Made by a program: the position numbers and the translations under genes. A DNA stretch of 64,000 nt from Zygnema cylindricum (taxonomy: Eukaryota; Streptophyta; Zygnematophyceae; Zygnematales; Zygnemataceae), in assembly GCA_037447655.1 (NCBI GenBank), contig JBBHKE010000339.1:404552-468551 (forward strand), in the 5' to 3' direction. The notes under the pieces are model-generated. The model made no database searches. It was not told where the DNA came from and was given only the letters and a program-made list of their open reading frames with translations. Shown in pieces: positions 1 to 64,000 of this stretch; the first letter of the stretch is position 1, and each line of letters opens with the position of its first letter.

Positions 1-8
1 CTAAAAAG

Positions 9-545
9 TTGGCACCAAAATTCACGCGCCCATTCACAATTTTGTCCCGTGTGGGCGACGTAGCTTACAGGTTGGACATCCCGACGGACTGGCATATCCA
101 CAATGTTTTCCATGTTTCACTCCTTAAACCATTCCGGGATCCTGATTCAGTGTTCCCTAATCGACGACGGCATACTCCTCTACCACCCGTTCACGGTACC
201 TCAAACGAGTATGAGGTGGAAGAGATTCTTCAGTCACGCCCCTCTCGGAATGCGACCTCCACCCAATACTTGGTACGTTGGAAAGGTTACGGTGCTGAGG
301 ACGACTCTTGGGTGGACGAGAAGGATCTGCATTCCCCGGAGTTGCAACGCCGGTTTCGGCAGAGCGAGGACACTCAGCTTTACCAGAGGGGAAATCGCAG
401 CGGCCGCAACAAAAGAGCGAATCGCAGTGGCGCAACCATCGCAATCATATTAGGGACGCGGCAAAGAACCGCAGCGACGATGTTACCACACTGCAGCGCC
501 GTAGCAGCGCAGCTACCGCAGCGCAATATGGTCACGATGACGTAA
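9..545 (+). CDS. Ty3/gypsy integrase C-terminus with chromodomain (partial polyprotein, 5' end outside window)
   Basis: This is the last part of a chromovirus Pol polyprotein. Residues 1-45 resemble the integrase C-terminal beta-barrel (PFTILSRVGDVAYRLDIP, then HNVFHVSLLKPF). Residues about 67-118 form a chromodomain: YEVEEIL, then YLVRWKGYG, then DSWVDEKDL with the aromatic cage residues Y, W and W in place. In chromoviruses this module guides integration to particular chromatin. The apparent start is only the window edge; the frame is open from the first bases. The stop is at 543-545, and the residues after about 120 look like random translation of a GCAGC-rich stretch, so the natural stop may have been lost. 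It is one of the best preserved reading frames here. Confidence 0.88.
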   Translation: MAPKFTRPFTILSRVGDVAYRLDIPTDWHIHNVFHVSLLKPFRDPDSVFPNRRRHTPLPPVHGTSNEYEVEEILQSRPSRNATSTQYLVRWKGYGAEDDSWVDEKDLHSPELQRRFRQSEDTQLYQRGNRSGRNKRANRSGATIAIILGTRQRTAATMLPHCSAVAAQLPQRNMVTMT

Positions 546-660
546 GAGGATCGCAGCACCACCGTTGCGGTGACAGGAAAGCGCAACGGCGCAATTGTGT
601 TTCACTATGTAGGTGACGACGAACCCTCGGTTCCGCCGCAGCAGCGCAGTTTTATAAATG
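366..660. repeat. GCGCAGC-rich low-complexity stretch
   Basis: The stretch is packed with irregular GCAGCG, GCGCAGC and GCGCAAC words and overlaps the tail of the integrase frame. A TATA-like TTTATAAATG lies at about 650. The same vocabulary returns at 2225-2335 in the putative LTR, and in family D LTRs at 17.6-18.0 kb and 21.06-21.35 kb. It may be LTR U3 sequence, but I could not define ends. Confidence 0.55.
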
Positions 661-667
661 TTGGATA

Positions 668-2125
668 ATGCGATACCCTCGCACGCTGCGACGCTTCGCA
701 CAGCCCAAGAGTGAAACCCTCAACCCCCGGGAATACGGATGTCATTCGTCCTCACAACCATCCCAGTCTCGGCAGCTTGGAAACTGCTTCTCTATGCACA
801 ATAAGTCTACCTCCGCTTCTGGAGCTACCGGAATTGTCTGGTTCAGCCGTGTCTATGGCGTCGTCGTCCTCTCCACCCTCGAAAAGAAGAGACTGGTACG
901 GGTGGGACAAGGAGACCCGAGCCGTCCCGAGAGATTGCTGAGGGCGGCGGAAGCCATGGTGGAAGCAAGCAGGCGAAGAGAGGTAGAAGTGGAGCCGGAA
1001 TCGGAGGATAGTGTTAGTTGCGAGGCAGGACCGGCGGAGACCAGTGGAGGGGAGGGGTCAGAGAACTCACAGGACCCTGAGTACACCCCGACCTGGGAAG
1101 GTGATCAAGAACTTCAAGCAGACCATGAGCTGTCGGAGGCGGAAGAGCCGGAACGCGAACCAACGCCTCCGCCAATTGAGGAGCGCGCCTCAGATTTGGA
1201 GGTGACGCGGGACCCAAACAAAGAGAGTACCGCAGACGAACAGTCGTCTGAAAGCGCGGAGAGAAAGGCGGAGGAACAATACCCCAGCGGTGACGATGTG
1301 TTCCTCTTGCGCGAAAACCGGCGAGATTCGGAGGAGGAGAGTGAACAGGGAGAGGAAATTCCCGACTACCTCTTCCCACTACCGGTCGACACCCAGCATC
1401 CGGACCTCGCCTTCAGCTTCGCCAAAAGGTTTTATTGGGACCCCTCAGAGTGGCCCAAAGAATAGCGTATAAGGAAGCCTGGAGATCCTATCCGCATCGC
1501 TGCCAACGTTCCGTCACACCCAGCGTGGAATTTCATGCGGACCAAGGACCTGGGGAATAATCATAAGGGCTATGTGCAGCTGAATCCTCACACCTTACCG
1601 TTCGTAGAGGTGGTGGAGGAAAACTACAGGTACAGAATTGACGTTCCCGGGTTACTTCGCCATTATCACCCGTGGGATGTCCGCCTCCACGACATCATCT
1701 CTCGAGCGGAAGTCACCCCTGAAGTGCGAGTACTCAAGCTGGCTCGAAGGAATGCTCTGCAGCGGGCCCGAGCTGCAAGAAAACACGTGTCCTTCAAATT
1801 ACGAAAGGTACCTCGGTGGGAACCGGCGGACGAGGAACCAGAGGAAGCTACCCCAGGGGCTGAACCCGGAGAACCCAGGATTCCGGCACCCGAGGAGCCT
1901 GCACCTGCGGACGTTCCGCAGCAAACCGAAGTACCCATGGAGGAAGCGGAAAATCAGGTTCGGGAACGAATTACTCGGCGGCGGTTGGCAGCTGCAGATC
2001 GTCACATCGCGTTACTGGAGACCCGATGTGAACAGCTCCAACATCAACTCGACGTCCTTCGCCAGGAGTTCGAGAAGTATCGTGAAGAAACATACGACAT
2101 ACTCCGGCAACTGCAGTTTCCCTGA
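668..2125 (+). CDS. Unknown acidic/coiled-coil reading frame with one in-frame UAG at 1463-1465
   Basis: Two open stretches, 668-1465 and 1535-2125, lie in the same frame, with only the TAG at 1463-1465 between them (codons 1466-1534 are open and read on sensibly). The first half is very acidic (many E, D, S, P). The second begins with a basic region (RIRKPGDPIRIA) and ends with a helical coiled-coil-like stretch (ALLETRCEQLQHQLDVLRQE). I recognise no family. It lies after a chromodomain integrase and before a putative LTR, so it could be an extra 3' ORF of that element or the only ORF of a second, non-autonomous one. An alternative N-terminus (MASSSSPPSKRRDW, from 855 in another frame) may be the real start after a frameshift. 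Function unknown. Confidence 0.5.
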
Positions 2126-2170
2126 CTCCATCAAAGTTCAGCGGGACGCTGAATCCTTAGTGGAAGGCAC

Positions 2171-2590
2171 TGTAACAGGGTTACAGAATTGGGTACTTAG
2201 TAGTTAGGGCTAGGCTGCTATAGTTGCGATTTTAGAGCAGCGCAGTTGCGATGCCAGACCAGCGCAGCATAGCAGCACAACAACTTAGTAGCGCAGCAGC
2301 GTAGCGGCGCAGCATAGCAACGCCGCAGAATGTAGATTGAACTGTATAGTTCTAGAAGGAAGTTTTGGATAGATCTCGGTTGACCGTGAAGGTCCACGTG
2401 TACAATTGTATAGTACTAAGTTGACTAGCAGTTAGTTAGTTTAAATAGTCGAGTAAGACCTAGTGATTGACACCTGAAGTAGACCTACGCAGCCAGCGCA
2501 ACCTTGTACTCTCCTTTCAATTAATAAAGCCAACTTAGTCTGTGAGTTCTACGTGCCCTGCTGTTGCTACGGGGAGGTCCTTGGTGTCTT
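2171..2590 (+). mobile_element. Putative 3' LTR of the gypsy element (ends uncertain)
   Basis: It begins with TGTAACAGGGTTACA just after the coding region. It holds a GCAGC-rich block (2225-2335), a TATA-like TTTAAATAG (about 2438) and an AATAAA signal (about 2523), in normal LTR order. No second copy lies in the window, so the right end is a guess; by about 2640 the sequence is family E LTR. Confidence 0.5.
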
Positions 2591-2599
2591 CCGCTGTGC

Positions 2600-3055
2600 A
2601 CTGTGGTGTGTTGTGGTATATTGTTGCCTCTTTTACATTTATCAAAACAATGGCAGTCTGTTTTCTGCATCTTTGACCTGTTGTTGTGATCACTCTGTTT
2701 GGTTCTTTCATGTGAAACTTTATGGAGTTATTCTATAATATAGAATCTATATGTGTGTAAAGTTTCATTGTGTTCCAATATATCTGTAAGATTCTATGAA
2801 CAGTCTAAGTGGTTAGTTTGTGAAGTTGTCAGCTATTTTTGGGAAACTCTGGAGCTTATATCTTCTAGATGCCTTGGTGGGCTTGGATGTTACTTTGGGA
2901 GTTTAATGTGTATATAGTATACTGCACATTGGCACAGTTTGGGGTGATTTTTTTTATTGTGGAGTAATCTGTGTTGTCTGAAACACTATTGTTTTTGAGG
3001 TAGTCTGTGGGTGTTTCCGTGAGTAATCCATGGCTGAAATAGACTATGGACAACA
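2600..3055 (+). mobile_element. Family E copia LTR, 3' part
   Basis: From about 2644 to the terminal CAACA at 3051-3055 this matches the end of the solo E LTR at 23,923-25,185 and the reverse complements of the E LTRs at 18.9, 40.4 and 42.7 kb. Shared landmarks are GGCAGTCTGTTTTCTGC, GGTAGTCTGTGG and CTATGGACAACA. The 5' part is missing. Confidence 0.75.
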
Positions 3056-3830
3056 GGAAAATGGGGCATGATGCGCGAATATGTCCAGAAAAAACTGCTA
3101 CTTGTACACATTGCAAGCAAAAAGGACATTATGTCCAATGTTGTCATATAAAGAACCTAGAATTTTCTTATCAAAACCAAACTAACAGTGGTGGCATTCC
3201 TGCTTGATCCGCAAGACCAATTCAACCGGTTAACGAACATGGAAAAGACACCACTCCACCTAAGGTATATCGAAGAGATAGAGAACATTTGGAAATGCAA
3301 GAGCAAATGGCGGTCAAGATGAAGAAGCAGTTTGCAGCCTTCATGGCTCAAATGAAGCCACAATTTACAAGCATGGCTTACACTGTTGTACACATGCCCA
3401 CGTTGGCATGTCAAATCTTATGAGACTCCACCGTCCAACAACGAGAGGCTACGTTTGATAAAGGTTCGACCGATTAAAGCCGTGACGGTGAAACTCCTAA
3501 CACGCATATTTCGTTGTCATTTACTAAAAAACCCTCTCCTCCCATGTTCGAAATCGCTTCAACCATCGCGGTTGAAGCCTCAACATAGTAGATCGAACCA
3601 TACATCAAGCACATCAAGTGAAAGAACGCTTGTGCATTCTATCCACTATGATTTGTGACACTTCAAATTTTCGTTCTACCTCCGGTAGGTCAGTTGCAGT
3701 AACCGCTTTACAAGCACTGCAGGTGCATAGAAATCTTGCTGCTATTCAACCTATTTTTGTAGAGAAGCGATATTCCCTCGATCGTAAAATCAGTTTTTTG
3801 GATAACAGAAATGGTCCATTTTGATCAATG
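3056..3830 (+). pseudogene. Gag zinc knuckle and following region of DG gypsy element
   Basis: Translation from 3064 gives MGHDARICPE followed by CTHCKQKGHYVQCC, a C-x2-C-x4-H-x4-C nucleic-acid-binding knuckle, with the tail of a preceding one cut off by the E LTR. Downstream is a Gln/Met/Lys-rich segment (MQEQMAVKMKKQF) of nucleocapsid or spacer type, then decayed sequence with several stops up to the protease. I assign it to the same element as the protease and methyltransferase because it is contiguous, same strand and in the expected order, but no LTR confirms this. Confidence 0.55.
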
Positions 3831-4357
3831 GTATAGCCCCTTCCCTGCCCCTCATGGATACGAGTGGAAAGCCGGTGATATTGGGCTCTAGCTTTGCACT
3901 TAAGCTTAGTCTAACTCGAAACAAGTTTCAACCTATTCCGACTCGCTTGTTAACATCAGCGGATATAACCGAGCCAGTTTTAGGAATCACTAACGAACCG
4001 CTCGTCTTCCGGTTCCAAAATGGAACGGACAATGACTTTGCATAGATCTCGGTTCACGCTTTAGTCACTAAATGTAGTGACTCTGAATGCATAGTGGGAC
4101 AGGACGTTATATTTCGTGTAGGGGGTGGAGTTGACATGAATGATCAAACATTTTCTTATAGGCCCACTAACTTCCCAGAACGCACAATGTACATTTTGCT
4201 AATTTTCGCTAAAAAACCCATGCTTGCTATGGCGCATATGGCCACCTTCATAAGTGCATTTTCAGGGAATTCTTTGGGGGCCGAAATACTTCATTTATTG
4301 CCAGGGAAGAAATTTTGCCTGATTGTTCTTACTTGCGAGAAATTTTCAGCGACATAG
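3821..4357 (+). pseudogene. Retropepsin domain of DG gypsy element, one in-frame TAG
   Basis: Frames 3821-4045 and 4094-4357 are the same frame, separated by the TAG at 4043-4045. The active-site segment reads PLMDTSGKPVILGSSFA, a decayed version of the retropepsin L-D-T-G-A signature. After the stop come HALVTKCSDSECIVGQDVIF and a DMNDQTFSYRPTNF stretch, the usual second half of gypsy proteases (hydrophobic strand, then G-Q-D). It would cleave the polyprotein; the D-T-S-G core and the stop suggest it is inactive. Confidence 0.7.
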
Positions 4358-4520
4358 GATATCTTATAGATACGAGGGAATTTGATCGCATCTATAACCA
4401 AACCTTCTCAATTCCACTATATCAGTGTCTCCTCCAATCCAAATCCCTAAAAACTTGTCTGGGTTTCTTCCCATTTGTTCGAATCCGGTCCAATTAAGAC
4501 CTCATCCAAATAGATTGGTG

Positions 4521-5526
4521 ATTTTGGACCTCTTCGCTGGAATTGGCACTTCCCTTCTTTTTCTGTCTTCGAAATGGATTATTAATCCGTTTTTATTATT
4601 TTGTCGAGATTGATCCTTTAGCACGAAAAGCACACATCATTGTAATCTGTTGCATTCCCAATACCCGCATTTATTACCAAAATCCGCATACCAGCATATG
4701 CAAACTGCTCACCCACAAGACATCCGAATTCTGGGCAAACATCAATTACTGGATATTGGTCCAATCGATCTGGTTTTTGGCGGATGGGAGTGCCCAGAAA
4801 TGTCGCGGGCCAAGAAAGACCTTGGATTGGCGGATCCCCGAACCAAAATATTTTTTGAATTTGTTTGCATCCTTCAGTTTTGCACTTTAGAGCATCATAT
4901 GGGATATATCTTGGAAAATGTCGCAGCGTGTAATTACCCAAGACCTACGGTCTTGGCTGATTATAAGCGGATAGAACAATTAATATGCCCCGCCATTTAT
5001 TATTGATGCCGCTCGCCATGGTTCAGTAGCACACCGGGTTGGCTCCAAATGGATGAACCTGATTGATATTGGTCGACTCCGTGAGGCTAACGTGTCAGTT
5101 CGTCCTCCTCATACAGACATTCAGGCTGCCCTTCTTCCTTTCGATAAGGTGCTGCCTTGCATTCAAAAGAACTATCCCGACAATTTCAATATCAATGTCC
5201 CGAGTCAACCTCTCAAGGTTCTTCCTACCTTAGTTTCTTACCCACATTTGCATGAATTCTCTAATGACGGTCCTGGTATGCTCCGAAACATTCATACCGG
5301 TGAGCTCGAAGAGACTACTTTTACAGAGTGAGAACACCTCTTGCATTTCATCCTTGGCACTACAACAGCTTTTAGTGTTACGGAACGTGAAAGATGCACT
5401 TTATTAGATCTTGTTATTGACCCGCATTCTTTGTCTTTTATTTTAGGTCTTGGGTTTGCAACTGGTCGCCACTCTCAGGCACATCTGTCTCAACTAGCTA
5501 GGGGGGGGGAATGCATCACTAAGTAA
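4521..5526 (+). pseudogene. C5 cytosine DNA methyltransferase domain carried by a gypsy retrotransposon (decayed)
   Basis: The conserved C5-MTase blocks occur in canonical order. Motif I is ILDLFAGIGTSL (4521-4556), binding S-adenosylmethionine. Motif II is VEIDPLARKAH (from 4603, shifted frame). Motif IV is DLVFGGWECPEMSRA (4767-4811): the catalytic Cys is kept but in E-C-P rather than P-C-Q. GLADPRTKIFFEF follows as motif V. Motif VI is YILENV (Glu-Asn at 4914-4919). Motif VIII-like DAARHGSVAHRV starts at 5005 after a second frameshift, and TERER (about 5380) precedes the C-terminal end. Frameshifts and stops (for example at 4611, 5004 and 5329) make it inactive. It follows the protease on the same strand and is linked to more polyprotein-like sequence downstream, so I read it as part of the element, not a host gene. 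The motif order excludes a DRM-type (rearranged) enzyme. Confidence 0.8.
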
Positions 5527-5808
5527 ATCGTTTCGTCCCACTCTCAAAGGGACCACATTTCAATTTTTCCTCTTTCCTTCTACAATTCCACCAGTTATGG
5601 AAATCTCTATCTATGATTTCCTCAATCTTAACCATATGTCCTGGTCTTTCGCTGCATACACGGCTGTCTAGTCTGCAAGTTCCATGCATATCTACCCCCT
5701 CCTCATTGGATTGCTGCTTTTCCAATACGTAGTTGGAATCATCTGGTTAATTGCCTTAAACAGACACCTGTGGCTGAAAAGTTAGGACAAACACTTATCA
5801 AAGAATAA
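5527..5808 (+). pseudogene. Further polyprotein remnant of DG element
   Basis: After the methyltransferase a frame from about 5683 reads FHAYLPPPHWIAAFPIRSW and continues through NHLVNCLKQTPVAEKLGQ to a TAA at 5806-5808. This resembles polyprotein linker sequence before a reverse transcriptase, but I cannot assign a domain. The minus-strand copia B5 begins here (junction about 5797-5808); no DG reverse transcriptase or RNase H is found in the window. Confidence 0.4.
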
Positions 5809-6178
5809 ACAATACAATTTGAGAATGTAACTATGGATGTCTTTCCTTCTACTAACACTTTCACATCTAACGATCCTACAAGAGTAGTTGTGACTATCCT
5901 TCCATCCCCATACTCTATCTCTATAGTGGGAATTTTTTTTATCTTAATGAACTGGTGTTTATCCTTACACATGTGCAATGAGGCACCTGAATATACAATC
6001 CAACTTGCTTCACCTTTCAATCCACCGAAAGCACATTTCTGCTCTCGTGGAATTTTTATTTCATTTGTGGCTTCCAACTCCTCATCTAATAGGAGCTCAT
6101 CAACCTCTTCTTTGGATTCCACCTCATGTACCTATGTTAGAAGGGCCTTTTTCTTTCCTCTTGGGGTTCCACCGGTCC
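5797..6178 (-). pseudogene. Copia B5 protease (truncated)
   Basis: On the minus strand, a Glu-rich linker leads to KCAFGGLKGEASWIVYSGAS, then LHMCKDKHQF and a GDGRIVTTT strand. This is the copia retropepsin (W-I-V-D-S-G-A-S-x-H-M), with the catalytic Asp changed to Tyr. It is homologous to the copies at 25.3 and 45.8 kb. The domain breaks off at about 5800 against DG sequence, so integrase, RT and the other LTR are lost. Confidence 0.78.
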
Positions 6179-6189
6179 TCCCCTCCTTT

Positions 6190-6978
6190 TACCGAAGCTC
6201 GGTTAGCTTTGTGTACTCCACAATATAGTGCATTGGTTTCTTACAAAAATGACATAAACCCTTGGGAGCCCTTTGTCTAAACTCGTCGGTCTGATTTTTC
6301 TGCCCCCTCTCTCCGTAATTTCCGATCGGTTTCCGAGAATCCTTGTTCCTCCAATCAGTCCCAGCTGCCAAGGCTTGCCCACTGTTTTCGCCCTTCGGAT
6401 CTCAATCGTATTCTCCTGATTGAGAATCATCTCTACCACTGAGTTCCATATCCACCTTGAGTCTGCCAAGTGATGCACACGGTTGACTATGTTTTCGAAC
6501 TCATCGGGTAACTTCATCAATAAAGAGCTAACCTTTTCCTTTTCACCTTTTCCAACACTCTGTAGTTCCATAAAAAGTGTAGCAAGCTCAGTGCAAAAAT
6601 CCAACATCTTCCTCCTTTTGTATGCATACTCCTTAATTTTTTTATCAGCCAACTGTTGTTGCTGAATCCTACCACTTCGGTATATCTGTATGAGAGCTAC
6701 CCCAAGATTAGATGCCCTCTCTACTTGCAAATGAGGAGATGCTAGCCCTTGAGTAAGATTGAGGAGAATAAAGTGCTTTGCCGCCATATTGTTGAAGTCC
6801 GAGGAATCAGTATCATTCTTTTGTTCCTTGAAATAGGTGACATGAATGCCGAACCTGTTGCTATTGGTGTGGTCATCTCCTTCTCCTTTCCTTTGTCCAC
6901 CACATCCCCTTTGTTTGTCTCCTGTGTTGAAGATGTATCTGTTTTCCTAGTGAATCTGCCTCCTTCACCCTCTAACCA
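6190..6978 (-). pseudogene. Copia B5 gag (UBN2-type)
   Basis: The minus-strand frame at 6203-6787 has the helical copia gag fold (MAAKHFILLNLTQGLAS, KMLDFCTELATLFMEL, LPDEFENIVNRV), with an upstream segment to about 6975 (FMSPISRNKR). The zinc knuckle is CHFCKKPMHYIVEY, with the last Cys lost. The gag N-terminus and LTR end are missing: at about 6978 the gag is fused directly to LTR sequence, an internal deletion. It matches the gags of B1 and B2. Confidence 0.75.
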
Positions 6979-7848
6979 CCTTCACCCTTGTAAAGGCAAG
7001 ACTCCCCTGAGTCGATAACAAAAAGAATCTGTGATTTTGCTTCCCTAAGCAATAAGTTTTGGAGGGTCAAATTTTACCTTTTGAATAGAAGCTCTCTGGG
7101 AGAGAGGGTCCTATCTACCAAATTTTTCTAAGTCCTATCTCTCTCTAAAACTCTATCTACTGACGTACGACACGAATCATGATACTGTGCCGTACAGAAA
7201 GGTACAGCTCCCGGTGTACTTTCTGTACGGATAGTGTATGACAGGGCCGAAAAGTCGACACATGTCATATCCGGATTCGTTTCCGTAATCATTGGAGATG
7301 CCAAAATCCAATATCGTGGTGCCACGTGTCATCCGTTGTGGCGATGAACATAAACCGCCGAAATCTTCTTTCGCAATCTCGACATTCTTTGTGGGCGTCC
7401 GATTGAATGCCGATTTCAATCGTAGCCGTCATAAATATTTTCGCGGTATTTGTTTCCCTATTGAAACAAATGTTTGGTACTTGTTTCTTCTCCGTTCTTG
7501 TAATCCATACTTTTCATAACTTACTCTATGTATCGCGTATATAGTTGCCATTCAATGAATTAGCCTATATGTTAACGTTAATATACTTATTAAGCCCTAC
7601 ATCACTTACCACTAGATGTAGACTTAATGGATGAGTCTATTGGCTACTAGCAGCCTTAATTCACTGTAGGTACCAGGATCAAATCTAGGACCTGAAAGCC
7701 CTTTTAGTAAATCAACCACTTTACTACCCGTAAATGAAGTAATATATTACCAACAAGTGTGGGAATTGGAGGGAGAAGTTATAGGCATATTGCCTCGGCT
7801 TTTTCTTCTACATTGAATTTTTGACATAGAGAGTACCAAAAGAATCAT
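6979..7848 (-). mobile_element. Copia B5 5' LTR (minus strand, both ends eroded)
   Basis: Reverse complement of the family B LTR: compare the ACTCCCCTGAGTCGATA segment near 7005-7020, the CTCTCTGGGAGAGAGGGTCC segment near 7095 and the tRNA-like GGTACCAGGATCAAATC near 7670 with the other B copies. The start end (about 7810-7848) is mutated, and chromovirus sequence follows. Confidence 0.72.
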
Positions 7849-8690
7849 TAAGCTCTTTAGCTGAAAGTCCTCAGTTGAGTCGATCAGATCTAGAGGTTAA
7901 GGAGTTAACTGTGGAGGGCAAACTAACAAATGGAAAGGCTAGTATAGGTGAATTTATTATGATGCTAACTACACTCTATTATTTGAACAATCCTTATGAT
8001 GAAACTCTTAACAACAAACCTATGTTAGGACAGTTAAGTAATGATGACAGTGGACACAATTTGATCAGATTTGAGTCTTTAGTGGAAGCAAAACCATTGA
8101 GAGTTATGGTAGATTCACGTGCTACACATAATTTTATTTCACATAAGTTTGTTGAGGAAAATAAAATTCCTACAGTCATAAGGGAAAAACCTTTACATGT
8201 TCAAGTGGCAAATGGTAATAAGTCCACATTAGATTTACAAACTGACACAATAGAAGTTGACATCTAGGGTCATAAAATGAAAGTTGTGTGTGAAATAATG
8301 AATTAGGGTAGTGAGGAGCTAATATTGGGAAAGCCTTGGTTAACAGAACATAACCCTCAAACTAATTCAAAAACTAACACCTTCAGAGTGAAGTCTGAAA
8401 ACGATTGGAAGGTTTTGCAAGCATTACCTTCAAAGAAGTTGCATAAGAATCATATAAATAACATAACCAAGTTGGGAGTGGAAGGTTTGATTTCTGCTAA
8501 ACAATTTAAAAAGCATTTAAAAGATAAAACAAATCATGCTTTCTTGTTATTAGGAATTGAGGCAGTAACTGATGAAGGGGGGGGAGAAAACACTAACATT
8601 GATGTCATTCCTAAATCAGACACCACTAAAACTCTTGAAAAACAAAAATCTGATTTTGTAACTGACATTAATACATCTGATGCTATTGTT
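7849..8690 (+). pseudogene. Chromovirus protease region (Ty3/gypsy)
   Basis: The reading frames 7875-8267 and 8325 onward carry the protease. The active site is in VMVDSRATHNFISHKF (about 8107-8150), where the usual D-S-G-A-T is D-S-R-A-T. A later segment [14 protein letters not shown] (about 8315-8352) is the characteristic I-L-G-x-x-W-L strand. Two stops lie between. No gag is visible upstream because copia B5 abuts at about 7850. A long charged linker leads into RT. Confidence 0.8.
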
Positions 8691-9560
8691 AAAGGTTTGA
8701 TTTCTAAATTTCAAGATGTTTTCCCAAGTGACTTACCCTCAGGGAGGCCATCTTCTCGAGATGTGGAACATGTGATTAACCTTGAACCTAGATGTATTCC
8801 TCTTGTCACAAGAATTTATAAGCATATCTTCTTTGAGTTGGAGGAGTTAAAGAAACAGATCAAGGAGCTTTTGGCGAAGGGACATTTTCAGCTCAACAAA
8901 ATCAGTGTACAGAGCACCTGTTCTCTTCGTCAAAAAAAAGGACGGACGATGAGGATGTGTGTCGACTATCGTAGTCTGAACAAGATTACGGTGAAGGATA
9001 AGTATCCGTTACTTATAATTTTTGATTTGATAGATCATTTGAAAGGTGCTAAACTATTTTCTTTTATTGATATGCGTAGTGGCTTAATCAGGTGCCAATT
9101 AGAAATGAAGATGTTGATAAAAATGCTTTTAGAACTAGAGTCAGTCATTTTGAATGGATAATGATGCCATTTGGTTTGACGAATGCACCACCTACTTATC
9201 AAAGATTAATGAACCAAACATTTTTAGATTAGATAGATGAGTTTGTTCACGTGTTTATAGATGATTTTTTAATTTACTGCGAATCTAAAGAACAACATGT
9301 AATTCATCTAAGAAAAGTGTTGGAAAGGTTAAGGGAAAGAAAGTTATATGGAAAATTGTCAAAATCAAGCTTTTTTAAAACTGAACAATTATTTTTGGGA
9401 CATATAGTTAGTGGGGAAGGTGTTAAAACAGATCCATCCAAAATTACTATAATACAAAATTGGAAGCAACCCACTAATGTCACATAAGTTAGATCATTTT
9501 TGGGATTGGCAACTTATTACATGAAATTATCAAGAACTTCAGTATGATCGCCGCACCATT
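8691..9560 (+). pseudogene. Chromovirus reverse transcriptase
   Basis: After the N-terminal [17 protein letters not shown] region come [19 protein letters not shown] and FSFIDMRSG, classic gypsy RT motifs. A frameshift near 9092 leads to [20 protein letters not shown] and the catalytic FIDD (9254-9265; Y-x-D-D variant), then LGHIVSGEGVKTDPSK. An in-frame TAG near 9229 and others make it non-functional. It synthesises cDNA from element RNA in functional relatives. Confidence 0.88.
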
Positions 9561-10075
9561 GACGGATTTACTTCAGGAGAATAAGACGTTTGTGTAGGGA
9601 GCCAATCAAGAGAGAGCTTTCGAGGAACTAAAAGGGAAGTTGACCTCTGCCCCTACACTGGTGTATCTAGATCATGTTGGGGAATTTGAAATTCTAATCA
9701 CTACTAATGCATCGGATAAAGGTCTAGGTGCAGTCATAAGTAAAAAAGTCGGCAAACATTTTCATCGTATTGCTTTAGAGTTCAAGAAATTTAATGATGC
9801 TGAAAAAAACTATCCAGCACAAGAAAAAGAATTAATTGCAATTGTTCATGCATTGGTGATATGACGTTGTTATTTTCATACTAAAGAATTTATAGTTCAC
9901 TGTGATAATAAGGAACTCTCCTATCTACAAAGATTTAGTGATGCACAGATTATGACTCGCAGACAGGTTAGGTGGATGCAAAAATTAGCATATTTCAAAT
10001 TTAATTTCAAATATATTCCTAAAAAGACAAATGTAGTCGCAGATCCTTTAAGTAGATGTTTTGAAATATGTGTGA
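9561..10075 (+). pseudogene. Chromovirus RNase H
   Basis: It begins with FEELKGKLTSAPTLVYLDH, then the RNase H core ILITTNASDKGLGAVIS, where the first catalytic Asp is replaced by Thr-Asn context, and EKNYPAQEKELIAIVHAL with the catalytic Glu. After a stop near 9862, FHTKEFIVHCDNKELSYL and TNVVADPLSR follow, the usual end of the RT/RNase H unit. Order and spacing match a gypsy Pol. Confidence 0.83.
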
Positions 10076-11350
10076 TGGTTCGGGATATATTGTTTTTAGA
10101 TGTTGTTAGAAATGGTTATGATAAAGATCATTATTTTGCTGTGATTTGCAAGAATATTGCAGGAGGGAATTCTCACCCATTGAATGAGAGGCATATCAAA
10201 AAGTTTAGAATAGAGGATGGTTTACTGTATTTGCGAACAAAGGATAGAATATGCATTCTTGAAATGGGAGACTTAAGAAAACAACTTTTACAGGAAGCCC
10301 ATGAGCATTAAGGACTTCTAGGTCGAGATAAAACTCTCAGTCCGTTGCAGAGTAGATTGTTTAGGCCAGGGATGGCAAAGGAGGTGTCGAAACACGTGGA
10401 AACGTGTGTCCCTTGCCATCAGAGTAAACAAAGTAACCAGAAACCTAGAGGTCTGTTAAAACCTTTATATATCTCCGAAAGACCATGGAAATCTATCATT
10501 ATGGATTTTAATGTCATGTTACTTGCTACATCTAGAAGAAAAGACAATATCTTCGTCCTAGTCGATAGGTTCAGTAAAATGGCATTCTTTATCCCTTGCA
10601 AAACTACTTATTCAATTGTAGATATTGCAAAGTAATATTTTGACAACGTGGTCAGACATCATGGAGTTCCCTTGTTTATAGTCAGTGATAGGGATTCTAA
10701 ATTTACATCTGCAATTTGGAAAGAATTGCAGCAAAATTTAGGCACTGAATTAAAAATGAGAACCTCTTATCATCCTCAGACAGATAGATAGATAGAAACG
10801 ATGAACCGTACATAGGAAGAAATGCTAAGGACTGTTTGGAGTGGAGTTCAAAACACATGGGAATCTAAACTGCCATAAATAGAATTTGCATACAATTCAT
10901 GTAAACATGCTAATACAGGATTCTCACCGTTTGAAGTTGCATACGGATACGAACCGAGAGAAGCATTAGACTTAATAACAAGGGTCACTCAAGAGAATAG
11001 GGGTTATGGAACGGAAATTTGGGAAAACATTCAAAAGGTTTGGAAAATAATCCAGGATGCATTGGTGGAGGCACAAAGAAGGCAAGATCTAAATGCTAAC
11101 CGCAAACGGGGTGATTGGATGGTAAGCACATGTGACAAGGTTTGGCTTTGAACAACTCATTTTAGGTGCAAGATCGAGGGACAAGCGGATCCTACTAGGA
11201 AATTTGCTCCTAGGTACATCAGACCATTTACTGTAATCGAGATGATATCCTGAATTGCTGCCAAATTGGACTTTCCGACTTCAACAAAAATTCATCCAGT
11301 GATACACATTTGCTAATTTAAACTAGCAAGTCTTCGACCAACCGAAGGAG
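10076..11350 (+). pseudogene. Chromovirus integrase
   Basis: The zinc-binding region retains HEH near 10300 and CVPCHQSK near 10408. The catalytic core has WKSIIMDFNVML (first Asp, about 10500), [11 protein letters not shown] (second Asp, about 10688) and an E-T-M-N-R-T segment (Glu, about 10796). Several TAG stops break it, including one in a short GATA repeat at about 10785. The core continues with FAYNSCKHANTGFSPFEVAYG, and the C-terminal barrel with APRYIRPFTVIEMI near 11210. It joins the element cDNA to host DNA in functional relatives. Confidence 0.85.
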
Positions 11351-11382
11351 AATTGTACTTAGATCCCTCAATAATTATAGAA

Positions 11383-11530
11383 CCCGAGGTTCACAGATGG
11401 GTAATAGATTCGGTTGGTCAACAGTTGAAGGTCGACAATACTATATTCTGGCAAGTGCATTATCTAGGAAGGCCAGAATATAGGTTAATTTTATAAGATA
11501 AAAATTCGGAGTTTTTACAAAGGTATTAAA
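11383..11530 (+). pseudogene. Degenerate chromodomain at integrase C-terminus
   Basis: The segment EPEVHRWVIDSVGQQLK, then FWQVHYLGRPEYRLIL, then a stop and FLQRY, aligns by eye with a chromodomain (E-V-x-x-I-L-D, Y-L-V-x-W-x-G, final helix). It sits where chromoviruses carry this module. Cage residues are partly changed. Confidence 0.6.
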
Positions 11531-11592
11531 GGGATAATAATATAGAAGTCGCGTCTTGAGAATAAAATGTGTTTTAACTAAGGTTAGTTAAA

Positions 11593-12587
11593 TTTAAGGA
11601 GGGGATGATGTAACAGTAATAGTGGATCAAACTTGTTTGTAAATGGGTATTTCATTTTTACGAAAATAGAGTTTTTAATTTTATAGATGTTTGTGAAAAA
11701 ATCGCACGATTTGGGGTTGTATTTTAAAAACATATAGTGATTAGTGTATTTAGGCGACAGCGTGAGGTCAAAATAACGATTGGGGGTTCATTGTTACGGG
11801 TTAAGGGTTAAACTATCCGCAGAATTTTAGGCGTACAATTATAAAGTACTAAACGAAATCAATATTTCGTTTGGTATGCACGATGGTTCGTTTCGTACAA
11901 TTTTTAGTACGAAACGTCACTTTCAGTTTATGGAATTTCGTAGGAAGTTTCGCGTGCGAAATTTGCGACGCACTTTCGTGCGAAGTCGCCTTTCGTTTTG
12001 CACGCACTTTTGCACGTAAATGTTCCGTAGTAAAACGTAGCGTTTGATTGGTTAGAAATGCTACGTAGTTAGTAAGAGATTTCCCACGTTTTTGCATTAG
12101 TCAGTTTGAGTCCTTGTTGATCAATGATTGGCCCAGGTAAAATCTGTTCAACGGAGCGTTGACTTTGGCCTGGTAAGTCAAAGGCGATGATGGATAAATA
12201 GTGAAGTCTAAGAGGAGAGTAAACATATTTCCCTTTGGAAAAATTTGTGGAAATTATGACAGATCTTCGTCCTGAGCGATTAAAACCAAATTGGAGCATT
12301 ATCATTTTGGCAGTGAAATCTCCTTCAAACTATGTAGTGTTTTAGTAGGTAATAGATAAAATTATTAAGAGTGGAGAGTAGAGGAAAACACTTAAATAAG
12401 AAGGGTTGAGCCACGAGGGCAAGAGACCAAGCTAATGTTATGTGGACAAAAGCTTCTTCTAATTTAAAGTTTATCCTTATGTGAGTGCTTTCGAATGTGG
12501 ATGTGAATTTTCTAATGTGTGGAATGTGTGGTTGAAATTGATTGAAGTAATGGGATTTTCAGAGAGGTTAGAAATCCTATTACACCA
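11593..12587 (+). mobile_element. Chromovirus 3' LTR with polypurine tract
   Basis: The polypurine tract AAGGAGGGGA (11596-11605) is followed by TGATGTAACA at 11606. The matching end is TATTACACCA at 12578-12587, giving an LTR of about 982 bp with imperfect inverted ends. The interior is rich in TTTCGTACGAAA-like palindromic words (11850-12010). Beyond 12587 a DG-type integrase resumes, suggesting the chromovirus was inserted into it. The 5' LTR is not present. Confidence 0.7.
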
Positions 12588-12599
12588 AGGTAAAGTATT

Positions 12600-13245
12600 T
12601 CGGGGATAATTTTAATAGATGCTCGATGAGGTTATCATCAATTATCGTCGTAATAGTTGCGATCACCCGTAGGCCGATGGACAGGCTGAACGGGCAGTCC
12701 GAATATTTAAGCTTGCCTTGCGTAAGCATTGCTTAGAGAATCACATTTCGGTTTGGGAAGATCCTTCGGTTACATTACCATGGGATATTGCATGTCGGTT
12801 CAATCTAGCCTTGCCAATTTAATCCCTTATTATGTTTTATTTGGGCCACAACCTCGCTCGGTTGTAATATTCGAAAATCTGCAAGTTTTTCCGCTTCCGC
12901 TGATGCCTGACACGATTTTTATTGGAAGAACTCACTCGTCGTGCTTTGCTTTTTGCCCGTGAAATGCCCATGGCTTTTGATAATTTGTAGATTCCTTGCA
13001 TCGGGACACCTTTTGGTTTTCCACCACCCGAAGCGGCAGTTACAGGCTGCAACAGAAGTCCTATCGCGTGGGAGACTATGTTTATCTTTGCAGGCAATCT
13101 TTTAACACCTTGGACACTGATGTTTTTGCACACATCCTACGGATCATCGAGGTTGATCCAAACGGAATGTTAGGATTACAAGGAGCAGACACGCGGACGT
13201 TTCGAGAGCACTTCAAGAATTGTTCTCCATGTTATTTATCAGATT
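12600..13245 (+). pseudogene. Integrase C-terminal half of a DG-type gypsy element
   Basis: ADGQAERAVRIFKLALRKH (from 12673) contains the catalytic Glu of the D,D-35-E core. LPWDIACRFNLALP follows, then, after stops and shifts, LFAREMPMAFDNL and the frame from 12996 (TTRSGSYRLQ, YRVGDYVYLCRQ, MLGLQGADTRTFREHFKNC). The last is the barrel-like C-terminal region of a gypsy integrase with a G-D-Y-V motif. No chromodomain follows; a PHD finger does. Confidence 0.75.
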
Positions 13246-13295
13246 TGATGCAAGATATGGAACCTAAGCGGATGCCAATTACGGAGGTGATAACA

Positions 13296-13430
13296 TGTAC
13301 CTTTTGTCATCAATCGGACAGGGAAACTACCATGTTTCTTTGTGATGATTGCAATCAGGGGTTTCACATGGAGTGTTTGGTGCCACCATTGTTGGCCGTT
13401 CCGGATGGTCACTAGTTTTGCCACGGATGT
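13296..13430 (+). pseudogene. PHD finger fused to gypsy integrase C-terminus
   Basis: In the same frame as the integrase tail: CTFC, nine residues on MFLCDDCNQGFHMEC, then LVPPLLAVPDGH, a stop (TAG 13413-13415) exactly where PHD fingers have a conserved Trp, then FCHGC. This is the C4-H-C3 zinc layout of a PHD finger, which in other proteins reads histone H3 tails. TGG to TAG is a likely simple loss. It probably served for chromatin targeting, as chromodomains do in chromoviruses. Confidence 0.82.
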
Positions 13431-13479
13431 CGTGAGCTTCCGATCGTGTTGGCTAGCTCCTCCGCCGACTAATGAGCTG

Positions 13480-14879
13480 GGTGGGGGAATAAACCGATCT
13501 ATCCATAACCAGCTAAGTCGTTCACTTTTCTTTTTCTTCCACCTTGTCTTGTTATTATTTATCCATTTTTCACTTCTGTGTTTATTTAAATCACGATGTC
13601 TTGTTATCATTTGGGTTTTATTCGAGCATAGTTGATGATATAGCATGCATTTTCACGTTACTTGACACATGCACGATAGCTGTCATGCCGCATCTCGTTG
13701 GCCACTTTCCTTGTTCATATTTAGGTGTTAGGAAGGGCGGCCGTCACACTTATTTGCATTTGGGTATTATACAGGTTTCGCAGATGCGTACGTTTCATCC
13801 CCAGTAATTCCTGCGACGACGAGTTGGACCGTACCTGCGGTTCTATCCTACATACTTTCATTTCCTGGGATATCCGCTGATGACTTATTTTCAAGTTCAC
13901 TTCCGTAAGTCTAATTTTATTGTACCTACATCTCCCGAAATTCCGACCGACGACAAATTTGATCGTTTCGCGCGAAAGAGCTTCTCGGCCGCCAACGTAG
14001 AAATATAAAAATTTCAAAATATAATATTCGGACTATTGACGCGATGTACAGACAAGTCGACTGTCAATTCTGACGACGCGACGCGATTGGACCATATTTA
14101 GTCGTGAACCATTTGGAGGTTCACGCGTTCACACATGGATAGGAAGGGTTTTAATCCGTAGGTTATATATTTTATAAGGTAGGGCATAGGATTACAGCCG
14201 CCTATTGGCTGAATCCAAACTAGAAGCAAATACTTACATAGCACGCAGTACTCTTATTCCCTTATTTTCGCTAGGCATATGCCTTGGTACTTAGTATATT
14301 TTAGATTATATCCTGCACACAATTTTCAAGTACACGAATTATTATTAATTTTAGTATTGAAGATTTTTTGCAGCCTTTTTTTTTTTGTAAAATTTTCTGA
14401 AACATATTAGAGGCGATTTTCTGCCTTAACGTGAAGCGTCTAACTTCTTACATTATCAATCTCTTTTAAAGCCTGAAATATTAATCCATACGGCTTTGGC
14501 TTAGACCTACACGGTTTCCCTTCACCTATTTTCGTTTGTTTAAGTGGATTTTGATCGCGTCTTCATAACACAAACTCTTTTTCCCGACTTTGGCATAACT
14601 TTAATAAGTGTGGAAGTTACATTTTGGGAATATCATTTTGTTGTTTTTATTTCTTGTGATTGTGTATTTATTTCTATTTGGCTTATGCGCATCTTTTGAG
14701 TTTGGTTATCTCAAACCTCATAAGTGTTTTGCATATTGTCGTTTTAAGTTTTTGTTTTCTGTCTTGGTTGTTTCTATTTTGATTAATTCTCTTTAGGTCT
14801 AAATTCAGATTGTGTTCAATGAGATAACTCTTGCAAGGAATATAAATAGAGTGGGGCGTAGTGGCCATCCATTGGCGTA
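13480..14879 (+). mobile_element. Putative LTR of DG-type gypsy element
   Basis: A polypurine-like GGGTGGGGGAA (13472-13486) ends the PHD region. The next 1.4 kb has no coding signal, and its first 195 bp recur at 14,881-15,075, as expected of LTR starts. Inside, TTTAGTCGTGAACC, the GGCCGCCTATTGGC-like word near 14,195, and the ACGGCTTTGGCTTAGACC region near 14,490 resemble 54.36, 54.46 and 54.8 kb, so a diverged copy exists there. Confidence 0.5.
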
Positions 14880-14880
14880 G

Positions 14881-15075
14881 TAATAAACGTACCTAACCAT
14901 AACTAGATGAGTCGTTCACCTTTCTTTTTCTTCCACCTTGTCTTGTTATTATTTATCCATTTTTCACTTTTGTGTTTATTTAAATCACGATGTCTTTTTA
15001 TCATTTGGGTTTAATTGGAGCATTAGTGATGATATTGCATGCATCTTCACGCTACTTGACACATGCACGATATGA
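14881..15075 (+). repeat. Second copy of the DG LTR start (direct repeat of 13,487-13,685)
   Basis: About 195 bp from AATAAACG to CACATGCACGATA repeats 13,487-13,685 with few differences (shared TCTTTTTCTTCCACCTTGTC and TTTATTTAAATCACGATGTC). It stops where copia D integrase begins at about 15,076. Confidence 0.75.
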
Positions 15076-15775
15076 TGTTTTAGGCCATGCAAAGGTACCA
15101 TCTGTCGAGGGGATGAAATATATGGGGATGAAATATATGGTTACGTTTACAGATGATTTTTCGAGGTTTACTAAAGTCTTCTTCATGAGGGACAAGACTG
15201 AAGTCTTCAGCCACTTCCAAAACTAGAAAGCATGGGTGGAGAAACTACATGGTCTGCCAATTTTAGAACTCAGATAAGACAACGACAGCGAAGATACGTC
15301 AAAAGAGTTTGAAAAATTCCTACTTAAGAAAGGTATAAGTCATCAGCTAACTATTCTATATTCAATGGAACAAAATGGGGTTTTAAAGAGACTAAATAGA
15401 ACTATCACAAAGAGCTCTAGGTCCATCCTTGCAGATGGGGACGTCAATCTCAAATTCTCGGCTGAAGCATTCAATTGTGTTGTTTATATAAAGAAAGGAA
15501 TAGGATCAACATCTGTAAAGACTACTCTTTAGGAGGTGTGGACTTGTTGAAAACCGGATGTTAGTCATTTCAAAGTCTTTGGGAACAAATTCTTTATTTT
15601 AGATCCATCTAAAGACAAATGGAAAATAGAACCAAAAGGATTACCAAGTATTTTGTTAGGGTATGATGATCACTCTAAAGGGTATAGAGTCTTTGTATTT
15701 GAGAAACATAAAATAATTGTAGCAGGGAATATTATGGTAATGGATGAGCTTGACTCGATAGATTTATTTTAAATG
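15076..15775 (+). pseudogene. Copia D integrase (5'-truncated)
   Basis: The frame opens in the integrase core: GHAKVPSVEGMKYM, an exact 15-bp duplication giving GMKYM twice, then VTFTDDFSRFTKVFFM (second Asp). Later come NDSEDTSKEFEKFLLKKG, the region before the catalytic Glu, and the C-terminal HFKVFGNKFFILDPSKDKW and LLGYDDHSKGYRVF. At least five stops. Protease, gag and the 5' LTR are missing; the left border abuts the DG LTR repeat. Confidence 0.8.
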
Positions 15776-16870
15776 ACAGAACAACAAAAGCAACAAAAGT
15801 ACAGAAAATATGTTATTTTAGACTGTAAACAAGAGATTCTACACAAAGACAAAAGAGAAATGCGAGGGATTCGACAATTTCACCCTCATAATTTTGGGGA
15901 GAAGACGATCCAGTACCCGGCTGCAAGAAAACTCCCACTTTGCCTACTCTACGGCCTCGGGGGAGTCTCTGACCATTCGGGAGGACTTCTCACCACTAGA
16001 ACGACATCACTAGATTGAGGCAACCAACGACAAAATGAAGTCGATCATGGAAGCTAAGATATTGGAGCTTGTGGATCTTCCTCCAGATCGAAAGAGATCG
16101 GAACAAAATGGATAATCAAGGTGAAGTTAAATCCCAATAACACCATTGAACGATATAAGGCTAGGCTTGTGGCAAAAGCGTATAATCAAAAAGAAGGAAT
16201 TGACTTTGAAGAAAAAATTTCTCCGGTTGTAAGATTTTCGACAGTTAGGATCTTGCTCTCCCTAGCTGCTATAGAAGATATGGAAATACATCAGATGGAT
16301 GTAAAAACAACCTTCTTGCATAGAGAGCTAGAAAAAACCATTTATATGTAGCAGCCTGAAATGTATGCATAGCCAGGAAAAAAACACTTAGTATGCAAAT
16401 TGTTAAAATCTCTGTATGGTCTAAAACAGGCCCCTAGGGAATGGAATTTGAAGCCTGACAAATTTTTAACTAGCCTAATATTTCAAAATATAAGCTCCGA
16501 TCATACTGTTTACGTTCTAAAGGGTGAGGATAGGATAGTGTATATAGCGGTGTATGTAGATGATCTATTATTAATTAGCAAATGAATGGCTGAAATTAAC
16601 AAAATCAAAATTGCCTTTTCACAACTTAGAATAAAAATTTAAGATGAAAGACCTCGGTGAGACGAAATATATTTTGGGTATTGAGTTAGAAAGGGATAAA
16701 AATAAAATATTAATAAAGTTGAATCAAAATGAGGCTATTGAAAACATGCTAGATGAGTTTGAAATGCGGGGGGCAAAAGGGTGTGTAACTCCAATGGAGT
16801 TTTCGCAGAAGTTGGAGGGAGAGGAGACAAAACCAAGTGTTATTGTTAGTGAGTATTAAGAGTCAGGGGA
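15776..16870 (+). pseudogene. Copia D reverse transcriptase
   Basis: The linker from 15,776 leads to RT: IERYKARLVAKAYNQKEGID, SPVVRFSTVRILLSLAA, HQMDVKTTFLHREL, then LLKSLYGLKQAPREWN and the intact catalytic YVDDLLLISK (about 16,552-16,584). KDLGETKYILGIELERDKN and CVTPMEF end the domain. Stops at 16,349-16,351, 16,369 and 16,583 and a frame change are present. The order follows standard copia Pol. Confidence 0.87.
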
Positions 16871-17545
16871 GGATGATCCTATGACACTAATACCTTATAG
16901 ACAAATAGTGGGAAGTTTAATATATTTCATGAACTGTACCCTTGTTGATATTGCTGCAACAGTTGGGCTACTGAGCAGAAGTCTAAAAAATCCGAGAAAA
17001 TCTAAGCGTGTTGAGCAAGGAGAGTCTGAAGATATTTGGCAGGAACCAAAGACCTCAAACTCACACTAGGCGGAGGAGAAGTGAAGTTGCAAACTTGGAA
17101 TGATGCAAGCTATGGCAACATGCCAAGTCGGAAATCCACCACGGGATTCTAACTAAAACTTGGGAACGAGAATTGCTGCAAGAGCTGCAAACTTCAAAAA
17201 GTCACGGCTCAATCAACAATGGAGTCAAAATACATGGCAGCAAGCTCGACCCTCAATGATCTCTTATGGGCAAAATCCCTGTTGCAAGAATTAGGATATA
17301 TGCAAGCTGGTCCACAAGTGATCTGGTGTAACAACTAGGCTCCCATTGCCATTGCCTCTAACCCGAGTCACCATTTCAAGAGTAAGCACATGGATGTAAG
17401 ATTACACTTTGTAAGAGAAAAAGCGTTTTTGAGAGTAATTAAATTGTGCTATCTACCAGATTCAAAAATGATTGTTGATATGCTCACTAAAGCTTTTCTT
17501 TTCCTAAGCTTAAGTATTGTAGGGATGTAGTGAGACTAGGTGACT
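16871..17545 (+). pseudogene. Copia D RNase H
   Basis: IPYRQIVGSLIYFMNCT starts the connection region. The RNase H core in shifted frames reads WNDASYGNMPSRKSTTGF, AQSTMESKYMAASSTLNDL, then PIAIASNPSHHFKSKHMDVR and the terminal MIVDMLTKA. The catalytic Asp (in N-D-A-S) and Glu (in M-E-S-K-Y) are visible. Frameshifts and TAG stops interrupt it. Confidence 0.85.
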
Positions 17546-17728
17546 AGCTGAGTTGTTGTAGTGCTTTGCTACTATACTGGGCTAGTCCTACATTGTGATG
17601 TAGTGGAACTAAGGAACTAGCTGATTCGATGCATTGCTATGGTGCGATACTGCACTAGTTCAACAACGCAGCTACGCTTCTTCACATCGCAGCTGCGTTG
17701 ATAGACTGAGTGTAAAGCTTTACGGGAG
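17546..17728 (+). repeat. Untranslated tail of copia D with internal repeat and polypurine tract
   Basis: Two imperfect copies of a phrase built on TGTAGTG..ACTAGCTGA occur at about 17,527 and 17,600. The CAGCTACG/CAGCTGCG words begin here. It ends with the polypurine-like TTTACGGGAG at 17,719-17,728. Confidence 0.5.
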
Positions 17729-18556
17729 TATTGTTTTTGGAAAGCTTTAAGTCTCAATAAATTAGTTGATGGTTGAAAGACACTAAAATATAACGTAAAG
17801 GACACGCGTCTTCACTTAAGGACAGAACAGGTATTTTGTAATAGCATTGACATCCACATATGCGTGTCACACATTGATTGGGACAAGCAATTGGGACGAA
17901 GATGGGACAAAGCAGCTGCGACGCACATGGAATAAAGCAGCTGCGGTTATTCAGTACGTGACGATGCAAATGCGACGAAGCCGCGGTGACGTTGAATATG
18001 GTCCGGAACTGGACAACGCAACTGCGGTTGACATGCATCAAGTCAATGGACGAGATTCATAAAAGGATCACAAGTGATTTGCTGGCAGGTGTTTTCGCAA
18101 CATCTAGATGGATGCATTCGGGCAATAGTAATTAAGCCTGCGGCAAGTAATTGTACAATCACTTGTATTGATCTCTTAGTAATATTGATTCTATAGTGGT
18201 AGAATTAGCTTTAGCGTGATTAGGAGTACTTAGACCTTAGTGGCAGTTAGGTTCTTAGACGTATCTCTCAGGAGCATTCGTATCAGAGGAACATCACTAT
18301 CTAATAGGACAAAAGGAGTAGAAACTCACTACGAGTATAAGACTTACGACTTAGAACATTTGATGTATCCAGACTTCTAGACAGTGTAATTTGCAGATTT
18401 TTTTTGCGGAACTTTTGAGTTGCATATCTTGGTGTATGTTTGATTAATTATGCTGAAAATTTGCGAGTTATTAGTCATTGTAATATTGTATGTTGTGGTA
18501 TAGTTTGAAGCAGTTTAGATATTTGTGTCAGATTTGGTGAGCTCTAGAAAACAACT
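17729..18556 (+). mobile_element. Copia D 3' LTR (LTR family D)
   Basis: Starts TATTGTTTTTGGAAAGC after the polypurine tract and matches the D LTR at 20,976 (GGAAAGCTTT, TTCACTTAAGGACA, ATGCATCAAGTCAA, CCAGACTTCT). A GCAGCTGCG-rich block lies at 17,900-18,020. The right end is placed at GAAAACAAC (18,556) because it mirrors the start; an ATG at 18,594 then opens a gag-like phrase (STSTTSVVATSALVV), so a second internal region may have followed. Confidence 0.65.
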
Positions 18557-18912
18557 GTTTGGTAGGATTCTTCATTAGCTACTATGAGTGAATTATGTCT
18601 ACTTCTACTACTAGTGTTGTTGCTACAAGTGCTCTAGTGGTCGTAGAATACCACCACCTTAGCACACAAAAAATTTGAAAGACTACACCCATGTGTAGCA
18701 TGGACTCTCTTTCGACGGCAATAAAATAAAACACTGAAATTGCTCACCTGAGCATTAAGTAATGGCCCGCGAAAGATGGCCTGTAAATACAGAAGCACTT
18801 TGGGAGAGAGGCGGCTACCTTAAATTTTCCTAAGTCCTAATCTCCCTCTCTAAACCTACAAGTAGTGTACCCTAATTAATCAAATGAAAATAAGGTAGAA
18901 AAAGGTATAGGT
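18557..18912. mobile_element. Gag-leader remnant and reverse-oriented LTR scrap
   Basis: 18,594-18,660 reads MSTSTTSVVATSALVV, possibly a copia gag start. 18,680-18,880 is a scrap of B/C-type LTR in reverse orientation (TTGGGAGAGAGGCGGCTACC, CCTAAGTCCTAATCTCCC). Nothing else is recognised. Confidence 0.5.
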
Positions 18913-19961
18913 TGTTGGTTTGAAGCAATTCCAACCATGAATGTACCCTCGGAAGCACCACAGACTACCCCAAAACAGCCTACTTTGATTCCACTCAGAA
19001 TTCTACAGAATTACCAAACCAAGCTGAAACTACACAAGCAGATATTTCCTAGGCCACTAAGTATTCCTAAAAATTATCATATAAATATACCAACCAGATT
19101 TCACACATCACCCAGTCAAATTTGCAGAAAAACAGCCTGCCATAACTTTGATAAATCTGACCAACTTCACAATAAAGTCCCAACCAAACCAGACACACAA
19201 TAGGTCTGCAAATTTTCCACAATATTTTCAATACAAAAAGTAACACACATGCAAAATTTCAAATAATTATGCCAATACAACTGAGAGAAATTCTCAGATG
19301 AAATTACCAAAAAGAAGCAGAAACAATTTCTATCCAAAAAGTTCCTAAGTCCAAAAATAACTAAGTCCTACAAATATACACTACAGCTTACTACTAACTG
19401 TACGGAGGCATTTCAGCCGTACGTAATCAATCAACTACCTGAACTAATGTGAGTGTACATAAGATCTACACTAATAATTAATAATAATTAATACACAGAA
19501 CAAAACATTGCTAAATATTTACAAGTCTTACAAATTTCGTCAAACGAATCTAGACCGTCCAAAATAAGTATCATGTGATGGACGCGATTTCGCGTCCCTC
19601 ACCAAACTGACGGCGGCGCCGTCCGTAGCTCCTTGATGTCGTGAAGCATAATCACCAAAATCCATTTGGCGAAATGACATCACTCTATCCAAATTAGTCC
19701 GTACCAAAAACATTCCAGATCGGATCGCTTCACGATCTACCGTACATTTACATATTCCGTACCTTTCCTTACGTTTTGTTCGCGCCACTCAAATAATAAC
19801 GTACATCCCAAAACAATTAGTACCATTACTCCCACAATTCCCAAATCAATTCGAACCTCCACAATAAATCAAACTAGCATTAGAGTAGTGTACTGTACCC
19901 ACAAAACATTGTGTACGCACGAAACGACACGCACGCACAAAACTAACTTTTCAAGCCAACA
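18913..19961 (-). mobile_element. Element E1, 3' LTR (family E)
   Basis: On the minus strand it starts TGTTGGCTTGAAAAG at 19,961, directly after the polypurine tract TCGGGGGAG, and ends at 18,913 in a mutated CAACA. It matches the solo E LTR at 23,923-25,185 along most of its length, including GAGACGCGAAATCGCGTC-like and CGTACGGC words. About 1049 bp. Confidence 0.8.
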
Positions 19962-20975
19962 CTCCCCCGAAAATTTTGTTTCGTGGATGCGGAACAAAAT
20001 ATACCGCGTGTGAAATATAGGTGTACCTTTCCGTACCTTCAAATTTCCTCCTTTTTTCCCTTTCGTTCAAACGTCACCACCGCTTCCACTGATGTCACCA
20101 CTCCCTCAGCTGCCTACCTCCATGTGTTCCATTTCCTTTAAGAATATCCTCCATAAAATCACTTCTCACGCCGTCTTCTTTTTACCACCTTTTGAACCTG
20201 TTTTCTTCTACTAGTTCTCCTTTGAGTCCTGCATGTTTTCTTTGCTTTCTTAATGAATTTTTGTGTTTTCTGTAAGTTTATTTCTTTGTCACCGTTTTCT
20301 ACCCTTTTAATGTCATGAATTCTAATTCCTGATTTTTTCTTCACTAATCTCTTCTTCCGGTTTTCTTTTCCTATTTTTCCAATTTTTACTGTTTTATTTT
20401 GTTTTCCAAAATAACAAACTCCCTCTCTTACACCAATTTTCTGAACATTTTTCCTCTCTCCTTCTCTAAGGTCATTAAATTCCACATCCACATTATTTTT
20501 GTGTTCCACTATCAATTCCCCATCTCTTCGTCCAACTACTTTTACTTCACTTAACTCTCCCTCTTGTAAGCATTTTTCAATCACCAATCTGTCACCAGAA
20601 AAAGTTTCAAAATCCGCGTCTTTTTCTGTCTCCTTTTCCTCCACACCATTTTGGGTGAAAATACTTTTTCCCCCTACGTCTTCGTTCTCCATATTTCCAA
20701 AAATGTCGGTCGGAAAATAAACAAATTTCTCTAAAGAAGGTGTAACCCTTTTGTCTTCACAATATTTCCTCGGATTAGTAAATGAATTTTGTTGCCTTTG
20801 TATAGAGGGCTGAACTCGGTTGTTGGCCCACCCTTCTCTGAAATTTCCTGTGAGACATGCACTTTTATATGATGGACAAACTTTGAAGGTATACCCTGAG
20901 TAATTACAAAAAAAGCAATTTTCATATTGACAATTTTCTCTATTTTTCTGAAATTATTTTTTAACACCCCAAAAA
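19962..20975 (-). pseudogene. Element E1 internal region: gag end and E-specific charged ORF
   Basis: Minus strand. Near 20,930-20,865 a zinc knuckle reads CFFCNYSGYTFKVC, with the usual His replaced by Tyr. Downstream the open frame 20,692-20,159 (177 aa) is rich in Lys, Glu and Arg and ends in a strongly basic tail (RRTSRRKQVQKVVKRRRREK). The same order (knuckle, then a related segment with DRLV and Glu-rich phrases) occurs in E2, so it belongs to the element. No protease, integrase or RT is present between this and the LTR. Possibly a nucleic-acid-binding gag extension; function unknown. The 5' part is cut off by the D LTR at about 20,976. Confidence 0.6.
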
Positions 20976-21605
20976 TGTTGTTTTTGGAAAGCTTTCAGTC
21001 TCAGCAAATTAGTAGGACGACATAAAGGTAGTAATTTGTAGCGTAAGTTTCATAAGGATATGCGTCATCACTTGAGGACAACACAGCTGCTATGCATACA
21101 AAGCACCACAGCAACGTAGCTGCTGTGCAGACAGAGCAGCGCAGCTGACACAGCAGCGCAGCTGCTATACAGACAGAGTAGCGCAGCTCCTATGCAGATA
21201 GAGCACTGCAGCTGCGAAGCTGCGACGCAGATAGGACAAACGCAGCTGTGGTTACTTTGGATATGATCCGTACAGACAACGCAGCTGCTCCTATGTTGGA
21301 TATGATTCGGTACGCAACACCGCAGCTGCGTTTGATATGAATCAGGTCAACGGACCTCAACTTAGTGGGTAGCTAAGTGGTAGCATAGTGGTAGCTCAGT
21401 GGTAGCTTAGTGGTAGCTTAGTGGTAACTTGACAGATTAGTATTAGCCTAGTAGATTGACGTACCTCTCAGGTACACTGGTATTGCCAGTACAACACAAG
21501 TATAAGACTTAAAACTCAAAATACATCTTGTATCCAGACTTCCAAGTAGTAAAACTGAAGTCATTTTTTGGGAAACTTCTGAGTATTATATCTTGAGTGT
21601 TGTGT
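20976..21605 (+). mobile_element. LTR of family D, 3'-truncated
   Basis: Starts TGTTGTTTTTGGAAAGC and follows the copia D 3' LTR through TCTCAGCAAATTAGT, GTCATCACTTGAGGACA and a GCGCAGCTGC-rich block (21,065-21,330) to CCAGACTTCC and ATATCTTGAG. It ends near 21,605, short of the D1 end. A run of GGTAGCTTAGT phrases lies at 21,365-21,430. Confidence 0.72.
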
Positions 21606-21984
21606 CATGGTGCATTTCAAGTACTCGACCGGGTGACATGAGAAAAGGTCATCTAATGTGTAGGATGCACAAAAGGGAAGCATAAAAAGAAGCCTCATCC
21701 AATGAAAGATCTTCAATTTAAGAAGAATGCCCTTAAAACTTAGTCCATGAAGATCTTTGTGGGGACAAACATCTAGAAAATATTGAAAAAAAATAAATAT
21801 ATTATGGTGATAGTTGATGATTTTAGCTAAAAGACATGGGTGTATCTTTTAAAGGCTAAGTCAATCGCATTAGAGAGATTTAAAGAATTTGTAGTCATGG
21901 TTTAAAGAGAAAGTGAGAGGCATGTAAAGGTGGAAAGATCGGACAGTGGGGGTGAATTTCATGCCTTCGCAAGATATTGTAAGA
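21606..21984 (+). pseudogene. Copia G integrase, N-terminal part (left of B1 insertion)
   Basis: Decayed integrase: a zinc-finger end KGKHKKKPHPMKDLQFKKN-like phrase (about 21,660-21,725), then IMVIVDDF, KTWVYLLKAKSIALERFKEF and VERSDSGGEFHAFARYC, the core around the first two Asp residues. The frame is cut at 21,984 by copia B1 and resumes at 29,667. Confidence 0.75.
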
Positions 21985-23004
21985 TGTAGAAATTAATGGT
22001 TCCATTAGTATTTTCTAGGTCTTAAATGAAATGCAAAAAAGAAGCAGAGGCAGTGTGCCTGTAACTCCTCTCTTCAGCTCCCACACTTCTTGCGGTCACT
22101 GAAGCTTGAAGAGGGAGCTAGAGCCATGGCTGCCTGTGCTATCCAGAGAGAGACATGCAGTTGTTTTTAGTAGGCATACTAAAAGGTTACTTGAAAGACC
22201 TAGGATTTGATTGTGGTACCTATAGTCCGTCAAGTTAGATTGTAGCGGTTAGCTTTATCGTTTAAGTTTAGGACCAATGGTGACTACGTAAGGTTTGACA
22301 AATATTTAAATAGTTAGACGCGAACTAATTCATTTAACCGAAACTATATACGTTATGCATAGATACAGTTTTGTAAAGTACGGAGTACAGTACGGTTCTA
22401 AAACGGATACCGCACATTTAGTTTGAACAACGAAACAAATATCGCGCAATTATTTATGACGGCTACGATTAAAACTCGATTTTGATCGGAAGCCGTGAAG
22501 GATGCCGAGATCGCAGAATAAGTTTTTGGCAGTTTGCAGTCATCGCCACATCGGTTGATACGTGGCACAACCATATTCGATTATGGCATCTCTGGTTTTA
22601 CCGAAACGAATCCAAAAATAATATATGTCGCCTTGTTGGCCATGTCGTACAATGGCCGTACAAAAAGTACATCGACACCTGTACCTATCTGTACGATACA
22701 ATATTTTGATTGGTGCCGTACTTCAGTAGATAGAGTTTTAGAGAGAGATAGGACTTAGGAAAATTTGGTAGATAGGACCCTCTCTCCGAGAGAGCTTATA
22801 TACAAAAAATCAACTTTGACCCTCCATAACTTACTGCTCAGGGGAGAATACTCAGAGATTCTTTTTGCTATCGACTCGGTGGAGTCTTACCTTCACACGG
22901 GTGCAAATGGTCACAGTTTTTGTCTACCAGGATGGCAGTTATCTTTGCTGAAACACACAAGGGTCAGGGTTACTCTGTGGACCAATGGAGGTCTTAGAGT
23001 TATA
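21985..23004 (+). mobile_element. Copia B1 5' LTR
   Basis: Begins TGTAGAAATTAATGG and ends just before the primer-binding site at 23,005. It matches the 3' LTR 28,623-29,666 and the B2 LTRs throughout (GGTTTGACAAATATTTAAAT, ACGAAACAAATATCGC, TAGATAGAGTTTTAGAGAG, CTTACTGCTCAGGGGAG). A tRNA-like module lies antisense at 22,195-22,275. Length 1020 bp. Confidence 0.85.
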
Positions 23005-23016
23005 GGTTATGGGCCC
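23005..23016 (+). promoter_or_regulatory. Primer-binding site complementary to tRNA-iMet anticodon arm
   Basis: GGTTATGGGCCC directly follows the LTR. It is complementary to the anticodon loop region of plant initiator tRNA-Met (GGGCCCAUAACC), not to a tRNA 3' end, so priming by a tRNA half is implied. B2, B4 and E2 have the same site. Confidence 0.7.
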
Positions 23017-23922
23017 TCCCTCTAGGGTGCCCATCTTTAATGGAAATGGCTTCATATACAAGGAAAATATGATGATAGCAGCTGTATGTGAGAAAAGGTT
23101 TTGGGGAATAGTGAGTGGATGGATGATGCGTCCATCTAGTCTTGGCATTCCTCTAGGGTTTGAAGGAAGCTGATTCACCAGAGATGCAGATCCATCTCCA
23201 ACGGAGGAGACAAAAAAAGGGGAGGTGGTGGACAAAGGAAAGGAGAAAGAGACGATCACAGCGATATCAACTGGTTCGGCATTCATGTCACCTATTCCGA
23301 GGAACGAGGAGAATGATATCGATACCTAGGACTACAACAATATGGCGGCAAAGCACTTCATCCTCCGCCATCTTACTCAAGGGCTTGCATCCCTTCATTT
23401 TGAGGTAGAGAGAGCATCCGATCTTTGGGTGGCTCTCATAGAGATGTAGCAAAGTGGAACAATTCAACAACAACAATTGGCTGATCACAAAATTAATAGC
23501 TATGTATACAAAGGGGGGAAGATGTTGGATTTTTGCAATGAGCTTGCTTCACTTTTCATGGAACAACAGAGTGCTGGAAAAATAGAAAGTGAAAAAGTAA
23601 AGGTTTAACTGCTTGCTCATGAAGTTACTAGAGTAGTTAAAGAACATAGTCAATTGTGTGCAGGACTTGTTGGACTCGAGGTGGATATGGAATTCAGTGA
23701 TAGGGATCATTCTTGTTTAGGAGAATTAAATTGAGATCGGAACGGGAGGAAAGAGTGAGTAAGCCTTGGCAACTGGGACCGATTGGAGGAATAACGATTC
23801 CAAGAAATTGGTCAAAAATTATGGAAGGGGGGGGCAAAAAATCAGACTGACGAGTTCAAACCGATGGCTTCCAAGGGTTTGTGTCATTTTTGTAAGAAAC
23901 CAGGGCACTTTATGGAGGAGTG
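23005..23922 (+). pseudogene. Copia B1 gag
   Basis: Gag starts around the primer site: VMGPPSRVPIFNGNGFIY, then CEKRFWGIVSG, then in another frame MAAKHFILRHLTQGLASLHF and KMLDFCNELASLFMEQQ, and the zinc knuckle CHFCKKPGHFMEEC at 23,880-23,922. It assembles the particle in functional copies. Frameshifts and stops are frequent. The E LTR splits gag directly after the knuckle; the sequence resumes at 25,186 with CACTAAGTTAACC. Confidence 0.82.
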
Positions 23923-25185
23923 TGTTGTTTTGAAATGTTAGTTTCGTGCATACATGACATTTTATTCGTATGTAAGGTTGTGTGCGTACTCAATGTGATT
24001 TGTAATGCGTGAGTACCCACTAAGTTTAATGTGGAGGTTCGAATGTATTTGCGGATTGGGGGAGAAAACGTATGAATTACATTGGAACGTATGGTTTGCG
24101 TAAAGAGGAAATGGACGGCGGATCGCGAAGCGATCCGACGTTAGATAATCGACGAGGTTGAAATGGTACGTCGCACGTACCAAACATAATGGGACAAGTG
24201 GCATGTATGGAAAAAAGACGCCGCCGTTACATAGAATCTTTTTGGGACAGGTGTACCTTATTTTTGGCAGGCGCATTTATTGTAAAGGACAATGTCGCGG
24301 TACGAAGAAGATTTGGTCGTTTGACTTTGTTTCGTCATGTGGACTTTGGGACAACGTGGCGCGACATCGAGGGTGCCGAATAAGTGCTAGGAACGGCGGA
24401 CAAAGGTTGTCGTTAATTTCAAACTGGTGGAGACGCGAAATCGCGTCTATCACGCAATATTTATTTTTGGACGTTCCGGATTGTTTGACAAAATTTGAGG
24501 AGTTTCGTTGAGTGACTCAGCATGAGTCAGCATACGATTTTGTGAGATTGCGTGTACTTGTAAATGTCTGAAGCAACAATGTTTTGTCTTTATGTGTTTT
24601 AGTTATTAGTGTAGATTTACTCACTCTTACATATCTTGAATTATTCGGGTATACTAACACTAATAGAGGTAGCTGTTAGGTTGCGTACGGCAGGTATGCC
24701 TCCGTACATTTAGTAGTGGGCCTGAGTGTATATATTGTAGGACTTAGTCATTTCAGGACATAGGAACTTTTTGGACCAAACCTGTTTATGGTGATTTTTG
24801 GTAATTTTATATGAGGATTACTCTCAGATCTGTTGGCAAAATTATCTGAAATTCTGCATGTGTGTTCCTCTATTTTCCCATATTTTCAGGTCTATTTTGC
24901 GCCTGGTCTGTATTTTAGTTAATTGTGAAGTTAGTCTGTTTAATCAAAATTATGGCAGACTGTTTTTTCTGCAACTTTGACTAGATGATGTGATCAATCT
25001 GATAATTATTTTTGTCTGAAACTTTGTGACATTATTCTATATCCTATATAATATTTGTAAGTGTAGTTTCAGGTTGTTTTGTTAATTTTTTTTGGATTCT
25101 GTGTGTATCCAAAGTAGGCTGTTTTTGGGGTAGTCTGTGGTGCTTCCGAGGGTAAATCCATGGCTAAAAATGGCTATGGACAACA
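23923..25185 (+). mobile_element. Solo LTR of family E inserted in copia B1
   Basis: Starts TGTTGTTTTGAAATG and ends GGACAACA, so the ends are inverted TGTTG/CAACA. It is flanked by GAGTG (23,918-23,922) and AAGTG (25,186-25,190), a 5-bp target-site duplication with one change. Removing the LTR and one repeat restores B1 in register with B2 (ATGACGATGTGCACTAAG at 45,606). Length 1263 bp, the longest E LTR here; it shows that family E LTRs end in CAACA. Confidence 0.9.
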
Positions 25186-25730
25186 AAGTGCACTAAGTTA
25201 ACCAAGCTACGGTTAAAGGAGGGGTAAACCGGTGGACCCCGAGAGGAAAGAAAAATGCCCTTGTAACACAGGTACATGAGGCAGAATTCGAGGACGAGAA
25301 AAATGAGCTCCTATTGGATGAGGAGTTGGAGGCGAAAAACAAGGTCGAAATTCCACGAAAGCAGAAATGTGCTTTCGGTGGATTAAAAGTTGAAGCAGGC
25401 TGGATTGTAGATTCAAATGCTACCATACACATATGTAAGGATAAACACCTGTTCACTAAGATAAAAAAGATTCCCACCGTAGAGATAGAGTACGCGGATG
25501 GGAGGATAGTCACTACTACTTTTGTAGGATCAGTAGATCTGAAAGTGTTAGTAAAACAAAAAACATCCATTGGTACATTCTTCGATGTATTGTTTATTTT
25601 GGAGGTGAAAAAAATCCTCATCTCTACATCTGTATTAGATGATAAGGGTTTTGATAATAACACTTGGAAAGGAGTCTTTACTGCTAGTTTTATGGATGAA
25701 TTCTATTTCACTGCTGAAAAAGGTAGCTAA
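25186..25730 (+). pseudogene. Copia B1 protease
   Basis: The linker LLLDEELEAKNKVEIPRKQK precedes KCAFGGLKVEAGWIVDSNAT, the retropepsin site with Asp-Ser-Gly changed to Asp-Ser-Asn, then IHICKDKHLFTKIKKIPTVE and ADGRIVTTTFVGS. VLFILEVKKILISTSVLDD forms the second conserved strand pair. The open frame 25,314-25,730 is uninterrupted, but the changed active site suggests loss of function. Confidence 0.83.
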
Positions 25731-25739
25731 GTGATGTTT

Positions 25740-26820
25740 AGGCTGATTTAAAGAAATGAAAAGAAGAAACTTTATTATGCTGGTGTTCATGATATAATGT
25801 TGTGGCATAAGAGGCTTAGGTATGTGAATCTAGATAAGTTAAGAGAGATGAAAAAGTTGGGAGTAGTGGAAGGGATTCATTTCGTTGAGAGTGAGAATCT
25901 AAGTGATTGTACGGGATGTGCTCATGGTAAAGCACACAAGTTAACCTTCCCAAAAACTGCCACGTACAAGGGAGAAAAGATTCTAGATATAGTACACACG
26001 GATATTAGGGGACCGGTGAAAGTGCCTTCACCGTGGGGGAAGAGATTTATGATGACTATCTATGATGATTGGTATAGGTATTCTTGTGTTTATTTTTTAA
26101 ATAATAAGTTAGAAGCTCAAGAATGTTTTAGACAATATAAAGCATTCAGTGAAAAACTCCAAGGAATCCCAATCAAGAGAGTAAGGAGTGACAATGGTGG
26201 AAAGTATACCTCTAACCACTTTGAGGTCTTTCTAAGGGAAGATGGAGTCCAACACCAAAAGAAAGTTCTAGAAAACCAACAACAAAATGGGGTGGCTGAA
26301 AGATTAAATAGGATACTAAGTGATAGTGATAGAAGTATGTTGTCGGATAATAAGATAGAAAAAAGGTTTTGGGCCGAAACAATCAACTATGCTAATTACC
26401 TCAAAACTAGAGTTCATACTTTAGAGGTAAGGGCCAAACACCTTATGAGAGATGGACTGGCTCGAAACTTGACATATCTCACTTAAAGGTTTTCCGCAGT
26501 CAAGTGTTCAGTCTAGATATAGATCGGTCTAATTGAAAGCTAGATCCTAAAGGAAAACCAAGGTACTTATTAGGATATGACAATGATGTAAAAGGATACA
26601 CAATTGATGATCTAAAAAGGGAAGATATAATCTTAGTGAAGCATCTAGTATTTATGGATGAAGGAAAGTCGGTGGATCCTTTCAAGTATACAAAGTCAGT
26701 AAAAATCAGATTTGAGTCTAAAATTTTGATGACTTTGAGCTTCCTAACTATCCAAGTTTCAGAGAAGATGACATTCTTACATGTACAAATCAGACCGAGG
26801 AAGACTCGGCAACGGAAACT
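25740..26820 (+). pseudogene. Copia B1 integrase
   Basis: The gag-pre-integrase segment LWHKRLRYVNLDKLREMKK is followed by CTGCAHGKAHKLTFP (zinc-binding Cys pair). The catalytic core has ILDIVHTDIRGPVKVPS (first Asp), VRSDNGGKYTSNHFE (second Asp) and QQQNGVAERLNR (Glu), all present in one frame 25,797-26,486. After a stop, the C-terminal part continues with KGKPRYLLGYDNDVKGYT and EDIILVKHLVFMDEGKSVD. It is among the most complete copia integrase cores in the window. Confidence 0.88.
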
Positions 26821-26823
26821 CCT

Positions 26824-27870
26824 ATGACAACTCTACCCAAAGCGGAAGACGTGGTGGGAATTGATTTAGAATCGAAGGAGAGGGGAGAAGTCGAGATTGT
26901 TCGAAAGAACCCACGGAAACCATCTATTGCGGCCACATATTTTGAGGGAGGAAGGAGATGTAGCAAAAGGTTGCAAGAAAAACAAGTTAATAACAAGGTA
27001 ACAAAACTATCTCATCCGGATGAACCTCAGACTTATGAAGAGGCGATGAATTGTCCAGAAAGGAACCGGTGGAAGACAACCATCAATGAGGAGATGTCAT
27101 CAATTATGGTAGCCAACACTTGGGAGCTGGTGGATTGTCCATCTAACCGAAAAACCACTCGGTTGTAAGTGGGTGTTCAAATAAAAAACAGAACCCAGAT
27201 AACAGCATTGAGTGCTACAAGGCCTGGTTAGTGGGAAAAGGATTTACACAGAAAGAGGGAATTGACTACGAGGAAACCTTTGCCCCAGTCGTCACATTTC
27301 CCTTCATCCGCATACTTCTCAGTCTAGGAGCAGTCGAAGACATGGAGGTGCACTAGATGGACATCAAGACAACCTTTTTGCATGGATAATTGAAAGAGGA
27401 GATCTTCATGCGACAACCCTAAGGATTTGTGGAGCAAGGAGAGGTGAGTAAGGTATGCCGACTGATTAAATCTCTTTATGGTTTGAAAGAGGCGCCTGGA
27501 CAAAGGAATAAGAAGCTTGATGAGTTTCTTACTGGTCTAGGATATATCCGGATCAGCTCAGATCACTTAATCTATGTTTTTCAAAATGAGGAGGGTGTTA
27601 TTTTTATTGGAATTAATGTTGATGATTTGCTTGTTTTATGTAAATCAATGGATAAAATTAATAAACTGAAAACCAATCTTAAGGGGAGATTTGAGATGAT
27701 GGATAAGGGGGAGGCAAAATTTATTTTGGGAATTCAAGTAGAAAAAGATCGAGAATGAAAGATTATAATACTGACTTAGAAAGAAGCAATAGGGGACATG
27801 TTGAAAAAAATTCAAATAGATAAGGCTTATAGTTGTACAACTCCAATGGAGTTAAAGAAAGGAAGTGAGG
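26824..27870 (+). pseudogene. Copia B1 linker and reverse transcriptase
   Basis: A Glu/Arg-rich linker with GGRRCSKRLQEKQ leads to RT: HPDEPQTYEEAMNCPERNRW, NTWELVDCPSN, KAWLVGKGFTQKEGIDYEET, PFIRILLSLGAVEDMEVH, IKSLYGLKEAPGQRNKKLDE and the catalytic block INVDDLLVLCKS, where the usual Tyr of YVDD is Asn. It ends GEAKFILGIQVEKDRE and CTTPMELKKGSEG. Four or more stops plus a shift near 27,170. Confidence 0.87.
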
Positions 27871-27924
27871 GGAGTGTGGAAGAAGGAGTCATAATCTTAG
27901 ACAAAGAATTAGGTCTTGAAAAAC

Positions 27925-28610
27925 ATGAGTTCATGTAGAATATCCCATACAAACAAGAAGTGGGAAGCCTAATCTATTTTATAAATTGTACCTGGCCGAA
28001 TTTAGCTATAGCTGTAGGAGTGCTGAGTAGAAGTCTAAATACTCCCAGTAAGAGATATAAGGAGGCAGCTAAAAGAGTCGTTAAATATTTGATAGGAACA
28101 AGGGATCTATGGTTGCATTTGGGTGGGGGGAATTCTGACATCACTACTTCGAGTGATGCCAGTTATGGTGATGCTTCGATGAGGAGATGTACTTCTGAAT
28201 ATGTATTATGTGTGGGTGATGGGGCTTGTTGCTGGAGTAGCAAATAACAAAAGGTCATTGCTTAGTCCACCATCGAGGCTAAGTATATGGCCTCTTGCTT
28301 TGCTATAAAAGAACTGATGTGGGTCAAGTCTTTCCTTTGTGAGCTTGGTCACCTTAAGAGTGGAGTGAAGAAATTTTTTTTGTGATAATCAGGCAGCAAT
28401 CCCTATTGCTGCCAATCCTAAACATGATTTTAAAGCCAAAAAAATGGACATTAGACTCAGCTTTGTTAGAGAGAAGGTAGAAAACAAATTTATCAGTTAG
28501 AGTAGAGACTTGATAGCGAGATGGTAGTAGATATGATGACCAAACCTGTGCCTTCTCCTAAGCTAATTTTTTGCAAAGAGAAGTGTGGTCTGAAATAAAA
28601 GAGTGACTAG
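27925..28610 (+). pseudogene. Copia B1 RNase H
   Basis: VGSLIYFINCTWPNLAIAVG, RVVKYLIGTRDLWLHLGG, ITTSSDASYGDASMRRCTS (catalytic Asp), GACCWSSK, then STIEAKYMASC (catalytic Glu) and MVVDMMTKPVPSPKL. Stops at 28,246 and 28,264 and a frameshift near 28,375 inactivate it. The polypurine tract AAAATAAAGGAG is at 28,611-28,622. Confidence 0.87.
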
Positions 28611-28622
28611 AAAATAAAGGAG

Positions 28623-29666
28623 TGCATAAATTAATGGTTCTTTTAGGATTTTCTAGGTCTCAAATGAAATGTAGAAAAGAAGCTGAGGCGGTGTGCCTCT
28701 AACTCCTATCTTCAGCTCCCACACTTCTCGCAGTCACTCAAGGTTAAAGAGGGAGCTAGAGCCATGGTTGCGTGTGCTCTCAAGAGAGAGACAGGCAGTT
28801 GTTTTAAGTAAGTTTACTAAAAGGTTACTTGACAGACCCAAGATTTGATCATTGTACTTGTCGTCCGTCAAGTTAGCCGGTAGCGGTTAGCTTTATCTTT
28901 CAAGTCTAGGACCAATGGTGACTATATAAGGTTTGACAAATATTTAAATAGTTAGACGCGAACTAATTCATTTAACAGAAACGATATACGTCATGCATAG
29001 ATACAGTTTTGTAAAGTACACAGTACGGTACGGTTCCGAAACGGATGCTGCGTTTTTTGTTCCGACCGCGAAACAAATATTGCGGAAGTATTTATGACGT
29101 CTACGATTGAAACGTGGTTTTGATCAGGTCCGGTAAGGATGTCTAGATAGCAAAAAAGGTTTTTGGCGGTTTGCGATCAATGCCACATCGATTGACACAT
29201 GATACAACCACATTGGATTACAGCATCTCCGTGGATTACAGGAACGAATCCAAATATAACATGTGTCGCCTTGTTTGCCATGTCCTACAATGGCCGTACA
29301 GAAAGTACACCGGCACGTGTACCTTTATTTACGACAGAGTATTAGGATTGGTGCATACTTTAGTAGATAGAGTTTTAGGGAGAGATAGGACTTAGAAAAA
29401 TTTGGTAGATAAGACCCTCTCTCCGAGAGAGCTTATGTACAAAGATCAACTTTGACCCTCCATAACTTATTATTGAGGGGTGGAAATTCAGAGATTCTTT
29501 TTGCTTTTAACACAAGGGAGTCTTGCCTTTAGGAGGTGTAGGTTGTCACAGTTTTTGTTTGCCAAGGTGGTAGTTATCTTTGGTGAAACACAAAGGGGTC
29601 AGGGTTATCCTTGAGGCTTTGTGTGAGCTGCTTACTCAGAGGACCAATGAAGGTCTCAGAGTTACA
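28623..29666 (+). mobile_element. Copia B1 3' LTR
   Basis: Starts TGCATAAATTAATGG after the polypurine tract and ends CTCAGAGTTACA. It parallels the 5' LTR along its length (1044 bp), with many substitutions, so B1 is old. Flanks TAAGA (21,980) and TCAGG (29,667) agree at three of five positions, but B1 clearly sits inside copia G because the G integrase resumes right after it. Confidence 0.85.
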
Positions 29667-30320
29667 TCAGGAGACACGGATTAAGCAACAATTCATCGAT
29701 TAAGCAGCAGTTCAATGCTTGTTATTCCCCACAATAGAATGAAATTGCAGAGAGGATGAATCAAACAATGCCAAAGGTGGTGCGGGCCATGCTCCATATG
29801 ACAAAATTCACACATCGTCTTTGGGGAGAAGCAATTAGGGCGGCTACTCATGTTACCCACCGGAGAATAAACTCGGCTTTGGGAAAAAATTGACCAAAGG
29901 AACTTTGGAGTGGACAACTGCTTACGGTAAAACACTAAAGGAATTAGGGATGTGAGGATATGGGGTATCTAGAGGAAAGAAACAAGAAGGGGAAGTTTGC
30001 AGCACAATCATGAGAAGGATACTTTGTGGGTTAGTGTGAGAACTCAATGCAATATTGGATTTTATAACCCCGCAACTAGAATGGTTCGAGAGTTTAGAAA
30101 TGTGAAGTTTAATGAAAACTTGGAATGGATGGCGAAAGAAGCTTATGAGTCTAAAAAGACTCAATATTACAAAGAGGAGAGTCATTATGAGAAGTTCGTA
30201 GGAGAGGAGGAGGAAAAGGAAGAAGTTTTCATAGAGGAAAGGACAAAGAAAAAGGTGAGATTTATAGAGAAGAATTTAGAGAAATTTTTGACGCCTAAGG
30301 TCACTAGCAACGAATCACAA
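29667..30320 (+). pseudogene. Copia G integrase, C-terminal part (right of B1 insertion)
   Basis: The frame resumes with IKQQFNACYSPQ, then NEIAERMNQTMPKVVRAML (catalytic Glu in A-E-R) and FTHRLWGEAIRAATHVTHR. The C-terminal region has NPATRMVREFRNVKFNEN, then a Glu-rich linker KEEVFIEERTKKKVRFIEKN. Together with 21,606-21,984 it forms one integrase split by B1. G differs from B and D, so it is a third copia lineage. Confidence 0.8.
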
Positions 30321-30905
30321 TGACAAAAGGTCATTAGTGAATCACCTACTTGCACTAACAACGTGACATCAAAAGAGACTCCCCTGGAGAACGAGGATGA
30401 TGAGAAGATTGAGAGTAGTGATTTGGATAAGGAGTTTTTAGAGGATGTACAAAGAAGTAAGAGATCAACAAGAGGAAAGGCGTCGAATTGATTCACATCA
30501 GGATTGCTATACAAAAAAGCAAACTAGGTACCAAAGGGCAATTTCCGAAATTAGAGAAGGAAGGGCGAAATCCTTTCTCTTATGAAAGGCAATTACAAAA
30601 AATCGTCCAACCGATCCTCAATCATATCAAGAGGCTCAAGACTCGAACGGATGGGAGGATAAGTAGAAAACTGGCGTTTATAAAGGAGTTTAATTTTGTG
30701 AAAGCAAATAGGTGTTTTGAAGAAGTAGACTTACCGGTTCGTAAGAAGGTGATAGTCTCAAAGTGGGTTTTAAAGACAAAGACAGGAGCCTCGGGAGAAA
30801 TTCTTAAGTATAAGGTAAAGTTACTATGCGAAGGCTTCCAACAGAAAGAAGGTAATGACTATTCAGAGACTTTTGCTATTGTAGTCAAGTTTGATTCCAT
30901 GGGTA
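30321..30905 (+). pseudogene. Copia G reverse transcriptase, N-terminal fragment
   Basis: After DVQRSKRSTRGK, the segment REFNFVKANRCFEEVDLP-like sequence leads to IVSKWVLKTKTGASGEILKY, then VKLLCEGFQQKEGNDYSETF and VVKFDSM. These are the first RT motifs (K-W-V-x-K, G-F-x-Q, D-Y-x-E-T-F). The fragment ends near 30,900; the catalytic Y-V-D-D part and everything after is missing. Confidence 0.75.
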
Positions 30906-31600
30906 ATTTTTCCATTGAATATTTTGTCTTCTTTTCAGGTGTTTAGTGTTCCATAGTTATGCCAATATTCCAGTATTTGTAGTTGTTTAACCAATTTCCC
31001 ATTCAGTTTGCTGAGGTTTCGTTGCATGCTATTATTGTAATCTATGAATACTTTGTAGCATCATTTTTTCAGAAGGTACACAAATAGATATTTAAAAAAA
31101 AAAAATCAAAAAGTACTGAAATTTGATTTCTAATCAACATTTGTTTAATATTGTAGATTAGTGAAACGTGCATGTGTTGGAGTTTTACACTTATTCAATA
31201 ATCATTAGAAAGAATAAGGTAAAAAACCACCAAAAAACATAAATCGGAAACATATACAACATAACAAACCAGATTGGGAAAAAATGTGAGAGTGATGTTC
31301 ATGAATATATAAATGAAATTACACATTCCGTTACATTTAAAAATCTCAAAGATAGTGACAAAAAAAGTAAATTCCCATTTCAAACTCCGGTAGTGCCCTC
31401 TTTACGAAATATTCACAAAGAAATACAACTGTGGAAAAAAAAGAAAAAAAAAAAAAAACATCTAAGATAGTGACCCAAAAAGTAAATTCCCATTTCAAAC
31501 TCCGATAGTGCCTTCTTTATAAAATATCCACGACTAAAATACAACTGCAGAAAAAAAAAAACTTGTGAAAAAAAGCTAATCTTTTGAAGCATACAACATA
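30906..31600. repeat. Noncoding AT-rich stretch with a tandem duplication of about 115 bp
   Basis: Two copies of AGTAAATTCCCATTTCAAACTC, followed by a conserved 60-70 bp stretch and an A-rich tract, start at about 31,345 and 31,462. Homopolymer A runs lie at 31,090, 31,436 and 31,550. I see no coding signal. Confidence 0.65.
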
Positions 31601-31607
31601 AATTTCA

Positions 31608-32003
31608 TTAATTTTCAACTTTCATTCTATCACTTTCAGTTCTATCACTACCACCATCGTCGGCTTTTTCATTTTCAAAGCTTTCTGTAATCACCATATT
31701 TTCTTCCCTTTCATCTTCCGTGTCCGTAACGTAGACTCTATTTCCATTCTGATCACTATTGCCTCCTTGCGAGACGTAATTACATAACACCTCCCTTATT
31801 GCTTCACCACGTATTTTAGCAGACCGACAAATTTTTGTTCGTCTTTCCACTTCCCCAGTATTTCGTAGTCGTTGTTCTTCGACTCGAGACCTACGAGATG
31901 GCTTTTTGCGAAATCCATTTAAATAATTGGCTTTCTTTTTTACACATATTTGTTTTGATTTGCTCCACACAGAAAGTGCAAAATTCAAAACGATGCTTCG
32001 CAA
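31608..32003 (-). CDS. Hypothetical 131-residue ORF, family unknown
   Basis: The minus-strand open frame reads a basic N-terminal part (KKKANYLNGFRKKPSRRSRV) and an acidic C-terminal part (DTEDEREENMVITESFENEK). No domain is recognised and no neighbour explains it. The composition is unlike the shadows of retroelement frames, but AT-rich DNA can produce such ORFs by chance. It may be a fragment of a transposon or host exon. Confidence 0.25.
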   Translation of the reverse strand: MRSIVLNFALSVWSKSKQICVKKKANYLNGFRKKPSRRSRVEEQRLRNTGEVERRTKICRSAKIRGEAIREVLCNYVSQGGNSDQNGNRVYVTDTEDEREENMVITESFENEKADDGGSDRTESDRMKVEN

Positions 32004-32039
32004 AGAATTTAATTCAGTTTGGTATTCTATTAAATATTT

Positions 32040-33860
32040 AGTTGAGTTACCACTTTAGTTTTCAGCTCAATATCCAACTAGAATTTTGCTTCAATACTCA
32101 ATTCAGTATCTTGTTAAGTTTCCAAATTAGTATTCACTTTGTATCAAGTTAAAGTATTAAATTCAGATATTCAGTATATGTTCCAGTTGAGTATCTTGTA
32201 TATTATTGAGTTCAGTATTTAGTGCAAAATTCAGTTCATTATTTTATTTTGTATTTATTTCAGTTCGTTATTCCGTTAAAAATTTAGTTCAGGTACCACT
32301 TTAGTCTTGATCACAATATATTTCCTATTGAGTATGCAATATAGTATCCAGTTCAGTATCTATTGTAATATTTGGTTAGAATTTCTGCTAACTATTTTGT
32401 TCAGTTTACGAGTTCAGCTTTCAGTTCAATACCTTGTTTAGTATTTGATTCAGTCTTTAGTTCAGTATCTAGTACATCAATTATTTCAGTACATTTCCAA
32501 TTGAGTATGTTATATAGTTTTAAGTTCAACATCCACTGTAATATTTGGTTATGTTTTCTGTTAAACATTTTGTCCAGTTTACAAGTTCATCTTTCAGTTC
32601 AATACCCACTGTGGTATTTGAATTAGTGTAGTATTTGATTCAGTACGTAGTTCAGTATCTAATAGATCAGTTATTTCAGTATATTTCCTATTGAGTATGT
32701 AATATAGTTTTCAGTACAGTATCCAATGTAATATTTGGTTTGATTTTTTGTTAACTATTTTGTTCAATTTACTGAGTCAGCTTTCAGTAATTAGTGTACT
32801 ATTTGATTCAGTACTTAGTTTTGTATTTAGTAGATCAGTTATTTTTGTATATTTTCTTGAATATGCAATATAGTATTCAGTTCACTATCCACTGTAATAT
32901 TTTGTTAGGTATCCTCTTAACTATTTTGTTCAATTTACAAGTTCAGCTTTAAGTTCAATACCTTGTTTAGTATTTGATTCAGTCTTTAGTTCATTATGTA
33001 GAACATCAGTTATTTTAGTATATTTCCAATTGAGTATAAAATATAGTTTTCAGTTCGATATCCACAGTAATATTTGGTTAGATTTTCTGTTAAACATATT
33101 GTTCAGTTTACTTGTTCATCTTTCAGTTCAATACCTACTATAGTATTTGAATTAATGTAGTATTTGATTCAGTACTTAGTTCAGTGTTTAGTAGATGAGT
33201 TATTTTAGTATATTTCATATTGAGTATGTAATATAGTTTTCAGTTCAATATCCACTGAAATATTTGGTTAGGTTTTCAGTTGACTATTTTGTTCAGTTTA
33301 CGAGTTTAGCTTTCACTTCAACATCAAGTTTAGTATTTGATTTAGTCCTTAGTTCAATATCTAGAACATCAGTTATTTCAACATATTTCCAATTGAGTTT
33401 GTAATATGGTTTTCAGTTCACTTTCCACCGTAATATTTTGTTAGGTTTTCAAGATAACATTTTGTTCAGTTTACTAGTTCAACTTTCAGTTCAATACCTA
33501 CTGTCATATTTGAATTAGTGTAGCATTTGGTTTAGTGCTTAGTTCAGTACCTAGTAGATCAGTTATTTCAGTATATTTCCAATAATATGTAATATATAAT
33601 AATAATGAGTAATAAAAAATGTGTATGTAATATAGTTTTCAGTTCAATATCCACTGTAATAGTTGGTTAGGTTTTTTGTTAATTGTTTTGTTGTGATTAT
33701 AAGTATAGCTTTCATTTCGATACCTAGTTAAGTATTTGATTCAGTACTCAATTCAGTATCTAGTTCAGTTTTTTATTAAGTAAGCAATTCGATATAAGGT
33801 AAATATCATTATAGTTTTCAATTCAATACTTTGTTGCGTTCGATTCAATATTCAGCTCGA
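32040..33860. repeat. Satellite-like tandem array, 168-190 bp monomers
   Basis: The anchor TTATTTYAGT (one copy TTATTTTTGT) recurs at 32,481, 32,671, 32,839, 33,010, 33,200, 33,373 and 33,563: spacings 190, 168, 171, 190, 173 and 190. Each monomer has the same order of phrases (AGTATATTTCC, TGAGTATG, ATATAGTTTTCAGTTC, CACTGTAATATTTGGTTAG, TTTGTTCAGTTTAC). The flanks (32.04-32.4 and 33.6-33.86 kb) hold looser versions of the TTCAGTAT phrase. Strongly AT-rich, no coding. Confidence 0.85.
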
Positions 33861-33899
33861 TTATAAAATCAATATTCAGTGCGTTGTCCACTTCAGCAT

Positions 33900-34550
33900 G
33901 TAGGTTAGTATTCATTCACGCTTAAAAGCCCAAAGACACCCTAAAAAAAAAAAAAAACAAACAAAAAATTTCAAGATAATATCTCATAAGGAAGAACATT
34001 AAGTTAGTGGAATTCATACGAAACACCGCAGAAGATCAAAATATGACATAAATGTTGGATATTATTTTTCAAATGACTGTCAAAACGATAGCTCGAACAT
34101 GCATCATTCTAACCTTCTTTGTGCTTCCAAACTAAGAGCTTTTTTATGCCAGCAAAAACCCACGAGACTAAGAGCACTTCTAGCATAGTCGTTTTGAAAG
34201 CCTACAACCACTTAATAACAACAACCTTGTGGATGCCAAAGTGGAGTTGGAAGGGAAACTGCTTTCTTAGCATCTTACCTCATTCTGCACCGTGCAAATT
34301 TTGGGGAAAGGGAGTCAAATGGAGATTGAAAGCGCGAAGAAACTTCCAAAGTGGCAACCGTACAAGGAAGGCAGGGAAAGCAGGGGAAACGTCACTTGTT
34401 CATCCAGGGAAAGCAAGGGAAACGTCACTTCTTCAGCCATGGACAACATCCATGGAAAAAAGGTTGGTACTTGGAAAGGTATGGCGTTTACAAAATGTCA
34501 CGAAACTATTTGCAACGTCACAAACAATTTTTAACAATCCGGTGCGTCAT
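33900..34550. other. No recognised feature
   Basis: Noncoding with an A run at 33,940. The region 34,340-34,440 repeats GGGAAAGCA and AACGTCACTT phrases in two copies. The ORFs here have no family signal. Confidence 0.4.
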
Positions 34551-34554
34551 CCTA

Positions 34555-34724
34555 AACTGTACACGATGACAGCCGTCACGGGCGTTGTCGACGTATACAA
34601 TCGTCACAGACTTAAGTTCTAATTTTGAGAAAACACATAGAGACACTTGAAATCCGGGTCCGCCGGATCCGCGCTAAAATACAAAGTAAGTACGCTAAGT
34701 TACAACTACATGGGGCCACACCCT
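34555..34724 (-). mobile_element. End of a family F DNA element (inverted relative to F2)
   Basis: This is the reverse complement of 35,333-35,500: GTTGTCGACGTATACAATCG, GGGTCCGCCGGATCC, GCGCTAAAATACAAAGTAA and the terminal CATGGGGCCACACCCTT. Only the end of the element is recognised; its other end was not found. Confidence 0.65.
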
Positions 34725-35109
34725 TATTTGGGGTATAGTTATACTAGGAGGTCAGTGTAATCATACGGACAGAAAATGTTTTGTATTACACAGGCCTCGG
34801 TTACATCGCGTATCGTATGTTAACAAGTTTTTACATATGTGTTTTGATTTGAGTAGTTCCTTGTAAGTTGACGATCAAATCTCTAAAATCATCAAAGATT
34901 TGAAACCCTTCCATTTTCGTATGGAAATCCGTACTTGCGTATTATGTACGTGTACTTCGCAAGTGTACCAAGTCAATGTACCTCAAAGATCTCCTTCCTC
35001 TGGTGAGTTCAAGGAAAAAACGGTATTTCTTTTCAGCAAAGATTTTAAGGTCACCTCGTCTGAAGGCACGTGACTTTAGAGACTTGTGAATTTTTTTTTT
35101 TTTTTTTTT

Positions 35110-35262
35110 TAATGCCTCAGTATATTCACAATACGATATGGCGATATATCGCGATATTTTGATTTTCGATATATCGAAGCGATATATTGAATATCGGGTA
35201 CTTGAAATTTGATATATATATCGAATATCGGCAAAAGGTCCTCGATACCCAATTGTAGTACA
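35110..35262. mobile_element. hAT-type MITE fragment (CGATATATCG family)
   Basis: Carries the CGATATATCG palindromic phrases and the terminal CCTCGATACCCAATTGTA, the right end of the MITE family at 41,653 and 52,031. The left end is truncated at a T tract. Confidence 0.6.
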
Positions 35263-35332
35263 TTATAATGCCCTCTGTATGGTCATTAATTACCTCCGCT
35301 GGTATAAATATTACCTCCCCTCCGCTGAGTCT

Positions 35333-36114
35333 AAGGGTGTGTCCCCATGTACTTGTAACTTAGCGAAATTACTTTGTATTTTAGCGCGGATCCGCCGGAC
35401 CCGGTTTTCAAGTGTCCCTATGTCTGTAATGACGAAATCGTAACTTACGCTTGTGACGATTGTATACGTCGACAATACCTGTGACGGTTGTCAACGTCGA
35501 CAATCTGTGGTCGCACGATATTTTTTGTACCTGCGTGTGACGTCGCATGTCTTACCGTGACATTGTAGACGTACCGCCTTCCAGCCTGTGCAATTTCACG
35601 GTCGAAGATGAGGCGCTTTGCCTTCGCGTCTCCTGTCCGGTCGACGTGAAATGGCATCGAATTTGAAGACCCCTGCAAAAAAAAAAATCCGTACTAGACG
35701 AAAACGGACAAATCCAAACAAATTGTGTACCTATCTTTGTCGTATTAGAACGGAAACGGACAAAACATAGCGAACTATGTACTTTTCTTTGTCCTTGGAA
35801 ATCGTAGGATTTTTGTCGAAATTTACGGCACGCGCGAAAATATGTTCCTATTTGTCAATCGAAAAAACCTAATTTTAAATCACATCGCGCATGTGTTTTA
35901 AAGATAAGGTTGAAGATGACGTTTATTGTCGTCGAAGTGGGTCGAAAAGCAAAAGACGACAACTTTTCGTACATCCTAAGTTCAGGGATGACGCAAATTG
36001 TACTCTACAAATTTGTGATTCCTTCGTACGGGTGCAACTTAGGCAGTACGGCGCTAAGTTTTACGGCAAAGCTACAGGAAAAAACCCTTACTTATGCACA
36101 TGGGGACACACCCT
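35333..36114 (+). mobile_element. Family F element with inverted ends
   Basis: Starts AGGGTGTGTCCCCATGT and ends with its reverse complement ACATGGGGACACACCCT at 36,098-36,114. No transposase, so it would be non-autonomous. A diverged copy is at 53,128-54,000, sharing CTTTGTATTTTAGCG-like and GATGACGCAAATTGTA sequences. A clear target-site duplication was not found, and similar flanking words suggest the true ends may lie outside. Confidence 0.55.
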
Positions 36115-37740
36115 AATTACCTTAGCTGGAACAGATATTACGTTAATTGACTTATACATAACGTGGCATATAGAAGTCGTTTGAGATATCTTTACGCGTG
36201 GACGACTGCGCCGGTTTGTGCAACGGTAACGTTGTCGCACTTGTCTACTGGGTGTACGGATTGCGCAGGATGTACCGTTGTCTTAGAGCGTAGCTGGATT
36301 TTCTTAACCCTAAAATTAAGCTGCCAATAGGAAATAAACTCAATATCTTGTCGTTTGTACGACTGTCTAGCCAACATTTCTTACTGTTACGTACAGTCGA
36401 CAGGTATAGCTTCAAGGTGAACCTCTATTAGGCGTCGACAGTAATCGTACGGATACGTTTACTGGGAGTAATATTTCGTTTCCTTCTACATCAGGTCGTG
36501 TCAGCAAGGAATCTATCGCTTATGTGCATTCTTTCGATTGGATGCACGTAGGTTCATGTTTTGACAGCGAGCATGTCAAATATTCCAAAAGCAAAATATA
36601 TGAATTCGTCTCCGTACAGCCAGCCGCAAAATTACATTACGTGAATGTACAATTTGTACGTTCGTGTTTCATCTTTTTTATCGTTGTTTTGTCGTTCGTG
36701 GTTTGTTCTTGCGCCGCAAATTCCGGATGTCAACGGATGGTGGAGGAGGCGTCACGGCACATTCTTCGACAAATTTCTTTTTGTAGTTTTCGTTAGGATT
36801 TGATTCCCGCCCGTCCGAAGGCTTGTGGCATATGTTCAAAGGCGCGTGGCAAATGCCACGTGTAGGGATTTTATTCTAGATTGCACGTGACCATTCCACG
36901 CGTTAAAATTTTACACGTCTAGTTTCTAGCTAGTCTCTTCGTGAGGACAGTTGAGCAGAGTCGCCAGACACTGGACAAATTGAGCGTTTGCTTCGAAAAC
37001 ATTTAATCGGATGGTCAACGTTATCACCCAAAAGTTTGGAGAATCTTGACGAATCTCTTGTAATCATGTTTAAAAAAAAAAAAAAACAGTACGGCCATGT
37101 TCGAATTGAGCTGGACTTGTACAAAAATACACCTTTTCCAGTAATGAACCTCACTTTTCGCCTGATTGAGGTTCACCCTTAGTTGTCTTTCTTTTGAACC
37201 GACATCATATGCTAGGAGAAAAACAAAAATAGTGGCTGTTGAACACACCCTAGATTTTGCCGTACTTGCCACACCAAATCCTGCTTGTGGACAAGATTAT
37301 AGCTAGATGGTTTTTGTCTTTTACTGTTGTCAGACCACCGTTTTTGTACGGCATTTAGCTGACGGACACACTTTGGCCGACTGACCGGGAAAAATACTGT
37401 AGCTTAGAAGAACGGTGGCCGACAAGTATTTGTCGGCTAGTTTTTGACGCGTCACGACAGAATGCGACAAAATTTTTGTGGTCATCAACGCTTTAATTTT
37501 TTTTTTTAAGTCACGTTACATTTTTTTGTTGTATTCTCTCTAGTCAAAAAAGCGTCAACTTTTCATTGGATCACTCTGATTGGTGGTAACCTTTTAAAAT
37601 ATTGGAAAAAAATCTTAAGTAAATTTTCTATTGGCGAGATGACCACATGACTGTACCCTTATCAGTATTAATAAGAGAACGTTGTTCGCCTTCGGGGAAA
37701 CATTTATATAGGCGCTGTGTCCGTCTCGATTTTTTTTTAT
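36115..37740. other. Noncoding stretch, nothing recognised
   Basis: CpG-rich, with many CGTAC words and short inverted words such as GGCAAATGCCACGTG (36,850). An A run at 37,070 and T run at 37,498. No domain on either strand. Confidence 0.4.
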
Positions 37741-37744
37741 CACA

Positions 37745-37995
37745 CGCAGTAGAGATGGCCATACTGCGGGCACGATGTAGACGGCCGTACCGCGGGCACG
37801 ATGTAGCGTTGCCGGCGACGCTGACACAATATTACGCTGCCGGCGACGTGGCACAGCACAATGTCACGCTGCCGGTGACGCTAGCAGAATATTACGTTGC
37901 CGGGGACGCTAGCACAATGTCATGCTGCTGGCGACGTGGCACTATGTTACGATTTCGGCGACACTTGCACAATGTTACGCTGCCGTCCGTCGCAT
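37745..37995. repeat. Minisatellite of about 28 bp units
   Basis: Units of CGCTGCCGGCGACGCTAGCA followed by CAATGTTA repeat about six times between 37,805 and 37,995, with substitutions. A 24-26 bp pair (CGGGCACGATGTAG) precedes it at 37,765-37,805. Confidence 0.8.
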
Positions 37996-38249
37996 TACGC
38001 GTACTAAAGTAGGGTCGGTTAGAGAAAGTGGTGCATATGGTGTATATGCATATACAGTTGAAGACTATTTATAAAAGTTTTAAAAACATCAAAAATTGTA
38101 GTAATGTTGTGTCAATATGTTTTATTAAAACCCCGAAACCCAAAAAATACCAAAAACGCAAGATCTTTGTAGCTCTTACGGGTGTGCTATTCCGTTCAGT
38201 TCACGCATCAACCAATATAGGAGGACGTACAATTTCATTTAGGTAAGCT

Positions 38250-39797
38250 GATCAAATCACCCTATGGTTTTGTTCCCATGAAGAGTGTATTGCTACTGTG
38301 TAGAGAAAAATACAAAATTAAAAATTGGTTTTCTCGATTAAAAATTATAGACCTTTGGCTGCCGTGTTGAAAACCTTACATAGGCGATATCCGTGTGCGC
38401 GAACGACGGTGTCTGTATGTCCGCGCGACCTAAAACAACATGTCCGTTACGACTACAACCCAGGTTCCCATGTGCTATTGGTGCAAAATTAATACCTCAA
38501 CATACATCGCAAGAGCAAAAAATGAAAAGGTACGCGTGTGCCATCTTCGCTCAATTGATGCCTAAAAATACATATCAAATGAAATATTACGAAATATTGT
38601 AATTCGCATGAAACGGTTATTAATAGAAGGATATATTATTATTGTTGTTGATTTATAAAAAAAATACAATGTATAGCTATAGTTCACATTACATGCAAGT
38701 AAGTTGGTAAGTCGTGAAATATACAAGCAGTAATAATATATCATTGATTTTTTTCTGTTTTAAATTGGGGTTGATTTATGAAAGCGACACAAAATGTGAA
38801 GATGTTAGTAGCGTACATTACTTCAGTATGGCAGTTTCAAAGAGTTTACGATGCTACTGTGACCCTAACGCAAACACCATATGGTTGTCGTAGCAAAGTG
38901 TGTAGACATGAGTACGCATATTCGAGCTGAACAAGAACTCACAATATGTGATCCGACAATGTACGAACCGACAAGATGTGAACCAACAATATATGAACCT
39001 ACAAGATATGAAATGCAAATGAACGAACCGACAATATGTGAACCAATAATATATGAACCTACATGATACGAATCGCCAAAGTACGGACCGAAAATAGATG
39101 AATCGACAATTTATAAACGGACAATATATGCATTGGAAATATATGAACAACAATATGTGAACCAACAATATATGAACCGACAACAAAAAAGAGAGAGAGA
39201 GTAGAGATTGAAGACTAAGAGGGAGAGAGAGAGGGAGCGGGGAGAGACAAAAACAGAGATGGACCAAGAGAAAAAACAAGCGGGATAGGAAAAAAAAAGG
39301 GTGTTTTAATGTCTTACACTAATAACAATCCATGGTGTATTTAGATGTTTCCATAAATATGACATGGTAATACAGTGTGAAAATTGTCATTTTTTTTACA
39401 ATAGTGAAATAAAGAAGTTTCGAAAGAAACGTATCCGTAAACATTGTTAGAGCTATGAAAAGTTAAAGCTATCAAAAATTATGTTTAATCCTAATTGGGT
39501 TGTTGACGTTTCAAAGTAAGCTGCATTAGTATGCATACTTCGACACACTTATGTTTCTAACACTACTATTTTTTCAAAAGAATATTCTTGCTGTTTGGAA
39601 GATTGTACGTTTTCTATGTTGATACAATCACTCTATGGTTGTTGTTCTAATAGAAGTTGCAGAGATACTCTTTACATATAATGCATGTTGTACAATTGCT
39701 TATTGAACACATAAACGTATGTTTGTATAATACTTTGGTAAAGCTCAACAAAGCGTGATAAAGCAACACACGATACATGCCCATATAACTAGCATAA
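38250..39797 (+). mobile_element. Probable Helitron-related noncoding body with recurring CCCTATGGTTGTTGTTCCC motif
   Basis: AT-rich, no ORF of note. A phrase near ATCACCCTATGGTTTTGTTC occurs at 38,255 and, diverged, at 39,627, and twice in the Helitron tail (43,562, 43,620). A related Helitron 3' end follows at 39,798. The link is inferred. Confidence 0.4.
38935..39185. repeat. 15-bp minisatellite (GAACCGACAATATGT-type) followed by GA-rich tract
   Basis: Imperfect 15-bp units (CCGACAAGATGTGAA, CCAACAATATATGAA, CCTACAAGATATGAA) repeat about fifteen times. Being a multiple of three, the array gives artificial pentapeptide-repeat ORFs on both strands. GAGAGA follows at 39,190-39,245. Confidence 0.85.
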
Positions 39798-39842
39798 CAA
39801 AACACAACACGAACCTTGCCCGTGTAAAGGGCATTTTATGTT
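39798..39842 (+). mobile_element. Helitron-like 3' end, related copy
   Basis: CACAACACGAACCTTGCCCG followed by TGTAAAGGGCATTTTATG closely resembles the 3' terminus at 51,127-51,171 and has a GCCC/GGGC pair able to form a hairpin. The terminal CTAGT is not kept. Confidence 0.5.
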
Positions 39843-39972
39843 TTGATATCAAGAAAAATATGCACATCAATACAAACCAAAATCTGTAATTTCAAAAATT
39901 TAAATCATATTAACAAAAAACATATAATTAGATATTGAATACATATTAATTAACATTTATCAATGTGAAACA

Positions 39973-40367
39973 GGTACACTAATCATTCTAATGTGTAATA
40001 TCAACAGTGAAAGGGGACTTTGTAATGGAACCAAACTCCGAGTGGTGGGTCTTTCCAAAAATTGCATTCATGCAAAAATACTCACTAGTGTTGCACGAAA
40101 CACCGAAATTTTCATTTCGCGTAAACCGATGATCAACAACGATAAAAAATTTCCATTCCAAAACAAACGGCGACAATTTCCTGTACAAGTAGGATTTGCT
40201 TTCACAATCAACAAAGCAAAAAGACAATCAATACACCACTTGGGTCTATATTTGCCCCAATCAGTGTTAACACACGGACAACTACATGTGGCGTTGTCGC
40301 GGGTCACTTCACACGCCAATATAAAAGTGTTGATTGAAGAACAAATACTTGAGGAACCGATACTTGT
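39973..40367 (+). pseudogene. Helitron PIF1-type helicase, C-terminal exon (left of E2 insertion)
   Basis: The frame reads LIILMCNINSERGLCNGTKL, the conserved segment before the last helicase motifs, then IFISRKPMINNDKKFPF, RRQFPVQVGFAFTINKAKR (helicase motif V-like), LGLYLPQSVLTHGQLHVALS and RVTSHANIKVLI (motif VI). This is the end of the Helitron RepHel protein, needed for rolling-circle transposition. A splice acceptor-like AAACAG lies just before 39,973, but no upstream exon is found. The frame is cut by E2 and continues at 43,122. Confidence 0.85.
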
Positions 40368-40792
40368 TGTTGTCCATAGCCATTTTAAGCATGGATTTAC
40401 CCTCGAAAGCACCAGAGACTACTCCAAAAACAACCTAATTTGAGTCCACTCTGAATTCTACAGAATAAACAAAACACGCTCAAACTACACGAACAGATAG
40501 TTTGTAGGCCACTGAGTATTTCACAAATTTTCATATAAAAATACCACACAGACTTATCACACCACTCAATCAAAGTTGCAGAAAAGGAGTCTGCTAGAAC
40601 TTTGATAAATCTAACCAACTTCACAATGAAGTCCCAATATCGTACGTTCTTATACAATTAGTACCATTACTCCCCCATTTCGCAAATCCATTCGAACCTC
40701 CACAGTAAATCAAGATAACATTAGATTCGGTTACGAAACATTGTATACGCACAAAACGACACACACCCACGAAATTAACTTTTAAACCAACA
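40368..40792 (-). mobile_element. Element E2 3' LTR
   Basis: On the minus strand it starts TGTTGGTTTAAAAG at 40,792 after the polypurine tract TTTTTGGGGGAG, and ends CAACA at 40,368. Shortened family E LTR (425 bp) lacking the central part of the 1263-bp form. Confidence 0.82.
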
Positions 40793-41640
40793 CTCCCCCA
40801 AAAATTTAGTTTCGTACATCCAAAATAAAATATGCAGCGTGTGAAACGTCACTGTACCTTTTCGTACCTTCAAATTCCATCCCTTCTTCCCTTTCGTCCA
40901 AATGTCACTCCTGCTTCCGCTGACGTCACCATTGTTTCAACTGCCTGCTGCCATGTTTTTTCAAATTGTGTCCTTCTTAAACTCACCTTTGCTTCCTCTA
41001 CCCCTTTCTATGTCTACTTTCCTTTCCAACCAACTTCAAAACAAAATGCTAAATTCGAAATTCCACAAAAATTACCGAATGTTAAAGGTTGTCACCTCCA
41101 TAAAATTTTTTTTAACGCCGTTTTCTCTTAACCACTTTTGGCACACATTTTTTTCTACAGTTGGTCCTTTTAATTCTGCTTGTTTTTTTCGTTTTTTTAA
41201 TGAATTTTGGTATTTTCTCAATTTACTCATTTTTATTTTCTTTTCCCATATTATATACTTCTTTTCTTAATCTTATTTTCTGAACACTTTCTTCTCTCCT
41301 TCTCTAAGTGCATTAATCTCTTCATGCAAACTATTTTCAGTTTTTCCTGTTTCCACTTCCAAGTCACCTTTACTTCCTCCCACATTCTTACTTGAATAAC
41401 CTCTTCCTCTTGCGAATCTTTGTCACTCACCAATCTGTCGTTGAAAAGTGTGACAAAAACTAACTCCTCTTATGTCATCTCTTTCTTCACTTCATTTTCG
41501 GTGAAAACACAATTTTCCTTTCCTTCCTCATGTTCCATATCTCGAAAAGAAACAATCGGCAGATATACAAATTCGTCGACGGGAAGTGTAATCCTTAGTT
41601 TAGGGGGTCGAAGTCGATTATCATCCCATCCCTTTTTGAA
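40793..41640 (-). pseudogene. Element E2 internal ORF region (E-specific)
   Basis: Minus strand: phrases such as CVFTENEVKKEMT, NDRLVSDKDSQEEE and LEKERRKCSENKIKK are related to the E1 ORF (20,159-20,692). Several stops interrupt it, and no protease, integrase, RT or RNase H is found, so E2 carries gag plus this unknown part only. Confidence 0.55.
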
Positions 41641-41652
41641 AGTACTTGTGAC

Positions 41653-42015
41653 TAGTGTTGGGTATCGAGGACCTTTTGCTGATATTCGATATATATCGAA
41701 TTTCAGGTACCCGATAAGCGATATATCGCTTCGATATATCGAAAACCAAATTATCTCGATATATCGCCAATATATCGTATCGCCCATATATGGAGGCATT
41801 AATTTTTTTTTCCTGATTTTTTTTCAACTTCACTCGGGGAGGGGGGGTTATATCCGTACGATTTTTCGTACGATTTTCTGTACTATTTTTGCGATATAAA
41901 TCGGGTTAATTTATGTTGGTCGCATTACGATATATCGAGGAATCTGCTCGATCGATATTTGATATATCGAATTTCGAAATTATCACGATATGAATTTACT
42001 TGATACCCAACTCTA
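41653..42015. mobile_element. hAT-type MITE inside element E2
   Basis: Ends TAGTGTTGGGTATC and GATACCCAACTCTA form inverted repeats starting TAG-x-G, as in hAT elements. They are flanked by an 8-bp target-site duplication, CTTGTGAC (41,645-41,652) and CCTGTGAC (42,016-42,023). The 363-bp interior has dense CGATATATCG palindromes and no ORF. It interrupts the E2 gag after the knuckle. Confidence 0.88.
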
Positions 42016-42023
42016 CCTGTGAC

Positions 42024-42731
42024 CCATACACTTTTATATAGCGGACATACCTTAAAAGTATGCCCTAAATCATTACAGTAAAAACAATTTTCTATGTTAC
42101 AACTTTTCCTATTTCTTTGAAACTGTGATCTAACACCTTGAAAATTTCCCCTATTCTTTAGAGCCTCTTTATTAGCCTCTTCCTCTAAAACACACGTGAT
42201 TGCAAAAGGTAAGTTCTAATCCTTGTTATCAACTTGTCTTAATCTATCTAAAACACGCCTATATTCCTTATGTAATCCTTTCATTAACAGGAAAGCCTTT
42301 TGAGCATTTGTAAAATTTCCTCCTGCAATATCATTTTCTAAAAACAATATTTGTATCCCAATACAATAATTCAGCATTCTACCTCCATCATACTTATACT
42401 CAACTATTTTGGTAACATTACTCATCCAGTGATACACAAAAGTCTTTTCACATACACGTTCTAAGCATTTCCATAACTCAACTGCACTTTCCAGACCAAG
42501 GTAAGTCATTACGAGTTCCTCATTCAAGGATAGCTTGATAATCTACAAACACTCATTGTTCTTCTCCTCCCATCCAACCAATGATTCAACACATGTCCCA
42601 TCTACCACATCCATTAGCTTCTTCGACATGAAGTAGCTCTCTATAATAATCATCCAATAGTAATATTTAGATCCATCAAATATGGGTAAGGTTGATTCAT
42701 CCAATATGGGTGGCCATGGGCGTGGGCCCAT
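42024..42731 (-). pseudogene. Element E2 gag with zinc knuckle
   Basis: Minus strand. Gag starts MGPRPWPPILDESTLPIFDG, then YYYWMIIIESYF and LMDVVDGTCVE, typical of copia gag N-termini. After one in-frame TAG at 42,543-42,545 the same frame continues ELVMTYLGLESAVELWKCLE, LMKGLHKEYRRVLDRLRQ. In another frame the zinc knuckle is CFYCNDLGHTFKVC. The start overlaps the primer-binding site. The gag is well preserved compared with other copies, with no Pol domains. Confidence 0.8.
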
Positions 42732-42735
42732 AACC
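42722..42735 (-). promoter_or_regulatory. Primer-binding site of E2 (tRNA-iMet anticodon arm)
   Basis: Minus-strand GGTTATGGGCCCAC directly follows the LTR end (CAATA, 42,736-42,740). All 14 bases are complementary to the plant tRNA-iMet anticodon arm. Confidence 0.72.
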
Positions 42736-43121
42736 TATTGTCCATAGCCATTTTCAGCCATGGATTTACCCTCGAAAGCACCACAGACTACCCCAAAAAC
42801 AGCCTACTTTGAGTCCACTCAGAATTCTACAGAATAAACAAAATAGGCTAAAACTACACGAACAAATATTTTCTAGGCCACTTAGTATTCCCACAAATTT
42901 TCATATAAAAATAATAGTCTGCCAGAACTTTGATAAATCTGACCAGCTTCACAATGAAGTCCCAATATCGTACGTTCTAATACAATTAGTACCATTACTG
43001 CCCCAATTCGCAAATCCATTCGAACCTCCACAATAAATCAAGATAACATTAGTATCAGTTACGAAACATTGTGTACACACGAAACGGCACGCACGCACGA
43101 AACTAACTTTTCAAACCAACA
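42736..43121 (-). mobile_element. Element E2 5' LTR
   Basis: Starts TGTTGGTTTGAAAAG at 43,121 and ends CAATA at 42,736 on the minus strand. It matches the 3' LTR except for about 40 missing bases; 386 bp. It abuts Helitron helicase codons. Confidence 0.85.
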
Positions 43122-43172
43122 AACGGAACGTATACGAAGAATGTTGTTTACAAAAGTGTTATTAATGCATAG
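43122..43172 (+). pseudogene. Helitron helicase terminal residues (right of E2 insertion)
   Basis: NGTYTKNVVYKSVINA followed by TAG (43,170-43,172). T-K-N-V-V-Y-K is the typical last phrase of plant Helitron helicases, and it continues in sense from the left half ending EEQILEEPI. So E2 split the gene close to its end. Confidence 0.85.
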
Positions 43173-43682
43173 TTTACAACAGTTCAATTATAAGTGACAC
43201 AAGTAGACAAATGATATGCTAAGGTTATGATTTCAAAATTATATTGTGTAACAAAACACACCAACATGAAATTTGTAGCTAAAAATAAACATTTGTTTTA
43301 TGACAGTTACACATAGATATAGGTGAAGAATGGTTAGTTAAGTATAGATAGTCAGTTAAAATTGCTAGCGCAACAAACCATTGAACGTTATTACAAAGGT
43401 GACACCCAGTCATCAATAAACCCATTTAATCTCAATTACAATATTTTTGTTGTGAAGTAGACTAAATATAATTATGAACTTCAAAACATGTTTGTTTCCA
43501 CAGAAAAACATCTTACATGGGACATTATCTCGGTTTAAAATTGTCTATATTTGTGTTGTAAATCAAAACACCCCATGGTTGTTATTCCCATATATAATTT
43601 ACATTTGTATAGTTCATCAAAAAACCCACCTGTAGTTGTTCCCAAATATATAGAGTACAAAAACTCTATAAAACCTTAAACA
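43173..43682 (+). mobile_element. Helitron 3' untranslated region
   Basis: AT-rich, contains the CCCATGGTTGTTATTCCC motif (about 43,567) and CCTGTAGTTGTTCCC (43,627). It ends at CACAC (43,683-43,687), the target-site duplication of B2. Confidence 0.65.
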
Positions 43683-43687
43683 CACAC

Positions 43688-44701
43688 TGTAGAAATTAAT
43701 GGTTCTTTTTAGTATTTTCTAGGTCTAAAATTAATTGCAGAAAAAAAAGCCGAGGCAGTCTGCCTTTGACTCCTCTCTTCAGCTTTGTCGCAATCGTAGA
43801 AGGTTGAAGAGGGAGATAGAACCATGGCTGTCAGTGCTATCTAGAGAGAGACATGCTTATGTTTTGGTAAATTTACTAAAAGACTACTTGATAGATCCAA
43901 GATTTGATCGTGGTACTTGCCGTCTGTCAAGCTAGGCGCTAGCGGTTAGCTTTAACCTACAACTCTAGGATCGTTGTTAAGGCATATATGGTTTTACAAG
44001 TATATAAATTGTAAAGCGTGAACTAATTCATTTAACTAAAAAAATAGACATCATGCGTGGATACAGTTTTGTAAGGTATCGCACATTTTATTTCGACAGC
44101 GAAACAAATATTGCGCAACAATTTATGACGGCTACGATTAAAACCCGGTTTTGATCGGACAGCCACAAAAAATGCCAAGATCGCGGAATAGGATTTTGAT
44201 GGTTTTCGGTCACCGCCACATCGAGTGACACGTGGCACGACCACATTGGATTACGACATATCCGGGGATTGCACGAACGAATCCTGATATGACATGTGTT
44301 GTTTGGTTGGCCATGTCCTTCAATGGCCATACTTAAAGTACATCGGCACCTGTACCTTTCTATACGACACAATATTTTAATTGATGCCGTACTTCAGTAG
44401 ATAGAGTTTTAGAGAGGGATAGGACTTTGGAAACTTTGGTAGATAGGACCCTCTCTCCTAGAGAGCTTGTGTACAAAAGGTCAACTTTAACCCTCCATAA
44501 CTTACTACTCAGGGGAGCAAATTCATATAGTCTTTTGTTATTGACTTCACGGAGTCTTTCCTTCACAGGGATGAAGGTGTTCAAAGTTTTTCTCTGTTAA
44601 AGTGACAGTTCTTCTTGCTAAAACACAAACGGGTCAAGGTTATCCTAGAGGCTTCGTTTGAGCTACCTACTCCGAGGACCTATGGTGGTCTCAAAGTTGC
44701 A
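43688..44701 (+). mobile_element. Copia B2 5' LTR
   Basis: TGTAGAAATTAATGG to CTCAAAGTTGCA, 1014 bp. The 5-bp TSD CACAC stands at 43,683-43,687 and 51,125-51,129, so B2 is a complete insertion. An antisense tRNA-like module lies at 43,880-43,965. Confidence 0.92.
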
Positions 44702-45640
44702 AGTTATTGGCCCACCTTCTAGGGTACCCAACTTTAATGGAACAGGCTTCATTTACTGGGAGAGTATGATAATAAAAGCTCTATGTGAGAAAAGGTTTTG
44801 GGGAATAGTGAGTGGACGGGTGAGGCGTCCATCCAGTCTTCGCATCTCTCCAAGGTTTGGAGGAAGCAGATTCACCAGAGATCAGATCCATCTCCAACGG
44901 AGAAGAAAAAAGAAGGGGAGGTGGTGAACAAAGGATAGGAGAAAGAGATGATCACACGGATAACAACCGGTTAGGCATTCATGTCACCTATTCCGAGGAA
45001 CAAGGAGAATGATATCAATACTTGAGACAAAAACAATATGGCGGCAAAGCACATCATCCTCCGCCATCTTACTCAAAGGCTTGCATCTGCTCATTTGCAT
45101 GTAGAGAGGACATTTGATCTTTGGGTGGCTCTTATAGAGATGTACCGAAGTAGTACGATTTAGCAACAAAAGTTGGGTGATCAAAAAATAAACGCATATG
45201 TAATCAAGGGGAGGAAGATGTTGGATTTTTGTAATGAGCTTGCAACACTTTTTATGGAGCTAGAGAGTGCTAGACAACTTGAAAGTGAAAAGATGAAGTT
45301 CAATTGCTTGCTCATGAAGTTAAAAGATGAGTTCGAGAACATAGTCAACCATGTGCTGGACCTGCCATACTCAAGGTGGATATGGAATTTTGTGGTAGGG
45401 ATGATTCTCGTTCGGGAAAACACGATAGAGATCCGAAGGGGAGGAAAGAGTGGGCAAGCCTTGGTAGCTCGGACCGATTGGAGGAACAACTATTCTAGGA
45501 AATGGTCAGAAATTATGGAGGGGGGAGGCAAAAAAATCACACCAACAAGTTTGGACCAAGGGCTCCCAAAGGTTGGTGTCATTTTTGTAAAAAACCAGGG
45601 CACTACATGACGATGTGCACTAAGCTAACCGAACTTGTGT
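44685..45640 (+). pseudogene. Copia B2 gag
   Basis: An ATG at 44,685 inside the LTR end would give MVVSKLQVIGPPSRVPNFNG, which reads through the primer-binding site into GFIYWESMIIKALCEKRFWG. After a shift, MAAKHIILRHLTQRLAS and, in 45,173-45,610, KMLDFCNELATLFMELESAR and LKDEFENIVNHVLDL. The zinc knuckle is CHFCKKPGHYMTMC (about 45,571-45,612). The start overlapping the LTR end is also seen in B4 (MEVSELQVIGPPS). Confidence 0.85.
44702..44716 (+). promoter_or_regulatory. Primer-binding site of B2
   Basis: AGTTATTGGCCCACC matches the complement of the plant tRNA-iMet anticodon arm at 13 of 15 positions, directly after the LTR. Confidence 0.62.
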
Positions 45641-46180
45641 TAAAGGAGGGGTAGATTGGTGGACCTCCAATAGGAAAGAAAAAAGCTCTTGTGACTCAGG
45701 TTCACGAGGAGGAATCCGAGGACAAGGAAAGTGAACTCTTGCTGGATGAGGAGTTGGAGACAAAGACCGAGGTGGAAATTCTTCGAAAGGAGAAGTGTGC
45801 TTTTGAAGGTTTGAAAGATGAATGAGGTTAGATTGTGGATTCTAGTGCCTCTATCCACATGTGTAAGGATAAACACCTGTTCACTAAGATGAGAAAGATT
45901 CTCACTGTAGAGATAGAGTATGGGGATGGGAGGGTAGTCACTACTACTATGGTATGATCAATAGATCTGCATGTCTTACTAGAGGGAAAGACATCCAAAG
46001 TGACATTCTCTGATGTGTTGTTTATTCCAGAGTTAAACAAAAACCTAATCTCAACATCTGTGTTAGAAGATAAGGGTTTAGAGACTAGCATTAAGAAGGG
46101 AACATTTAGTGCTAACTTGAGGAGGAAGTTTATTTCACTGCTGAAAAAGGTAGCCAAGGGAGGTTTAGGCTGATTTTAAG
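45641..46180 (+). pseudogene. Copia B2 protease
   Basis: LLLDEELETKTEVEILRKEK, then IVDSSASIHMCKDKHLFTKM, with the active site Asp-Ser-Gly changed to Asp-Ser-Ser, and GDGRVVTTTMV, SDVLFIPELNKNLISTSVLE. Stops at about 45,823 and 45,957. Confidence 0.8.
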
Positions 46181-46189
46181 CAATGAAAA

Positions 46190-47195
46190 GAACAAACTTT
46201 ACTATGTTGGTGTTTATCCTATTATGTTGTGGCATAAGAGGCTTGGACATGTGCATTTAGATAAGTTGAAGGAAATGAAAAAGATGTGAATATTGGAAGG
46301 AATTCAATTTGGAGAAATTGAAAGCCTTAGTGACTGTAGTGGTTGTGCTCAAGGTAAGGCACATAGATTACCCTTCCCAAATGAAGCCATTTATAAAGGG
46401 GAAAATGTGTAAGACTTGGTACACATTGATATTTGGGGACCAGCCAAAGTGCTCTCACCCAGTGGTAAAAGGCTTATGATGACAATCACTGACGATTAGT
46501 CATGATATTCTACAGTGTATTTTTTGAAAAATAAATCAAAGGCCCCACAGGTTTTCAATGAATATAACGCATGGAGTGAGAAACTCCATGAAACCTCTAT
46601 TAAGAGAGTAAGGAGTGATAATGGGGGGGAGTATACCTCCAATCAGTTTGAGGATTTTCTGAGAGAAGATGGAGTGCAACACCAGAAGACAGTTCCCGAA
46701 AATCTTGAGCAGACAGTGTACCTGAGTGGTTAAATAGAAATCTAAGTGATAGTGCCAGGAGTATGCTCTCGGATAAGAAAATAGGAAGGAGATTTTGGGT
46801 CGAAGTTATGAAATGTTCAAATTATCTCAAGAATAAAGTTCTTACCTTAGCATTAAAAAGGCCAAACTCCTTATGAGAGATGGACCGGCCGAAAACAAAA
46901 TGTTTCACAGATAAAGGTTTTCGGTATTCAAGTTTTCAACCTGGCCACAGATCAGTCAAATTAGAAGTTCGATCCGAAAGGAAAACCAAGATTCTGCTAG
47001 GATATGATGAAGATGTAAAAGGATATAGAGTCTATGGTCTCAAGAGAGAAGATATAATCCTAGTAAATCATCTAGTGGCCATGGATGAAGGGAAATCTAT
47101 AGATCCGTTTAAGCATACAAAGAGAGTCAAAATCATAGTCGAGTCACAAAATTGTGATGACTTTGAGCTTCCTTACTTTCCAAGTTTTTGAGAAG
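46190..47195 (+). pseudogene. Copia B2 integrase
   Basis: MLWHKRLGHVHLDKLKEMKK, CSGCAQGKAHRLPFPN, LVHIDIWGPAKVLSPSGKR, then VRSDNGGEYTSNQFEDFLRE. The region of the catalytic Glu (PENLEQTVYLSG) is frameshifted. The C-terminal part, KCFTDKGFRYSSFQPGHRSV-type frames and ILLGYDEDVKGYRVYGLKRE, runs to FELPYFPSF and a TGA near 47,190. At least four stops. Confidence 0.85.
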
Positions 47196-47916
47196 ATGAT
47201 GATCTTGCAGGTACAAATCAAAACGAGGAGGATTCAGCCGTGGAACCCCTAGTGCCAACTCCAACAGAAGCGGAAGACGTAGTGGAAATAGACCCCGAAT
47301 TAAGGGATAGGGGAGAAGTCGAAACTGTTCTAAAGAATCTAAGAGAGCCATCCATTCCGGCATCAAAGTTTGAGGGTGGAAGGAGAAGCAGCAAAAGAAT
47401 GCAAGATAAACAACTTAACATCAAGGGAACCAAACTATCTCATCCTGATAAACCCTAGACTTATCATGAGGCGATGAAATGTCTTGAGAGGAATTGGTGG
47501 AAGACAGCCATTAATGAGGAAATGGATTTGATAATGGCAGCCAATACGTGAAAATTGGTGGACTGTCCCCCCGTTAGGAAGCCAATCGGGTGAAAGTGGG
47601 TATTCATATTGAAACTCAACCCGGATAGCACTATTGAGCGATACAAGGCTCGGTTAGTGGGGAAGGGATTTTCCCAAAAAAAGGGAATTGACTACAAGGA
47701 GACTTTTGTTTCGGTCGTCAGGTTTCCCTTTGTTTCGATACTTGATAGTATAGCGGCAGCAAAAGACATAGAAGTGCATCAGATGGACATCAATACGCCC
47801 TTCCTACATGGAGTGTTGGAAGAGGAGATTTTTATGCGACAGCCCGAAAGATTTGTGGAGCAAGGGGGGTAGAGCAAGGTATGCCTATTGATCAAATCTT
47901 TGTATGGGCTGAAACA
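47196..47916 (+). pseudogene. Copia B2 reverse transcriptase, N-terminal half (left of LTR insertion)
   Basis: Linker EAEDVVEIDPELRDRGEVET and GGRRSSKRMQDKQLN, then RT: YKARLVGKGFSQKKGIDYKE, VVRFPFVSILDSIAAAKDIE, HQMDINTPFLHGVLEEEIFM, and LIKSLYGLKH at 47,890-47,916, where the solo C LTR interrupts it. Confidence 0.85.
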
Positions 47917-48918
47917 TGAAAATATGTGTCCTCTATTGGACCACAGAATATAGGAAGCCTCTAGATAGTTTTCACTAACCCACTTCAAGCCACAACCACT
48001 GCTGCCCAAGAAGGCAAACTAACAGTTTGATTGCACCCCTCTATAGCCTAAACTCCCTTGAGTCCGTAGGAAAAAGAATCACTGAAAATGGCCAACCAGC
48101 CGATTAGTTATGAGCCGGCAAAAGTGCCAATTTATACAAAGCCCTCTTAAAGAGAGAGGTGACTACCTACCAAAATTTCTTAAGTCCTAAACCTCTCTCA
48201 AAACCCCTCTCTATTGAAGTACGAACCTATCATATAATTGTAAAGTACAGAAAGGTTTTATGGCAGATGTCTTTTCTATACGCCCGGTGTACGACAAGGC
48301 TAATAAGTGGACGCCTGTCACTTTTCCACTCGTTCGTATATTCTTTGGGATTCCTGCGACCGAATGTCATCCTTCCACGCGGCGCCAGGTCATGCCACGT
48401 CCATAAAAGCCAAAGTGACCATTCCGCGATCTCGGCGATGATGTGCGCCGTCGGATTAAATCCAACATTTAATGTCGACCGTTGAAACAAATGTCTGATT
48501 CATTTGTTTCGTGCGAAATGACGTTCGCACTAAACCTTAACAAGTTATATGTTCATTCGTCCATATTTCAATTAAATGGTTTCATTATTATACAATAGTT
48601 TAAATACTTATCAAACCATATTTCCCCTAACGGACTTCTACGACAGACTGGTTAGAGATAACGGCTAAGCCGCGCTCTGCCGGTCGGGGGTTCATGCCGG
48701 TCGGGGGTTCAAGTCTTGCCGGACTCAACCTTTTATTGAGAGTGACTTAAGTCACTCTTTAGTCCTTTCTATGGAGCTGAGGCAGCCATGGCTCCATCTC
48801 TCTCTCTCTCTTTCAGTGACTACAAGAAGTATAGGGGCAAGAGAGAAGAGATGGAGGTAGGCTGCGTGTATTTTCTTTATCTGTTTCCCCAAATTATTTT
48901 CGACCTAGAAAATACACA
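47917..48918 (-). mobile_element. Solo LTR of family C inside B2 reverse transcriptase
   Basis: Flanked by exact AAACA copies (47,912-47,916 and 48,919-48,923); removing it restores LKQAPRQRNKKLDEF. It matches the C LTRs at 57,468 and 60,788 in reverse orientation; 1002 bp. The start is shortened. It contains the clearest tRNA-like module, on the plus strand at 48,645-48,730, with a 17-bp B-box segment duplicated (48,678-48,694 and 48,695-48,711). Confidence 0.9.
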
Positions 48919-48923
48919 AAACA

Positions 48924-49365
48924 AGCACCCCGGCAACGAAACAAGAAGCTCGATGAGTTTTTTACAGGTTTGGGATATATTCGGATTAGATCAGATCACT
49001 CAATTTATTTTTTTGAAGATGAGGAAGGAATTATTTTTATTGCAATTTATGTTGATGATTCGCTTGTTTTAAGTAAATCAATAGATAAAATAAATAAGTT
49101 GAAAAATGATCTCAAATGAAGATTTGAGATGAAGGATATAGGAGAAGCAATGTATATTTTGGGAATTCAGGTAGAGAGAGATAGAGAAAGAGATATAATA
49201 AAATTAACTCAAAAAGATGCCATTGGAAACATGTTTGAAAGATTCCAAACGGACAAGGCTAATAGTTGTACCACTCCTATGGAACTAAAGAAGGGAAGTG
49301 AGGGGAGTATGGAAGAGGGAGTTATAATCTTGGATGATGAGCTGGGCTCGGAAGAGAAAAGATTT
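48924..49365 (+). pseudogene. Copia B2 reverse transcriptase, C-terminal half
   Basis: APRQRNKKLDEF is in shifted frame, then IFIAIYVDDSLVLSKSIDK carries an intact YVDD catalytic motif. KDIGEAMYILGIQVERDRER and CTTPMELKKGSEGSMEEGV complete the domain. The YVDD is intact here but changed to NVDD in B1. Confidence 0.87.
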
Positions 49366-50044
49366 ATGCAGACCATCCCTTATAGACAAGTAGGGGGCAG
49401 CCTAATATATTTCATGAATTGTACTTGTCCGTACATAGCTGTTGTTGTAGGAGTACTAACTAGGAGTCTGAATGCTCCCACTAAGAAAGATTGGGAGGCA
49501 GCTAAGAGAGTCCTTAGATATCTCATAGGGAATAGAGATCTATGGTTGTATTTGGGTGGGAACAATAGTGACATCACCACTTGGAGTGATGCCAGCTATG
49601 GGGATGCTCCTATGAGAAGATACACTTCTGGGTATGTATAGTATGTGGGTGATGGGGCTTGCTGTTGGAGCAGCAAGCAACAAAAGACCATTGCTGAGTC
49701 CACCATAGAGGATGAGTACATTGTCTTGTGCTCTGCTGTAAAAGAATTTATGTGGGTCAAGTCTTTGCTTGGTGAACATGGTCATCTTAAGAGTGGTGTT
49801 CAGAAAGTATTTTGTGAAAATCACGCAACTATTGCCATTTTTGCTAATCCCAAACACCATTTTAAAGCAAAACATATGGACATTATACTTAGCTTCGTTA
49901 GGGAAAAGGTAGAAGACACAATAATCAACTTAGAAAATAGAATAGATAGTGAAATGGTAGCAGATATGATGTCCAAATGAGTGCCTTCTCTAAAGCTAAT
50001 TTTTTGTAGGGAGAACTGTGGTCTGAAATTAAAAGATAACTAGA
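49366..50044 (+). pseudogene. Copia B2 RNase H
   Basis: The frame 49,129-49,641 reads from RT into RNase H: TIPYRQVGGSLIYFMNCT, RVLRYLIGNRDLWLYLGG, TTWSDASYGDAPMRRYTSGY (catalytic Asp), one TAG at 49,639, then GACCWSSKQQKTIAESTIED and NPKHHFKAKHMDIILSFVRE, MVADMMSK. Only about two stops, so this is the best preserved RNase H in the window. Polypurine tract AAATAAGGGGAG precedes 50,057. Confidence 0.9.
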
Positions 50045-50056
50045 AAATAAGGGGAG

Positions 50057-51124
50057 TGGAGAAATTAATGAATATTTTTAGTATTTTCTAGGTCTAAAAT
50101 TAATTGCATAAAAGAAGCCGAGGTAGTTTGCCTCTAACTCCTCTCTTCAACTCCCATTCTTGTCACAATCACTAAAGGTTGAAGAGGGAGATAGAGCCAT
50201 GGCTGCCTGTGCTATCGAGAGAGAGACATGTACATGTTTTATTAGATTTACCAAAAAGGGATTTGAGAAATCTAGGATTTGATCCTGGTACCTGCCGTTT
50301 GTCAAGCTAGCTGGTAGGGGTTTGCTTTAACCCATAAGTCTAGGATCGTTGTTAAGGCATATATGATTTCAAAAATATATAAAGTGTAAAGCATGAACTA
50401 ATTCTTTTAATTGAAACTATAGACGTCGCGCATGGATAAATTTTTGTAAAGTACGGCATACGGTACCGTTCAAAAACAAATACCGCGCATTTTGTTTCTA
50501 CCGCGAAACAAATATCGCGCAACGATTTATGATGGCTACGATGAAAACCCAGTTTTGATCAGACGGTTGCGAAGAATGTCGAGATCGTGGAATGAGATTT
50601 TGGAAGTTTTCTTTCACCGCCACATCGACTAACACGTGGCACGACCACATTAGATTACGCCATCTCCGGGGATTGCAATAACGAATCCAAATATGAATTG
50701 TGTCAACCGGTTTGCCATGTTGTACAATGGCCGTACAAAAAGTACATTGGCACATGTACCTATTTGTACGACATTATATTTTGATTGGTGGCGTACTTTA
50801 GTAGATAGAGTTTTAGAGAGATATAGGACTTAGGAAAATTTGGTAGAGAGGACCCTCTCTCCCAGAGAGCTTCTGTACAAATGGTCAGCTTCTGTACAAA
50901 TGGTCATTTTTGACCCTCCATAACTTACTGCTCAGGGGAGAAAATACAGAGATTTTGTTTGTTATCAAATCAGGGGAGTCTTGCCTTCACGAGGTGAAGG
51001 TGGTCAAAGTTTTTGTCTGCCAGGGTGGCAGTTATTCTTGCTGACACATAAAGGGGTCAAGGTTATGCTAGAGGCTTCGTGTTAGCTGCGTACTCCCAAG
51101 ACCTATGGAGGTCTTAGAGTTGCA
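50057..51124 (+). mobile_element. Copia B2 3' LTR
   Basis: TGGAGAAATTAATGA to TTAGAGTTGCA, 1068 bp, followed by TSD CACAC. It has a small duplication (GGTCAGCTTCTGTACAAAT region, about 50,870-50,905) absent from the 5' LTR. The sequence after it is Helitron tail, which fixes the LTR end at GTTGCA. Confidence 0.92.
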
Positions 51125-51171
51125 CACACAACACGACCTTTGCATGTGTATCGGGCATTGATTTACTAGTA
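51125..51171 (+). mobile_element. Helitron 3' terminus
   Basis: After the right copy of CACAC the Helitron resumes: AACACGACCTTTGCATGTG, TATCGGGCATTGATTTA, then CTAGT at the end. Plant Helitrons end in CTRR(T) after a short hairpin. This joins correctly to 43,682 when B2 is removed. Confidence 0.7.
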
Positions 51172-52022
51172 AAATTTAAATAGCGAAAGATCCTTTCTCA
51201 TATATGAAAACAACTTATTATTTATCTTAAATAAAAAAATGTTGTACGAACGGTCAACGTCTACTCCTCGATTTAAAAAAAAAATAAAAAAAATGCGTGG
51301 ACTAATGACATTTTGATAAACGAAAAGAGATTAATGTTTTGCTGGTAGAAACATTTAAATTTGTCGGCCGTCTTCCGCAAGCTTCCTAAGTCCCAACCTC
51401 ATATTTTACGTCAGATTATCAGTACACTATACCATGTATCATTATTAGTGTTAATGTTTTTTTCGTCTCTTAAAAACAGCTTTTATCCGTACACACTTGT
51501 CATATTGTGGATATGACGATTGCGATTGAAAGAAAAGATTCTCACCTTCCGATTGGAAATCTTAGATTGAAAATCCGACAAGTGTGTACAGAGAAAAGAT
51601 ATTTTAAGTGGCGAAAAAACATTAAGACTAATAACAATTCACAGTGTGCTTTGTTCGACGATATGTTGTTTTTTGTTTGTAAGGAGGTGTGGATTTTTTT
51701 TTTTTTGGGAAAGTTTTTTTTTTTTTGAAGTAATTTTTTTTTGGACTGTACATAATTCTTTCAACTCCGTACACAAAATCAAATCTGGATGCCTCCGCAG
51801 CAAAACAAAAGTACGTCCACAGTTTTTTTTTTTTTTAAAGCTGTTAATTTTTGTCTCTAAAGTACAAAAAGTACACCATGAATAGATAATTACTGTAAAT
51901 AATTTATTAGTGTAATGAAACAAATATTGTTGTCACTCTATTTTTAGTTCAAAGGCCTAACGCCAAAAAAACATTAACTCTAATTTACAGATATTAATTT
52001 AAATTAGCGATTATCCCCCCTC
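51172..52022. other. Noncoding stretch with T tracts and a short inverted repeat
   Basis: No coding signal. GTACACACTTGTC (51,489) and GACAAGTGTGTAC (51,576) form an inverted pair 75 bp apart. Long T runs lie at 51,693-51,850, which generate chance low-complexity ORFs. Confidence 0.5.
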
Positions 52023-52030
52023 CTTATTAC

Positions 52031-52440
52031 TAATGTTGGGTATCGGGTAACATCATATCGCGATAAGTTCGATATTCAATTTATCGATTATTGATTGGTA
52101 AGAGGCCTCGATATATCGTATCGGGACCAACATATTATATGGCGATATATTTCATAAAAGATGGGTGTCCGTACAGACCTTTAACAAAATAGCGTACGCA
52201 AAATCTTTGCGCCCCCCCCACTCAGCGCCCTCCATGAAAAGGGGGTAGGTTTTGAAAAAAATATCGCCTAGCGTCACTCCAATATATCGCGATTGAAATA
52301 TATCGTGATATTGGACGATATATCACTCAAATATCGCGATATTAAGCTCCTCGATATATCGAAGCTATATATCAATTATCCGGTACCGAAATTTCAGTAC
52401 ATATCGAATATCGACAAGGGACCTATGATGCCCAACATTT
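52031..52440. mobile_element. hAT-type MITE with perfect 8-bp TSD
   Basis: Flanked by CTTATTAC at 52,023-52,030 and 52,441-52,448. Ends TAATGTTGGGTATC and GATGCCCAACATTT are imperfect inverted repeats, as in the E2 copy. The 410-bp interior is rich in GATATATCG phrases. No ORF. Confidence 0.88.
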
Positions 52441-52448
52441 CTTATTAC

Positions 52449-53127
52449 TAGGAATCAATCTAAGTGTGCTTTCTCATGTCAACGTCACTCATTTTCACGT
52501 CTTGACGCCGTTCTTATGTACTTTTTGTGCTTTTTGTGTACTTTTTTTGAATTTTTTTATAATTTTAACTAAACAAAGAGCAATTTTAGTATGGACTAGC
52601 ACATTTGGTATACATCACCTATAAAAAACCACTAAATTTAGTATAATTGAAAATAATCAAACCGTACCTATATAAGCGTAAATAAATAAAAAAAAACTAT
52701 TGATTCTAGTTCAGGTACGAGGGTCAAAATTTACGCTCGTTGAACTAATGTTATTAACACTAATAGAGATCACAATTTACCATAAACAAAAAATTGGGGG
52801 ATAAACCCGAAAGTAGAAAACAACATAATAGGAACAAAAATGGGAAAGTTACGGCCAAGATAAAATTGGCCATAGGGAACGTGACAAAAGAACAGGCAAG
52901 ATATTTAGGGTTCATCGCCACTTTAACATGACATCTCACAATTTGCGGACGATAAACCCTAATAATAAATAGGATCCCTTGGTGGAATATGTCGATGGTT
53001 ATACCTATCATATCCCACCATGATTCGTTGGAGATTGAGCTCGATGATGGGCAACTAATACAAGTTGACGTTGAAAAACAACTACAAGGCTCGATAGAGG
53101 ACTCCCTCAACCTCTAGATTTAGAGTA
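52449..53127. other. Noncoding; short unassigned ORF
   Basis: A 42-codon frame from 52,988 (ATGTCGATGG) to 53,116 has no recognised family. Otherwise AT-rich, nothing seen. Confidence 0.35.
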
Positions 53128-54000
53128 CGACCTCATGGAATTGTAACTTAGGGAACTTACTTTGTATTGTAGCGAAGATCCTCCGTACACGTTTTTCAAG
53201 TGTACCAATGTGAACATCAACATTGTTACTTAAGGCAGTGACGATTGTATACGTCGACAATGTTCGTGACGGCTGTCACCTTATACAATTTGTCTTGACC
53301 CACCGTATGTTTTGAAAATTTTTTGTTACGTCATAAGACACATCATATTTTTTCAAACGTTATAGTATGTCGCATGTCTTTGTGTGACATGGTAGACGTA
53401 AAACTTTCTAGCTTGTGTTGTTCATGGCATAACAAATGGTTGTGTTTGCCTCTCCTATCTGGTCGCCATGAAAAAATAAAGAATTATTGAGGCAACTACA
53501 AAATAAAAAGCATTTTTTTTTCGGCGCGTTTGTTAGATCCTTCCCAACTTGACTTGGTTTGTGCATCTGTTGTGGCCCTCAAGATTTTGCCTACCTCTAA
53601 TGGTGTCGCGAAGTAATGAATTTTGGAGTGAAAGAGAGGCAAGGTAAGGAATATGAGAGAGGCGCGAGATACAATGGCGCCTTCACATATTTTTCACCTT
53701 TTCGTGAAATGGCATTACGTGAGACCCCTACGAAGCAAAATTCCGTAGAAGATGCAAGTGGACAAAATAACACAACTGTGTACTTTTTCTCCCCGTCTGA
53801 AAGCAATGTTTCTTTTTCTTAAAATACATTGCCAATATATTTTACGGTAAAGTTTGGAGATGTGGTGGTCGTTGGTCAAAACCACATAACGAAAACATAT
53901 GGTACGTTTTAAGTTTGAAGATGACGCAAATTGTACGCTTCATTTTTGCAATTTCTCCGTACGATTGTAACTTTAACAATACGACACTGTCATGCTGCAT
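53128..54000 (+). mobile_element. Family F element, diverged copy
   Basis: Matches F2 (35,333-36,114) at its start (ATTGTAACTTAG, TTTGTATTGTAGCG), in ACGATTGTATACGTCGACAA, in the GACATGGTAGACGTA region and near the end (GATGACGCAAATTGTACG). The terminal AGGGTGTGTCCCC is not kept, so limits are approximate. Confidence 0.5.
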
Positions 54001-54002
54001 AG

Positions 54003-54135
54003 TATTAGCTACACGCATGCACGATTATTTGGCACGCGCGCACGATAGTTTGCACGCCTGCACGATTTTAGGCACGCGCGCACGATATTTGACACGCGCG
54101 CATGATATTATGCACGCACGCACGCATGATTTTTC
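54003..54135. repeat. CACGCGCGCACGAT minisatellite
   Basis: About six units of roughly 20 bp (GCACGCGCGCACGATATTTG) in a row. The alternating CGCGCG core is the kind of sequence that can adopt Z-DNA. Confidence 0.75.
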
Positions 54136-54189
54136 GTTCGCACCTACGATTTTCTCACGGTCGCTTATTTATTGTTTGTTCATTGTTTG

Positions 54190-55120
54190 TGACGTGTGCG
54201 TGATTTGCGTACATGTCTAATGGAATATGTTCTAATTTAGTGCGATTTGTTTTGTTTCGTGCGTACATACACGATTTGGACAGACAGCCGCGGATATCGT
54301 TTGGACCCCGTTCGAATGGCATGGACAAGGATCGTAGGATGACGCTTTGCTTCCCATATCACTTTTTAGTCGTGAACCCTCGTAGGTTCTTGACACATGT
54401 AGATAGGGAGGGTTTTTACCCTCGAACGTTGGATTTTGTGAAGCGTACGGCAAACAATAATGGCCGCCTATTGGCCAACATCTTAAGTAGGTTCATTCGT
54501 GTAAACTAGCCTAGACTTAGGTTAGGTTTGCGTAGGCGTAGCGTAGTTCTACTTAGTCTATTTTCAGATTCATAATTTTTAGCTTTTGGACAAGAATTTT
54601 CTCTCTATTTTCAGATTTATAATTTTTAGCTTTTGGACAAGAATTTTCTCTTGGCGGCGGAGCTTTTCTCTTGCTCTCTCTCTCGCCAATTACTCAAGCT
54701 TTTCCTTTCTTCTTGCTAGCTAGCTGTAGAGGCTAGATAGAGTGCGACTATTTTTCTTTATATTTTTGCCTAGATAGAGTACGACTATTCTTTGTATTTT
54801 TGCCTGCATTTTTAATTCACACGGCTCAAAGCCACGTCTAGAAGGTTTCCCTCCAAGTTTTTGTCATCTAGTGGAGGTGGTGAATTGGAGATCGTGAGGG
54901 GAAGCATACGGATCTTGCTGTGCCTTCCTCGGGCAGCTCGATGGTTTGGTTGCTTGTGTTTGGTTTGCTTGTATTCCGGTTGATTTGTAAATGGTGTATT
55001 TTTGGCTGAATTTGGATTTTTCCTTGTTTTTGGTTTGAAATATTTTTTGCTTTGCTTTCTTGCTGAGATAATTTTTGTAGAGAATGTGATAAAGACCCGA
55101 GAGTCTAGTGGCTACCTCGT
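54190..55120 (+). mobile_element. Diverged LTR related to the DG-type LTR
   Basis: Shares with 14,100-14,560 the order TTTAGTCGTGAACC, GTAGGTTCTTGACACATG, GGCCGCCTATTGGC, and later CACGGCTCAAAGCCACGTCT with AAGGTTTCCCT. Limits unclear; no second copy close by. Confidence 0.45.
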
Positions 55121-55284
55121 GTCTTAGCATTCTTGTCCAAAAGCATTTTAGAAAAATATAATAAAAAAAAATATAAATTTTATTTAAAAAAAAAAAAAAA
55201 CATTTTGTTTTTATATAATTTTTCCATTCTTTTCTTTAAAAGCTTGTCACCTAACTTGCTCCCACTCTACTTCTTGTCTGCAGA

Positions 55285-55525
55285 GTTAGGTCTAAATTCT
55301 GTGGCAGATTTAGGGTTAATCTGCAAAATTAGGGTTTGGCCTCAGATTTAGGGTTTTGGCTGCAGAATTAGGGTTGCGTCAAATTTAGGGTTCATTTCTT
55401 GTGATTCGAGCTCCCTAGGTCGGTATCAAACTATTCCTTGGCTGCAGATCCTGGGTTTTGGCAGATTGGAGTTAGGGTTTGGCTTTGGAATTAGGGTTTT
55501 GCAAGTGGAATTAGGGTTGGCTGCT
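55285..55525. repeat. Dispersed TTAGGGTT words
   Basis: About eight TTTAGGGTT or ATTAGGGTTT words every 20-30 bp, mixed with TTTGGC and CTGCAGA. Not a tandem telomeric run. Such telo-box words occur near plant promoters, but no gene follows. Confidence 0.5.
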
Positions 55526-55974
55526 GGCTTTGGATTATTGTGGTCACCAATTTGGTTGTACATCTAGAGTTGGAGCAGCCTCTTGCTTAATTTTGACTCA
55601 CTTTCGCTTTATACTGTATTTGTGTTTTTTATTTTCTCATTTCTCTTCTACCGAAACCTTTTTCGTGGTTCTTATTTTGCCATTTCTCTTCTACTGGAAC
55701 CTTTTCCCCTTCCATCAGTCCCCTAACATTTTGAGGCGTACCTCTTCACTATAAAGAGAGTCTCGTGAACGATCACCTTTGGAGACATTTAATGGAAAAA
55801 ATTATATCTCGGGCTCTCAGCAAAATCCGACTTGACCAAACAAGTTCGATTCACCCCTATTACTAACCATAGTGTTAGAGGTGCTTGTAATATTCCGATG
55901 CCTTTTGGTTGCACGAGCGATCAGATTTAGTGTGGCCATTCGTATGAAGGGTTTGGAGTGGATTGGGTTCATTG
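55526..55974. other. Noncoding, nothing recognised
   Basis: AT-rich with C+T-rich patches near 55,620-55,720. Ends at the CATTG target copy of the H LTR. Confidence 0.4.
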
Positions 55975-56861
55975 TGTTGAAAAGAGGTAATTAATAGTTC
56001 ACTTCTCTATTTTAGTTTTGCTTTAAAGAAATAGAGTGAGGATCAAAGGCGCGCCATGGCTGCCTCCATATTTAAAAAGTGGCATATTTTGAAGTAAAGG
56101 ATATTTTACTAAAATTTTGCCTAGGTCTAGGCTTGAACCTGCGACCTCTGGATTCTTTATAGCCAAGCGCCTTAACCATTAAGGCGCTACGAAACGATAC
56201 ACGTGCTGGGTTTTAAAGATATATAAACATTAACGAAACAACTAATTAACTGCACACTAACGAAAAGGAGCAATTCATGCATGTACGCAAATCTAAACCA
56301 TGTAAAATATGTTTTGATCGGACGGCCGGCATTGAAGCCGCCACGCGAAGTGAGCTTTTGGCGTCATTTGGAGATAGCGTCACGCGGTGCCACGTGGCGC
56401 CACATTATTTGATACCGGAGAAGATGGGAGGAGGAACCATGGCTCTCGATTTCATAGGTGTCACTTTATAGACCATGTCGTACAATGGCCGTACAATAAG
56501 TACATCTCCTATTGTACCTTCTTGTACTATATAGTGTTCCTATTCGACTAGGGTTTAGTAGTAGGTAGTCGTGAGTAGGCAGACCAAGACTTAGTGAGAT
56601 TTAGGTACCTCTCTCTAAGAGAGCTTATAACTATAAAGGTCATCTTTGACCAGCCATAACTTACTGCTCAAGGGAGCAAATTCAGTGATTATTTTTGCGT
56701 TTGACTCAAAGGAGTATTGTCCTCACAAGGATGAGGGTGGTCAGAATATTTGTGTGCCTGGGCAGCACTTATTCAGTGGGAAAGTGGAACGGGAAAATAT
56801 TATCCTAGAGGCTTTACATAGGCTGCTTATTCTGTGGGTCAATGGAGACCACAAAATTTCA
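55975..56861 (+). mobile_element. Solo LTR of family H
   Basis: Starts TGTTGAAAAGAGG, ends CACAAAATTTCA, flanked by CATTG (55,970-55,974) and CATTC (56,862-56,866). The 3' half (GTCGTACAATGGCCGTAC, CTTACTGCTCAAGGGAGC) is similar to B and C LTRs. A tRNA-like module lies on the minus strand at 56,115-56,205, with B-box GGTTCAAGCC. Confidence 0.85.
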
Positions 56862-57467
56862 CATTCGAGCCCAATCGGATTGTGCACTTGCATTTTACTG
56901 CTTTTCATTGCATGCTATGTGGCATTATGTGGCATTTGAGATTGAGTGTGACTATTTGGTTTGGGATTTCTTCCTAGATCTTGTCGAGGGTGGCACTATT
57001 TAGACACTTTTCAGTTAGTGCGGTTGTAGATCTGCACCCAAAGGTGCCTCGATAGCTCACTGTTTGTTTTTATACATCTGGACCTTTGACCTTGCCCCAC
57101 AGTTTGCAAGTAAAGGTTTTTGTAATAAGGTTTTTTGATTAATTGTGACCACAAGGTCTTGTTAGAGAGAGCAAATGTCTGGTTTGATCAGTTTGGTGTG
57201 GTTTAGCATCTCTTGCACCTTGGTAAGCAGTGCAGAATTCTGAACTGTTGTCACTTAGGATTTTTCCCTTTTTTTCATGCCCACAGATTGGGACATTTTA
57301 CGTTACCAATTCAGATCTACTCGCGGCGAGACATCTTTCTGTCCACCGCAACTATATTTTTATCCTTTCCCAAAGACTACAACGGCATCCGATTCGGTTG
57401 GTGATCTTCAGTCTCTATAAGTAAGGTCTGTTTTGTCCTCAATGCGATCGTAACCTTCAGTTTCATC
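56862..57467. other. Noncoding, possible intron acceptor
   Basis: A pyrimidine tract then CATGCCCACAG (57,277-57,287) resembles a splice acceptor, followed by about 110 bp of codable sequence. No family recognised, so I call no exon. Confidence 0.3.
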
Positions 57468-58463
57468 TGTTGAAATAACTAGTTTTGGGTATTTTCTAGG
57501 TCTAAATAGATTAGCGGAAAAAGATAAGAAAAGTGCAGACATCCTGCCTTTATCTCTTCTCTCTCACCACCATACTTGTTATTATCACTGAAAGAGAGAG
57601 AGAGTGGAGCCATGGCTGCCTCAGCTCCATACGCAAGACTAAAGAGTGACTTAAGTCACTCTCAACAAAAGGTTAAGTCAGGGAAAACTCGAACCTCTGA
57701 CCGGCAGAGCGCGGCCTAGCCGTTATCTTTAACCAGTTTGTCGTAGAAATCTGTTAGGATACATAGAGTTTGATATCTATTTAAACTTATGTACGGTCTT
57801 GAAACCAATTATCTAAAATATGAATGAAGGAAAATAGAACTAGTTAAAGTTTAGTGCGGACGTCATTTCGCACGAAACGAATGAATTGGACATTTGTTTT
57901 GACGGCTAAATTTCAATGTCACATTTAATCTTAGGCATACATCGCTGCTGGGATCCCGGAATGGTCACTTTGGCATTTATGGATGTGGCATGACCTGGCA
58001 CCACGTGGAGGGATAACATTTGGTCGTAGGAATTCCGGGGAGCGTACAGACGAGTGAAAGGTTGACACGCGTCCACTTAACGACCTTCTCGTACACCGGC
58101 CGTACAGAAAAGACATCGGTCGTATTACCTTTTTGTACTTTACAATTATGTGATTGGGTCGTACATTAGTAGATAGGGGTTGTGAGAGGGAAGTAGGACA
58201 TATAATATTTTTTAGACACTCACCTCTCCCTTGGGAGCTTTGTATAAATTGGCATCTTTGCCACCTCATAACTTATCGGTTGGTTGGCCGTTTTCAGTGA
58301 TTATTTTTGATACGGACTCAGGGGAGTCCACGCTACATAGAGGTGCAGTCAAATTGTCAGTTTGCTCGTTAGGGCAGCAGTGAATGTGGCTTGAAGTGGG
58401 TTAGTTAAAAGCTATCTAGAGGCTTCTTTAATTCTATAGTCCAGTGGAGGACATAAAATTGCA
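57468..58463 (+). mobile_element. Solo LTR of family C
   Basis: TGTTGAAATAACTAG to CATAAAATTGCA, with exact target copies TCATC at 57,463-57,467 and 58,464-58,468; 996 bp. The tRNA-like module is on the minus strand at about 57,675-57,760 (B-box GGTTCGAG). Confidence 0.92.
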
Positions 58464-58710
58464 TCATCCAAGTCAGATTTTGTGGAGACCTAGGAAGAAT
58501 TTTTCCTAGAATTCATTCCCTATTCTATCTCTCTTAGGTTACCTACTTGTCCAGATTGGCCCAACCTGTTTATTTCCCTCCTAACAACATGGCTTCCTCA
58601 TCGTAGGGATACATGAGAAAGATGAGATTTTACTTCTTTGGTATGGAGGACACCATGTCCTTATCTAATTTCCGAATGTAATATGTTACGGAAATGAGGG
58701 ATATATCATT
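58464..58710. other. Noncoding, nothing firmly recognised
   Basis: An ATG at 58,590 opens MASSS, a stop, then MRKMRFYFFGMEDTM. It could be a gag start of another element, but the evidence is thin. Confidence 0.3.
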
Positions 58711-59737
58711 TGTAGAAAGTAATGGTTCTTTTAGTATTTTCTAGGTATGAACTTGTAAAAATAAATGCAGAAAAGAAGCATAGGCAGTGTGCCTCTAACT
58801 CCTCCTTTCAAGCCCCCACACTTGTTGCGGTCACTTAACGTTAGAAGGGGAGCTACAGCCATGGCTGCGTATGCAGTCAAAAGAGAGACAGGCAACAATT
58901 TAAGTAGGTTTACCAAAAAGGTACTTGACGGACCTATGATCTGATATTGGTAACTACCGTCTTTCAAAGTCAACAGTAGTCGTTAAATTTGTCCTATAGT
59001 CTAAGACCTCTGCTGAGATATATAAGGTTTGATAATTATTAAAAGATATAAACGTAGACAATTCTATTTAATGGCACGAATAGATACTTATCACATAGAT
59101 ACAATTGAATTATAGTATGATTTACGATATCGCACGAAACAAATACGGCACATTTGTTTTGACAGCTCGAATCAAAAGCAAGTTATGATCGAACAGCCAC
59201 GGTAGAAGCTGAGATCGCGGAATCGGCGTTTTGACGATTTTTAATCAAAGCTAAGTCAAATGACACGTGGCACTACCTCATTGGCTTGCGACATCTCCGG
59301 AAAATATAAAAACGAATCTGTGTGTAGGAGGCGTAAACATTTTGGCCATGCCGTACGATGGTCGTACATAAAGTACTCTGACACTTGTACCTTTCTGTAC
59401 GATACATTTATCTGATTGGTGCTATACTCTTGTAATATAGAGTTTAGAGAGGGGTTTAGGACTCAAAAAAATTGGTAGGTAACTGCCTCTCCCCAAGAGT
59501 GCTTCGGTACAAAAAGTCAACTTTGACCCTTCATAAATTATTACTCTGGGGAGCAAATTCGGAGATTCTTTTTGCAATTTACTCAAGGGGGTCTTATCTT
59601 TAAAAGGTTGAAGGTGGTTATAATTTTTGCCTACCAGGGTGGCAATTATTATTGTTTAAACACAAAGGGGTCAGGGTTTTCCTAGGGGCTCGTGTGAGCA
59701 GCTCATTTTGAAGACCTATGGAGGTGTCAGAATTGCA
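58711..59737 (+). mobile_element. Element B4, 5' LTR (B type)
   Basis: TGTAGAAAGTAATGG to CAGAATTGCA, 1027 bp, matching B LTRs. Left flank TCATT. The antisense tRNA-like module is weak (58,920-58,990). Confidence 0.82.
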
Positions 59738-60005
59738 AGTTATAGGCCCACCCTCTACATTGCCTATCTTTAATGGAACTCAATTCATATACTTGGAGAG
59801 AATGATGGGAGAGAATGATGACAAGAGCTCTATGTGAGAAAGGGTTTTGGGGAATAATGAGTCGAGAAGTGGGGCGTCCATCTGATCTACGCATCCCTCA
59901 AGGGTTTGGAGGAAGCAAATTCACCGCAGATGCTGATCTATATCCAAGGGAGGAGAAAAAGGAAGGGAAAGTGGTGGACAAAGGAAAGGAGAAGGAGACG
60001 ATCTC
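59738..60005 (+). pseudogene. B4 gag N-terminus with primer-binding site
   Basis: The primer site AGTTATAGGCCCACC is at 59,738-59,752 (13 of 15 to the tRNA-iMet anticodon-arm complement). Gag then reads LGIMSREVGRPSDL-type codons: CEKGFWGIMSREVGRPSDLR and FGGSKFTADADL. It is cut off near 60,005. Confidence 0.75.
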
Positions 60006-60787
60006 ACCATGGACTTGAAAAAAGTAAGCAATGGGAGTGTAGGAGAAGTGATGATCTTAGATGATCAGATGAGTCTAGAGGAGAGAGAGTTTATGAAGTC
60101 TATCCTTTATAGACAGGTCGTAGGAAGTTTGATCTATTTTATAAACTGTACAAGGCCCACCTAGCGGTAGCAGTTGGAGTACTCAGTAGGAGTCTTAATG
60201 ATCCTAGGAAGAGAGACTGGGAGGCATCCAAGAGAGTAATGAGATATCTAGGTGGAACTAAAGAGTTATGGTTTCATTTGGGAGGGGAGCACACTGACAT
60301 CACTACTTGGAGTGATGCCAGTTATAGGAACGCACTTATGAGAAGATGCACTTCTGGGTATGTGTTGTATGTTGGGGAAGGTGCTTGTTGTTGGAGTAGT
60401 AAGCAACAAAAGGTGGTTGCTCAGTCTACTATAGAGGCTAAGTACATGGCCTCTTGTTCTACTGTGAAAGAGTTGATGTGGGTCGAGTCCTTGTTGCAAG
60501 AACTTGGGTATATCAAGGAGGGAGTGCATGAAGTGTTTGTGATAATCAAGCTGCTATTGCAATTGCAGCTAATCCAAAACATCATTTTAAAGCTAAGCAT
60601 ATGGATAAAAGATTGATTTTCGTAAGAGAAAAAGTTAAGAATAAGATTATGAATCTTGTATATAGATCTCATGAGGAAATGAGGGCAAATATAATGACAA
60701 AACCAGTGCCTTCTCCCAAATTAAAATATTGCACATAAAAGTGTGGATTAAAACTAAAGTTAAAGTTAGACTAGAAAATAAGGGGAG
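60006..60787 (+). pseudogene. B4 RNase H after large internal deletion
   Basis: MDLKKVSNGSVGEV corresponds to the end of RT in B2, then YRQVVGSLIYFINCT, RYLGGTKELWFHLGGEHTD, TTWSDASYRNALMRRCTSGY, QSTIEAKYMASCSTVKELMW. So most of gag, protease, integrase and RT is deleted. AAATAAGGGGAG follows at 60,776-60,787. Confidence 0.82.
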
Positions 60788-61785
60788 TGTTGAAATTATT
60801 AGATTTATATAGTATTTTCTTGGTCTAAATAGTTCAGTAAAATCGAAAAGAAAAAGGCGGACAACATGCCTCCACCTCCTCTCTATACCCACCATACTTG
60901 TTGTAGTCACTGAGGGATAGAGAAGGTGGTTGAGCCATGGTTGTCCTAGCTAAGTAGGTGGGACTAAAGGGTGACTTATGTCACCATTAACAAAAGGTTG
61001 AGTCCGGCCGGACTCAAACCTCCTACCGGCAGAGCCCGGCGTAGCCGTTAGCTCTAACTCGTAAAAGTCTGTTAGGATATATTATGTTTGATAATTATTT
61101 AAACAGTGTTCAGACCATGAATTCGATTAACGAAGTAACGAACAAAAGAAAATAGAACCAATTGTTATATAGTGCAAACATTGTCTTGCACGAAACAAAT
61201 GAATCAGACATTTGTTTCGATGGCCGACATTTAATGTCATATTTAATACGACGGCATATATCACTGCCGAGATCACGGAATGGTCATTTTGGCGTTTGTG
61301 GACGTGGCATGTCGTGGGGCCACGTGGAGGGATTAGATTTGGTCGCAGGAATTCCGAGGAACATAAGGACGAGTTAAAAGTGGACACGCGTCCACTCAAT
61401 GGCCTTGCCGTACATAGGCCGTACAAAAAGTACATCGGCCGTAGTACCTTTTTGTACCCTACAGTCATCTGATTCGTTCATACATTAGTAGATAGGGGTT
61501 GTGAGAGGGGTTTAAGACTTAGAGAATTTGGTAGGTAGTAACCTCTCTCCTAGAGAGAGTTTATATAAATTAGACATCTTTGACACCTTATAATTAATAG
61601 GTTGGTTTGCTGTTTTCACTGATTCTTTTTCCTACCGACTCAACAGAGTCCAGGATACAAAGGTGGCAGTCAAACTATTAGTTTGCCATTTTCAGGCAGT
61701 AGTGATTGTGGCTTGAAGTGGGTTACTTAAAAACTATCTAGAGGCTTCATGTATTTTGTCGTCCAATAGAGGACAAAGAATTTCA
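60788..61785 (+). mobile_element. B4 3' LTR (C type)
   Basis: TGTTGAAATTATTAG to AAAGAATTTCA, 998 bp, follows the polypurine tract but is of C type (GGCGGACAACATGCCTCC, GCCGTAGTACCTTTTTG). Right flank CTTTT does not match left flank TCATT. The tRNA-like module is at 60,990-61,075 on the minus strand (GGTTTGAGTCC). Confidence 0.82.
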
Positions 61786-62417
61786 CTTTTTGTACAGTCC
61801 TTCTACGGCATCGCTATAATGTGACATTTGTCAAATGCGGACTTATCGTCTCGCGTCTTGGAGATCTCACAATCCTCGAGGGCATTTCCACGTGTCATGC
61901 GGAGTGGGAGCGCTAGAAAACGTTAAAGCGGCCATCCCGAAATCTCGGCTAGCACCATGGTTGTCGATTCAAATCGATTTTTTTTTATCAGGACTATCAA
62001 AACAAATGTTCGTACTATTCGTTTCGTCCGGTACTTAAGGTACAACTGATTATATGTTCTATATTGGGTTAACCTTGTTTAATAGTAATCTCTACGTGTA
62101 ACTGTTTAAATATACATCAAACCCTATACATGTTAGCATTAGTCATAGACTTAACGGACAAACCTAACGGCTACGGGTGATTTGATGTACGGTAGGTACC
62201 AGGATCAATTCATGGGTCCGTCAAGTACCTTTTTGGTAAATCTACCTAATTTACCCGTTTTCTTCTCAAAAGGAGCTAGGCTGCCATGGTTCTATCTCCT
62301 TATCCAGCCTTCATTGACTACAACAAGTGTGGGGGCTTGGAGAAGGGAGTTAGAGGCATACTGCCTCTACCTTTTTCCTATCCCAATACAGACTTAGAAA
62401 ATACACAAATCTCAATA
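61786..62417 (-). mobile_element. Element B6 3' LTR, truncated
   Basis: Minus strand start TATTGAGATTTG at 62,417, right after the polypurine tract CTAGAAAATAAGGGGAG (62,418-62,434). The LTR runs to about the middle, where the B4 3' LTR abuts. A weak tRNA-like module is at 62,155-62,230. Confidence 0.75.
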
Positions 62418-62434
62418 CTCCCCTTATTTTCTAG

Positions 62435-63440
62435 TCTATTTTCTTTTCAACTCCCACAAAAAAAACAACCACCCGCTCCCCTTTTTTCTTTCTTTTTCTT
62501 TTCCTTTCATAAAACTTTAAAAAAATATCCTCATATTTCAAAAGGTCTACTAGATGAGCTGAAATAAACATTCCATCTTGCTGATCACAAATTTTATTTA
62601 GCATTCCACTTTCATAAATCCGATCAAAGATTTGATCCACCTCATATCTTTTCCATCCACACAAAAATCGATTTCCTTTTTGAAATTCAAACAACTAGCC
62701 TCATATCCAATATGCACTACACACTCATATGCTCTTTTTTTTACAAGCACACCTTCATAAACGACATCACTCCTATTAGTGATGTCAAAACCATTATCCC
62801 CCAAATTTATCCTTAAATCAAGAGTCCCCACTAAGTACCTTCTAAAATCTACATCTTCCGTACTCATATTTTTATCCATGATATTCACCCTATTTTCTTA
62901 ACTTTCCTTACTCTCTCCCATGGAATTCTTTCCACTATCACTTTTTGATTTTATTCCCAATAAATATTTCTCCTCCCTTAAACCTTTCGTGAAATAGTTC
63001 TTTTCTCCCCTATCCTTTAAAACCCCATCTAGTTTTACTTCTCCCCTTTCCTCGAAATCCATTGAAGTCTCCCTATCTGACCAGTTTTCTTTTTGCAACA
63101 TATCTATAAAATTAACCTCAATATTTCTAACTCTCATAAGTATCTCATTTCCCTTTACTTCCGTTATACCTCCAAAAGCACACTGTTGCTTTTGTGGAAT
63201 TTTTGTGTACTTTTCTCTCTTCTCCATTCTACCGATGTGAAAAAGCTCCAAAAATTTTTCAACCTCTTTCTCCTCTCCCCTTTCTTCCTCCTCATTCAGA
63301 TACCAACTTCTAAGTTCTTCCAAACAAGGACACTCCTCCATATAGTGACCGAGTTTCCTACAAGCGAAGCAAACCCTTTTTTCAAAGCTCCCCAATATTT
63401 TACTCTCCCTCTTTTTCCACCGAAGTTTCGATAAGGTTTA
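62435..63440 (-). pseudogene. Element B6 internal region: zinc-knuckle ORF and RNase H remnant
   Basis: Minus strand. The frame 63,395-62,898 (165 aa) reads CFACRKLGHYMEEC, a gag zinc knuckle, then QKQQCAFGGITE, which echoes the region before the protease in B copies, then unfamiliar charged sequence. The frame 62,888-62,598 is a decayed RNase H (VGTLDLRINLGDNGFDITN, GYEASCLNFKK). No protease core, integrase or RT, so B6 is non-autonomous, formed by deletion. No clear primer-binding site is left. Confidence 0.7.
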
Positions 63441-63808
63441 TGCAACTGTGAGACCTCCATAGGACCTCAAAGTAGGCAGCTCACACGTAGCCTCTAGGAT
63501 AACCCTGACCCCTTTGTGTTTCAGCAAGAATAACTGCCACCCTGGCGGACAAAAACTCTTACCACCTTTACCCCTGTAAAAGCAAGACTCCCCAGAGTCG
63601 ATAGCAAAAAGAATCTCTGAATTTGCTCCCCTGAGCAGTAAGTTATGAAGGGTCAAAGTTGACCTTTTTGAACAGCAACTCTCTGGGAAAGATGGTTCGG
63701 TCTATCAAATTTTTGTAAGTCCTATCTCTCTCTAAAACTTTATCTACTGAAGTACGGCACCAATCATAATAGTGTATCGTACATAAAGGTACACGTGCCG
63801 TTGTACTT
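63441..63808 (-). mobile_element. Element B6 5' LTR, partial
   Basis: Minus strand end GTTGCA at 63,441-63,446; it follows B LTRs through GGGAGCAAATTCAGAGATTC and the CCCAGAGAGTT region, then stops at 63,808 where another LTR begins. Confidence 0.75.
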
Positions 63809-64000
63809 TGTTGAATTTTGTGGGCCTCACTCATCTTGCAACAATCTAGCTTCACAAAGCAAAAACTCTCTCACAGGTCACTCAGGAATCTTCCGAAGCC
63901 ACAAAGAATTCACTCACAAAGTAAAAGCACACTTGCTCAAATTTTCCTCACAAGAAGAATCACTTTATTATCTCCAAGTTCTCTTTACAAGGCTTCACTT
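63809..64000 (+). mobile_element. Start of an unassigned LTR
   Basis: TGTTGAATTTTGTGGGCC begins abruptly inside the B6 LTR and reads to the window end. It has the TGTTGAA start of copia LTRs but matches no family here. Confidence 0.45.

Follow-up and report, generated by a model that had tools for sequence, protein, structure and literature searches.

A dead retrotransposon copy in Zygnema cylindricum that very probably belongs to a Ty3/Gypsy family with a DNMT3-type methyltransferase in its polyprotein

Does a C5 cytosine methyltransferase that lies directly downstream of retrotransposon protease motifs in a streptophyte alga belong to the retrotransposon or to the host? The question is raised by a 64,000-nucleotide stretch of the Zygnema cylindricum genome (contig C262, 404552–468551; genome of 352.8 Mb in 2,689 contigs), referred to here as the window, in which a sequence-only reading described a Gypsy element bearing such an enzyme at positions 3821–5526. 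The segment is very probably a dead copy of a Ty3/Gypsy family whose polyprotein carries a DNMT3-type methyltransferase between protease and reverse transcriptase (RT) and whose rve-type integrase ends in a PHD finger. Methyltransferase-bearing Gypsy elements are already known, and the family extends that rare kind. The statement in that reading that retrotransposon-borne methyltransferases occur in dinoflagellates and charophyte algae agrees with the account in PMC5890265; DNMT3s within streptophyte and dinoflagellate retrotransposons have been reported in PMC12344493, and methylase-bearing transposons are described as not present in land plants in PMC6338049.

Window 3004–5829 is one decayed Ty3/Gypsy copy, and 12547–15072 is most likely its 3′ half. 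The earlier extent of 3821–5526 does hold the protease and methyltransferase motifs, but the element is longer on both sides. An uninterrupted relative, P0001, aligns with 3004–5829 by tblastn through gag, protease, methyltransferase and linker, in agreement with the protease-then-methyltransferase order on one strand that had been read from the motifs, and the nearest family copies match at 83–85% DNA identity from 3056/3064 to 5799. All of these parts lie on the forward strand. The C-terminal part of gag, with its CCHC zinc knuckle(s), occupies 3004–3585 (P0001 residues 437–628, 55%), and the aspartic protease region occupies 3576–4300 in two frames (residues 626–707 at 46% and 709–867 at 64%); the frames tested across this protease region matched no Pfam family. 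The DNMT3-like methyltransferase domain, interrupted by frameshifts and stops, spans 4461–5505, where the domain of another copy, L028, aligns by tblastn at 69% over 4461–4997 and 54% over 4564–5505, with 85.6% DNA identity. A comparison with PF00145, which the sequence-only reading had suggested, matched the frame at 4614–5006 (130 residues; E = 3.2e-5; 23.9 bits, cut-off 22), and the neighbouring frames at 4398–4610, 4984–5331 and 5332–5523 matched no Pfam methyltransferase family on their own. The motif IV Cys is retained, as had been noticed, within WECPEM, with Glu preceding the catalytic Cys. The linker between methyltransferase and RT (5506–5829; P0001 to residue 1380) is the last polyprotein piece before the break, and the DNA match stops within it at 5799.

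Foreign sequence at 5800–12546, matched by L015, L016, L036 and L037, replaces RT, RNase H and the first part of the integrase, and P0001 residues 1380–2096 have no match of their own in the window by tblastn. This insert holds a copia-like piece on the minus strand at about 5803–6967, named by eye, and another Gypsy at about 7859–12365. Beyond it, on the forward strand, the C-terminal half of the integrase lies at 12547–13260 (second frame of L019, residues 915–1061 on 12547–12987 and 978–1221 on 12738–13466; tblastn), and the PHD finger at the integrase C-terminus lies at 13290–13442, within the match of P0001 residues 2160–2394 to 12762–13466 (60%). The integrase end with its PHD finger at 12547–13466 is probably what had been meant earlier by a PHD-type Gypsy integrase. 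Repeats follow in the order B1-A2-B2, also on the forward strand. B1 (13488–13678), with a G-rich tract just before it, aligns with B2 in 192 columns at 91.1% identity, the differences being 15 substitutions and 2 gap bases; A2 (13681–14881) is 81–82% identical over about 960–980 columns to the A repeats of L017, L018 and L019; and B2 (14882–15072) would form the right end of the element, as judged from the B2 terminus of other copies, GCACGACA. The B1/A2 junction at 13675–13684 reads GATAGCTGTC, and differs from the palindrome GACAGCTGTC found at this junction in L009, L011, L018 and L023. Conventional equal direct repeats are absent within window 1–9000. The two halves probably derive from a single insertion, because they share strand and subfamily and carry complementary parts of the polyprotein. 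The copy is dead: its frames contain stops, and its 1,031-column alignment with the L028 domain has 6 gap openings that total 10 gap bases.

Chance is excluded as the origin of this arrangement by the recurrence of the DNA of window 4398–5526, at 83–86% identity, in at least 39 other places, three of them clearly partial (a lower bound: 40 of 304 candidates were scored, the window included). A profile search with PF00145 finds at least 123 places in the genome, all above the cut-off (123 of 782 candidates scored), of which 38 are interrupted by a stop within the match and 12 belong to open frames of at least 900 residues. Among 15 loci fetched with about 10 kb each, and selected because their frames were long or their scores high, tblastn locates the methyltransferase in all, RT in 13, integrase in 12 and protease in 9, the last count coming from the first-lineage query only. 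The stretches read at L014 and L016 contain no RT; that at L014 has protease and methyltransferase. In seven loci (L009, L010, L011, L012, L013, L022, L023) methyltransferase and RT share one Pol frame, which bears out the earlier description of a Gypsy element with its own C5 methyltransferase. Copies without retrotransposon domains, or a host gene with introns, had been named as what might be found instead; RT adjoins the enzyme in those 13 loci, and the enzyme lies within uninterrupted polyprotein frames. Host DNMT genes are genes of their own, usually with introns and without RT, whereas the enzyme of this family is fused into Pol. A host DNMT gene or pseudogene lying by chance next to retrotransposon remains would fit the host DNMT3 type of the enzyme and the broken state of the window copy, but the many other copies, the adjoining RT, the single frame of L009 and the same fusion in proteins from other sources all speak against it; this reading is refuted by the fused frames and has a vanishingly small probability.

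The family to which the window copy is assigned is large and has been recently active in the same genome. L009 (contig C1344) is a single frame of 2,395 residues from gag to PHD finger, in which Pfam lists CCHC, methyltransferase, RT, RNase H, H2C2, rve and PHD, the CCHC match (16.6 bits) being under its cut-off. L010 (C1407) shares 6,567 bp with it at 99.92% identity, in a match that ends inside gag; the different 5′ truncation of L010 marks a separate insertion, and the near-identity points to recent spread. The domain order is unchanged in a second lineage (L012, L013, L022). The Pfam scan covered 14 frames, and in the uninterrupted copies RT, RNase H, H2C2 and rve are above cut-off. Protease is weak: Asp_protease_2 reaches 22.0–22.3 bits in L011, L019 and L023 against a cut-off of 24.3, and no protease family is listed for L009 at E 0.01, so that the position of its protease is taken from homology with those three copies. 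The PHD finger (PF00628) is matched at 1.5e-9 in L009 and 3.5e-10 in L019, and under its cut-off in L012 and L013 of the second lineage. No phage-integrase (tyrosine recombinase) family appears in the 14 scanned frames, which have rve and H2C2 instead, and no chromo family is listed in the Pfam results of the copies, which have the PHD finger at the integrase C-terminus instead. The family thereby resembles chromoviruses, which are Ty3/Gypsy elements with a chromodomain, in placing a chromatin-reading domain at the end of the integrase, and differs from them in that the domain is a PHD finger.

By sequence and by predicted fold, the enzyme is of the DNMT3 type. Among solved structures, the best relative in sequence is DNMT3A (E = 1.3e-10 and 1.2e-14 with two queries), followed by HhaI (0.0026 and 3.6e-5), DRM2 (0.0014, second query only) and DNMT2 (0.28 and 0.1); neither list, taken up to E 1, names a DNMT1 or CMT chain. 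The predicted fold of the methyltransferase, computed from 25 sequences, has a mean pLDDT of 84.8, and a fold search with it gave 204 matches at E ≤0.001, of which the best 50 are all DNMT3A, 3B or 3C entries, some of whose chains may be DNMT3L. Vertebrate DNMT3A/3B are thus the nearest solved enzymes by both measures, but identity in the fold alignments is 20–24% and L009 has no ADD or PWWP family. The motifs follow the unrearranged order I-IV-VI-VIII-X along the chain.

Is this enzyme still a methyltransferase? In C5 methyltransferases, Pro before the catalytic Cys is the rule. Of 111 proteins, 72 fitted the motif pattern, and the residue before Cys is Glu in 42 of these and Pro in 30; the first lineage has E-C, and the second retains P-C (P-C is read in L002, L012 and L014). 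The Glu, together with the silence of the Klebsormidium nitens enzyme in yeast, where it produced no methylation in an assay that its authors call inconclusive (PMC5890265), could indicate that the protein no longer methylates DNA and persists in Pol for a structural or RNA-binding role. Such a loss of function is unlikely, given that all 25 aligned sequences keep the catalytic Cys and the AH of motif VIII and at least 90% of them keep ENV, that the second lineage keeps P-C, and that the domain has been under purifying selection. The last point is shown in the few measurable pairs: dN/dS is 0.115–0.394 in 7 of 36 pairs, of which 5 compare distinct loci (L006 and L012 are the same place), dS is saturated in 28 pairs (dN 0.12–0.68) and one pair is identical.

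If the enzyme is active, it may serve the element. Freed together with Pol, the methyltransferase would methylate the new cDNA or the insertion site, and the methylated copy would then resemble host chromatin or be quietly tolerated; this role, proposed on the basis of sequence, is given slightly less than even weight. The sequence-only reading had suggested that the enzyme could have methylated its own cDNA or opposed host silencing. The Discussion of PMC5890265 proposes instead that such an enzyme is friendly to the host, silencing its own element and slowing its spread, which would accord with the more than 100 places tolerated in the Zygnema genome. Recent spread, evident from identical 931-bp repeats and from the near-identity of L010 to L009, argues against self-silencing, and it is accordingly an improbable alternative to a role in protecting the new copy. 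The PHD finger is nearest to those of PHF12, KDM5-type proteins, BAZ2B, WSTF and PHF21A, several of which bind unmodified H3K4. The finger might direct integration to chromatin with unmodified histone H3K4, a suggestion that is drawn from that likeness and is rather doubtful. One polyprotein in any case joins a DNA methyltransferase and a finger of a histone-reading type, and with more than 100 methyltransferase places and some recent uninterrupted copies, the purpose of a borne enzyme becomes testable; retrotransposons with this host-silencing type of enzyme had been described in two lineages (PMC5890265).

The ends of the family are as unusual as its coding content. Six copies had their ends read, and in four of them (C1344, C1915, C449, C2602) the order is A1-ORF-B1-A2-B2, the split-repeat arrangement of DIRS/PAT-like elements. 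In C1344, A1 and A2 are identical over 931 bp and B1 and B2 are 99.6% identical over 243 bp; in C1915 (L018), the A repeats (1,475 bp) and B repeats (192 bp) are each 99.5% identical; in C2602 (L023), the B repeats (191 bp) are identical and the A repeats are 93.75% identical over the 368 columns read, A1 being cut by the end of the stretch; and in C449 (L011), the values are 89.2% for A and 95.7% for B. C2577 has no split-repeat pair and has tandem repeats instead; these lie at 36272–37138 (L019/L046), where the terminal repeats would be expected. The one second-lineage copy read, C1374, has no split repeats in 14.2 kb. The element ends are TGTC...GACA, and a G-run directly precedes B1 in C1344, C1915 and C2602. 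The only copies with both ends cleanly read are flanked by 4-bp target duplications (TTGG at C1344, CCCT at C1915). The flanks of C1344 match window 7859–10018 and 10023–12365 at 86–89%, so that a related unfilled site lies at about 10018–10023 of the window.

PAT/DIRS elements and Chlamydomonas TOC1 have split direct repeats of the A1-B1A2-B2 type. PAT/DIRS elements use a tyrosine recombinase and make no target duplication, whereas the Zygnema family has an rve integrase and 4-bp duplications. A plausible route to the Zygnema copies is as follows. Reverse transcription would yield a cDNA with a B-A LTR, since B starts directly after the G-rich tract and the A2/B2 boundary resembles joined cDNA ends; the cDNA would be circularized; and the integrase would cut the circle open within the repeat, at the palindrome GACA-GC-TGTC, so that the CA ends are recessed, two bases overhang and the permuted A1-ORF-B1-A2-B2 copy results. 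The first step would not be wholly standard, because a search after A1 found no conserved primer-binding site, only TTCC being shared. This route, read from the repeats and junctions, is assigned an even chance. A DIRS/PAT-type life cycle, in which the RNA ends are completed on the internal B1-A2 template and an rve integrase has replaced the tyrosine recombinase, would also produce the repeat order and the lack of a conserved primer site; the repeats of the Klebsormidium element are called DIRS-like in PMC5890265, and the same circle can arise by either route. The G-rich tract that borders B1 on its left in C1344, C1915 and C2602, as in plus-strand priming of LTR elements, and the target duplications weigh against a DIRS/PAT-type cycle, which is nevertheless a serious possibility, if clearly short of even. 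The literature, as far as its accessible text extends and with searches not squarely aimed at the point, gave no account of split repeats together with an rve integrase and target duplications; the combination suggests an unusual integration route.

Relatives outside the window bear on when the enzyme was captured. The L009 methyltransferase retrieved 45 proteins at E ≤1e-5 (best identity 47%), among which the only named organisms are Haematococcus lacustris (P0015, P0046) and Closterium (P0047); a second-lineage query added 63 proteins, one of them named as Closterium, and neither protein search returned a match named as K. nitens. Domain order was laid out by BLAST for 48 proteins (the 45 relatives and P0001–P0003 of the Zygnema genome): the methyltransferase precedes RT in 9 (3 from the Zygnema genome, two of those near-identical), follows RT or RNase H in 35 and was unplaced in 4. 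All of these relatives were found through the methyltransferase, so that the count covers methyltransferase-bearing proteins only. Three proteins with the enzyme between RNase H and integrase (P0012, P0015, P0029) have long extra C-terminal parts beyond the PHD finger. In the methyltransferase tree the two architectures fall on opposite sides of one branch (99/89; 9 and 35 rows), the RT tree shows the same split (100/100; 9 and 32 rows), and a quick integrase tree shows it at 94, just below the star mark. The two groups appear to be streptophyte and chlorophyte, judging from the few named organisms. That relatives occur in several sources, and that the trees share one split, argues against a capture that was late and local. 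A viral-contig scan with the methyltransferase alignment gave 10 loci with 29–43% over short stretches, and none of these, judged from the match table, resembles the family, so a virus origin of the enzyme was rejected. A broader proposal can be tentatively made: long ago, and in a single event, a Gypsy lineage whose integrases end in PHD fingers acquired a DNMT3 gene, which then travelled with Pol through both chlorophytes and streptophyte algae and moved once within the polyprotein (before RT, or after RNase H), with no new capture in the Klebsormidium lineage; and the copies of these elements are circularly permuted as a result of the rve-type integrase opening circular cDNA at the palindrome inside the repeat. 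The proposal as a whole is somewhat doubtful; the position of the root and the single capture hang on one outgroup, a DNMT3A fragment on a very long branch.

The nearest known system is KnitGypsy-Dnmt3 of K. nitens, which likewise has a DNMT3-type, unrearranged methyltransferase in a Gypsy Pol frame, Gypsy domains with DIRS-arranged repeats and purifying selection, and which is treated as acquired in the K. nitens lineage (PMC5890265). Compared by description, the Zygnema family differs in having an integrase PHD finger ("PHD" is absent from the main text of PMC5890265), an E-C motif IV in its first lineage, target duplications and an unfilled site. The Discussion of the same paper gives the K. 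nitens element fewer copies than are found in Symbiodinium. The dinoflagellate SymbioDIRS-Dnmt3 and SymbioLINE-Dnmt are also retrotransposons that bear a DNMT, but they are a DIRS element with a tyrosine recombinase and a LINE, whereas the Zygnema family has an rve integrase and a Gypsy-type RT (PMC5890265). In the accessible text of the literature, no PHD-bearing, high-copy, two-architecture family with split-repeat anatomy was found. Zygnema cf. cylindricum SAG 698-1a is rich in copia elements (Copia 29.8%), and its PHD family is at least 9-fold larger than in relatives (PMC9915684); integrase-borne PHD fingers may account for this enlargement if that alga carries such elements, and DNMT3 and PHD gene counts in algal genomes may include transposons.

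Several further observations concern the rest of the window and the genome. Pieces at window 53981–58711 match the L011/L023 subfamily in its 5′ part, covering repeat and gag, with the gag piece at 58586–58711, and by these matches they represent a second, differently degraded element of the methyltransferase-bearing family. Window 1–545 is the GC-rich end of another Gypsy polyprotein, which by eye ends in a chromodomain, and the frame at 39928–40440 resembles by eye the C-terminal part of a PIF1/Helitron helicase. Searches of the genome for matK and COX1 yielded no organelle contig, COX1 giving two short pieces (43 and 64 profile positions), and the LEAFY DNA-binding domain had no match; for matK and LEAFY the 14 control genomes were all prokaryotic. 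A protein search with one GRAS exon returned a single remote transcript. GRAS genes without LEAFY would fit a streptophyte alga better than a land plant, which does not conflict with PMC6338049. By profile search, the GRAS genes are present as fragments, with 27 matches spread over 12 contigs.
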